Assembly: GCA_963669155.1 (NCBI GenBank)
Contig: OZ022577.1
Coordinates: 12,395,395 to 12,459,394 of the forward strand
Source: Arbacia lixula
Taxonomy: Eukaryota; Echinodermata; Echinoidea; Arbacioida; Arbaciidae
DNA length: 64,000 bases
Direction of reading: 5' to 3'
Every line of letters begins with the position of its first letter. The first letter of the stretch is position 1. The position numbers were made by a program, and so were the translations under genes. Below are positions 1-64,000 of this stretch, one piece after another. The notes beneath the pieces were generated by a model, which searched no databases, had not been told where the DNA came from, and worked only from the letters and a program-made list of their open reading frames with translations.

Positions 1-19
1 AAACTATGGCGTGTTGATA

Positions 20-113
20 CAGGGTGGTTGAGGAGTGTCATGGTGGTGTATCGTGCAAATCCCTGAGTTTTGGATTTTACGATACGCCACCATGGCACGC
101 CTTGACCACCCTG
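20..113. mobile_element. Short foldback MITE with TA target duplication
   Basis: Two arms of about 36 bases (20-55 and 78-113) are imperfect reverse complements: CAGGGTGGTTGAGGAGTGTC against GGCACGCCTTGACCACCCTG. The element is bracketed by TA on both sides (18-19, 114-115), the usual Tc1/mariner target. At 94 bp it has no coding capacity. Confidence 0.6.
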
Positions 114-734
114 TAGATTCCTTGTTGACCATACATTGTGAGACAAACGATTATCACTAGTGAAGTACTTATTTGGTTTATATTGCTAATGGTCTACTAC
201 ATCTGATTAATATATAAACAAACTTCCATATGCTTGTTAAGTTAAGAGAATTGTTACTGTTCGTGCAGGATGAGAAAAAGCATGTCTCTGTTTGTGTCAC
301 AACATTTTGGTAGGCATTTATGGGTCATAAATTGTAAAGTTCAAGGGTTTTGGGGCTGTTTTTATCCAAACTGTTATATTGTGAGTTGTAAAAGATCAAA
401 AGATGGTTCTAAAGATTTATGCTTTGTTACCTATCTGCTTGAAATGTAAAAAACGATCCTCAAAAAGTGTCACTGCGTTATCGTGGAATTGCCCCAATCT
501 TAGATCAAAGCTTCCTATCTTTCTAATGAGATTTTGCTCAACTTTTTACTGATTTGTTTCTCTGTTATTTCTTCTTAACATTGAGGTACCGGTAATGACT
601 TTATATGTGTATAAATGGTCCCTTTAATTATAAATCAACAAATTTACTGAGAATGAGTTTACACCCTCCCTCCTCCTCATGGCCACAAAAGAAGAGACTT
701 CCATTCTTTGATTTTTATTCTGTGTTTTGTATAG

Positions 735-776
735 TTAATCTAATACAATAAAAAAATGAATAGTCTATACTGTATT
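735..776. repeat. Inverted repeat (short hairpin)
   Basis: TTAATCTAATACA and TGTATTAGATTA flank a loop of about 18 bases. It could be a MITE relic; no target duplication is clear. Confidence 0.5.
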
Positions 777-1036
777 AGATTAAGTATTAAAGACACAGGA
801 TGGAAATCAAAGATATTTCTAAGCTGATGGTCTTTATGTACAGGTTATTTCAATACAGATTCTAGTGATAAACGTTGTTCAAGGGAAACAAAAATATGCA
901 GTCTTTATGGACAGGTGGTCCTTTTTTACAGGTGATTGCTAGCATATGATTCACTACAATATATTTGCCATTCTTTAAAAATTCTGCATGGTTGTTGGCT
1001 GGTTAGCCCCCATAATATACATGTACATGGACTTAA

Positions 1037-1556
1037 AGATTGTCCGTCCCTTTTGCAAGCTTAAAATTTGAAATCGTCTATCACGATCGTAAATTGAAGA
1101 AAGTGTGATTCAAAACCATTTCTAGGAATATAGCATGTTGACGCTTTCTGTATATGTAAAAAATTTCAGCCGTTAAATTTCAAACCGACTTTTTTCGTAC
1201 TACGAAAAAAGTATTAGTCTTTGTTACAGTATCTATGTGGTTATTATGCGTGTGTGAAATCCTAATTTTATGAGTAACTACCAAACTTTGGAGATGATTC
1301 CTTCCATAGAACAATTTTTTTCATAATGCGTTTTATAATTTAATAAACAGATTAATCAATAAAACAGATATTTCAACACAAACTGCTAAGAGCCTGAGGT
1401 AAAGACTATTAATCAGACGTTGTTTACGTGCATTATTTGAATTTTACACTACGTATCAGTTTCAAATTGTGAATATAGAGCTTGCTAACACTTCTCTACA
1501 TGTTTGGCCAATGTTTCGATGGTTTTGTGGTGATCTGAAAAAGGGACTGGCTGTCT
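1037..1556. mobile_element. piggyBac-like MITE, copy 1
   Basis: A 520-bp element bounded by TTAA on both sides (1033-1036 and 1557-1560). Its ends are inverted: AGATTGTCCGTCC at the left and the complement AGACAGCCAGTCC at the right. A second copy at 51603-52101 aligns along its whole length with small indels, which defines the boundaries. TTAA target duplication is typical of piggyBac. No transposase ORF is visible. It lies in the intron or flank upstream of ATP6V1D exon 2. Confidence 0.7.
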
Positions 1557-1996
1557 TTAAAGTAGTATGCATGATGTCAATATGAATCCTTCATCACCGT
1601 ACATGTGTGGACACTGCACACTTAGTCAATTATCCACAGTTAATTATATTCTTCCAATGTTATTGTGAGTTATCATGTGATGCTGCACACCTTGGGCAGT
1701 ACCATACTTTTCATGTTTTTTGTGTGATATACATGTACATGTACTGTTTAAATTCCATGTACATGTACAGTATATGTTAAAATCTTTCTAACTTGATAAT
1801 AGATTACTCAGAAATGAGAAATGCCAATTTAAATGAAATGCTGATTCACAATGCTTACCCTCATCCAGCTGATAACAGGGTGTCATCTTGTTAAACCTGG
1901 AAATATTATTTTTCACTGCCCTTTACAAATGCCAACTTTTGGTGTGATAAGAATTGCAATTTTTGCAATCATTTGCTCTTTCCTGTTTTTTCATAG

Positions 1997-4606
1997 GGCC
2001 CTGACCACCATGAAGTTCAGACTAAAAGGTGCTCAGAAGGGCCACAGTCTCCTCAAGAAAAAAGCAGATGCTCTGACCATGAGGTTCAGGCAAATCCTGG
2101 GCAAGATCATCGAGGTGAGAACCACATACAGTACATGCTGTTGTTTCAAGTATGGCATAGAAATCCTGTGCTATTGTTTTCCATGCGTGGATGTGAACCA
2201 TTTTTCAAATGGCTTAAAGCAGCAATGGTATACTTGGAATATCTGACTATCCAACATGCAGTTTATCAGTATGTCAAATATGTTCATCATTCATTGTGAA
2301 GGAAGTATCTTTAAAGGGAAAAAGGGTAATGTACTGTGCATGTTTTATGATAGTTCATAATACACATATCATATGACAACTTTATGATAAATACAATAAC
2401 AAGGAATAATCAATACTGATATAAAAACAAAATAAGTATAATTTTCAAATGCAATTATGAACTGGACAACCAGCTCTCGGCTGATATATATTTACTGGTA
2501 ACTCATGGTTGACTTGAATGAGTGCATTCAGGAAGTTTGACTAGAATCAGAACAAAACCTGAGAATGGAGAGGAAATGGAGGCTCGCTACAGAGAGGAAG
2601 TGGAAATAGCACAGATAGTGTTGTCATGTTAAATGCTACACAATATGTGTAAAATGTTTTGCAAGCTTAAGTTGGTATAGTTTTATGCATTGATGATATT
2701 AAATGTTTCGTTTACTTACCTTAAGGATTGTGATTATATATATTTTGATTATTATTACCTGTTGATGATGAAAGTAGGGGATTTTTGTAGAGTTTCTCCT
2801 GTGACTTTCATACAATGAAGGATAGTTTAAACTGTGCATTTATCATGTTAAAATCCTATTTGTATTTTTCTTCTGCTGTTCCATTTCAGAATAAGATGCT
2901 CATGGGAGAGGCAATGAAGCTTGCTTCTCTCTCTCTTGCAGAAGCAAAGTTCGCAATGGGCGATATCAGGTAATTGTGGACATACAATGCGCGGATACAA
3001 TGTACCCCTTACCCCTATACTATTTTTGATAGGCCTGTGTAATTGGGTCAGACAATTCAAATTGGAGTCAGTTTGATACAACATTAAGAAGAATGTTTGT
3101 AAAAATGTAAGAAAATGTGTAATACATGTACTGTGTGGAAATATGCTGTGATATGAAGCATTTCATTCAGCAGGATATTGTTAAATGACATGTAGAGATT
3201 TTGTTTCCAGTAGTTTCTTATAACAAGAATTGCCCTTGATGGAATATGTGAATTTATACATATTTTTTGTGTTACCTTGATTTACCAAAACCTCAATCAT
3301 TATGCTCCGTAAGATTTTTTATTTAGATTTTGTTCGATTTGTTAGATTTCATGTACATACACATTTCAATTCTTTTGATTGTAGCTTTCCATAATGGGAA
3401 CACAAAATAAATGGCAGTATGTCTTGTGATTAGATCAACATGTATTACTATATAGTATATAATGTACATGCATTAAAATTGTGTATACAAATTACTTCAA
3501 AATACTTAACTTCACATATTCACACTTCAAATTAAAGGAGTGAATTGTGTTCCATGCAGGAGAGTTTGGGCATTGTGCTGTTCTTTGTTTTTTTGTTGTA
3601 CACATCATTTTCTGCCTAAACACAGAGCATATAAAGTAGTACTAGAGAGAAGTACAGTTAATTACCAGTTTATATAGTTTCACAGAGTGTAACATGATGT
3701 GAATATGAATCTAAACATATTTGAATGTTTCTTGACAGCCACAATGTTCTCCAGAATGTGACCAAGGCTCAGACCAAAGTGCGATCCAAGAAAGAGAATG
3801 TTGCTGGTGTCAATCTGCCAATCTTTGAACACTACACAGATGGTGCCGATAGTAAGTAGAGTTCTTCCACACACAAAAAAAAAATTGAAGGAGTAGTTCA
3901 TACTCCATCCATGAGAAGTTGTATGCAGTAAGTGCAGAACAACTGGGAAATCAGTTGATGACAGTTTGAGCAAAATGGGAAGATTTATAACCAAATAAGC
4001 AACTTGTATCAATAAAAAATGTGAATGCTTTATTCAATTGGTAGCTTTATGATTGTGTAGGCATGGTGAATTAAAGACTGAGTTACACAACCAGCCACCC
4101 ACTTCTTGACAAAACAATCACAATGTATTAAATGTGGGGAGGGGTTCATGTGTAGATTTCTGAGGACAATTCTCATCAATATATCATATCCTTCTCCTTC
4201 TGTGTCTGCTTCACCCTCCTGCTCTCTCCACCTATCTTTCCCCTTCTCTCTTTCTCCTGCTCACCCCCTCTTCTTTCTCTCCCTTCCCTTCTCTGCCTCT
4301 CTTCACCATCTCTCATTCTCTCTCTCTTTCTCCACCTCACTCTCCCCTCGTCTCTATCTCTCTCCCTCTCTCCCTCTCTCTCTCTCTCTCTCCCTCTCAC
4401 ACACAACCCACACAGCATATGAGTTGACCGGCCTCTCCCGTGGAGGGCAGCAGATTGACAGACTGAAGAAGAACTACGCCAAGGCCACTGAGCTCCTGGT
4501 AGAGCTGGCCTCTCTCCAGACCTCCTTCATTACTCTGGACGAAGTCATCAAGATCACCAACAGACGTGTCAATGCCATTGAACATGGTAGGAACACACTT
4601 GGTGGC

Positions 4607-4644
<38 letters not shown>

Positions 4645-5488
4645 AGAGCAGACTAATACAAATTTAAACCTCTTGTGATTATGATAAACATCAGTCACTT
4701 AGACTTGTGTTCAATTTGAACACTGTCAAACTTCTTGTGCTGAAATTTATGCAGATAAATAAAAGACTCAGTTAATTAGAATGTGTACATAAGCCATGCA
4801 AATGGTACTCCTGATAGCTATGACAGAGATCCCATGTAGGACACAAGCTTTCTTGGGATTGGTCTATTTATTCATTGATGGAAACAGTGGGCAACCTCTG
4901 GGAATTAGATATGAGGACACTTAGAACAACTTTGGATTGTTTGGAAGTTCGTCTAAAAGGCCTTTTAAATGTGAGCATTTTGTATGAAACAGTTATACGC
5001 TTAAAGGAGGTGTAACATACGTTATGCACAATGCAATGCACTTTATGTTATTAAAGTGAGTGGACTGGAATTTGGCATTTGATTTGTTGTACAGATGTTT
5101 TAGATCATATTTATTCCAGAATTAAGTGATACAGGACAGTGACAATATGTGACTCGAGTTCTACGCAATATTGCATTCTATCAAGTATCAATAGTGATAC
5201 ATATTTGTGCATTTCATTTCTACTAAATTGATTGTCTTCTTTCCTGCTGATGTCCTCCTTGCAGTCATCATCCCGCGTATTGAGAACACCATCTCATACA
5301 TCTCTGGGGAGCTAGACGAGCGGGAGAGGGAGGAGTTCTATCGCCTCAAGAAAATACAGGAGAAGAAGAAGATCATCAAGGCCAAAGAAGAAGCCAATCG
5401 CAAGGCAAGGCAAGCGGACGGCAATTTCGGCGACTCGCGTAATCTTATAGACGACGACGTGGATGAAGATTTATTGTTTGACTCATAG
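1997..5488 (+). CDS. ATP6V1D: V-type proton ATPase subunit D (exons 2-6; 5' end missing)
   Basis: Subunit D is the central rotor shaft of the V1 sector and couples ATP hydrolysis to proton pumping across endomembranes. Visible coding exons are 1997-2114, 2890-2969, 3739-3851, 4416-4586 and 5265-5488 (stop TAG). All have AG/GT borders and compatible phases. The peptide shows the conserved N-terminal helix (MKFRLKGAQKGHSLLKKKAD), then YELTGLSRGG, the block ending TNRRVNAIEH, then VIIPRIE and LDEREREEFYRLKKIQEKKK, and a C-terminal acidic DEDLLFDS; these match animal subunit D. The 706 nt seen plus a short first exon (about 14 codons, ending in phase 2) would give about 249 residues, close to the usual 247. 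I found no plausible exon 1 in bases 1-1990, so the start codon and promoter lie left of the window. An almost pure CT tract of about 200 bp precedes the exon at 4416. Confidence 0.95.
4190..4410 (+). repeat. Long polypyrimidine (CT) tract before an ATP6V1D acceptor
   Basis: Almost pure C/T for about 200 bases on the sense strand, ending just before the CACACAG acceptor at 4415. Confidence 0.85.
4609..4642. repeat. (TG)n microsatellite
   Basis: About 16 TG units just downstream of an ATP6V1D splice donor. Confidence 0.9.
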
Positions 5489-7605
5489 TGCAATAGTAGG
5501 CACAGCTGGACCTTCCTGTAAAGACCACCCCTCATAGTGGTACACAATAGGCAGTCTTGATTGACCGATGCAATGACAAACTGCTGTGAAGGGATTCAAA
5601 TTGAATGGCTTTTACAGATAGGTGTTTTTTGTAATCTGGTCTTTGTAGGCAGGTTTGACTGTTTGTATGCATCAGGGATGCCAATTAATATGCACAAGAC
5701 TGGATTTCTGCCATGGAACCACGTTTGGCCACATTTTATCATTCCAGTAGACTCATTTGACATGATTTGCAGGCCCAGGAATGAAAGGTAACTAGCATCC
5801 CTGATGGATACCAGTAGTACGTTTATAAAAAGATAGAGAAATGGAAGAATATATATTTATGTGGATTATTATTATTTTATTTCATCACTTTTATGTTTAT
5901 TGTTTCCAGAGAATGTCTATCAGAGTTGTTATCACCAATAGGTGATAACGGAAGCAATGTTTTGGGAAGTCTGGAAGAATTAAGTTGTCAGATATCTAGA
6001 TGAATGCCACATCTTTGTGGCAGCTTATGGTGTTGGAACCGGAAACATATGATGTGTGCATTGGGCAGAGGATGACTATGTATGAAATGATGTAGACATG
6101 TAGTATGATGTGAAAGGTGCTACCAGTATCTGTTACTTAATGACCTTTAAAAGAGCATTTCCCTGGTTTCAGTAAAATGCATGAAGTGCATTTGATCCTG
6201 TAGCTGTAGCTGTAGTGCAGTCAGTGCAGGCAACAATTATTTCAAACAACTTATAGTTATATGACTGAGTAATGCAGGAAAATAAGATATGGCTTGTTTC
6301 ATTCTCTGTCATACATTTGATGTATTGAGATATGACCTCAAAGTAAGTGTAGTAGGGTTGTTTTAAATCTGATATTACTAATACTGAATATTGTTTGTAC
6401 AGGTATGCTGACATGTACTGCCAACATGTTATGTGAAGTCATGCGTACACATACATTCTTCCAGTCAATGTGAAGATGGGAGATTTGTGAAATTAACTAC
6501 TTTGAAATCAACTCGTCATATATGTTTATTGTTTCACCATTGTCTGTAAGAACATTCCTTTTCAGTACAGAACTAACAGTGCAAGCTAGAGCAAATGTAA
6601 TTTTTTGCTGTGTCCCATTGTTTCAAGAAAGTATGAATGGTACTAAAAGTACATGTAGAATTATCTCATTTTGAAGAAAAAAAATGTGCCCTTCAGACTA
6701 ACAAAATTTGTACCCCCTACCCCCTACATGTTTTCCTGATTGTTTTTTTGTTGTCAATTGTTAATGACTTTTAGAATTATATTGTGAGGTTGACAAGGCC
6801 AGATGAGGATTTTGGAGATGAAGGCAATAAGAATTAAAAGTTGCACATGTTTAGATAATGTGTTCAGTACTTTGTAGAACAGAATAATGTTTTTAATGGA
6901 AGAAAACTGTAATAAGCGATGTAGTTTGAAACATGTTGGATTGCTGTATTTGCTTGTGATGATCAATTTTTAATACCAGGTAGATGTGATGCCAATCATG
7001 ATTGCAATTCTGAGATGTTTGGGAAGAATTCTGATGTAAATCAGGCATCACTTATTTCATTCAAAAATCACTTCATTTCTTAACACATCTACCAGTAAGT
7101 ATGATTTATCTAACCCCAACTTAGTACTGAATATCAATTATAGGGGGAAATATCAGTGATGAATATAAATTTGTTGTTCTCCTGTAAGTATCCAGTGTAA
7201 TGTCCTTGTATTATTTTGTTGATACATGTATTTCCTTATAGACCAGCATTACCTAACATGGATGCAATAGACCATTTTCACTATGTGTGCAAATCATATG
7301 CATAGCTCTCAGACAGCTTGTCTGACCTAGTTTATGCAAAGCAATATCGTACAAGAGAAAGACAAAGCTTCATAGTGAGTTGATTAGATAGCCAGTCTGT
7401 CAGTGACCTGAAAAAATACTTCCAAAAAATGTGAATACATAATCAATCTGGTCTATTATGTCAAATGAATCCACATTAATGCTCAATAATTATATGTACA
7501 TGTATTGTATTGTACACTTCTTCATGCTATATTATATTAAATGGAAAAATAAGTTATGTTCAGCTAGTGTGGAATAATTTCATTGGTGTTGAATTTAGTT
7601 CCGCA

Positions 7606-7609
7606 TACA

Positions 7610-7664
<55 letters not shown>

Positions 7665-7666
7665 AT
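7606..7666. repeat. (CA)n microsatellite
   Basis: About 25 CA units in the spacer between ATP6V1D and arpin. Confidence 0.9.
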
Positions 7667-7849
7667 ATGTACAAGTACATATACACACACAGTGATTTAA
7701 ACTGCCGTAGTACACATGATGCTCTATGCATGTACAGCACTTAAATTTGAGGGGGAAAAAATAAGTCTGGTTTGAGAATTTGGTTATTACACTAAATACA
7801 CATCCAAAACATGCTCATAACATAAACTTTTGTTAAAATGAAAAGTGAT

Positions 7850-7855
7850 TTTATT
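7850..7855 (-). terminator. Candidate poly(A) signal for arpin
   Basis: The minus strand reads AATAAA about 790 bases downstream of the arpin stop codon. It is the first perfect hexamer I noticed in that direction. No cleavage site can be seen from sequence alone. Confidence 0.3.
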
Positions 7856-8645
7856 TGAAAATATGCTACATGTATTTACATCCATGATATTAGGGTACAT
7901 TACATATGAACTTGTGTTGTGTACACATTCATTTGTGTTCATATCTAACAATAATAATTACATTTTGAGGCACATCTAGTTAAACTAGAACTATAAACAT
8001 AAAACAATTGCACTAGAAGTTATATTCATAATATCTGTATATATATTGTATAGATTCAGCAATAACTGGATATGGTGCTAAGTAGCAACATACTTTTTTG
8101 AAATGCCTACAGAATATGTAGATAATACATGTATCAATGAATATGTTTGAATGGCGATACAAATTTCAATACATATAACATTTCTTCATGAAGTAAGAAC
8201 AAATATAATATATGGGAGTATGGCACTGAGATTTTTCTAAATTAAATTTTTAGAAAATATGTGATACTTCTTTTTACTTTCCCTTCAGGATAAATGTTGA
8301 TTCGAGTTGATTATGATTCCTCATTAGGATTTTAAACTAATTTAAACAAAGAATTAGCTACAATATATTGTGTAATTCAAAACGAGAAAAATGTGTGGCA
8401 TGGAATGTCCATCTAAATGGCCTCTTTAAATGATCTGTTCTTATTTAGGTCACCTCGCCATTAAGTTTCTGTTCCCCTTATATATTACAGCAATAGTTAT
8501 ATATTGGTAATGTAAAAAGAGCAGCCATTGGAAGACAAAAACCATTTTGACGTCTTGGAGCTTCAAGTGCAAACATCTAGGTGGAACCAAAGACTGATCC
8601 CTCTGCAGGGTGTATGCTTAACCATATGAGAGACACCGAGTCAGA

Positions 8646-10403
8646 TCAGTCATCCTGCATGGAGTAAAAACAAAATAGACATGTCATCAGGAGGGGAGGG
8701 GGGAGGGGGGGGGGAAGAGTGGGAGGGGGGAGTGGCTGGTGGCCGGCATAATCATTCCCCCAAATATTTCAAGATCATGATATTAAAAAAAAATCAATTT
8801 TTAAAGATTTTTTTCAGTGAAAGCTCTTTTGCTAAAATTTTAAGAATTTAAAGAATCTCACTAAATTAATGAAAATAGAAAACAGGAATGGAAACTTTCA
8901 ATGTAGAAATACAAAAAAACATTAGGAGCTCACTGCCCAACCTCGTTAATCATAAGTATTTTTCTTTGGCTAGCAGTTTTTCTTTTCATAACGCAATAAT
9001 TTGCATGTGAATATGTAAGAAAGCATTCATGACATGTATATGCGGATGAAACAGAGACCTAGTTATAAATATTATATAAAAAGGTGGAAAAAGCAATACC
9101 TTGAAATAAACAAAGTAAAGGAAAATGTATTTATATATACAAAAATAACAAACAGGAAAAAAAAATAAAAAGCTCCGAAAGGAAAAACATTACCCATTCG
9201 TCATCCCCAGCCCCTTCATTCTCTTCAGCCCCAGGCTTTGGATTAGGTGGGTCATGTGACTTGACGGCCATGATTTTATCAGTCCAGGATGCCCCCACTT
9301 GACCCGATCCTGCCATGGTCATCATCTCCATGGTGTTTGTGTCCAATTTGCCGACAGAGTCTGGAAGGGTAAGACAAGCAGGGGAATAAGGAATGGTCAG
9401 ACATACACATTGTGTTACTTTAGTCTTGACCTAGAACAATGAAGAATCGTGTCCACTGCATTCAGCAATTCTTCATACCTCATACATGGAAAAGTAATCC
9501 CATAATGCACTGTGCAGCGACATCCAGGGGCCCATTTCATAAAAAGTTGCTATGATAGCAACTCTTGCTGTAATGTCAACGACTATGACAACAGTAAAAA
9601 TTCTGCTTCCTGATTGGCTCTTTCAATGAAAGTTGACATTCCAGCAAGAGTTGCTATCATAGCAGCTTTTTGTGAAATGGGCCCCAGATTAGTTTGCAGT
9701 CAAGCCCACCTCCAGTCTTATACATTAGTGCACTAGACCCGAAATGGGTGTGAGTGCACATTACTGGATGTCATCCCAGGCCATGTTGCATATAGGTTTT
9801 CCAATTATTTCATTTCAATGACTCTTCACCTATAAGTGGCCCATCTCCTTTGGTTCTGAGCTTGATGATATCCTCATCTGCCAGCTCCAAGTCTTTCAGC
9901 TCTTCCTCCATCATCCAGAAAGCCAAGCAACCCTCGGGAGTGTGCTTCTTGGTCAGGGCAGTCAGGGGCGGCTTGGTCACCACAGAGGACAGCTGGGCAG
10001 AGGTCAAACGGTCTGTCTGGCCCTTAGCTTCAACCTCTGATAGGTGTGGAGGAAATGAGATGGGGGAATACAGCTTTTAGTACACATGTATGGATACTGA
10101 GAAAGAAAAACCCAAGAGGGATGGCTTGGGGAAAGAGAACAGAATGAAACAGAGAGAGAAATGAGTATGGAAAAGGAGGAGTTAGAGAGGAGGTAGGGGA
10201 GATGTGGAAAGAAAGAGTCACAGACAAAGGGGGGGGGGGGGCATCATATGTCAAATAGACATCTTTTTTTAGTACAAATTCATAGAAAGAAAGGAAAAGA
10301 AAAGTGGGTGGGCATTGGGTTTGGGGAAAGAGTAAGAAGAGAGAAGAGAAAGGGAGAGATACAGGTATGGACAAGAGGGAGTGAGAGAGAAGGTGAGGGA
10401 GAT

Positions 10404-10455
<52 letters not shown>

Positions 10456-12069
10456 ACACACACACACAGAATATGGGAGCTTTACATGGACAAGGAGGGA
10501 GTGAGAAAGAAGGTGAGGGAGATGGAGAGAGACAGAGACAGAGCCAGAGGGTATGAGGGCATCACATGCTTAAGAGACACAAGGGTATACGATGGAATGA
10601 GAAGTGTGATGCTTACTGTAGGACGACATGAGGTGTCCTTTGTTGACCTTCTGTGTGGCGTCCATGTTGGGCTCGATCTCCTCTCCCCTGCTGTTAAAAG
10701 TTCTCCTGTGGGCAGTCCTCACACGGACGTGTAACACATAGTATCGAAACTACAAAGAGACAGGGAGAGCAGTGCTCCATTGCATAAAACTTATCATTAA
10801 TGATAACTCTATTGTCAATGGTAACTACCATGGTAACATCGCTCGACAGCCAATCAAATTCAAGATTTCCATAAAAGTTCCCATTGGTAGCAAAGTGACC
10901 ATCAATGGTAATTTTTATGCAACAGGGCACAAGAAAGAGAGAAACCAACATGACAAAGAAAGAGTGAGAGGAAGCAGAGAGATAAAGAGAGAAAGGGAAA
11001 GAAACAGGAAGTAGGAGATAGAAAGAGGATGAGAGACAAACAGACTTTCAGAAAGTGAGAGAATATGGATAAAGATGCACAAATGGAAAGAAAAGGAGAT
11101 GAATAAAAAAAGGGGAGAGATAGAATAGTAAAGAGAGGGAGAGGAGAAATGATGGAAAGCAAGAAAAGAGAGGTGTAGGTATGAAGATTGGAAGAGAAAA
11201 AGAGGGTCAGTTTCATAAATATGGAAAAAAGAAAGAAAAATAATTGAGAGAGCTAGAGAGTGGGACACTTAAAGACGGCTTATTTATTATTTTATTTACA
11301 TAAATGTGCAGCATTCTTTATACGATAATCAGATAAAGCAGGAAATAAAGAAAAGTTGGTGCAATATGTATTTTCAAAGTTAAGCAAACTTCAGAACTAC
11401 AAAACATGGCATGGGGATGGCATATGTGGGTGGAATCACTTTGCCCTCTTTAAATTAATTCCAAATCCCTGAAACTTACCTTTTTGTGCCTAGAGTCAGT
11501 GATGACGTGTCTGGATCTCGTTACAATCTTCCCTTCAATGAGTACACCTGAACCACTAACGAAGAATGAGGAAAAATATCATTACGAGGTAGATCTATGT
11601 CATCATAATTTAATATAGAGCAAATGAATTCCCACTTTTGGCATGAACATGTAGTGATGTGTCACTGTTAACATTATTGGATAAAGCACCAAAGCAGGAG
11701 TCAGGACATCTAGTAGATACTGTGTAGATGATCTACACAGTACAAAACAAACAATGAATGTCAAATTTTTTTTCCATTTAGAATTATTAGTAGTATGATA
11801 ATAAAACTAATGATCTTAGAGTATTGTTTGAACTTGATGTCAGATTGGTAAACTCGGATACTAACAGTCATCATCTTCTTCTTCTTTTCTTTCTTCAAGT
11901 GAACAAACATAAACAAACATGAACAAACATAAATTTACATGCGTGGGAATGAAGCAAAAATGTAACGAATACCTTACCTCGTAAGTTCGTTTGGATTCCA
12001 TTCTCCAGACCAAGATTGGTTCTCAACAGGAACAGATTGAAGAGGGTCGTTCTGATATATTCGCGACAT
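8646..12069 (-). CDS. ARPIN: Arpin, Arp2/3 complex inhibitor (complete, six exons)
   Basis: Arpin binds and inhibits the Arp2/3 complex at the lamellipodium edge, opposing WAVE downstream of Rac. Coding exons in transcript order are 11978-12069, 11480-11555, 10617-10749, 9830-10036, 9194-9360 and 8646-8654. The phases fit throughout and give 227 aa; the human protein has 226. Start ATG (12069) opens MSRIYQNDPLQSV. Hallmarks include SGSGVLIEGKIV with SRHVITDSRHKK, YYVLHVRVRTAHRRTF, EIEPNMDATQKVNKGHLMSS, LTSAQLSSVVTKPPLTAL, LRTKGDGPLIDSVGKLD and QVGASWTDKIMA. The Arp2/3-binding acidic tail DDEWDD is split: exon 5 ends in Trp225 (donor GTAATG) and the last exon supplies only Asp-Asp-stop after an acceptor at 8655-8656. 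Intron 2 (10750-11479) holds a MITE and GA-rich DNA; intron 4 (9361-9829) holds nested MITEs. Confidence 0.95.
8688..8735 (+). repeat. G-rich tract, potential G-quadruplex
   Basis: Multiple runs of 4-10 G on the plus strand. On the arpin sense strand it is a C-rich pyrimidine tract 35-80 bases before the final two-codon exon. Confidence 0.7.
9498..9777. mobile_element. MITE interrupted by a second MITE (outer element)
   Basis: The left arm CCATAATGCACTGTGCAGCG plus ACATCCAG and the right arm ACTGGATGTCAT belong to a family seen uninterrupted around 55519-55640, where TTACTGTGCGGTGCATTGTG occurs. Shared internal text includes ACTAGTGCA-type sequence and AGAAATGGGT. The outer copy is split by the element at 9527-9685. 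It lies in arpin intron 4. Confidence 0.5.
9527..9685. mobile_element. Palindromic MITE nested in another MITE
   Basis: GGGGCCCATTTCATAAAAAG plus TTGCTATGATAGCAACTC at the left is mirrored at the right by GAGTTGCTATCATAGCAGC and TGAAATGGGCCCC. The arms exceed 45 bases. It is about 159 bp and non-coding, in arpin intron 4. Confidence 0.7.
10385..10470. repeat. (GA)n/(CA)n microsatellite in arpin intron 3
   Basis: About 24 GA units followed by CA units, inside a wider GA-rich zone (10090-10560) of the intron between the exons at 10617 and 10036. Confidence 0.9.
10772..10930. mobile_element. Palindromic MITE in arpin intron 2
   Basis: The left arm TTGCATAAAACTTATCATTA and right arm ATGGTAATTTTTATGCAAC are inverted. 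It matches the element at 50257-50415, with GGTAAC/ATCAATGG modules on both sides of a central CCAATCAAATTCAAGATTTC that resembles the other copy's GAAATCTTGAATTTGATTGG. Confidence 0.65.
10931..11270. repeat. GA-rich (sense-strand CT-rich) part of arpin intron 2
   Basis: Interspersed GAGA/GAAA purine-rich sequence, a pyrimidine-rich tract on the arpin sense strand. Confidence 0.7.
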
Positions 12070-12694
12070 TGTTCTATACGTTTTCTTCTACACTTAACAT
12101 TTATTTACTCGATAGTTACGTGATCACCAGATCAGCTTCCTACCTGCCCTTTTCCCAGCTCTCCAGTCGACCAGGCCTGGCGGCCAGCGAGCCGCCAGCG
12201 CAGCCTAGCCAGCCGGAGCCGGGCATACAGGGTGGATCACAGCAGTACGAGTGAACGAACGCGGTTGTGTACTTGCCAGGGACGTACCCACCCCGGAAGA
12301 GCTGCAGTGCAGAGGGAGCTTGTCTGAAAATAATGAGAGGCTAAATTCACCCGTGCTGCCTGAGTGGATTAGCCATATAGCAGATAAACCCTTTTTGAAC
12401 CTGTCACTCCTCTTTGAGGAATTGTGTTAAGTAGACCTACGTTTCTGTTGCTTGGTATTAAAAAATGCCCTCTCATCCTTAACATGCATAGCCTAGTAAC
12501 TAGGCTTCAAAAAGCATTGCATAACAAATTTTATAAACACCTCATGAACACAGCTTTATATTGTCTCTATGTTGTGACTTATGATTGATGTCAATCTACA
12601 TTGTACTGTTTTCCTTTTTGTACTTTGTAATGCTGGTGGAAGGCAAATATCCATGTGGTTATTGTAGACATTATAATGGGTCATCATTATCATC

Positions 12695-12755
<61 letters not shown>

Positions 12756-13482
12756 CCATTTTCTTTTTTTTTTCGTCATCGTCGTCGTCAACATCACCAT
12801 GCACCGCCACCAATCATTACAATATGCACACGTCGCATAGGTTTTGAATGAACTTTATTTCAGTCAAATGACTCCTTTGAATCATTGTTCACATTGTAGA
12901 ATAAATTTGCAGCGAAATACACTTTCCTAGCGAAGGAGTGTTATTCTGCACTTTTACCAATAAGTATAGTGAAAAGCGACATTATGCGCATAACGAATTA
13001 GCATCGACGCCTTATTAATTATTATTGCCATAATCATTATTGTCCATATGTCGCGATTTCTCAATTGCTAGATGCAGTCGTATACGCGGTGGTTAACTAT
13101 TATTTTGATAATTATCAATTTTGATGGAAATATGTATTTCATTCTCTCTTTATAAACATAATTGCTGCTCACAATGTTTTCCCCATGCTTTTCCATGCGA
13201 TGAAACGAAAACCTTCTTTACTTCAAGTGCTTGTATTGATGATAAAAACGACATATTATTTTGGTGATTTTCCATATTTCACTGAGCGTTGTCCATCAAT
13301 GTTATTTTTTTTTTTTTGGATTCAACAACATACACACAGCTGAATAATTCATCACCACGTTGGAAACAATTGTAGTTGCGGTAAACTGTTGGGTGACGAA
13401 GGCTGAGCGCTGTGCCGATGCTGAGTAACCACTCGTTGTTACTTATTTCCATACCCCCCCCCCCCCCCTTCCTTCTTCGTCT
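12070..13482. other. Arpin promoter side and downstream flank of the intronless TSSK
   Basis: GC-richer DNA at 12140-12300 suits the arpin promoter/5' UTR. Then come an (ATC)n repeat, AT-rich DNA and a poly-C run at about 13455-13469 just after the kinase stop. Confidence 0.5.
12681..12756. repeat. (ATC)n trinucleotide repeat
   Basis: More than 20 ATC/TCA units in the spacer between arpin and the intronless kinase. It creates apparent poly-His, poly-Ser and poly-Met ORFs that are not genes. Confidence 0.9.
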
Positions 13483-14466
13483 TTAAGACATTTGTACTTG
13501 GTTGAGCCACTCGCTCTCCAAGACTTCTCCTAGCGTGAGTCGTTTCTTAGGACAGACTGTCAGCATGCCCCTGATGAGATCTCTGCACTCGTCTCTCACC
13601 ACGGGTCCGACAGGCCTGGCGCTGTCATGGTTGCTGCTACTACCCGTCCCGCTGGCGAAAAGGTTACCCGCGAATTGCGCTTGGAGTATCTTCTTAATGT
13701 TCTTGACGTCATCACCGAACGGCATGCACCCACTGACGAGGATGTAAGTGACCACGCCCAGGGCCCACACGTCACTCTTAAGCGGATTGTACGGCACGGA
13801 TTGGATAATCTCTGGGGCGGCGTAGGCGGCTGATCCGCAGAAGGTCCGGCTAAGGCTCTCCTTGTTGGCGGATCGCACAAAGCCGAAATCGCTGAGCTTG
13901 ATGTTGAAGCGGGCATCGAGGAGGAGGTTCTCGCATTTGACGTCACGGTGCGCCACACCTAAGCCGTGCATGTAGAGCAGAGCCCTAGCCGTCTGCAAGC
14001 TCCACTTCCGCGCCAACACCTCTGCGACGGCGCCCTTCGACACGGTACGCACATACTCCAGCACGTCCCCCGACTCCGCGAACTCCAGCACCATGTAGAT
14101 CTTGTGGTTTTGCTCAAACCATTCGTGCGTGCGCAGAACGTTCGGGTGCTGGAGCTGTCGAATGATCGCCAGCTCCCGCGGGAGAAAGTTCTCCTGGTAG
14201 TCACGTGCAGCCCTCCGTCTGTCCACGATCTTCACCGCGAATCGCCTTCGGGTCGACTTATGGACCGCTAGTCGAACCTTGGAGTAGGTACCCGAGCCCA
14301 GTTTGTGAGCCAGGCAGAAGCCACGACTGAGCATGACAGTGCCATCGTTGACGACAGTTTTGGCTGGGCAGCTTTGATCCTGCGTGGCAGTTTGTCTGGT
14401 TGATCGTGAAATGGGTGGATTAACAATTGAGCTGATTTTGATGCTTGTTTTCACTGCTGCCTTCAT
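13483..14466 (-). CDS. Testis-specific-type serine/threonine kinase (TSSK family), intronless
   Basis: This is a complete 327-residue protein kinase in one exon. The start ATG is supported by an in-frame TAA three codons upstream. Domain elements are: glycine loop LGSGTYSKV (about residues 56-64), beta-3 lysine in FAVKIVD (Lys79), catalytic loop HRDVKCEN (173-180), DFG (193-195), activation segment [15 protein letters not shown] (205-219) and DVWALGVVTYILVSGCMPF. All catalytic residues are present, so it should be an active kinase. The NFLPREL motif, the TFCGS.AYA.PE segment and the small size place it in the TSSK family, which acts in post-meiotic spermatids and sperm flagella; the exact paralogue is not assigned. 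A Ser/Thr-rich stretch of about 50 residues precedes the domain, and the ORF ends shortly after helix I. Lack of introns beside an intron-bearing relative suggests origin by retroposition or intron loss. The coding region is GC-richer than its flanks. Confidence 0.9.
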   Translation of the reverse strand: MKAAVKTSIKISSIVNPPISRSTRQTATQDQSCPAKTVVNDGTVMLSRGFCLAHKLGSGTYSKVRLAVHKSTRRRFAVKIVDRRRAARDYQENFLPRELAIIRQLQHPNVLRTHEWFEQNHKIYMVLEFAESGDVLEYVRTVSKGAVAEVLARKWSLQTARALLYMHGLGVAHRDVKCENLLLDARFNIKLSDFGFVRSANKESLSRTFCGSAAYAAPEIIQSVPYNPLKSDVWALGVVTYILVSGCMPFGDDVKNIKKILQAQFAGNLFASGTGSSSNHDSARPVGPVVRDECRDLIRGMLTVCPKKRLTLGEVLESEWLNQVQMS

Positions 14467-14641
14467 CTTTGCAATTTACTTTTTTTAATGAAAATTTTAG
14501 TAAAAGATATGTCGTGGAAGACTCAGTGCGCTGCTCAAATTTCTTTCTAACGTTTGTCAACTGCACTCTGTTAGTGTTGTATAGTAATGTTGTTTAATTT
14601 GGGGAGGGTCCATCTCTAAGTAAAAGGAAGGGTGGTATTGT

Positions 14642-14649
14642 TACGTCAT
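14642..14649 (-). promoter_or_regulatory. CRE-like half-site upstream of the intronless TSSK
   Basis: On the minus strand this reads ATGACGTAA, a one-mismatch CRE, about 175 bases before the ATG at 14466. Its position mirrors the perfect CRE of the divergent kinase. Chance occurrence is possible. Confidence 0.3.
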
Positions 14650-16797
14650 AGGGACGCGCAGTGTCTCTTCGCGCGCATTTTCAAAGTAATATTTTGATCG
14701 TGTTTTTTTCATCTTGAAGTACCGTTTTAGTTAGAACTGTCCCGTACCAATACCACAGAGCAGATTAGATTGTCACTTAATTAAACACAGTAAATAATAA
14801 GACGATGAAAGCTATAGTAACAAATCACAGTTTCCTCATTCAAACGATGAAAAATGTTATGACTTATATGCGAGGCAAAGAGAAAGGGGAGATCACAGGA
14901 ATGGAGGAGAGATGATTATTTGATAATAAATCCTTGGTCTACAACACAATACTTTTCTTAAACACTTAAATAAACAAGATGGTGGAAATGGATACGGTAA
15001 GGCAGAGGGTGTGTGTATTTTAACATGGAGAACGTAAATAAATGTGACATTAATTCTTTTTATCACGGTGGTGAAGTCGTCATGATTTTTTTTCTCGAAA
15101 TAAAAGCTGTTGCCGTTCAACCAACACTATTGTCTCAATAACTGGCACAAAGTGATATCAAATAATGCCAAGCTATATCTAGGCCAACTAGATTACTCAT
15201 CAAGACTACAATTTGAGAAAGCCTGCGCTAGGTGAAATCCCTTTCATTTTTTGCCGATTCTAAGTAACAGCGCCCTCAACGCAATCAAACTTTGGACCAA
15301 TCAAAATCTTGCAATCGTCGTCGGAACTTAAGAAGATAGGGATTCTTACAACAGCGTCATGCTCATATAAGATAATTCATAGAACAGAGAAAACCAATGT
15401 CTATAAATGTTTGATATCTCTTTGTATTTGATGTTCGATCATATATAAGAATAATGTATACAACGATACAAACTAATAGCTAATGACAACAAATAAGAAG
15501 ACATTAACGTTTACAATTACTATTTGAAAGTAAACAACGACAAATATTTTCCAAATCACATATTCATTCTGCTTCCATGCTAATAATATCAAAGCAATGC
15601 ACATAGAAGGGTAACTCGCTGTTCACGTTTCCTCAGGCTATTGCCCTTTGAAAGTTACAATAAAAATTGCAATTCTTCAGTAGTAGTTATTACAATGCAT
15701 AAACCAGGGAGGTGTTACGAAGGAGAAGAAGCTTGAGCATAATACATCTGTATGGGTTCTAAAGCGTGCTCATGAATGTTAAAAGCATTCCATAATCATG
15801 ACAATGCTTTGATGTTCCATGTGCCGGGCCGACATTTAGCTGTTGTCAACTTGAAAAAGAAATTTCTTTAATTGCCCATTTGTCTCTAGACGCTTTGTTT
15901 TTGACAAATTTGTTTGCAAATTATAAGGAAGTTAAGTACAGATTATGGCAGATCCTTTACTCTGCTTTTGTTTCGAAAAGTAATGAGGAATCATTAAAAA
16001 AAATCGGACCGTATAAGATATTTGTATTACTTACAAAATTGTCCAATTTCCTCACTTTCCGACATCTTGTGCATTTGTGGGATTCAACCATTCTGAAAAT
16101 GATATATTAAGCTGTGTATTATCATTAACGGTGTTTGTGTGCGTTTGCGTGCAGTGGAGATATTTTACTTGAAAATCTTGTTTATTTGTGTTTGCTGATA
16201 CCTGTTATGCTCAAAGAAATATTAATTCCATTAACAGAACGGAAGAAGCGAAATGAGACTGTGCATTTCTTTTGTTCTCTCTGAGAAGCCGTTGCCGCGC
16301 AATCATGTTCATAATTGTTCAAACACCTGAACAACACCTGTTGAGAACACCATAACTTTTCAGCGGCTTGGCACATGGGTTCAAATAGAGAAAGTTGCTT
16401 CATATCCTTCCATGACACATCCCTGCATAAACTGTAACTGAAGTCAATGTATAGAGCATAAACAATTTGCACATGCTGAAATCCGCAATCACGACAGAAC
16501 CTTTTAATTAGACAAGCTTGGTAATTTAGGTTAAACATAAACATTAATCTCATCGTAGATCATTGTCATTTTGTTTATGTATCGGTAACAACGTGCCATT
16601 CTGTCAGGTACCCCTTTGTCTATAACCCTGACACACAATCTACTTTGTAAAAAAAAAAAAAGCAACACGGAAGGGAATGTGAAAATAGCTCGGGCGCAAT
16701 CTGATCTTGCAGTTAGACTTCCCCCGTGGAACTAGAACCACTACTTATTAACATTTTGATACCTCTATGGGTACGACGACCTAAGTAGGTCAACGTG

Positions 16798-16805
16798 TGA
16801 CGTCA
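16798..16805. promoter_or_regulatory. Perfect CRE palindrome upstream of the + strand TSSK
   Basis: TGACGTCA, the full cAMP response element, lies about 445 bases before the ATG at 17249. It is followed by CGTCACACGTCAT, which carries two more half-sites. CREM/CREB-type factors drive many post-meiotic genes in animals, so the site fits a spermatid gene. Function here is inferred. Confidence 0.5.
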
Positions 16806-17248
16806 CTATTAATACGCGTCACACGTCATACTGCATTATGCGCAGTGCCTAGCTAGTCGCTGCTGTGTGTTGCCAGTGCGCGTGCGCGTTGTTATGTGTA
16901 ACAGGTGGATTCGCTTTGTACATGCTGGTATTCTAGTGTAGATTTGCTTGCGAACAAAACTTTGACAAGACAATTCCGAAAGTTTGTAATACGTAGAGCG
17001 CACACTGAGCTATACTCACTCCTTCTTTCCTTCTAATATATGGTAAATCTACTACATTAGTAACACAAGAAACGAACAAGAAAAAAGTGAAACAGCAGTC
17101 TAAAAAAATAGTAAGTAAAATATTTATAAGAATAACTTTGAACATAAACTCGTTGTATCAAATGCCTTCGCCGTTCAGGAAAAAATAGCTTCCTCTCGCA
17201 CTTACAAACATCTCCTCTGACGCAAGAAGAAGAACCAAATAATCAGAT

Positions 17249-20200
17249 ATGTCTTCTCAACCACAACAACCGCTCACCGCGACACCGACGACAGCACCGA
17301 CGGCGGAGGAAGTGATGAAAAACATGGCGGGAACGACGTCGGTGCGTCGCGTGATCAACGAGGAGGTGATGCTGAACAAGAAGGGGTACACGCTTGGGCT
17401 GATGCTAGGGGAGGGCTCCTATGCTGCCGTCTACTCCTGCCAGCTCAGCAACAACCGGGGCAAGTGTGCCATCAAGATCGTCAACAGAAAGAAGGCACCC
17501 AAGGACTTCCTGGAGAAGTTTCTGCCACGGGAGATTAAGATACTGAGTCAAGTCCAGCACAGGAACATCGTCAAGTGTTTCGACATTTTTGATACTGGAA
17601 ACAAGGTAAGAATGAATGTATTTACTCTCGAAAGTTGAAGCTTATCATAAGATAGGCCTATGCTTGTATATTTCAGAAGTTTATTATCCGGAATCTCTCG
17701 AATTGGCCGAACCGCTATAGTGAATCTTGAAAAAAAAATAAAACCTTTAAAAACTTATTAGCGCAATGACAGCTTACGCGGAATTGAAATATAGGGTGTG
17801 CTCTTGTACAGTTTGTTCACGTTTTTGAAATAGTACCGAAGGATTGCTTTTGGACAGGTGTACCTGAATGCCCAATAAGGTATTTTTTTCCAAATTTGAG
17901 CTCGATTTTGTATAAAATAAAGGTGATCGTTTTTGGAAAATATTCTTGAAACAGGCGCAAATATGGGATGATTTTTGTACTTAGAGAACGATCATGCGTT
18001 ATGCCTTCGAATAGCAAGTGACACCACCGGGGATGGAGGTGTGGATGTGAATAGATAGGGAAAGGCGGTTGTCGTGACTTCATTAGGCAAAGCATGAAGT
18101 GAAGCAAATAACAACAAATCGATTAGAGAAACGTCAAAAAGTCATTTAGTTATCATCAAGGTGGCGTAATTGATAATTGTTTTAATAACACGATGTGGAT
18201 TATGTGCTTTCAATATGTGATAATTGGAAACGTTTGCGACTATGTTTATATTGTAATGGAGGAATAGATTAATTGGTTGATTTATTGATTGATTGACCAA
18301 TACATTGATTGGTTGATGGATTATCTTATGTTCAGGTCTATATGGTGCTTGAGATGGCTGGGCACGGGGACCTGCTGGATTACATCAAGCTCCGCAGGTC
18401 GCTTACCGAAGAGAAGGGGCGGTCGTTCTTCGTCCAGATGGTGGACGGAGTCAACTATCTCCACAACCTCCACATTGTACACAGGTTGGTCAATCTTTCG
18501 AACAAATACAAATGCACTTACAATTATTTATACAAATTAGAAACATTAATGGAGTGCGTACTAAAAGTCTAAAAACGGAATGAGTATAATTCAATGTGAA
18601 AACACACCCAATGAATCATCACATGATTAGTATAGATATTACATGAATATGCCTAAGGAAACTTAACTCTGAATCTTCGAAGATATTAAAGGTTCATACG
18701 TTATGTTGAAATCAGTAAAAGCAGATAAACCATCTTTAAGAGAAGAAAAAAAAAAACATGCAACAGCAATTCATGAAGAAAACTTAAGGTAGATACATTG
18801 GTAACGTCGACATGAAAATGTGATGTACATGAACATGGTTGATCGGGGTGGGTAAGGGGGGGGGGGTTAGTAATCTACATGTTCACTATTAAATTTTGCA
18901 ATCAAATATTCATTGTATCTGTATTCAGAGCAGGAAGTCAAGTGCTCATACATTAACCTCATATCTTCTTTTCAAGTAATAATTAATGTCTTTAAACCGG
19001 TACATCACACGTAATTAGTTGCCGATCTGAGGAGTGAGCACATTTAAAACTTTATTTCAAGTAGTCTAATTTTGCCAAAGCTGTCACCAATACTCTGAAA
19101 TATCTTTATAGGTTTTAACTAGCCATTTATTATATGTGAGAACACGGGGGAAATTACGTTATGAGACAGGTGACAACATATTGTTTGACATTCATGTCAA
19201 TAGACATTGCAGTAAGGGGATGACTATTTACGAGTGAGAGACTGCAAATACGATACTGGAAAAGAAGACTGACACATAACAATCAGAATGAATTTATCAA
19301 TCTCCTGAAAATATAAAACCACATGATCATACTTTCCTCTTTGGTTCCAACACCTAGGGACATGAAATGTGAAAACATTCTCTTGGACGCTTCCAACACG
19401 ATCAAGATTTCTGACTTCGGCTTCGCGCGTTATATGCAGCCGCAAGACTTGAGCAAGACGTACTGCGGCAGTGCTGCATATGCTGCGCCAGAAATCCTCA
19501 GAGGAAATACGTATAATGGTAAGCTCCATCTCCTTGTGAACTTTAATTCAACGCCTTCAATACTTACTCAAGGAATCATATACTCAGAATTTCATAGTCC
19601 CACTGACAGCATAATTTTCTTCTTCATTTTCTTCTCTTCTTTTCCGCCTTTTGTGTTTCTTTGTGGTCTTGTTTTCCTCCCTTTTCCTCTCTTTCATTTA
19701 GTGCTTCTGTTTGTTCTTCTTTATCCTTCTCTACTTTATCTTACTATTTCTCCTCCAACACCACTTCCAATCTTCAAACGGACAAAACAACACCCCGAGG
19801 GCCACATATCCGACAGCGGCCCTTCATGTATCATGACGCCCCCTTTATAGACTGATAACATATCAGTTTTAAAAAAATAAACAGGAGGCTGGAGCTCGAT
19901 GAGCTCCTTAATAATTCGAGTTATTAAAACAATTTTGATGACACGTTTAAGTGATGATACTGGTCACGTAAGTAACGCTCATTCCATCTCTAGCCTATGT
20001 CCGTTTATATTTTGTCTCTTTTACTCTTCAAGGTATTGATTTTCTAAATGTTCAAGTTCTGCAGTTACCTTTATCAATCAAATTCGGCTACATGTATTAT
20101 GTATCACAATACACAATTAATTATCCTAATATTTTCCATTCATTTACAGGATGGAGCGCCCTTTCGTATACTACTGGATGTATGCCTACATTTTCTTTCA

Positions 20201-21844
20201 ACCACATAATGTTGATGATTTGTTGATGACTTCTTCTTTCCAACTTGTTATGAACGATAGAGTTTCTTATTGTCTGTATAATCATGTTTATAGGTAAAGC
20301 CTACGACGTGTGGAGCCTGGGCATCATCTTGTATATCATGGTATGCGGCACCATGCCTTTCGATGACTCTAACATCAAGCGTATGGTCAAAGACCAGATG
20401 GACCAGCGACTCAGCTTCACCAAGAAGAAGGAGCTGACTCTGCTGTTTAGAGACATCGTCCTGGCGCTGCTACAACCTACGGCTGACCGAAGGTGGGCGC
20501 TATTCAATCATTAGATCACAGCATTAGATACAGCGCCAGCTCTACACAAAGTTTGACCATACAACTCGGTTTGAATCGGTAACAACTTGGCGAGTTGTTG
20601 CTTTGTTGGGCAAGCAAATAACAAAAGAATATGTGCCACGATGTAACCCTTATAACTGAGTTGGCCAAACTCTGTGTATAGTTGGCTTTGATTAGGCCTA
20701 GATATATTTCTTCTTCCTTTTATTTATTCATCCAAGCATTCATTCATTCGTTCACCTTCTTACTTGTTCATTTATCAATCCACCCATTATTCCATCCATT
20801 CATTCACATATTCGCTTCGTCGTTCACTTACTCTATTAATCATCTATCCATTCAATCATTTATATATTCGTGTATCTTCCTTCAATCATCCATTCCCTTA
20901 TTTATGTATTTATTGATACATTCCCTTATTACTCCGACTACTAAATTTATTTCCTGATGATTGCATTCGGTAAATAGCTTTTCCATTCATTTAGTTCCTA
21001 CCTTATCATGGATTCATTATACCAATCAATCACGTATTTACAATGTGCTTAATATGTAAAGGAGAAAAAATATTGGTCGAAGGTACCATGGGGTGGTGGA
21101 AGAAATTGATTCATAATTATCGCTCCTTCATTTGTCTCAGTTTCCCTATTTTGAACCAAGCTCCCCCTGCCTTCTTTGTTTCACAGACTGAAGGTGAAGG
21201 ACATCCCTAATCACCCCTGGATGCAGATGGACGGCAGTCACTACACAATGTCTGTTCCGACGTCATCAACGACGCCACAAACAGCTACACCCACCACCGT
21301 CTTCACCGCTCCCGCCACCGCCACCCCCGCTCAAGGTGTTACCGTCAAAACAGACGCCAACGGGGTGACAACCTACATTGGTCCTTCCAGCAAATACCAC
21401 CAGCCGCCAGGCTATAAGAACAAGCCTTACCGCCCGCATGCCGCCACCACAGAGGCAGCCACGGCACCGCCCCAACACCCGCCGACACCTACCCCTGCCA
21501 CCAGCAACCTCGCCGATACCAATCGCGCGGGAGGGACTAACAACAACGCAACGCAGACGTCGGGGAGAACCACCCCGCCGCTACGGGAGGACCGCTCGTC
21601 GGAGTCCACTAACCGCTCCAAGCAAAACAATCCCGCACGAGGTAGTAAAAACGCCGAGGCGGGCGCGAGCGTTATTTCGTCCGCGAGCCAGGGAAGTACC
21701 TCCACCCCCATGACGTCACGCACCGTTGACGTAGGGAGGGGACCACCCGGGAATAACCCTGGCAACAATGGTAACAACACTGGCCATGGGAGGATCAGAC
21801 AGGGCAAGGCAACCAACAAGCAGAACAACCGCCACCATACCTGA
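17249..21844 (+). CDS. TSSK1/2-like serine/threonine kinase with long C-terminal tail (five exons)
   Basis: Exons 17249-17605, 18336-18484, 19358-19518, 20294-20492 and 21187-21844 splice in frame to 507 aa. An in-frame TAA lies three codons upstream of the ATG. Kinase elements are: [16 protein letters not shown] (47-61), Lys76 in [48 protein letters not shown] (168-175; the Arg codon is split by intron 2), DFG (188-190), [15 protein letters not shown] (200-214), [21 protein letters not shown], and a terminal NHPWM near 300. The wording is closest to TSSK1/TSSK2. Residues from about 305 to 507 form a low-complexity Thr/Pro/Asn/Ser-rich tail with no recognised domain; this makes the protein longer than the usual 270-370 residues. 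The second donor is GTTGGT, a weak site. Expected role: phosphorylation during spermatid and flagellum maturation (family knowledge). It is divergent from the intronless kinase and convergent with the WDR64-like gene. Confidence 0.92.
20705..20935. repeat. Degenerate tetranucleotide (ATTC/ATCC) repeat in TSSK intron 4
   Basis: Repeated TTCATTCATCCATT-like text over about 230 bases, strongly diverged. Confidence 0.75.
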
Positions 21845-24531
21845 TCCTCTTCTCCTCCTTTTTACCCCTCGGGGTCTTATCATAATCCATTAAGGTTATC
21901 CTTAACGCAATTCATGTCAGAATTATTCAATCTAATTACAACTTAATGATTTCGTGTATGCACCCAAGCAATCCTAATTTAAATACCAGCCTTCTCTGTT
22001 AGTCACGATGATAATCCACAACTCAACTACAAAATGAAAATTAAAATGTTGTTTTTGCACAAACAGCACCAGCCAAGAACAATAATGAACTCCCTCTAAA
22101 AACAGGTTTACTGTTTGATTTAACACAACTATTGTATAAAGGAAGTGTTTGGGTTTTTGCAAACAAGCTAGTAACTTTAGCTAATGAGATGACACAGAAA
22201 CACAGAAATGATTGCACTTTTGAAACATCTAAAGCTTCAAATTGTATAACGATGATGTAAATACACTGTACATATCTAGATGTTATGTTGTTGTTGCTGT
22301 TGTTGTTGTTCTTCATCTTTGAGTTTATTGTACAATCACTTTACACTCAGTGAGATATATGAACAGACTTGAATCTTTGGTTTGTTTGATCACTGTGCTG
22401 TTTATTTAATGCAAGAAACCAATATAGTTCATAAATATTTCAGCAAAACCTATCCAATTACAAAGGAATTCTTTGCAATCACAAACCATGTATACATACA
22501 TGTACTGGTAATCATAATCTTTATACCGTTCATAAAAATAATTATATAATAGATGCTATCTCTGCAAACACAACCAAAATCCAATATAAGAGAAAATTCT
22601 TTGTATGAGTAACCATTTTGTTAAAATTTGAGACAAGTTGAATAATGTACAAGAGCTGAAGACAGGCGAGCATAAAATAAAGTTTGTCAACTTATTGAAC
22701 ACACACACATAATGAGAGTAGCATATCAAGAGAAAGAACAAGCCCACATATCTAGGAACTGCATTTTAGGTGCAGAGAGACTGGTAACCAAGTCTTTAAA
22801 TATGTTTTAAAAGAGACTAATGTAATCGTTAATAGAAAACACATAACTGTAAAGCATTGTTTTTGATATGATATCATGACAGTCTCTGATCTTTCGCTGT
22901 AATTTGTGTGATATGGTCTTAATATCTTTTGGGTGTTTGGTGAGCATCTATGTTTCTCTTCAATTACTGGAAAACAGAAAATAGAATGAAACTATAGCAA
23001 ACAAAATAACATATCAGTACCATTTGAACAATTTTACTGCTATATCAATGTTTGTGTTTGTGTGTGTGAAAAACAAGAGTAAAATGTGAAATGAGTTGCA
23101 AAAGAGAGATGAAAACACAACCATACCATCCATAATACACAGTTGAGAATGATAGAAATATATTTAAACAATGAAATATTGCATTCTAAAAGAGAGAATG
23201 TGAGGCTTTGGAGAAGAAATAATGATGTGAAATAACAGCAAACTCCTGAACATCAATGCAAGATGTTGGGTACAGAGATCAATGTCTAACATTGAAAGAC
23301 CTGAAGCAAAAGAAAAACAAGACAATAATGCAGGCCAATCTCGACCCACTAGACCCACTAGAGAATATAGAAAACATTGAAAACACTCAATGCCCTGGAC
23401 GGAGAAATAATGATAAAGAAACAATAATTAAGTAATGATGAAAAAATATTGAGAGATCAATCTCCTGGATGAATTTAGAGATATATTAATGCATTGATAC
23501 CATATTCAATTACAACATGATGGACGGAAGTAGAAATGCAAAAAAAAAAAAAAAAAGATAGAAAAGTATTGCTCACAAAATTGATCCCTTTACCACTAAC
23601 TGACTAATATGGAAAGAGTCGGTAAATCCTATCATATAGGTGCTCCAACATAATAAATGATCTCCATGATAGTATAAAAATATATGATACTTGATATAAA
23701 TCAAGGTGTATTGTACTAGATTAGTTACAAGTCAGAAAGCCCATCAATTATGGGGTAAATGTTCATTGATAAAAAAAAGTATGCATTAAATTCAAGCATT
23801 CACTACAAAGTGCATAAATATAAATTGACTTACGAGATGAATATAATTTTGATCTACAATAGATAACACTAACATTTATATATACATGTAGCACCTTTTA
23901 CTTTCCGAGATAAACAGACATAACATTATCATGATAGCTTTACAATTGTAGATACAATATGTTCACATGAATTACATAAACAGAGAGACATAATCGACCT
24001 CTGTGAAATACAGAAATTATACTGATTAATCTACAACATATTGATGATGAAAATATCGCATACCTCACTAACTTAGGTACTATCGATGAACCTTTACAAA
24101 ATGTAATATAGATTACATCTTTGATTTCATCATAATGGATCATTCTTACAAATAGTTTTCTGTTTCACATGGAAACTCCTACGTATGGCACAATAAGTTT
24201 ACACACCTCTTTCATTTAAAAAGCAGTGCAATTTTGTATAAAAAATGCAATGTGAGGAATATTGACAAATTTAACTCTTGAATTGGCCCAAGATCTGGCA
24301 GATTTTTGAAGAGGACTTATTACTTTAGTCTGGAGCTATTCACCTCTGCCTACCGAGGCTATGAACCAAATCAAACCAATTCATCTTACTTAAAACATAT
24401 CCAGCAAACATAATTGACATGAGGGATCAACAATTTTGTGTGATTTCTGGCAGGAAAACATGGTACCAGACCTACTAGTGGAGAAGCTCATGCGAGCAAC
24501 CCCAGTGAGCTCCATCTTAGACGGTTGAGCC
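21845..24531. other. Convergent spacer between TSSK1/2-like and WDR64-like genes
   Basis: AT-rich 3' UTR and spacer. Candidate AATAAA on + at 22676 and on - at 22324 and 22401. No gene is seen. Confidence 0.5.
22676..22681 (+). terminator. Candidate poly(A) signal for the + strand TSSK
   Basis: AATAAA on the plus strand about 830 bases after the stop codon at 21844. Position is plausible; transcript evidence would be needed to fix the end. Confidence 0.3.
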
Positions 24532-24919
24532 TCATCTGGGTGTTTTCCCTGTTGCCCGGCTGCGTGGAGAAGGCACTGGGGATCGGTTTGGGGGTGTGGC
24601 AGTGCCCTTCTTCTGGCCCTTAGTCAACTGCAGTATAAAAGGGAGAGACACACACATTTATAACTCTTGGTGCAGCAACCCTCTACGTGTTTAAAACTCC
24701 TTTTGTTTTAATGATATGGTGGTAGTGATAATGATGATGGTGATGATGGTGATGATGATATATTGATGATGACATGGCAATGATTATGATGATATGGAGA
24801 TGATGATGGTGATGATGATTATGATAATGATGATGATAATGATGATGATAATCTGATGGTGATGGTGGTGGTGGTTATAGTGACGGTAATGATCATCCTA
24901 TGGTGATGATGACATGACA

Positions 24920-24957
<38 letters not shown>

Positions 24958-27900
24958 AGTGATGATGATAGTGATGACGATGACAGTGTTATGGTGATGA
25001 AAAACAGACAAATGCAAATTAGGTCAATGTGTGAAAGCAAAGTTTTGCTTGAGCTGACCTTTGTTGTGACTTCTTTGGCAGGTGAGGGGGCTCTATCCTT
25101 CCTGGGAGGGGGTGCTCCATAAAGGTAGGCGTCGTTAGCGATGGCAGACTTGCTGTACTCCATGGCAGGGGTCTTCAGTCTCTCTGGGGTGCTCACCTGC
25201 AAGATAAACAAAGTCCACATCCATTGAACAACATAAGGCAGTAATACATCATTAAGTAACTACAGGTAAAAATAAGTTCCAATTGAAGAATAAGGAGAGA
25301 AATTTATCATATCCATGCAATAGTGAGATAAAATGGACGACCAGGTATTGATAATAATAACAGCTGTGGGAAGTTTTTGCACGCTAAAAGTGCTACAAAT
25401 TCTGATCACATTATCTGACCATTTTACTTAGGTTTTTCTTGAAGTAGAGCTCTTTCATTGGCAAAATCTTCCCATCTTATTTCAAAGTAATGTGGAATAC
25501 CATACATGCAAAACCATGGTCTTGGCAAGAAAGGATTGTTCTTTGCATCCAGATTGATCCTGAATGACAAAGCCCTTCAAGAGGTCATTTGCATAATGGT
25601 CATTTGTGTAAATTAGAGTGACAAATTCAAATGTGAAACTGTGAACTATTTAGGCGATCCATACTATGAGAAAATTAGTTTCATATTCATATTTTGTTAC
25701 CATATATCGTTTATGTACAAGGAATGATTTGTTGCAGATAATGAAGCATTATGGATGATCAGTGAAACTGTATGGGTGATCTATCAAGTTCAGGGTTTTA
25801 TTTGTAAAGGGGACACCAAATAAATCCTTAACTAGCACCCTGATCTATGGAATCAACCAGACGCAAGAAGTTACTAGAAGACCCTGACTTGTTTCCATGG
25901 CAACCCAAACAGCACCATGTTGCTGGTTTCCACTGACCCTGTAGACGGGTAGTGCCCTAAAGACAGCTCCCTGCCGCAGCTCCCCTGTCTTGAAGCTCTT
26001 GAGATGGTCGTTGTAGAAGTGAGGTTTCTGAAGAGCCTCAAAGAACTTCTTATCCTCCGGCTCCAGCTTCTTGGTCCTTGTCTGCTGGTAGGCCGATCGG
26101 CGGAACGGTTTCCACCTGAAATGAGAATGAAATATCAGAATAATCTTTCTTCTTCTTTGTATAGCATTTAAGATTTGTGTATCTAATGATCTTTTTGTGG
26201 CATTTAGTGTTCTATCATATAATGTAACAACTTTTAACTTCCAACCCACAAATTTACAAATAAAATTGCATCTTTCTGAAATTAAATATTCCAATATGTC
26301 TAATTTCCCTTCTCATTCTGAATCTGTTATATAAATATCATTGTACAGAATGCCTTCATTTATTGTCTGTTCAAGAGACCTGTTTTATGAGTATGGAATT
26401 ATCAAAGTATACCTGCCAATAGATAGACCATTACAATATTTGAATACTCAAGTCAACTCCTTGAATTTTCTTACATACTTGATAAACCTTAGCGACTCTG
26501 AAAGTCTTTTACATCAACACTCTTATCCTGAAAAACCTTCTGAAGCTTCTCACTCTCATGCAATGTAAACAAGTAAGCACTGTGTCATTGCAAAAACAAT
26601 ATTAGGATATATCCAATATCCATCAGATTTGTTTATTTAACTTGTATCCACTTTCTTCAAGTATCTCTCTTGACTCAGCTTGATAAAATACTCGAGGCTG
26701 CTTGCCATGATATTGACTTCACTCACTTTCCACTGTCAAAGATGAGCGGGTACTCGTAGCTCTGGGCGTTCTGCTTCTTCTTCTCGCTCTCCCTCTTGGG
26801 GGGCAGCAGGGGCCTCTCCACTATGTCGTAGGGGAGTGCTGCCTCGCTGGAGCTCTCCGCGCTGGGGTAGTTCCAGGGGCGATGCTGGCCAAAGAACCCC
26901 ATGAAGTGGCCTCTCTGGGGCGCATCTGAGTACCACACCCTGATATACAATAAAGCAGGATAGAAACTGGATTTAATTTCTGGTTTTCTGTGCGAGTGGC
27001 CTAATAGGCATATTTTTTTCTGGTTTACGACAGAAGACTTGCCGAAATATAGAATATGGATGTTGATCAATGCTATATCATATAGCATTATATAATACTG
27101 ATTGACATTGGTTTTCCCCAATGGTGTACATGATATACCGGTATACAGAATACAATATTGATTGACATAGCTATTTGTAAAAATGGACAAGCAGGTATAC
27201 AAGGTTAGCAAGATTGCTTCAATCCAAATATTTTTATTAGACCACGGTATCATTTAGAGGGAATATACTGTAATGGGAAGACAAAAAGCCTTCAAAAGGT
27301 GATCATGAGCAAACTTCTTGCCAATGGTCTTAAATTCATGTATTGTCCATTTTAGAAACTTGCTGAAAGTTATCTGTCCTCAAATGATCCATATTTGGAG
27401 TAATGAGTGATTAAATAAAAAATCTTAAAATTGTTCGGGCCAAACATTTTGAGGATTTGTCCACAGTACATACCTGACTGATCAATCCGTGGAGCCTGAG
27501 ATGATGGATTCAGTCCTAACGCTAATCATAAACCCTACTAGGATGTTCACAGCACATACCTGACTGATCCACCATTCTAAGGATTTGCCCTAGTCCTAAT
27601 CCTACTCGGACGTCCAGCACCTACCTGACTGATCCATCCGTTGACCCTGAGATGATGACCTTCATCCTGTCAATGTGGAGCAGACTGACGATCTTGCTGA
27701 GGTGGCCCCTCCAGCTGATCAGCTGCTGTACAGTGCCCTGTTGGACAGCAAAGATTGCATTGAATTGAACTTTATTTCCATCACATGTATGTACTGGCAT
27801 ATAGATTAACAAGAGGAAATGATTAACAAGGATAACCTTTCAAAATGTGTGAATTCATTTCACTTTTATGGATGAACAGAAAGTCATACTTACACCAGAT

Positions 27901-30900
27901 GAACCTTATTTCCTAACAAATGATCAAGCATTGACGTCCCTCTCTTTCTTATTTCACATTCTCCTCTTCCTTTTCTTTTCCTACTTCTTTTCTTTACCCA
28001 CTTATTTCCATTTCCTCCTTTCTCTTTCCCATTCTTTTATTGCTTGATCCCCTTTATCTCTGCAAAAAACTAGAAGACTATATTGCTTTAACCTACATGT
28101 TCATCTTTTAGTGGGTCCTCCAAAAACTCTGCAACATTCCACATGGTGATATAGCCCTCTGCAAAAAAAGAAGAAGAAAACATTGAAACGTGTATGAATA
28201 AACACACATTTTACAAAAGCATAATCCAGTTTATTTTTAACTAATTGCAGTAAAAATCAGCTTCATTCTAAAAATATATGTAAACAGAGGTAATATGAAT
28301 CTACTAACACACATATATTTCTAACTAAATATGAGTATGTGTCTAACATTTTGAAATCTCCGTCTAATAATCATTGGAAAAAGTGGTAAAATATCATTGA
28401 TTTAACCTCAATATCAGTAAGCCTACATTGCAAAAATATCGTCTTAATCATATTTAGTGCAGCAATAATATTGTGAATATAAATGGTTATATTCCTGAAC
28501 TTTATTTGAATCGGTGACCAAAGTGCAAACTTACTGATATCGCCAGTGACGAGTATGTTGCAGTCTTCATCTGAGCACACACACGTCACGGCTGATCCCT
28601 GCCTCTTGGTCAGCGGACTCAGAGTTCTTACAACCTCTCCCTAAAGAAAGAGGACAAACACATTGCATTCATGAAGTAGGGATGAGTCTGAACAATCTCA
28701 TTCAACCATCATCAAATCCATAAGACAATAAAATGATGATATTCCCATTATCATGATGAATATTTTCATGAATGTACATTCTTGCTTGTACACTTGAACC
28801 ATACAATGTGAACATTCAGTATCTATATGCATGGGTGGTATTCTGAAATGTTCACTTAGAAAAAATCTTATTCTAAATTGTAGGTTTTCCCCTAACTGGT
28901 TTCTGAACTCTCTCCTAACTTTCCTCCTAACTCCCCTCATATATTTTCTCTTTAATGTATGTAAAAATGATGCAAATAAGAACTTTTAGGGGGATTGATA
29001 TTCCAGAATGAGTCCTATTACCTCCACAGTCCAGAACCTGATGAACGAATCTGCGTGGACCGAGACCAGAACTGGCTCATATTCTGTGACAATCATCTTG
29101 GCGTCGGGATCCTGATTGCTCTCGGCTTTTGACCCTTGTCTTTCTATATCCTCCATCTCTCCATCGTCTCCATTGACTCCATCACCATCATCGTTGTATT
29201 GTTCTGCAACATCCATGTCCTCATCTTCAGTCCCATCTCTGGAGTCTTTATCACGAGGGCTCTGGATCCCCTCATGGTCCATAGTTTGCTCATTTTCATC
29301 ATCGTCATCCTGTTTCCATGGACACAATGCAATTTTAATGACAGTAACGTCAATTCATCAGTGAAATAATGTGAAGTGGTGCCTGAACATATAATGGCAA
29401 AGACATGGATCTGTATAACTATAGCTTTCGTTTTTAAAATGAGTTCTTCTAAATGAATTTACCTACATATTATTTGCATGTTTTACGAACCAAATTATTT
29501 GTTTCTGGGTGAACACATTGTCCGTAAAGAAATCAATGACCCATTTAATGGAGCTTCAAAATTAAGAGACCAAATTTAGTCGATGTGGACTTGGTGATCA
29601 TGTAATAGCAATATAAAGGATTAAGGAAATACAAGTTTTTGAGGAGATAATAAAACACAAAGTTTCCACAATGTGATATTTGTTTCTTGAGTGTTGGATG
29701 CACATTTGACATTAATTATGTTAGATATCAGATACAATCTGGTAATAATGGTAGCTCCACTATATCTGTTACCCAACCCCAAATAGAAAACAAGGTGGTT
29801 CGTGAACCACGAGTCTCCCTGATCTCGCAATCAATAAATTTTGGTGAAGTTGTTTTTCAAATATTTGAAATTGTGCCTAGATTACTTTTGACCTCAGCAT
29901 CCTCATCAACACACAGGTGGTATTACCCAAGGCTCATTTGCACTAAGTATGAACACAGTTGATGCAGAAATAAAGAAGTGAGAGCAAGTTTAGCAAAAGC
30001 TTAAACATTTTTGTAACAGACTAACAGACCAACAGACTGACAGACTAATAGGAAAAGTGATTACTTGGTCTCAGCCGAACTTCGTTCAGGTGAGACAGAA
30101 GCTGTCCACTTCCCATACATGCATTACATCAATTAGTAAGTATTGAAACCACACATATTTTATGTCAGGACAGATGTTCTCATTCAGATACTCACCTCAT
30201 CATCACTTCTCTTCTCCTTTGGTGACGGAGACGAAGAATCACTCTTCTCATCTCCATCTTCGTTGATGTCATTCAACTCCGATCCAGGTGTTTTAGGAAT
30301 CCGCTTCTTGCTAGTCAGTTTCCTATAAGGAACAAACCACAGCGGAATTGCCTCCATTAATGTCACATGCTAGTTTGGAACATGAAACCAATCCCAATAA
30401 ATCCATATGATACAATAATGAAACATGTCAAGAAAATAAAAATGCTAGTCAGCTTCCTATAAGAAGCAAACCACAGCGGAATTGCCTCCATCAATGTCAC
30501 ATGCTAGTTTGGAGTATGTAACCAATCCCAATAAATCCATATGATACAATAATGAAACATGTCAAGAAAATAAAAATGAGGAAAATACGATAATTTGTTG
30601 AATTAGAGTCTTAGTTAACTCCATCAAACAAATTGAATGACAACCATTAATATGACTAAAACCCTTTACATTCACAAATCATTGTATGCATATAGCTTTG
30701 AAGGCACTTCAGATCAAGCTTGTCCAATAGTGTCTGCAACTAGGTGTAACATAAATGGCCTGCTTTAAAAATCATTTTATTTACACCTTTCTTGATCTAA
30801 GTAATAAGAAGAAAAAGAGTACCACCGGAGGGGGTTCATTTTATATTTGTTTGCCAAATTTGGCTAAAATGCTTTAACACAACAATTAAGTTTCAATGAC

Positions 30901-32763
30901 ACTAAAACATAAATTTTGATGGGACATACCGCTAACAATCTTTAGCAAATGAGTTATCCGCTCTCTTGTTGGTAAATATATTGTTTTATTGCAACCTAAA
31001 TTTCAGAATGAAGAGTAGCACAGTGTGACAGAAAAATGACTTTTTTTTCCCACTTACTTGATGAAAGCGGCGTATGTGTTAGTTAAATTGGACTTTACAG
31101 CTACAACTCAATGATTAAGCTTCAATGCAAAGACTGATACTTCTATCTCAATTTTTGCTGGACACGGACTGATGACCCAAGGAAACGAGTTGTCCAGTCT
31201 CTTGTTGGTTGGACTTACTTGATGAAAGCGGGGTCGGGCCTCCTGGTCCTGTGGACCAAGAACCTGACCATGTAGACCTTGTGAGGAGTAGGGCTCTTGA
31301 GTCTGGTCTCATCCTCAGGATTGGGTGGCAGGGGTGGCAGCTCAAAGCTGCAAGAAGAAGAAAAACAGTGGATATTTGAAAGATATCTTTCACTAATCAG
31401 TTATTGTTCATGACAGATTGCGACAAGATACGTACAAAAGTTTGAAATTTGCAAGAAAAAGAAATGATTTCTGAATACATCTTTTACTATCCATTTATTG
31501 TTCATGAGAGATGGCCACAGGATAGGTGCACAAGGTTTGAATACGTAAGTTAAGGAGAAAAGGTCATCTATAATGTTGCTATATATGTATGGTAATGTAT
31601 TGAATGCTTGTCTATCAGGTGGGACAAAAGGCTTCAACAAAAAGTAGGCCTCTGTCTGAAGCCTATTTTATAGGGCGCACATAGATAAAGTAAAAAGTCC
31701 CTTGATTTTCTCGACAATATTTAAAATAAGCTCTCTGTAAAAAGACATTTGAATTGAACTTAATGTTTTTCAAGAGTAATAAAAATACCTAATAATTATA
31801 TTGTATTCTCTTACATGTTATCAATGGCTCCCCTTGAGATGTCCCACATGAGGATGTTTCCATTGCTACATCCTGTTGCCATGACATCCGGCTCAAGGAA
31901 TGCTGTGCAGGTCATCTCGTAGTAGTGCAAGATGTCATCCTACAAAGAAAGAAAAAAGCGGATCTATTTAAAATGCAATTTTTCACACAACTAAACAGTG
32001 GATAAGTAACAATTAACCCTTCTTGATCCATTAAGAATGGCATTTTCAGATGAGTATAGAAATTGAATTGTTTTCAATAATGTTTGCAATCAATTTTCAA
32101 GTTCATTATAATTTTGATCTAAATGAATGAGAATTTCTGAAGGCAGGCACAAGAAGTTTCAGGAAAAGGACCCTGAGACAGTTGAATCCATCACTCACCT
32201 CTTTGGCCATGTTGGTGACCTGTGAGATGCTGTGGCCGATGGAGGGGAGGGGAGGGGCCTTGTTGAAGGGGCTGACACTGCCCCCTCCCCGGGCACTGCT
32301 GCTGGTGCTGGCCGTGGGGCTGTGGGCTCCCTGGGCGTTGCCAGGGAGGGGAGGGGGCAGGAGCAGGCTGGTGGGCAGCTGGGTGTAGCCAGAGAACTCG
32401 GCAAAGAGGACAAGATCACCGTGGTCCGCTGGGTCCTACGGGACAGGAAAGACAGAGGAAACTTTATTTGTGAAGAGACATTGTAGGCATACACCTAGTA
32501 GTAACAATATCATTCTCCATCCTGCAAATGAATGAAAACAAACAATTTTGCTTTCACTTACTTTCATCCTGAAGTTGAAAAACAACCGTACACAAACTTC
32601 CGTCAATCATTAATTGCAAAGAAAGGGTAGAGCGTGTTAGCAACAATTATCCAACTTCACAACCTAAGTAACTTTACAACAATCGCAAGTACACAGTAAT
32701 GTTGAGTTAGTTACCACCCATTCTGTCTGAAGAATAAAAACGACATATAAACCTAGAGCACCT

Positions 32764-32796
<33 letters not shown>

Positions 32797-34139
32797 TGAA
32801 GGCCCCTATTCTCCTTCTACCCACCTCCAGTAGCTTGAGTTTGTTGTTCCAGCCCAACACAGCGATGCACCTGTGGGGCTTGGGGTCATCAAACTTCTTG
32901 ACATCACAGTACAGCATAGCCGTGATGGAGACGTCCTCTTCCTTGTCTGAGTCAGCCCAGTGGGTCCAGGATCGGATCTCCTGGCCGCTGCCAAAGTCCC
33001 ACACCTTGATGGACCCTGTATTGTAGGCATGCGAATATAGAATGAGACACATAATGATTACAGTTAAACATGTACATACAGAACACTTAAACTATTTGAG
33101 CTAGCTAGCTACAGAAATACACAATCAGACAGTAAACTGAATGTTTCTTACCATCCACCGCTCCAGAGGCAAGCCTGTAGCCGGTTGTATCGATGGCCAG
33201 GGCAGTGACCTCTGTGTTAGGACCGTGGGACCCAGTCACATGATAGACTGCCTTACCAGATTCTAGCTCCCAGACCTGAGGGGACAAAGTAGACAGATTA
33301 GCGTGATTACCTACCATTATTTGTCCTTTTCTCTCAACCTAGTCATCACCAGAGCACTTTAAAACGGTAGATATTTTATCTCAAATATCAGTTAAGCTCT
33401 TGAACAGTTACAGTTAATTATGCAATCCAGCATCATACCCAATTAATCTTTGGGGAAACATGGAACTAGTAATCGCCAACAGAAGGGGGAGGGGAGGGGG
33501 TGCTCACGCCAAGCTTGAGGGTTAGAGCTATTACATTTCCAATTCTCCAAACCCACTATTGGGCCCATTCTTTTCACAGAGTCATACTGACCTTGATGAC
33601 GGACTCAGTGCAAACAGAGACCACCTGGTTAAGTTCGTCATTGCAGAGGACGTGGCTGATTGGTCGGTCGTGGGTGTGGGGCACCTGCATGGTATCCTGC
33701 ACTGTTCTAGTGAGTGGCCACACATCTAGGACACTCGACCCTGCGTGACGATATTACATATTAAGTATTATTCTATTGAGTGACCTCCATGACACTGTCC
33801 TAGTGAGTGGTCACATATCCAGACATAATGTGTTTTGTCTATTCTGTCCTACTTTGACAAAAGAAAGCAAGTGACAAATCACTCAAATCTGGCTTATTGA
33901 TACATTTAGATTGTAACCAGCATTTCCTGTATACAGACAAAATCTGGAGAAGAAATATTAATCTTGCTGCAAGATATTTAATCTAACATGATGTGGTATT
34001 TCACTGATGCCAATGCATGTGAGATATACATTTTGCTCATTTGCTCATAAGAAATGCCTCTTTTGTTAGTTGCTCCCTTTTTTCAAAGTAAGGCAGTATT
34101 GGTCTACTGAATGTGTGTGTGTGTGTGTAAGAGAGAGAG

Positions 34140-34180
<41 letters not shown>

Positions 34181-37100
34181 CCTGCCACAACTTTAATAAA
34201 TTAGATGGTATGACCATCATTATTTATGATCCCCCTCCAAGAAAGAAGAGAATAGTAGGTCAAACTAACACATATCCATCTTTCATTTGATCCATTCGTA
34301 ATGGACCACATGCCTGAGAAATGATCAGAGACTGGTGCTCACCTGTCATGAGTCTCTCATGCTTCTCATCAAACACCATGCAGTGAATCCGCTTCTCACC
34401 AGGCCTGTCCTCATTGTCCGTAAACACCTGCAGACTCGTTAGCGTGTGGATGTCCCATATTCTGAACACCTGCAAGTACATGTGAAAAGAGGCTATGCAT
34501 GAGATTATTTTGGGGATTTGGTGGTCAGTGCGGATCAATGCATTCTACCCATCCGTGCATATGAATTTGGGAAGTAAACAAAAAAAGTAGAGACGTATTT
34601 AATGAACATCTCATTCTCTGTAAACACTTCTAGGCTGGTCACCGTGTGACTGTCCTATATTCTGACCACCTGTAGTTTGTGTGAAAAAAGGTCATGGCAT
34701 AATATACAGCAGACTGTTTTGAATTGGTGGTCGATGTGGATATCCATTCTACCCAACCGTGCATATGAATTTGGAATGTAAACAAAACGAGGTGGAGACG
34801 TATAAAATGAACCTCTCATTGTCCGCAACCACCTGTAGATCGATGAGCGTGTGATGTCTAAATGAATGTTCACATCAAATGGGGTAAGAATAGAAAACTA
34901 CAGCTCAGTTAACGTCTTTTGATTATTATTTAATCTCAGGGATATTGTTCATTATTCTTCAAGGTTATGTGACATTTATGTGCTTGTTAACTTTCCTTGA
35001 CGAATATAGTACATATAGTGCTTGAAGTAAATATGTATCACATGTTTCAAAATACTGCCCCCCCCCCCCACATTTTTCTGCATACTGCTAAGTCTACAAA
35101 ATATGATACTTGTTGTGACATCATCAAAAGTAGAAATAAGTGAAACAATCAATAAAGTTATGCATATATAATATAATTCATCATTAATATCCGCAAGTTG
35201 CTTACAATAGGATCACATATTTACACACCATACTACCAATCAACCTTTTTAATAGGAATAATTGTTGCTTTGTCAGAAATGTCGCAGCTATCTAAAGAGA
35301 GAAAGAATAAGTATACAGACATGCAGTGATATTTTGAGTAAAATTTCAGGTAGCCATTGCAATGAATAATTATGCACACAACTGTATCTACTGTTCAGCA
35401 TATTCTTCATAATTTGATGATATCGCAACAAGTATCATGATCTGGGGGATTAAGGGAAGTATGGCTTAACAGTGTTCAGAAAAACATATTAAAAAAAATG
35501 TAGTACAAATATCAACATTCAGTGAATTTGTGATAAATTAAATAATATGCATCAACACTACCAGTAGTCATCAAGCAGTTCAATGGCATGAAACCTTGAA
35601 ACATCTGCGGACTTGTGATAGTATGGATTTTTTACTTTCCGAACACCTGCACACACGCATGAAAAGGGGCTCTGAATAAGATCGAACAGCAAAACATTTT
35701 TAATTGTTTTTTCTAATATCTCTGTCAATTCTCATTTCAATTCCTTGAAAGCACCTGCAGCCTGGTGATAGCATGGATGTCTCATAATCCCAATACACAC
35801 AGGAAAAGGGACTATGAATAAGATCCTTCAGCAAAACGGTTTTTAATTGGTTATTTAATATCCCCGCCTATTCTCATCATCTCTGAAACACCTGCAGACT
35901 GGTGATAGCATGGATGTCTCATAACCCCAATACACACAGGAAAAGGGACTATGAATAAGATCCTTCAGCAAAACAGTTTTTAATTGGTTATTTAATATCC
36001 CCGCCTATTCTCATCATCTCTGAAACACCTGCAGACTGGTGATAGCATGGATGTCTAATATCCCACCCACACATGTAGATGAATACGCACCCTGGCTGTT
36101 GACAAGCTGATGACGTGCTGGTCCTTCTCGTTCACGGCCACATCAATGATGGTGAAGAGGTGACCAATCATTTTGCCTGTTGGGCGAGAGAAGATGTGCG
36201 GATGCCAGATCCGGACAATCTTGTCATTTCCACCCGTTGCTATGACGTTGGCGCGAGAGCAGAACGCAAATGAGTTGACTCCTTTGGGAATACTGATGGA
36301 CTTGCATGGTCTGTAGAAATGGAAAAAGAAAGTATTTCTGAATGAGAAATTAAAAATAGAATGTGTGTTCTTTTATATGTGTATCTGGTACTATGGGAGG
36401 TGTAAATGAATAAAACTTATCATGTTGCATCTTGCATTTCCACACAAGAACTGAAGATGAAGTAAGGCTAAAAGAATTTAGCATATAAAATTTCCTAAAA
36501 TATTAGCCATTCTATGGTAAAATTCTGTTAAGTATTTCTTCAGCTATCTGGTGAGATTCCACATTGACCTACTTTTTTGATATATGATCCCAAACCTTAG
36601 TATGTATTTATAGAAATATATATATCTTTAAATATATAAATATCAAAGTTTCTTCAATTATCTAAAATAAGTGTAACATTTCAAGAATTGATCTAGATGG
36701 TTACCCATGACCCTAACTTGCATTATAAAGATATCATCCAGATGGTTGAACAGACAACTGAAAAAAACTAATGTCATCAGCCAGTTCTTAACACAAAAAT
36801 ATTAAGTGTGTTCAGGCAGTGCATGAGTGACAGTATTTGCTTAACGCACACTAGAATCAGAGATACGCAGCCGATGGGAAACACTTACTGGTTATCTACA
36901 ATCCTGTCCACAGACTCCAAGAGAAATGAGGTGTTGCTGCTGGGCGAACAGGAAGCAAAGCACCTCAGCTCAGGGAAGTATTTGATCTTGAGTACCCAGT
37001 TGTCATGGAACTTCCTCTTCACTATTGGACTAATGGAAAGAAGAGAAAGAAGACAAAGAAATCAACATTATCCTTTCACTCCAAAAACAGAATATCTAGC

Positions 37101-40100
37101 AAATATCCTACCTACTAGATGATAAAATCAATGACATTTTTGCATGATCAATCACTTTCATCAAAGTATCTGATTAACTGCAAGCAACTATCATGATCTA
37201 TCATAAATGACAAAACTACAAATATGTCAGAGATCAAACAATGTGTTTATAGATGAACTCTTTATTTTTGCTGTTACTCTCCATAGAAATAGATCAATAG
37301 ATCAATCTGAATGAGCAGAAGAAAAATAAACCATTCAATTCTTTGAATAAATATGTATCTTCTGGGACTAAAAGCAATGAAATGATTTATTGCAAATGGT
37401 GCATAAGATACATATTATATGGCTTATGACTTAAACATTTGAACTCCTATGGTTTATGCCTTAAAAACTGAACTTTTGGACTAAAAACGTACTTAACTGC
37501 CCTATTAAGAATTGAGATACATGGAAAAACAGCAATACAAATTTTGACCACACAATACTCACAGATTGAGCCTAATACAGATCATCTTTTTAATGCCATA
37601 TATATATATTCAAGTTGGTTTAGATTAAATACTGGTAACATAAGAAGCACACATTGAACAGAGGCATAAATACACATGAAAGATCTGACACAGAGATAGA
37701 TAAAGAGAGATAGATAAAGAGAGTATTGTACCTGGTAGGTATTCCCCATATATTTCAGTTTAGTTACACAAACAGTGCACACTGAAAACACAAGCTCAAA
37801 GACAAAGAAAAATGTAGATATTCCCCAAATATCTGACTGTGCTTAAAAGTTCCTTCTCAATCACACCATGCAAAGAAGTGTTATTATTGCACATGCGCAA
37901 GGTAGCTTCTCATGTAGTCTGATCCGCAGACTCACAAATTAAAATAAGTGTCATTATCTTTCTAACTTCCACACAGGTTTTTACATCTGCTTATAACAAA
38001 TTCTCCAGAGATGGATGGCCAACTATGTGATGGTGGCATTAATCTGCCCTAATCTGACAAAAGGAAGCAACTAACAGAATAGACTTTTCTTGTAAATGAG
38101 CAAAATGTGTCTGTCACTTGCACTGGCATCAGTGCAACACCACATCATGTTAGATTGAATATCTCGCAGCAAGATTAATATTTCTTGTCCAGATTTTGGC
38201 TGTATGTAAGGAATGCTGGGTACAATCTATCAACATCAATAACCCAGATTTGAGTGAGTTGTCACTTGCTTCCTTTTGTGAGAGTAGGGCAGTATTAGTA
38301 TCGTTATCCATCTTTTGTTTTCATAACATAACATACACAGAATATTTGCTTACTATGTGATGGTGGTAGGCTCAATGACCAGGTTTCCATTGCGCTTGTC
38401 GACCTTGGCGTGCTTGGTGTTGAGGTCCTTGGCAGCAATGGTGAGGAGGCTGATGAAGCCCTGGTCGTCACCAAAGAGAATAGTGTCCTCGTGGAGGTTG
38501 CCTGTGTGAGGCACATGGACCAGGCACTGGACTGAGTTGTCAGTGGGCTTGATGCAGAAGATGTTCTGTCAGGCAAGAAGAAGAAATGGAATAGTTCAGG
38601 GACATCAAGATGTTATATTATATTGCTAATTTACATTATTGTGAGAGGATCTTATACCTCCATACAGACAGTTCTATAGTAGCCTGTGGTACATGCCCAG
38701 CAAGGCTGCTAGAGTTGTCAGGGAAGAATCCTCAAATTAGTTTTCTTTATTCATGAATCTGTTGAGCTGTAGAATATATAGAGCTGTATGCTTGGCTCTT
38801 GGAGAGAGTTCATACATGTTGGGTTTTAAGACAAGAGGTAGAATATGGATAGTGGAGTGCATCAGGGCCTGAAGTCTTTGCTTTTAATAGTGGTGGACTA
38901 TCAAAGGGCAGTGATAACAAGGTGATTTGAATAAAATGATATATTAATGAGAATTTCAATATATCAAATACTAACTAAAACAACAACAAATTTGACAATG
39001 CTCACTTTCCGAGTAACACTTCTTTCCATATTTAAAGTTAGAACCCTCTCAATAAGGACATAAACCAACTTTTTTCCTACCTGGTTCTTCCCTTTTGCCC
39101 GATGATCCCAAACACAAATACTCCTCTCAGTACAGCAGGCAACCCTCCGCAGACTTGGTAAATAGTCCACTCCAGTCACCCAGCAAGTCTCCTGTGAGTG
39201 GCAGCAAACAAACATGAAGTTAGCCTGGCTTCCAGGCTGTTGGGCATTTCAATCCAACTACAGTATTCAATAAACAGGTCTGGCTGCAGTAGACTTTTCA
39301 TTCCCAATTCCTTCTCCGCATCAAGGGAGAAAAATTGAGAAGTAAAAATTGACTGGTCATGTGAGTACTAGATTCCTATCTTTAAATCTGAATTAGTCAT
39401 GTCCAAAAGCCTGAAGGTCAGGCTAACCTAACATGAAGTATGCAGACAAAACATCGGTGAAGGATAGGGGCAAGGGCTAATATCTATGTTTTGTCAGCAA
39501 ATATAAATTTCATTGTAGCTTCCAAAATGATGATGTTAACAGTATAGCTAGTTAAATGATTGCCATATTCTTTCAGGGCTGTTCCCCGGGTTACCAAAAA
39601 AAAGCTTCAGGAGGTGTGAATAGCCTTGTATAAACTCATGCTCTTCACTTGTTCCATTTAGTATTAGAGTGTCTCTTTGCTTTGTAGGTGCATGCGCCAG
39701 GATGGCTTTACTTCTGGCAGACACAACAGGCAAAGTAGTGACCTAAGGTATTGTGAGGTGCATCAAATATAGAACCATTTGCCTAACAGGACATAAGCTT
39801 TGGTACAAAAAATAAGTGGATGTAGAAAACAGGGATTGATTACTTCAGACAATGAATACAATTTTTAGCACAACACATAATAACAGTCTGTATTAAATGG
39901 TGTTGAAAACTCCACATAAATATATCAAATTAATTTCTGGTATTGCAGCTCATGTTCTACCACTTCCATGACATCATATTTATCATTTTGTTATGTTTTA
40001 TGTTGATCTGAGTCGCATTTTGGTTTACAGCCTCGTCATATGTATTTGTTTGTATAATATGTGTCATGTTACTCTGTATTATTGTATTATTTGTATACAG

Positions 40101-43100
40101 GGCCTCCAGGGAGAATCATGCAAGCTCACTAATGGGACTACCCTGTTAAAAAATGCCTACCGGGTACATTTTTTTTTTGTAATTTCCTTGATTTCTTCCA
40201 TCTCCTTGTGTGTACTTAGAACAAATCAGCGTGGAACCATAATTCATCAGGTCCTTTGCATTTCAGTTTTGTTTAACTTTGGCAAACATTCCAAGAAGGC
40301 CCTTCACAGCTGGCGACAGAAAGGAGTTCCTTGGCGCCATTTTGGGAGACATTGATATAATCAATCAAAAGACTGTTATCTATATAATCTCAAAGATCAA
40401 ACAATACAACAACACATAATTGCAAGTAAAGTAAAAAAAAAAAAAAAAAATCATTCCCCAGTTTAAAGATTAAATTGAAAAATAGAAAGATAAGAATCTT
40501 AAACTATGTGTAGGCTGTAGCTACATTTCAGAAATCTAACAATATCTTAATTATCAGGCTTGGTGAAAAAATGTATTATGCAAAGAATTGCTCGAACACG
40601 TAATTATTTTCACCGATCATTGTTAGACATTCTTATATATGCAAGTTCATGACAAAAAATCTAACAAATCTAAATTCTTTTTTAAAGATATCTGTTAATT
40701 TGGTTACAATAAATACAACACATTGTCTTCATTCTTAATTATCAAGAAGCTCTGCTTCATCTTCAGTTCTTGTGTGGAAATGCAAGATGCAACATGATCA
40801 GCTTTACTCATTTTCACCTCTCAATGGCTCATAGTAACCGTGAATAGGAGTAGTGCATCTACTTAGGAGAAGTAGGAGAGGCTATAAGTAACATAATATA
40901 CCCTGGGATTTCCAACAAAGAGAGTCCAATCCAAAGAATTTTACAACATTTGAATGGCAGAAAAGCTTGACCATTGTTCCCACTCTGTGAGAATAATCTA
41001 TTGTTTGCGGATTGGATTACAACACCCAGGTAAACAAGAGCTGCATAGACAGGCTGTTCTATTTTGGGGAAGGCTAAGTGTTTGTGAAGTAAGTGTAATC
41101 CATTGAAAGGGGAGCTGCAGAGAACCCCTGTTTTGGATATTTTCAGGTGCATGCTTCTATTGGGGCATAGCAGGAAACAAACAATGTGGCTCAATGGTAA
41201 TGGTGTAGTAGTACTCACAGGTCTAAAATGGAAACTAGTCAGAAATATGTAGTTTCTAACATTATTTTTTTTTTCTGAATGAAATCATAATCTAAATCAA
41301 GTAATCAATTCATTAAGTCTCTGATTAATTGTACTTCAGTGATTTTAATCGCCTACCTTAGCAGGTTTTATGTTGATGTTTCCCATATTATATATTCATG
41401 TAATATATAAGCATGATATACTTCTATCTTGAAAATGTACATATGATCTTGTGCACTTCACATATCCATAGCAACAGAGAACAAACAGGATTTAAGGGAC
41501 AAGTTCTGCAGTAAAAAGGAGTCAGAAATATGTAAATCGCTATGTACACTTCTCTCATAACAATGGATAACTATTAAACTTCTTCATACACAAATAGTTA
41601 TCTTACACATACCATACTTAGCATTTCACAGGTCCATGACAACAGACAGCACAAATGCTGTACTTTACTAAATTAAGTTCAAAATAGGCAGTTGCTTTGT
41701 ACGTATATATCATATAATGGAATGTATAAAATGATTACTCATATTTTACTGTTACATGCATTCAATCTATAAATATCAATAAAAGAGGATTTGTGTCAAA
41801 TGAAATTAAACATAGAAGGCACTCTGTACATGACCAATGATAGCTTTCTGTTTGATACTTCACTATGCACAAGTACAACTCATTCCATTGGAAGCACACA
41901 CTCGATTCATGAGATTAAGTTACTGTCGTTGGTAATTTACAATGGATCAAATGTTGCAGGTATGTTTGCAGTTCTATTAAATTGGGTAAAAGTACATATT
42001 ATCCATCCAAAAACTCACAATATTTTATGATTATTAAATACTGAAAACTACTCTAAAACAACATCTAGTATACATCAAATACAATGAAAAAATATAACTC
42101 AACTCTCTTTTCTTCTGTTTCCCATGAATATTGCAGTGGATATATACAATGAATATTGCAGTCACATGGAAGTCTTACAGACTGCTTTATTATTTGTAAA
42201 TACTTTTGTTTAACAATAAAAATCACACTATACTTACATTCACATCACAACATGCTTGTAACCTCAGTGTCTGTATTGTACAAAAACAATATGGAAGTTA
42301 AAAATCATTGAACACAACATATTTCAATAAGAGTTAAAACATGCAATGCAAACTTAAACAATCCATTAATTCAACCCAATCAATAACAATTGATTCAACA
42401 GAATGCTTGACATACAATTGAAAGAAATTAAACAAAGTGCAATTACCACACACTGAATTAAAATGTGATACAATTGTGACTTCTGTTCACAAAATAGACA
42501 TACCGGTACCTAGTAATCTACGAAATACATATTGTAAAACTCACCTATAAAATCACTACAAAGGTAATTTTTCTTACATATGCTGTATAGTATATTGTAC
42601 AACATGCTTCTGTATATTACAGTTATGTCAAGCTTAAAAATAGCCCTCGTAAATCTTTTTGTAGTTTTCCCCAACCTTTCCCTGTTCTATAGGATTTGCG
42701 TGTACTTCTTTTTATAAAAGAGCATCATTACCACATAACACAAAGCTAACAACATTCTAATTGGTCACTTAGACCTTAATTACCTTGCAATTCCAGACAG
42801 ATATAACACCCTTCTGCGAGGCGGCAAGATAAACATCGACCTGAGGCACACAAGTAGCTGAATGAATGACATCTCTTCGCTTTCGGTCACCTTGAAAGGA
42901 GAAATGGCAAAGAGAAAGAGGAATCAATTTACACCTCATTGCAAATGGCCTTGATTGAACATGGCCGGAAGCAAATACATGAAACAGCCTTGAAAAAGAT
43001 TCACACAAACAATCTTGTCAGAGAGATGAAAGAGGAAAAAGATACAATTTTAGTAGAAAGAGAAGATCACAAAATAACAAAATATGTGCATAAAAGAAGG

Positions 43101-44737
43101 AAAGGAAGATGTCACAAGAGAACAAGAGAAAGACACAAATTACATAATGAACAGAGAAAATAAGCTAAACAATGACAAAGAAAGTGAGAGGATGAACAGG
43201 ATGGGTCGAAAACATATCAACAGAAATGAGAAAAGATAGAGAAGGTGAATTACAAAACAACACAATAAGATAAAAAGATACAAATCAATCAAATGATTAA
43301 AAGATTATTTGAATTGAGAACATACAATAAACAAGAAAGCAAAGAAGAAATAGCAAAATAGAACATGAAAAAAGTATTCTGAAAAAGAAAACGATTTACC
43401 AGCTGCCTCTCCAACTCTTTGTTTCTTGGAGACAGTGAAGACACTGATGTCTTCAGCGTGGGCTTGTTCTGGCTCATCCCCCGCAGACTGGAAGTATCCA
43501 AACAGCTAGGGAGGTACAACAAAACAAAAGTGTTCAAGAGTGATGATGGGGGTATCAAATCACATGGATGGACAGGTAAATTTTAAAAGCTTTTTTTAAA
43601 CATAATGCTTGTTTCATTTTGCACATCTCTTAGCCTGTCCACTATCAAACACGAAATACATTTACTAAATCTTTTGTAAATAGTGTTCAAACAAAAGCAC
43701 AATAAGAGATGCCTAACATAATATTTAATCAAAATTAATTTTGCTGTAACTACCTAAATCATTTCAAAAAGAAGAAACATGAATCGCATTTTGATACAAA
43801 CAAATATGGTTTTGCTACAGGGATCATTTGTTGGCACATTGTGAGGGGGCGTTCCATTCCAAGCTATCATCAAGCTTACCTCACTCCAGTCGACTTTTGC
43901 ATCAGGATTGTTGCTAATCTTTCTGAAGATGGATTTGAGGTCTGTGCTTCTGATGTCAGGACCAAACAGAGCTTGGATTGAGTCACAGAATGTATCAAAT
44001 CGCAAGTTTTCTGAAAATAGAAACAATGGAATATGTTACAAATGCAGTAGATTTATCTATGAATCTGAGTGGAATTAGACTATATAGCATGCAACATTCA
44101 GATCATAATTTAGTTCATATGTACGTCTGGATGAATACAAATACTTATGACCAAACAAAATGAGAGCAAACTCCAAACAAATTGAATTTTAAAAAAGAGG
44201 AAAATCACCAAAACAAATGGTACAAATCAAGAAAAGTGACAAATAAGAAAGTTACATGATTCAAAATTCGTACTCACAAACTCATGACAGGTTAATAGTG
44301 GCATGTTGCTACAAACATTGTTTAGTTTTCTTTAACAGCAACTGCAATGTTTAAATGTCTGATTCTGGAGAGGTCCATCTGATTGGTGTGTTTTGGATTG
44401 TTAAGATCTTCAACACATTAATAAAAATGTAATTAACAGAATTAGGGTAATGCTAATTAGAGGAACACAATGTAAAAAGGGTGAAAGCTGGTAGCTGCCA
44501 TCTAATCGCTCAGCTACTGTATGTATCTCCAGTTAGCAATCTCGACTGAAAGCCGCTGAACAACAGACGGTACATACCATTGATGGCCTGCCGCCGCTCC
44601 TCTGCACTCGCCTCGCTGTCTTGCTGGGTCAGTCTCGCAATCAGCTCCTCGAACTGTTCCAATTTATGCTTAAAAGTGTTCGTGGTATACGGCCTGGGGA
44701 GGCCTCCCGATGCCTTCTCGGCTGCTTTGGACATCAT
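24532..44737 (-). CDS. WDR64-like WD40-repeat protein with N-terminal EF-hand-like segment (25 coding exons)
   Basis: Exons in transcript order: 44578-44737 (A), 43880-44010 (B), 43400-43505 (C), 42784-42890 (D), 42238-42270 (33-nt microexon), 39081-39191 (E), 38354-38565 (F), 36889-37029 (G), 36091-36310 (H), 34343-34469 (I), 33592-33740 (J), 33152-33275 (K), 32825-33015 (L), 32199-32435 (M), 31815-31939 (N), 31219-31347 (O), 30196-30322 (P), 29022-29309 (Q), 28535-28640 (R), 28097-28158 (S), 27625-27737 (T), 26727-26939 (U), 25938-26115 (V), 25059-25196 (W), 24532-24627 (X). All phases agree, giving 1207 aa. An in-frame TAA precedes the ATG. An EF-hand-like segment (about 58-97, NPDAKVDWSE) is followed by WD repeats: SVWNCK, CVWDHRAKGK, VRIWHPH, FRIWDIH, LDVWPLT, KVWELESG, KVWDFGSG, LMWDISRG, RFWTVE, SGSTDGSVRVW. 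Exon M is Pro/Ser/Gly-rich, P has a basic KKLTSKKR and Q is very acidic. The layout best fits WDR64, with WDR49/EFCAB8 relatives as alternatives. No catalytic function is known; a ciliary or sperm scaffold role is inferred. Confidence 0.88.
24716..24985. repeat. (GAT)n repeat between the last two WDR64-like exons
   Basis: Imperfect GATGAT repeat with a pure stretch at about 24919-24956. Confidence 0.9.
27451..27610 (-). pseudogene. Two decayed copies of the 3' end of exon T with intact donors
   Basis: In the first copy the minus strand reads ISGSTD-stop-SV then CAG/GTATGT; exon T reads ISGSTDGSVR then CAG/GTAGGT. The second copy near 27551 keeps TCAG/GTATGT but little coding text. Both donors match the consensus better than the true one. 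Confidence 0.75.
30310..30577 (-). repeat. 134-bp tandem duplication spanning the acceptor of exon P
   Basis: Copy 1 (30310-30443) holds the first 13 bases of exon P, its acceptor CTTATAG and 120 bases of intron. Copy 2 (30444-30577) is more than 90% identical and keeps the acceptor (30457-30458). The two copies lie head to tail. Confidence 0.85.
31052..31072 (-). repeat. Duplicated donor end of exon O
   Basis: CGCTTTCATCAAGTAAGT, the last 11 exon bases plus donor of exon O, is repeated about 165 bases downstream in the intron. Flanking text is also repeated (CTCTTGTTGGT near 30970 and 31200). Confidence 0.6.
32763..32792. repeat. (GA)n microsatellite
   Basis: About 15 AG units, 30 bases downstream of the donor of WDR64-like exon L. 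Confidence 0.9.
33786..33824 (-). pseudogene. Decayed copy of the 5' part of exon J
   Basis: The minus strand reads LDM-stop-PLTRTV where exon J reads LDVWPLTRTV; again the Trp codon TGG has become TGA. It lies about 45 bases upstream of exon J's acceptor. Confidence 0.65.
33844..34096. mobile_element. MITE family with CTGCCCTA ends, copy in WDR64-like intron I/J
   Basis: About 250 bp, related over its whole length in inverted orientation to 38044-38292. Terminal inverted text is CTGTCCTACTTTGACAAAAG at the left and CTTTGAAAAAAGGG-type complement at the right. No ORF. Confidence 0.6.
34113..34177. repeat. (GT)n plus (GA)n compound microsatellite
   Basis: GT units followed by about 22 GA units, next to the MITE at 33844-34096. 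Confidence 0.9.
34611..34860 (-). pseudogene. Two decayed copies of exon I of the WDR64-like gene
   Basis: The first copy (34611-34669) has acceptor TACAG and, in the original frame, reads VVRI-stop-DSHTVTSLEVFTENE. True exon I reads VFRIWDIHTLTSLQVFTDNE, so TGG (Trp) has become TAG. The second, more decayed copy is at about 34815-34860. Intron sequence between them is also repeated (CATATGAATTTGG, GTAAACAAAA), giving a tandem unit of about 200 bp. Confidence 0.75.
35595..36062 (-). pseudogene. Four more exon-I-derived units in tandem
   Basis: Units near 35600, 35740, 35880 and 36020 each carry a version of exon I read as DIHAITSLQVF followed by a stop in the last two. A linker of about 140 bp (GAATAAGATCCTTCAGCAAA) separates them. 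The last two units are nearly identical, so duplication or gene conversion is recent. They precede exon I in transcript order. Confidence 0.7.
36364..36475 (+). repeat. Dispersed repeat, inverted relative to 40752-40850
   Basis: TCATGTTGCATCTTGCATTT and CCACACAAGAACTGAAGATG recur as the reverse complement near 40752-40815, with weaker similarity extending to about 100 bases. Both copies lie in WDR64-like introns. Identity of the element is unknown. Confidence 0.6.
38044..38292. mobile_element. MITE family with CTGCCCTA ends, copy in WDR64-like intron F/G
   Basis: CTGCCCTAATCTGACAAAAG at the left is mirrored by CTTTTGTGAGAGTAGGGCAG at the right (arms of about 35 bases). It aligns with the reverse complement of 33844-34096, including a shared GAAATATTAATCTTGCTGC core. 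Confidence 0.65.
42238..42270 (-). other. 33-nt in-frame microexon of the WDR64-like gene
   Basis: It lies between acceptor ATACAG and donor GTAAGT and encodes TLRLQACCDVN in phase 0. Without it the joined peptide goes from SVWNCK directly to ETCWVTGVDYLP, about eleven residues shorter than a normal WD40 inter-blade spacing. The flanking exons end and begin in phase 0, so skipping it would keep the frame. Confidence 0.8.
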
Positions 44738-46384
44738 GGCGATCAGAGAAGTTTACCTCCCATCTACATACTTCAGCATTTTATCACATTTGAAGGCTTT
44801 GATCCTGGTACTGGTAGATCTTTATTTTGATTTAATACAAGTACGACTGGTGTTAAGCTCCAGCGCCGGTCCGGGCTAAATGAAGGCGCTACTAGTACAG
44901 GTGCCCACTGGTGGTAGTTTCCAACTGTTTTCTTGCCACTCACCTGCCACTCACGATCGTATTTTTCAATACCGTGGAATCTAATACCAGGCTGAACTCT
45001 AGGCATCAGTATATCACGAAACTTTTTTTTATTTTCCGTCAAAGAACAAATATCTTTCCACAATTTCTGAAGTTCGTGAAATCTTTCTACGAGTCGTCAC
45101 ACTCACCTAGCGCACTACTACTGCACCGCCAGTCAATATTTGCGATCGTACAGGTGTCGTCTGCATGCAAGTTTTGGGCCTCGGCTCCCCCGCGCGGAGC
45201 CGGCTGGTATGCATTACACGCATGGTGTACGCTCGGCGATTGATCGACGTACGAACGAAGACCTTCGCGCGACCTCACGTAGCGTGTTGTCACTATGGCA
45301 ATCCACCGGAGCCGATGTCCCCCGCATTGGACCGTGCATACCCAGTCAAGTGGATTCGAGATGAATGCTTAGACGTCACACAATAGCGGTTTCACGGATC
45401 TGCCATTGTGCGGAAAGTCGCATAGAGATTAAGTTGTTCAACAAATGACTTTCCCTCGCTCTCGGCGTGGCAATCGATTTTCTTGTTATGAGACATTTTC
45501 AATGACACCATTGGTTCACTTTCCCTTTCAGCTTGACAGCGCTTGGGGCGATGATAATAACACGGCTATTAAGCTATTGTGCTCTTCACGGGTTCGCAAA
45601 CTCGCCTTGTCATTGATGGTCACTTAATTGGAAATGAAAAACAAACACGATGAATGCCTGGAAGATTTCCTTGTTTCTACTACAGTAGATTCATTTAATC
45701 GAAGCTCACAGTAAGGAGAATGAAACCTAGTTAAACATATAGTTGCACTGATTAAAAGTATACAAATCAGATAAACAAATTGGCAAAAGTTGAGAACAAT
45801 CATCCATATACTATCATAATTAATCATTTGTATTTAAAAATCCTAGTCGCTAGCCCTGAAATCTTTCCCTGTAAACCCAAAGTAGACGATTATTTGTGCT
45901 TTGGGTATTGTCTTGTGTAGACTATACAACACTAGACTTTTGTACATAACAATAATGTTGCAATTCTGCAAATCATGATTTTTCAAAACTCGTGTTCCAT
46001 ATGATAGGCTATGTATAATTTGTCTAATCCTACCGATCTGCTTCTTTTGTTTTGCCTTTATTCAATTCAACTTAGGCATTTTATCAGGGCAGATTTCATT
46101 CTTCTGTCAGAGGAGTTACATATGAAATATGCAGAACTTGTGCTAGCACATACCAGTTCATTTTTTTCAGCAAAGTCTGCATCAACATTTTCCAAGAAAA
46201 GATTTTAGTGCAGGTCTAACCATTTTCAGATACTTCAAACTTCGGTATGTATCTCTTTGCGTGATCAGCCTCCTATATAAAGTGCAGGCATGTTATGATA
46301 TAAAATGACATCAACACAATAAAGATGTAACTCTGTACTGTATCAATATGATTGTAAGCTGGAATGAGGGTCCAAAAAATAATT

Positions 46385-46830
46385 CATGAGACCTCAAACT
46401 ACTCTCCTCTGCTTCCACTATGTGTGTCTAGTACGTCTATGTCTCCTCTTTCTTCCTATATCCCTCTACCGCTTTTATCTAGCTCGATCCCTTCCACCCC
46501 AGCTCTCACCCACACGTTTCCCCTCTGCCCCCCCCCCCCCACACACACACCCATAGTCTCTCTCTCTTTTCCTCCACCAAGACTGTCTGTCTCTCTCATC
46601 TCAGCCATCTCCCTTTCCAATGTAGACTTCATTTCTCTCCGTTTCCCCCCACCTCTGACTCCTTTGACTTTCTAGCTCCCTTCCCCCCCCCCTCTCTCTT
46701 TCTACTTCTCTTTCCCCCCTCTCTTTTTCCTTTCTTTTCCCCTCTTTCCCGCTCTCTCCCCCCTCTCTCTGCTTTGTTCTATTTGTCTCCCACACTCTGC
46801 TTATCTGCCTGCCTGTCTATCTGTCTGTCT
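46385..46830 (+). repeat. CT-rich low-complexity region upstream of the WDR64-like gene
   Basis: About 450 bases of pyrimidine-rich text with poly-C runs and CTGTCTGTCT. No gene is seen in it. Confidence 0.8.
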
Positions 46831-49587
46831 CCCTTCCATCTAATTCACTCACTACAAGGAAATTACTTATCCATTAAAACAAACTTGGTTAAAATATTAA
46901 AATAAAGGCTAATTAACATAACCATGAAATCAACCATGCAAACTATATTAGCCCAATTCTTTGTTAAGTAAAAATAAGGTACAAAAACATAAAGAACACA
47001 AAAACAATTGAGGAAATATTTTGTCTACATATTGTACAGGTAATCAATATTTATTATTAAAACAGTAAATTATCAATTGTCTACATGAGTCACATTTATG
47101 TACAAAGGCATTGAGAAAGAAAGAGACTACAACATGAATGTTTCATTTTCAGCAAATAAAATAAAGTCAGAATATCATATGGAAGGGTGGTAGTTAAACT
47201 TTTGATCCCTGCAACAAAAATGGTGGTATTATCTTTTTCTTCCTAAATTGACAGTTTTAATAATGGTCTGCACTTCTTTTTTATTTTCTCCTCACAAGCA
47301 GCATAGGCTACACCAATATGGAAATTAGCAACCCACCAAAAAAAACAAAAAAAAACAAAAACAGAAAAGCAGAACAACAGCAACAACAACCTTCAGTAAA
47401 ATTCCCATTTCCAATAACTAATAACACATCGTCAAACATGTTGAGTAGCAATTGGAAAGACAGTCAACATGTCGTTTTGATTCCTTTTGAAGAAATGCAT
47501 TATGTATACAAAAACATTAAACTCATGAAGCAAACTTCAATGATGATGCCTCTATCTTTGTCAGATGTTTAAAGGAATGTTTTAATGTACAGAACATGTG
47601 TTGTTTTGTCACACTGTGACATTCATTTAAATATTTTCAAAATTAAAAAGTATCACAAATAACAAGTGCATAAATAATGTTTGAGAAGTTACATATGTGA
47701 CAAAATACCTAAAATGTGTCAAATATAGAACAATTGACACATTGACATAACAGAAAATAGCAAAAATAATATCAATTCAATCCTACCTTTTTATGTGAAC
47801 TACTTTGTACTACAAACACATGAACATTACATTTATTTAAAAAGGAATAAAACCATGGTAAGTAGTTGAACTTCATACAAGTAGAAAAAAATCAGATGAA
47901 TCATAATGAGGTAATTTGTATTTAACCATTAATATTGGCCTGTTGTCTTGTTCTGTAGATTAAAGGTAGACATGTGATGTCATGCTGACTTGTATTGTTT
48001 TCTTTAGACATGGTACACACAGACAATGACGAGTCCTTACAGTACCATATGCCATTGCAGACCATGTATGGTATTGCAAAAGAGTATCGTGACGATATGC
48101 AAATGCCCTCTGTGCCATTCTCGCAAATATTGCCACATATTTAGGCAAGAAAGTTCACAATTGTAATCTATTTATATTTAATGATTTTCAAAAATTCACA
48201 AAATCCTTATAACATATTTGCCTTTGTCTGATCTGTTTCTCTAATTTTGATACCATTCCTAGACCCCATAGTTCATAAAGTGATGCAACCGATCGACTAA
48301 TAAATTGTACAATCAATCTATTGATCATACAATTGTGATTAATCTGTACCACAATGAAGTTGTAATGGAAATCAATTGCAACCTGCAATGATTATCATGA
48401 CTTGTGTGGAACTACCGGTATTGTAACTATAGGATTGATGCAAATATACACATTGGCTCAGACTTATTACATGTAGATATCAGGAATAGTACGTTAAGTG
48501 GAGAGTTGCAAACAAAACTTTGTAATAATTGTGATACTTTATTGTACTCGTCCATAAACTGATATCAAAATGGTGCTTTAAGTGTCATGTTGTACATTGC
48601 GCAATGCAGGAATAAAATACTTGAGTTCAGTTCTTTTAGCCAAAATTTTATCTCTTGAATGCTTGCATAAGAGAAGAACTAAGTTTAAAGTCAATGTAAT
48701 GATTTTGTGAGCAGGAAATTATCTCTGTAAAATCAATGCAACCAATTGATGAAAATTTGAGGAAATTGTGCAAGTATTGAAAATACTATTTATGAGCTGT
48801 GACAACCATTACGGGTTTCTGATCAAATTCAAATCAACTCATAATTTGATATTTTCGCACTCTTTGCTCATCCATCGTATGATACTAACAGGCAACAAGC
48901 ACATTCTTGCATATACAGTCTTTACCATTTACTTGTGTAAAAAAGTGTAAAATATGATGTTTCTTGTGTCTCATGTTCTCCTTCTGCTTTGCCAACTTGT
49001 CCATAAATGCTAACAAGTTTGACTTCAGGATGCACAAGAATATCAACTTGAATACCGGTACTGTGTTCTGTGTCTCATCTAAATCTGCTGGCTTACCATT
49101 GTAACGACCATTCAATTCAAAGGACATAATAACATTTAAGTATGATGAGCTATTTCAACGACTACTACAATTACTATCCAGAATTTATATTCTGTCTGTT
49201 TGCCCTCATTACATATTGTGTGAAGGAACGTAACATAATTTTAGTCTGATTCTTTGTAGAAGGCTATTTATGCAGAAATTTTCCTGCAATTTCATCTACA
49301 TGATGATATCATATAACGGAACATACAACTGAATTCCATCAAAGAATAGCATTTCATCGGAAGATGATTATGCAAATGTCATCGTCTTGTCTATATTTGG
49401 TGTACTTCATTTGCCAGAAAAATCGTGAAACATAATGAAATTTCCAAAAATTGTATTTATTGCAATTTGTGATGCAACCATTTAATTCTTTTTGAATCCA
49501 TATATATTGCTCCCCTTTGTATTTTGCTGTGAAACTTTTTAAATATTTGCTTCTTGTTGTTATGGGGAAATTACAATGAAATATTTG

Positions 49588-49593
49588 TTTATT
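49588..49593 (-). terminator. Candidate poly(A) signal for presenilin
   Basis: AATAAA on the minus strand about 255 bases after the presenilin stop. Another lies at 49456-49461, so alternative 3' ends are possible. Confidence 0.35.
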
Positions 49594-49847
49594 CTCTGTT
49601 ACCATACATGATTCTTTTGAAAAGCCTTTGTACTTACCTACAAACTTCTTTCAGTACAATCTACAGCCAGTCTTTTCAGAAGATATGATGTGCAATTCAA
49701 GTTGTATTTTCCAGTGTTTTATGTAAGCCTGTTAGCTAGCCTTTGTACTTTGTTACAAAACTCTTCAAATAAAGTCTACATTCAGTCTCTATGTATTTCT
49801 TTTCAGGACATACGGAGTGAAATAATGTCCGTTGTTACTGCCTGGTG

Positions 49848-52403
49848 TCATATGTAGACCTGTTGGCTGGCCAGCTCGTCGGTGAAGGGAAACACCAGGT
49901 TGGAGGAGCAGAAGTAGAAGACCAGGCCAAAAGCGATGGAGATAGGCAGGGCGGGGAGGGCTTTCTTGAAGATGGCAAGGAGGATGAGCGTTAAACATAG
50001 ACCCTGCATGTGGAAGACAAAGAGAAATAATGATGGAAGGAGATGTGATTGAATAACCAACAAATGGGATTAAACTGATTTCACTGACTACTAGAGAGAG
50101 AGAGCACTCAAACAATAAGATCAACAAAGAAAAACTCTTACAAAACTCTGCTCTCTACTCTAGATTCTCACTCATATCTCAACTTGCTCAGTGTGTGGTT
50201 TGTTTCAGAGCAATACAGATAGAATATAGACAAAAGTCCTTTTCAGAACAACACATGGGCCCTGTTGCATAAAACTTACCATTGATGGTAACTTTGCTAT
50301 CAATGGCAACTTCTATGGAAATCTTGAATTTGATTGGCTATCAAGTGATATTACCATGTTATTTACTATTAATGACAGAGTTAACATTACTGTTAAGTTT
50401 TATGCAACAGGGCCCTGGTGTACCATGAAACTCGTCTTATATGATTTACTCATTTGTGGACCGAAATATGGGGAAAAGAAGCATTGCATTCATTGATGAC
50501 AAAATGAATAATTTTGTGACAATCATCACACAACGTACATTTGCACCCAATAAAGTAAGTCCAGACTTGGTACGCATATATTTAAACAACCATCATGGAT
50601 ATGTGCCTATAAATGTTGAATACCATCTATGCAAGCCAACTTACAATGAGAATTGCCACAAAGCAGGCTACAGTAGTAGTCCAATCTCCTGATGCTGAGG
50701 CCTTGCCTACCAAGACACTGTAGAAGATGAAATCTCCAAGACCCAACTTGACTCCTCCTGTAGGAGAGAGGAACAATGGTGACAAAAATGAAAGAGACAG
50801 AATTTCTCATAATGAAAGTATATAAACTTATCATGGTGTTTCTTATAATATGTGCAATCACAAAGCTATATTAACTTCTCCTCTCCCTCACCTCCAGTGA
50901 TTTAGAATTTTTCTTGTTGTGCTTTCTCAGGCTACTTTTCTTTGTACTTTACTTTCCCAATTCTTGAAAGTACAAAAAGAGACAGAGGATGCACGAAAAG
51001 CAGTTTCACTCCAGTTTTATTGTTATAATTATATTTAATATAAGCAAGAATTCTATTTCTATATCAATAATTGAAACTACATTAGGGCAATTTGACAGAG
51101 TGCAGGTGAACAGTATGCCTCCACCCTCCAGCAAATATATCAAATTCTTGCCATAATCCCTCATTCTAACAACATGAGCTATCATGGCTAGTTTTTGGGT
51201 AGCCCTGCCAGACAGTCAGCTAGTGAGTCTGAATGAATGGGTCTGAAACAAAATCTAGAGGCCAGCTCTAATGTGTTTGTACATGCCTCAAGACAAGAGC
51301 AGCAAATTAAGCTGAAGCCTTATTACCAGACACATAACTGGATCTAGATGTATACACTACAGGACCAAAAAGTATGGTATGTTTTCAGTAAGAGATGGCG
51401 CGAAGAGTAACTCGTGGTATCATAGGTAGCTCTTCTTGATCTCAGACTTGAACACTACTAGTGATGGGCTGTTTACTATGTCAGATGGGAGGTGATTCCA
51501 AGCCAGAGGGAACTCACAACAAACAAATTGTTTAAGTTGCTTTGTGTTTGAGTGATGGCTAGTGAAGCCTTTGTTTGGTTCAAATATGTTTTAGATATTT
51601 AAAGATTGTCCGTCCGTTTTGCAAGCTTAAAATTTGAAATCGTCTATCACGATCGTAAATTGAAGAAAGTGTGATTCAAGACAATTTCTAAGAATATAGC
51701 ATGTTGAAGCTTTCTGTATATGTAAAAATTTCAGCTGTTAAATTTCAAACCGACTTTTTTCGTACTACAAAAAAGTATTAGTATTGTTACAGAATCTATG
51801 TGGTTATTATGCATGTGTGAAATCCTAATTTTATGAGTAATTACCAAACTTTGGAGATGATTCCTTCTATAGAACAATTTTTTTCATAATGCGCTTTATA
51901 ATTTAATAAACAGATTAATCTACACAAACTGCTAAGAGCCTGAGGTTAAGACTATTAATCAGACATTGTTTATGTGCATTATTTGAATTTTACACTACGT
52001 ATCAGTTTCAAATTATGAATATACAGCTTGCTAACACTTCTCTATATGTTTTGCCAATGTTTTAATAATTTGTGGTGATCTGAAAAAGGGACGGGCTGTC
52101 TATAAAGATGGTGTCACAAAAAGATGACTTACTCTCTTCCTCCTCCTCCTCCTCGGTGAGTGGTGGCTGCCTGTTGTTCTGTGTATCGTTCTGTCTGAGG
52201 GCCCGCACCGCCTCTCTCCTCTCCTCAGATGTCACGCTGGAGTTGGCACTCCGCTCCAGATCACGGTCTCGTCGCTCTGTGAACTCTGTATCAAAGCCGG
52301 CATTTTCTGCGGTGCTCTCTGATGTGGGAGCTGGAGAGAGAGACAGAGAGAAAGAGAGATAGAAAGAGAGAGAGCGCGAAAGAGAGAGAGAGAGAGAGAG
52401 CGC

Positions 52404-52448
<45 letters not shown>

Positions 52449-55400
52449 TACAGGGAGAGAGAGTGGGGGTAGAGGAGATGAGAGGGAGAGAGAGGGTGGG
52501 TGGGAGAGAGATATATGAAGAGAGGGGAAAAAGGGAGAGAGGGAGAGAGGGAGAGAGGGAGAGAGGGAGAGAAGAAGAGAGGAAGAGAGGGAGAGAGGGA
52601 GAGAGGAAGAGAGTGGGAGAGAGGGAGAGAGGAAGAGAGGGGGAGAGAGGGAGAGAGAAAAAAATATATACACTTATTGTGCAGTTGAAGGATGCAGATG
52701 TAAACAGTTTAGAAGACTGTAAAATGTTCTTTTTGGAGGAAAATGATGAGTCAGTTTAGACTTCTGTGTGACACACAACATAGGCACCCAGACCTTCATT
52801 TGAATGAAAATTATTGGAGACCCTGTGAACTGAACACATAAGAAATGGAGAGGTCCTAAGAAGAGAACCATGTAGTGCTTCAGACAATCCAAAGCCATGG
52901 AGATGTTTGGTTACAATTGTACTTAGCTGAAATCACATTATTCAAATATAAAAGTTCATGATCGATTCCAAGAGGCAGTGCACTCAAATAAAAATGACTT
53001 TATCTCAAATCTTACCTGTTACATCATCATCCACGGGTGGTTCTTGTTTTGCCTTTGGTTTGGGTTGGCCGATGTCTGTGTCTGCCATTCCAACTAACCA
53101 CACCATGGTTGCTGTGAAAAAAAGGAAAAGAAATGAAAAATTCCTTGCCTTATTTCATGATTCAGAGTCTAGCCTAATAATTTTCTGAGCATTTTGAGTA
53201 TGTATGGTTACTGATTATTTCACAAATTGTAAAGTTCCAGTCTTATTTCATGGTTCAGAGTCTAGCCTATACATTATCTGAGTATTTTGAGTATGTATGA
53301 TTATTGATTATTTCACAAATTGTAAAGTTCCAGTCTTATTTCATGGTTCAGAGTCTAGCCTATACATTATCTGAGTATTTTGAGTATGTATGATTATTGA
53401 TTATTTCACAAATAGTAAAGTTCCAGTCTTATTTCATGGTTCAGAGTCTAGCCTATACATTATCATGTATATGTTATAAGAATTTTGACTATGTATGACT
53501 AATATATACAAATGTCTCCCACCCCCTTCCCCACCCCCTTCCCTATCCCCTTCTCCACCAAGTACTTTCCCTGGGTGTCTAGCTGGATATCCACATGTTA
53601 GAATTGTTCAATGTTGACAACATAATAAAATAAACCATTAATCAGATCATGAAGCATGAATATCATCTTAAGCTCCTTCCCCCTTTAAGGGACAATAAAC
53701 ATGCAAGCTTTGACTCCTCTCTTGCTAAAGCACAAATTCCAACATCCTAATGCAATTGTTTTGCAATCCATGTTATTCTTCTAGGAACCTGGGTTTTTAA
53801 TGAAACCAGAGCCCAAGAAAGCAAAGTCTGGGGGATTACTGGGAATGTTGATCTAATACCATCCTCTCAAACCTTAATGAATACTAAGATGATGGTGCCT
53901 GACTTGACTTACATGAGTAGATAAGAGCAGGGAAGATCTGCTCATCTCTCTCCTGGGCCGTCTCCACCAGCAGACGCAGGGGTCCCTTGGGGCACAGTAC
54001 AGCAAACAGATCTGACATGCAAAAGATATTTATTTTAGAAGTTGTAACTATGTGGTGTGACACCAAATTATTTCAAGAATACACTGACAGAGTCAAATAC
54101 ATCACTTGTGAACCCATGAATACATTGGCAATCTAGGATTTCAGAGTTTTGGATTTCAAATATCAAGAAATGCATACCTTTTTCAATATTCATCTAAATA
54201 TCATGAAACCTTTCTCAATGTCCTTGAAATTATCTTGTTTGATTTACCAAGTAGGTGGATACTAAATAAGTTTTACTTGTCAAAGTCAGATCAAAGTCTG
54301 ATCAATCTCTGATCAAAGTCTGATCAACGTCTGATCAAAGTCTGATCAAAGTCTGATTAAAGTCTGATCAAAGTCAGGTCTAACTCAGATCAAATCCATG
54401 TCTCATCAAAGTCAGGTCAAGATAATATCAAAGTCGGATCAAAGTCAAATCAAGGTCAGATCAGAGTCTTGTCAGTAGGCATAGCCCACTTGAGTACTCA
54501 CCATACACAGCGATGGCCGCTAGGATGGTCCAGAGGGTCCACTCCGGCAGGTACTTGATGAAGATGAGGGCCATGAGGGCTGAGATGACAATGAGGTAGA
54601 GCTGCTGGAGGCGCAGGGGCCCCTTCCAGTGGATGGACACCATGCCCACCATCCCAAAGTTCCACATGATCACCGCGATGGTGAAGTAGTCCATTGGGAT
54701 GTTGTATGTCACCAACAGCTCTCTGCAATCACAGGGTGCAATGGGTAGCAGGAGAAGATTTTGTATGGTAAAGCGTAAGTATGGTTGAGTGTGAGCGAAC
54801 ATAGTTAAGTGTGGTATTACAGGTAGTGTATTACATTTACAACTTCTTTAAAGCAATGCATAAACCTGAAGAACAAAATAATATACTTTAAAATGGCCCA
54901 ACAAATATTCAAAATGAAATGAAATGGTCAATGTGGTTTTTCGCCAAAAGTTATTTTTAAGTTCCTATGTGCTGACTTACAGTTGTAGTTTGATATACAA
55001 CTTTGTATGTTGGGCCTGCAAAATGGATTTAAACCACTGTTAAAAGCAACAGCAATCATCATGCTGACACGATGAAAACATAAAAAGCCTAACATACACA
55101 TTCTATGGCACTTTGTACATGTACTTCATAAGTTTCTCTGCATTTCATACATAATGTATATTCACACATATCACTGCGTATACACTAAAACATTTCAAAT
55201 TCAATCATGCAACTTTGAGCTGTGAATATCTGATATGATCAATGCAAAAGCAACTTTCACCATTTCCACTTACTGCAGATAAAAGAATGTGAAGAAAAAC
55301 AAGAGCAGGAGTGATGATAACACTAACCACCCATGGATAACCTGCAATCAGATATAAAAGAGCAAGAAATATATAAAGTTCAATACAAAGTCCATTAAAG

Positions 55401-58400
55401 AAAACAAGCTGAAAGCACATTATCTATCAATGAGTACAGTCAATAGTATACATGTAATGCACATGTCTGATTGAATTATCCGCAAATAGGGAAAAGTCAT
55501 CCCTTATGCATCTTTCAGTGACATCCAGATTTTTTTGTATCCATAGCCACTACCAGTCTCATACACTAGTGCAAGTAGACCAGAAATGGGTATGACTGCA
55601 TAACATTTCTGGATGTTACTGTGCGGTGCATTGTGGGGAGACTTTTTCTTATATACGGTAAGGAGAATTGAAAGTAATGAATGTCTTGGTCTGTACATAT
55701 GCTCAAAGCAAAGTGTCAATTGCACAATGTATAATGCATATGCTACAGAAATAGAGGTAAAGGGAATATGATGTGTGACATACACTACAGCTCAAAGGAA
55801 TTGGCAAAGGGAAAGGGAAGGGGAAGAAAGGGAAGGATCGGCAGTTTTGAACCGCGGTTTATTTTGTCCACTTCAGCATGAAACACGAAGCTTTCGCCTA
55901 AAAAGCATCGTGTTTCATGCTAAACGAGACAACATTTATCGCGATTTAAAACTGTGGCTCCTTCCCTTTCTTCTCTTTCCCTTTCCCTACGCCAAGTCCT
56001 TTGAGCTGTAGTGTAAACAGCTTTATTCTTAATCCTCACATTAACAAGCATTGAAAACCTGCATTGGTTTACTACATATTTTAATGCCAATGGAAATGAT
56101 CGAGTTAACAATCTTTGCACAGGGCATTTACTTCTGCTACCCAGGCTACCCTCTCTGAGAATTGACACCTGTTAGTCATCCCATTCCACTACCACCCCTT
56201 GCCACTTGTTGATCTTACTGCTTACTCTAGAGTTGAACATTAACAGCAATAAGCCTGTTTACATACAGTGCATGTGCAATGCATTCCGCAGGGGCTGCAT
56301 AATCGCTCTGCTCAAATGATAGCAAAAACAGGAATATAACAGAAAAAAGTACCCTTTTCTTTACGAGTGTTATATATCCGGCTCGAGTGACATGTACACA
56401 TAATTAATTTCTCATGTCAAACATATGAAACAAGAACATATGGTTCCTGACAAAAAAAATCAATTGTGTTCCTCAGAGAAAAATAAAAAGTGTGACACAT
56501 CGTACACAGGGTACAGGGTTGTGAAATCACTTCTACAAATGTAGTAGCCTTAGTTCCACTAGTAGGTTGTTGAGTGTGGAAAGGTCCTTCTTTATAGACA
56601 GCAGTTGCAATGGAAAGCTAAGGCACACACTGTAGACAATGCATCCTTTTGTGCCCAGACAAGTTATGACACCAGGGTGGTGTTTCACCAAGCTGTTCGT
56701 AAGTTACGAACGACTTTACGAACGACTGGTGATCCCCTCTTGTGCTAAGTCAGATTCTCAGTGAACAGAGTGCATTTAGCACAAGAAGGGATCACCAGTC
56801 GTTCGTAAAGTCGTTCGTAACTTACAAACAGCTTGGTGAAACACCCCCCAGTAGAGTTGGAGGAGTGTTAACTCAACAGCCTAGAACCTACACTGTAGAC
56901 TACATGCATTCACGACAGATAGCATTGATTAAAGTCCTCTTTAATTCCATAGGCACTCACATGTAAACAAACCAATGGGGTTTTTATTGCTTGGTACTGA
57001 GAGGGTTCAAATATCACTACATTGGAGCAGACATACACTGCTAATACCTTTCATCAAACATCATTGATATTGTAGCTAATAAGTGATCAATTTTTTCTTC
57101 AAATTCTTACATGAACAGCACATATCCCAACTTGATAGCATTAGCTATGAGTCAAAGAGACGTTGGACTTTGCTGTGATTTAAAAAGAACATTAACTGGT
57201 TTGGGGGAATTGTGCAGGCAAAGAAGTAATCAGAACAGAACATGTGACATCTCCAATTCGATTCAATTTGATTCAATTCAATTCAATTCAATCCAATTCA
57301 ATGCAATGCAAATCAACTCATTTTATTAGTCTATGACACTAAAAAAATACAAAGAAAACTTTCTTTGATACAGACCAGACAGGTATAAGCTATTGTGTTC
57401 AATGAGCATTGAATGCTTACTGTGCCATATAAAATGCTGCCCTACAGGACTTTTGTATTTAACTGGTGACAAAATGCTCACATGGCACATGAGTTAATAT
57501 TCATTATTTACATTTGCAAATTAAATGAGAAAGCCAAAATGCATGTAAACATTGCATACCTTGTAGCATCTGTACTTGTAGAGAACAACGAGGAAGATGG
57601 TCATGACAAGGACGATGCCGATGATGATGAGGGCATTGGCCAGGGCGTTCCAGGCCTTAGTGCCCGCCTGGTCAGACTGCTCATGGAACGGGGTGTAGAT
57701 CCTGTCAAGGTTTCATTGTTGGTGGTGGCATTAGTTTGATAATGACACATTATGGCAAGTCCACCAGTCAGAGGAATAGGTAGAAGTGTTAAGTCTTCAG
57801 TACATTTCATAACCTTCACTCATGTGTGTGTGTTTATGTGTAACATACATGTACAGATACACACGTGTGTAGGAATTAAATAAATTAACTTGGAATTAAA
57901 CCACAATAGTGAGTGATATCTTATGTTGCTCTCACATTGAGATTTATTCTAGTGGTGCAGGCACATTAACAAAGTTATAAGGATTTCAATTTTTTGGAGA
58001 AAGAGGTGGAATTTTAGAATATCAAACTAACAGGTATTCAAAATAAAAGTAGAGGAATAAGATAATGATATCACAGCCTCAAACAGCTGGAGCAATTATT
58101 CATACTTATTCATACAAATCGAGCCCAGATGCCATGATATGATATCTTAGTTACAACCACTTTGGTAATATGTTATTAACAACTACTAAAACAAAAGTCA
58201 TTGTAAACTCACAAGTACACTCCATCTGACTCAGTATAGAATGACACCGTAGAGATGGTTGCCACGACAACCAACATGCAGAGGGAGACCGGTACGAAGA
58301 GCATGATGACGTGCTTGGCGCCATATTTCAGGATCTCCTCCTCCTCTTCTTCCTCCAAGGCCGCCTGGTTCCTCTGCTGACCCTCCCTCGCTCGGTCAGG

Positions 58401-60268
58401 GTTCGGCCGACGGCTGCCCGCATTGGGCTAGAGGGATGGGGGGGGGGGGGGGGCAGAGAGGGGGAGAAAGAGACAGGTAGAGGAGGGGGGATTTCATTAA
58501 TAGTAATGACCATTATGATAATCATAATTCAAGATTCAAGAGACAATGAAGAAATAATGATAACATACACTACAGCTCAAAGGAATTAAGTGTTAAACCG
58601 TGGTATATTTTGTCCAGTTCAGCATGAAACAGGATGCTTTAGCCTAAAAAGCATCATGTTTCATGCTGAACTGGACAAAATATACCACGGTTTAAAACTG
58701 CGGCTACTTCTCCTTCTTCCCTTTCCCTTTCCCTTTCCCTATGCCAATTCATTTGAGATGAAGTGTACATACTTATTTTGTACAGGTATTAAGGATGAAC
58801 AATACAGTTCAAAGTTTAGATTTACAGAGAGCAGAGAGGTGCCACTTCTCTTCAGAGAGTAACACATTCAGCATGCAATCAATAACTAACAATTAATAGA
58901 TTTGAAAATGGGAATGGGAACAAACTCCTATTTAACATTTAAGAGGAAGTTTGCAATAAGAGAGATTGAGTTTGCGGTAACACCAAGCACAATCTTTTAC
59001 AGAGAGCGTCCTTCACAAAATCTCAAAAGTTTAAATTTTGGATTATGCAGTGACGTCATCATGAACCAAATTTTATACTAGCATGCACACTTTTGCCCAA
59101 CTAGTTAACTTAATCATTTTTGGCTTTTCTAGTGCGAGCGTGTATAAATATTATGCATGCTACGGTCCAGCAAAGTACAAAAGAATGTGAAAAATCAATT
59201 CTACTTTCAAAGAAATGTCTCAAAGCTGCTGAGGCAAATTACACACACACAGTGATGTTTCTGCAATCACTGCCAACCCTCTGTGTGTGTTTTTTCTTAT
59301 CATTCTTCTTTCCCATCAGTCGTAGCTTCTTCATCAAGAAGTTTCAGCATAGACGTACATTCCAGCTAACTGTGTACCCAATTAAAATCCTGGCTCTCAA
59401 ACGCATGCATACACACCACACAGTAATGCTGGCTTGAGAGATGAGTGATAAAGCTCCTCATGAATTCTGTATCCCTTTGGGTGGGTGGGTAGGTTAGGAG
59501 GGTATTCCCAATAAATGCCTCATGAATAAAATGAAGCTGAGATGAGAAATAATAATGACGATGCTACATGTGGAGATACGTTTAGATTCACTGCACTGTA
59601 TAAAACATCCAAGAGTTATCTCCATACTAGTACTGTACACGAACATGAATGGTATATTTCAAATTCACCAACAATCATTGTGACATTAGATTTCTGACTG
59701 ATGTGAAGTATATAAGGCAACATGCACGTATCTATCTATCTATTTATTTAGCACCACAAAAACAATTATTTTAAGCTTGCAGCCTCACCACACCTCTTTA
59801 AATGGAAATAATCCTCCATTAGCAGTTCCTTTACTACAATGTAAACCTTTGTATACCAATATTAAGTACAGAGACATCATAACACTAACGATATTAAGAC
59901 AATGACTACATGTAGTAGTGTATCTCCCAACAAAATTTATACATTATATTCAGACTGCTTTCTGCAATGTGCACAACCTGCACATCACTTGAACTTCTAT
60001 TGCTATTCTGTTCAAGCCCGAAGTCCAATTTGCAGCCTGATACATGAAGCGGTGTGTAACGTACGTAAAGGTTAACATAATTACTTCATTAATTCATTTC
60101 TAATCTGACTTTCAAATGCCCACCCTGAGGAGGCAATCAATGATGCTCACAACTTACACCGCGCCGCCCGTTCCTGTGGAACGCCGCCTCGGACCGAGAC
60201 CGGTCTCCGCTGAGAAGGAGCACTGCACACTCGTCTCCCTCTCCATCACTCTCTTGCGTGTCGCTCAT
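49848..60268 (-). CDS. PSEN: Presenilin, catalytic subunit of gamma-secretase (complete, ten coding exons)
   Basis: Presenilin is the intramembrane aspartyl protease that cleaves Notch, APP and other type I membrane proteins in endosomes and at the cell surface. Coding exons: 60158-60268, 58213-58427, 57560-57701, 55274-55341, 54502-54722, 53913-54011, 53016-53111, 52133-52330, 50645-50757, 49848-50003. Phases agree, giving 472 aa (human PSEN1 has 467). The start is supported by an in-frame TGA two codons upstream. Seen: first membrane helix after [45 protein letters not shown]; catalytic YD (Asp253, codon split by an intron); [17 protein letters not shown]; endoproteolysis/hydrophilic loop with a poly-Glu run (about 318-384); GLGD (Asp392); and PALP (438-441) near the C-terminus, which ends QQVYI. 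Both catalytic Asp residues and PALP are intact. One invertebrate-type presenilin is expected; PSEN1 versus PSEN2 cannot be assigned. Confidence 0.97.
50257..50415. mobile_element. Palindromic MITE in the last presenilin intron
   Basis: GGGCCCTGTTGCATAAAACT is mirrored by AGTTTTATGCAACAGGGCCC. The family is shared with 10772-10930, and its ends resemble the GGGGCCCATTTCATAAAA element at 9527. Confidence 0.75.
51603..52101. mobile_element. piggyBac-like MITE, copy 2
   Basis: Same family as 1037-1556 and in the same orientation. The left flank is TTAA (51599-51602); the right flank has decayed to ATAA. It ends only 31 bases from the splice donor of the presenilin loop exon (exon edge 52133), inside the downstream intron. 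Confidence 0.7.
52332..52664. repeat. GA-rich tract abutting the acceptor of the presenilin loop exon
   Basis: About 330 bases of (GA)n and GGGAGA units. On the sense strand it is an uninterrupted pyrimidine tract running directly into the splice acceptor. Confidence 0.9.
53147..53472. repeat. 93-bp minisatellite in a presenilin intron
   Basis: The landmark TTCAGAGTCTAGCCT recurs at 53161, 53254, 53347 and 53440, an exact 93-base period. The two middle units are almost identical and the outer ones are more diverged. It lies between the exons at 53016-53111 and 53913-54011. Confidence 0.9.
54282..54475. repeat. 11-bp minisatellite (AAAGTCTGATC) in a presenilin intron
   Basis: Roughly fifteen degenerate units of AAAGTCTGATC with AAAGTCAGGTC variants. 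It ends about 25 bases from the donor of the exon at 54502. Confidence 0.85.
55519..55640. mobile_element. MITE (uninterrupted relative of the outer element at 9498)
   Basis: GACATCCAGA at the left and TTTCTGGATGTTACTGTGCG at the right are inverted. Internal ACCAGTCTCATACACTAGTG matches the arpin-intron copy. It lies in a presenilin intron. Confidence 0.5.
55783..56013. mobile_element. Tc1/mariner-type palindromic MITE, copy 1
   Basis: CACTACAGCTCAAAGGAATT is mirrored by AGTCCTTTGAGCTGTAGTG, with TA on both sides. An inner hairpin pairs AGCATGAAACACGAAGCTTT with AAAGCATCGTGTTTCATGCT. A second copy is at 58568-58765. Confidence 0.75.
56675..56850. mobile_element. Strongly palindromic MITE in a presenilin intron
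   Basis: GGTGTTTCACCAAGCTGTTC plus GTAAGTTACGAACGACTTT and CGTTCGT...GGTGATCCC is mirrored by GGGATCACCAGTCGTTCGTA through GCTTGGTGAAACACC. Arms are about 75 bases and almost perfect, so the insertion should be young. Confidence 0.75.
57253..57312. repeat. (ATTCA)n pentanucleotide repeat
   Basis: About ten ATTCA units in a presenilin intron, ending in ATGCA variants. Confidence 0.85.
58568..58765. mobile_element. Tc1/mariner-type palindromic MITE, copy 2
   Basis: Begins CACTACAGCTCAAAGGAATT after TA. It has a nearly perfect inner hairpin (AAACCGTGGTATATTTTGTC against GACAAAATATACCACGGTTT) and ends before TA at 58766. It lies in presenilin intron 1. Confidence 0.75.
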
Positions 60269-63200
60269 CTTTCAGTTCAATACCACAAGGTCAAAGGTTA
60301 GAGGGCAATGTCCTTTATGTGTTATGAAGCGCTCATGTCAAATCTGCCGAACCTGCAGCCACTTCCTTGTTTGATGTAATGTTGAACAACGTTTTGCTGC
60401 ATACATCGGTTATCCTCCTGTCTATGTTGTATACCAAACAGTCATAACGCTACACTCAACATTCTGTTTGGGTTTGGGGAATCAATCAGTAACCAGGCAG
60501 ATGAATCACAGGATTCACAGCAAACCGGTAGCATGCCTTCGTCCCAGTTCTGATGTTTAGAATCCAACCAGTACAGCTTCATGAAACCTCCTATATGCTT
60601 TGAAAAACAGAACATAAATGTGCCCTTTACTGCTTATACAATGCTGGTACTCTCTCGCAGCTGCAGCAAAGCTCTCCCCAAATTGGCTATCCTTTAATCC
60701 AATGACTCCTGAATTTCATCATTCCCATATATATTTAAAACAGGACCCTGCCAGCTCCCTTAGGTAATGGGATAATAGACAGACTACATGTAGTACACTG
60801 AATCGCTAACTGAGCAAAATAATACTCCATTAAAGACAAACGAAGCACCAGAGCTGCTGACTCCTGACAAGTGGAATTTGCGTCCTACCACTTCTCTAAG
60901 CTACATGAAGCAGAAACTAATACATGCGAAGAAAAATCATTGGATGAAAGAACGAGACAAAGCTGTATGTTTTCTGGGCATTGTGTATGATCTCGCGAGG
61001 AGACTGCATGGCTTTCAAACACATGACAGCCGCAATACAAAGTTTGTCTGGAGCACTGACCATTAACAATGCAACATACATGTAACTATTCTTCCAATTT
61101 TATCCTGTTAACAATCCCAAATCGCAATGTTGAATATGTTGAACTGAATGCACAGTGGAAACACTTGGCGATGCCACAGAAGCACACAATTCCTCAAACT
61201 CCACTCAACATGTCCTCAACCTGTTGGTATCTTGTCGAACTTTGCACAGCATGGTTAGGTCTAATCTCCACTGAGAAATAACACGAGCCTCTACACATGT
61301 GTGTAGGTATGTTTGTATGTATGTAATATGCCAGACGGACGGCACACATACATACATGTACATCTGCCTAATCACCTAAATGGAAGATTAGTGCCACTGT
61401 GGAGAGACAAGGCTGGAACGTAATTACGGGAAAGCCAATCGGTTTAAATCTCCAGAGCCCTGCAAGTCTCCCTTGGGATTCTCCTAGTGACCCATTTCCC
61501 TTTGGAGCCCCACGCCCCCAACCAGGAATAATTACACAGCGTTAAAGGGAATATACTGTACTTTTACAGTCTTGCACAGTCTCCCTTCAATGAAACATGA
61601 ATAATCCTAATAGAATATCACTGTAATTTGCTTCTCAATATTAAACGAGCAACTGATCAGCTTTTCTGAAAATACTTAGCAAGATTATTGCAATACATGT
61701 ATACACCACAAGCCAGCTTGTGGTGACAGATTGCAACTGTAACAATGAACTTGTTCCTGAAGCTGAGTTGAATGATGTGTGTGTGTAGCATTGCACACTA
61801 CATGTAAGAACAATAGAAAATCAGAAGAATGTTCTGTCATGGCCTTGTAACACATAATTGTGGCATTTGCATAAAAATAAAAAGTTAATAATCCCCCTAT
61901 GCTGTCCATCTCCATGTAATGCACTTACCAATCATTCCATTAGTGTCAACTAAGAAAGACCCACCAAAAATGATCGGCTCATCTGCTCATAATACAGATT
62001 GTAGTTCCATTACTGCAGAACTAGTTTGTTTTGTTTTGCTTTGTTTTCAGTAAACCCAACTTCCCCACTTAATGCTGCTATCTGATTTGCATACAAAAAG
62101 TCATGCAGAAAGAAAAACAGTAACATTATACAAAATTATACAAAACAGGTATAAATTGTAGTTCCATTACTGCGGTAAAATACTAATTTATAAAAGTACA
62201 CACAAGTGGAGAACTTGTGTTTGTTTGTTTTCATAACACCAAACTTCCCCACTTAATGCTGAGCATTATATGATATGCATACAAAAGTCATGCAGACAGA
62301 AAAACAGCAACATGTTGATGGCATTAACCACTCACACTGATCACTGATGTGACCTTTAGAATCAGCAATACACTAGTCATGGGAGCAACAGAAAGGGAAC
62401 GGCCTAGCTACTCCATGTTCATGTACACTGCTCAATGTCATCAGGTTTCCTCCATTTTCATGTAATATGTACATGTAGGATCTGTTTTAAAAAAATCAGA
62501 AATATGATTTTCAAAGAGAGACGATGAGTGTCTTACAGATCTGTGGTGAAATCTTTGAGAGACTTGTTCTTTTGAACATGCACTGCCTTAAAATCAACAT
62601 GTTTATTTTACACATTCAATGCAACATGTCCATTATTAACTATTAATTTTCATGAATCTATTCATTCTCATTGTGTGATATATTTTGCTGACTGTCAATT
62701 CTCTAATGTGTTCAAATACAATGTACAAGAAAGTGCAAGATCACAATGAAGAATTTTGTTTTTCTCTTTCACAGGCACAACTTCACCCCATAGGCCCACA
62801 CTATTCTTGCCTGGCACACTGCACTATGAATAAGCACCAAGCTAGAGCTCTTGAACTTATGCTATTACTAACATCCACGCAGACCAACACTTATGTATAC
62901 TGAATGATGCTTCCTGTCAGATGTGGAGTGATTGACGCCCACATCTCAGAACTAAAAAGACTTCAGACATTGCTTAACGGTAAAGAAAGGGCCAGAGAAA
63001 GGGTTCGGTCCCTCCAGGCTGTGACTGAACTCATACTAGTAAAGTGCACATACTTCAAATATCATACCAAGATTATGTTGCCTGTGACTTAATACCTCTC
63101 AAGAAACAAAGTGAACACTTAAATTGTACTAGCTGTAAGATATTAGATAACTTATTTTTGGTTCACAATACATTATACGAAGTGTCTTTTGCCTCTAATA

Positions 63201-64000
63201 TAGCAATACATGTGTATTGTACAACCCGAATATAATGGAACTCTAAAAAAAAAATCTCTTATAGACAAAGTGAAAGCTAAAATTGTACAGGATAGTTGAT
63301 AAATTAAATTACTTTTTCTTTGTGTCACATGAATAGAACAAAGCTTCAAAGTTCTAAGAAGTTACTGAATCCAATGTGAAAGTATAGAAAAGATCAATGT
63401 TCAATCTCACATAATTTAACTACAGTTCCAATTTTTGAACAATCAGAACAGAAGACTGGTGCACAACCACAATTCACATGCTACTGCTCTAAACTCAATA
63501 AGACAGGGAAAGAAAACAAGTCACAATGCAAGACTGGTGAAAGAACAAAACTGCACACCCATAACCCACACCCAAATACTCCATTCACAAACAAAGTTAG
63601 AGAAGTTGGAAGCCAATACTTTCAAGCAACATCAAAGTTAAATACTGTACTAGCAGCACAGAGATTCTGGTTATTGACCCAACACACAATAACAAATGAA
63701 ACAAAAGTCCACTTTGTTTTACAAAGGGTAGTCCGATGAACACTTTCCCACAAAGATCATCCAAAGAAAGTTTATCTGACAGCATTTGCACGAAACAGGC
63801 ATATCTTTACTGCACTTCCATACGAAAATACATACATGATGTCTTGAAGTACACTGTATCCACATGTCGACAGCAGATTATGTACAATATGCATGAAGAA
63901 TATACTAGTGCATCTTCTGACTACAGTAACCACATCCATTTCACCTATAATACTACAATGCAATGAAACAGATTTCTCAATGAGGCAAAACTTCACATCA
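60269..64000. other. Presenilin upstream region
   Basis: Probable 5' UTR or intron and promoter side of presenilin. It contains a tandem duplication (61991-62312) and AT-rich DNA. No gene or RNA was recognised. Confidence 0.5.
61991..62312. repeat. Imperfect tandem duplication upstream of presenilin
   Basis: TTGTAGTTCCATTACTGC, CTTCCCCACTTAATGCTG and GCATACAAAA-GTCATGCAGA occur twice with a period of about 157 bases and small indels. Confidence 0.75.

Follow-up and report, generated by a model that had tools for sequence, protein, structure and literature searches.

Out of 24 local repeat pairs detected in a 64,000-nucleotide stretch of the Arbacia lixula genome (here called the window), 15 fall inside a single WDR64-like gene, where duplicated sequence lies beside exons 9, 10, 15, 16, and 20. 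These copies are probably mirage-type repeats: small stretches that cross or adjoin exon edges would have been duplicated in tandem on several independent occasions, after which the outer copies decayed. The original prediction had listed the same five exons, under the letters I, J, O, P, and T, which correspond to exons 9, 10, 15, 16, and 20 counted from the 5' end. Duplicates in the junction area were recovered beside every one of them, both by a self-comparison blind to exon positions and by a separate test of each exon edge, with exon 6 as a weak additional case.

The gene occupies positions 25059 to 44737 of the window on the minus strand, as do all copies described below. Its 23 coding exons, recognized from GT-AG sites, an open frame, and WD40 repeats, encode 1165 amino acids without interruption; the 3' end of the coding sequence was not found. 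Among the best 25 of 27 Pfam families matched, the product contains WD40 repeats and several beta-propeller families, and WDR64 is absent as a family name. The name WDR64 is that of the original prediction, and Pfam support reaches the level of WD40/beta-propeller. The source genome comprises 606,990,701 bases in 590 contigs.

Within this one gene, edge duplications occur at a range of identities. They offer a way to study a possible attraction of tandem duplication to exon edges, the silencing of strong decoy sites, and the contribution that such arrays might make to the growth or gain of introns. Should repeats of this kind prove ordinary for the genome, they would be a routine feature only.

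Copies at and beside exon edges

Self-comparison of the window used a threshold of at least 33 bits, offsets of 25 to 2000, and low-complexity filters. In 6 of the 15 pairs within the gene, one copy spans an exon edge (the exon 20 donor twice, the exon 16 acceptor, the exon 15 donor, and the exon 9 acceptor twice), and in 4 others one copy lies within an exon, 9 to 15 nt from the acceptor (exon 10 once and exon 9 three times). One pair is intronic in both copies (31358-31446), its start lying 11 nt away from the acceptor of exon 15 and its gapped alignment reaching the AG, and 4 pairs match one intronic copy to another (one at exon 20 and three in an intron 8 array). None of the nine window pairs outside the gene was within 25 nt of any exon edge on the exon list used. 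One array outside the WDR64-like gene nevertheless begins 20 nt away from an acceptor predicted for presenilin.

The layout is tandem with the real boundary overall, with copies adjoining or near their sources at offsets of 134, 95, 200, 67/151, and 161, and some copies separated by other sequence. Both boundary types are hit, at the acceptors of exons 9 and 16 and the donors of exons 15 and 20, and at these four exons the repeated unit spans the boundary. The original description of the copies as duplicates of an exon-intron junction therefore holds for exons 9, 15 (donor), 16, and 20. Not every case is a junction copy, because the match at exon 10 is an exonic fragment only and the copy on the acceptor side of exon 15 is intronic.

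The closest copy is at exon 16, where the acceptor and the first 14 nt of the exon are present in a 134-bp tandem copy (30443-30578, from self-comparison and alignment). The two members are identical at 125 of 132 positions and AG is intact in both, leaving a decoy acceptor at 30456. At exon 20, alignment and site scores place two donor copies, one matching the real edge at 47/56 and the other at 41/50, with GT intact in both. The nearer copy, at 27522-27571, contains a decoy CAGgtatgt at 27560, and the farther, at 27464-27517, contains one at 27474.

Exon 15 has copies on both sides. Its donor (source 31213-31234) is repeated at 31052-31073 with 21 of 22 positions identical and GTAAGT intact, giving a decoy at 31058, and about 80 nt from this copy sits a copy of the head of intron 15 (30848-30973; source 31077-31209), aligned at 90/139. 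On the acceptor side, the end of the preceding intron (source 31358-31446) aligns with 31453-31541 at 69/92. This purely intronic match runs as far as the A of the acceptor AG, in place of which the copy has AA, its own AG being lost. For exons 15 and 16, the intron parts alone also exceed chance, with 0 of 200 shuffles reaching the score in each case.

The partial copy of exon 10 (33793-33825; source 33700-33733; 29/34 in alignment) is the weakest among the five exons; the match consists of exon sequence and includes no splice site. A wider alignment there is identical at 38 of 51 positions and scores 49, whereas shuffles reached 43 at most. At exon 6, a weaker case still, the donor junction (source 38352-38366) may be copied at 38022-38036, which matches it exactly over 15 nt. 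This possible copy adjoins a MITE-like element, and exon 6 was absent from the original list.

The largest set of copies derives from exon 9 (34343-34469 in the gene model). Its edge unit of about 200 bp consists of the intron end, the acceptor, and 60 nt of exon, and alignments arrange these units across 34410-34858 as U0 (the real edge), U1 (34610-34764), and U2, the exon part only (34815-34858). For the acceptor plus the first 60 nt of the exon, the nearest copy is identical at 117 of 161 positions, and the second copy, restricted to the exon part, at 39 of 46. No shuffle out of 200 reached the score of the intron part of U0 against U1 taken alone.

More than 1 kb from exon 9, self-comparison and alignments revealed an array of units of about 137 to 149 bp related to the exon 9 edge (35594-36065), with 25 nt between the end of the array and the donor of exon 8. 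Its first unit matches the exon 9 edge at 62/86. The array is linked to exon 9 because the exon part exceeds chance (0 of 200 shuffles), whereas the intron part of the first unit, alone, does not (33 of 200 shuffles reach its score). In the last three units, AG/GT goes back to a CTGCAGGTG inside exon 9 and not to the real acceptor; among all exon 9 units, U1 and V0 keep the AG, and V1 to V3 and U2 carry only the AG of the internal exon site. The two blocks of exon 9 copies are separated by an imperfect inverted-repeat stretch (34958-35600, no strand assigned) with arms at 34958-34992/35566-35600 and 35103-35128/35413-35438, which may have been inserted into a once continuous exon 9 array. Two MITE-like elements lie inside the gene, at places other than the units of the 35594-36065 array.

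These arrangements probably arose through duplications of about 67 to 200 bp, most of which reached from an exon into the intron next to it. The splice site beside the remaining exon would still have yielded the normal product afterwards, so that the outer copy would become intronic and drift. Repeated duplication of the exon 9 unit within intron 8 would have given a short minisatellite-like array, with the inverted-repeat stretch now among the copies. Identity to the source ranges from 65% to 95%, which suggests several duplication events, and the copies probably differ in age. The original idea of recurrent small tandem duplication at exon edges is supported, with several units of differing identity at or beside edges and copies abutting or nearly so; replication slippage or microhomology repair may have been the origin. 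The near-identical tandem copies, at exon 16 and among the later units of the 35594-36065 array, are of a kind prone to assembly miscount, and artifacts of assembly would offer another source for the repeats. However, once exon 16 and the 22-nt donor match are set aside, identity between the aligned copies and their sources is 65 to 88%, a divergence that misassembly does not create, and an artifactual origin is extremely improbable.

Chance similarity, other genes, and edge preference

Each exon edge was scored against its adjacent intron and was considered to pass if at most 1 of 200 intron shuffles reached the score. Using this criterion, 7 of 44 edges in the WDR64-like gene passed: the donors of exons 20, 15, and 6 and the acceptors of exons 16, 15, 10, and 9. 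Scores at the exon 15 acceptor and exon 6 donor (25 and 30) barely exceeded the shuffle maxima (23 and 28). The flanks used in this test were altered after the result of an earlier form was known. That form, with longer intronic flanks (70 nt on each side) and 100 shuffles, also passed 7 of 44 edges, without exon 10, which it missed because the copy is close to the edge, and with the exon 8 donor, flagged on account of the array in intron 8, whose end is 25 nt from it; the exon 6 donor score was reached there by 1 of 100 shuffles. Simple chance similarity was rejected at the edges of exons 9, 16, and 20, on both sides of exon 15, and, less firmly, at exon 10; exon 6 is doubtful.

Nothing comparable had been seen in the other genes of the window. 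This stands for exon-spanning copies, found at 0 of 32 edges in four other multi-exon genes, whose 20 exons are approximate and incomplete, having been drawn from codon-scored segments and a simple predictor that was trained on the WDR64-like gene and recovers 43 of 44 edges in that training gene. It does not stand in full, since 1 of the 32 edges passed the test, at a presenilin donor that an 11-bp intronic array adjoins. The controls include one arpin exon without a Pfam check, and a single-exon kinase gene offers no edges. Leaving out the weak exon 6 case and the presenilin array, 6 of 44 edges compare with 0 of 32 (Fisher P = 0.036), and counting both, 7 of 44 compare with 1 of 32 (P = 0.13), in each case for a gene chosen post hoc. 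These values lend slight weight to the original suggestion that the locus is special, and neither gene specificity nor an exon-edge preference of the duplications is established by them.

Transcription, splicing, or the base composition of junctions could, for example, make exon edges favored places for small tandem duplication, which would be compatible with independent duplications as the source of the copies and would add a cause for their placement. All 15 pairs in the gene are at exon edges, no more than 15 nt from them, or join copies of such sequence, and by geometry a random unit of 95 to 200 bp touches an edge within 12 nt with a chance of 0.25 to 0.37. The resulting odds of edge touching are 8e-4 for six of six units and 3e-3 for five of five, figures that count exon 10 and the acceptor side of exon 15 as touching and that ignore both the post hoc choice of gene and the longer visibility of edge copies, in which one copy is constrained. 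Coding constraint does not fully explain why repeats appear only at edges, because the intron parts alone are detectable at exons 9 (U0/U1), 15, and 16. Since repeats at or beside edges exceed this simple geometry, an edge preference may need explaining. Against such targeting, the events are few and the gene was picked on account of them, the four other genes lack exon-spanning copies, the nine other window pairs lie away from listed exon edges, and in the matched part one case in the gene is intronic and one exonic. On balance, targeting of edges is unlikely here. The same low probability attaches to the wider proposition that exon edges are preferred targets of small duplication in this genome, that its introns grow by decayed junction copies, and that old mirages are common in another animal group.

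Boundary repeats in lancelets, humans, and potato

Independent duplication at exon edges, the explanation preferred here, yields a kind of repeat already known from lancelets, of which this gene would be a further case, a connection absent from the original prediction. Lancelet mirages are tandem duplications of exon-intron boundaries, described in the globins BflGb6 and BflGb9 and in Adh3 (PMC3087553) and also in troponin C and PGBD5 (PMC3902484). They affect 5' and 3' boundaries in units of 10 to 72, 150 to 160, and 157 bp, many keep AG/GT, and regular splicing is apparently undisturbed (PMC3087553, PMC3902484). Two BflGb6 haplotypes, with six and three units, are reported, and mirages are proposed as a road to new introns (PMC3087553). 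The repeats in A. lixula resemble these in spanning boundaries in tandem at donors and acceptors, with many copies keeping AG/GT. Unlike the lancelet cases, they involve five or six exons of one gene at differing identities, with a unit of up to about 200 bp, and two of them are not full junction copies. Among the matches listed in a search of open-licence papers, the term "mirage" was not found for such repeats outside lancelets.

Boundary-crossing duplication is not confined to lancelets, as cases in potato (PMC4974935) and humans (PMC2812944) indicate. In human genes within segmental duplications, tandem repeats at boundaries can alter splicing and form novel introns, and 27 intron modifications remained after manual checks (PMC2812944). 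Those repeats are likewise minisatellite-like and sit at exon-intron boundaries; they are recent, with units averaging 30 bp, whereas the A. lixula units are longer, mostly decayed, and known from genomic sequence alone. In potato, a boundary-crossing duplication created a new intron (PMC4974935). The account follows the Rogers model, in which duplication across an intron end and exon start supplies ready splice signals, as it could here. Unlike the potato case, the copies in A. lixula lie inside introns of the gene model.

Decoy splice sites

Some copies had been described as intact decoys and others as relics, and this mixture was found. AG/GT is kept in the copies at the exon 15 donor, exon 16, both exon 20 positions, and exon 9 U1 and V0, and it is lost on the acceptor side of exon 15. 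With a matrix trained on the WDR64-like gene, the same gene that was scored, the exon 16 copy scores 11.3 versus 11.8 for the real site, the exon 15 donor copy equals the real site at 10.6, and the exon 20 copies score 9.4 versus 11.8. Sites in the exon 9 units are weaker, at 5.7 to 7.3 versus 12.3.

Use of the decoys as alternative, extended exons is unlikely: each of the 11 extensions tested, from decoys or copies, gains a stop, at a residue between 275 and 989. A plain reading of the sequence is that the exon-side site would win or that mis-spliced transcripts would be lost.

The original prediction raised selection or tolerance linked to splicing. Under selection, copies would persist because they act as decoy or poison splice sites, by which expression is lowered or tuned. 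Several do score like real sites (exons 15, 16, and 20), their use would introduce stops, and the exon 15 donor copy is far better preserved than the neighboring intron copy (21/22 versus 90/139). However, several copies, the exon 15 acceptor-side one among them, have lost their site, the exon 9 units retain weaker sites only, a recent copy like the one at exon 16 should have strong sites in any case, and the matrix behind the scores was trained on this very gene. Because every extension tested adds a stop and several copies lost the site, selection for the copies is unsupported, and we consider their retention as decoys very unlikely.

Tolerance through splicing would be the natural explanation, because the exon-side site remains in place, and the copies are probably neutral, with the real sites presumably spliced normally. 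Harmlessness cannot be taken for granted here, because boundary tandem repeats in humans can change splicing (PMC2812944). The open frame of 1165 amino acids, which is built on the exon-side sites, is consistent with normal splicing.

Repeats within the WDR64-like gene

Intron 9 of the WDR64-like gene (33841-34096) and its intron 6 (38044-38295) each carry a MITE-like element roughly 250 bp long. These elements lie in opposite orientation and are 86% complementary across 202 nt, and one of the two has 33-nt inverted ends. An imperfect inverted-repeat stretch (34958-35600) occupies the middle of intron 8, flanked by the two blocks of decayed exon 9 copies.

Neighboring genes and repeats outside the WDR64-like gene

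Pfam matches among the window neighbors were located at 1995-2123 and 5234-5470 (plus strand), 9837-10076 (minus), 13501-14472 (minus), 17270-17605 (plus), and 54494-54754 (minus), with the families being the ATP synthase subunit D family, arpin, two protein kinases, and presenilin. The ATP synthase subunit D family gene is presumably V-type, and one of the two protein kinase genes contains a long single-exon frame.

Self-comparison of the window placed a tandem array (53131-53501; unit of 93 to 94 bp, about 3.4 copies) beginning 20 to 38 nt ahead of the predicted presenilin acceptor at 53111. Comparison of this array for exon sequence returned no match. Direct repeats separated by 2.7 kb were also present at 55778-56015 and 58563-58767 (25 nt identical, 179 nt at 82%). 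At 62031-62313, outside the exons listed for the window, roughly 100 bp are repeated locally in direct orientation (83% identity, offset of 184).

WD40 matches elsewhere in the genome

The WD40 matches given by a search of the genome include four on a large contig, C6 (at about 27.40 Mb), and four on a small contig, C266 (at about 10 to 15 kb). Three score equally between the two contigs, and the spacing of the matches agrees only partly; the pair of match sets possibly represents an alternative haplotype or a paralogue.
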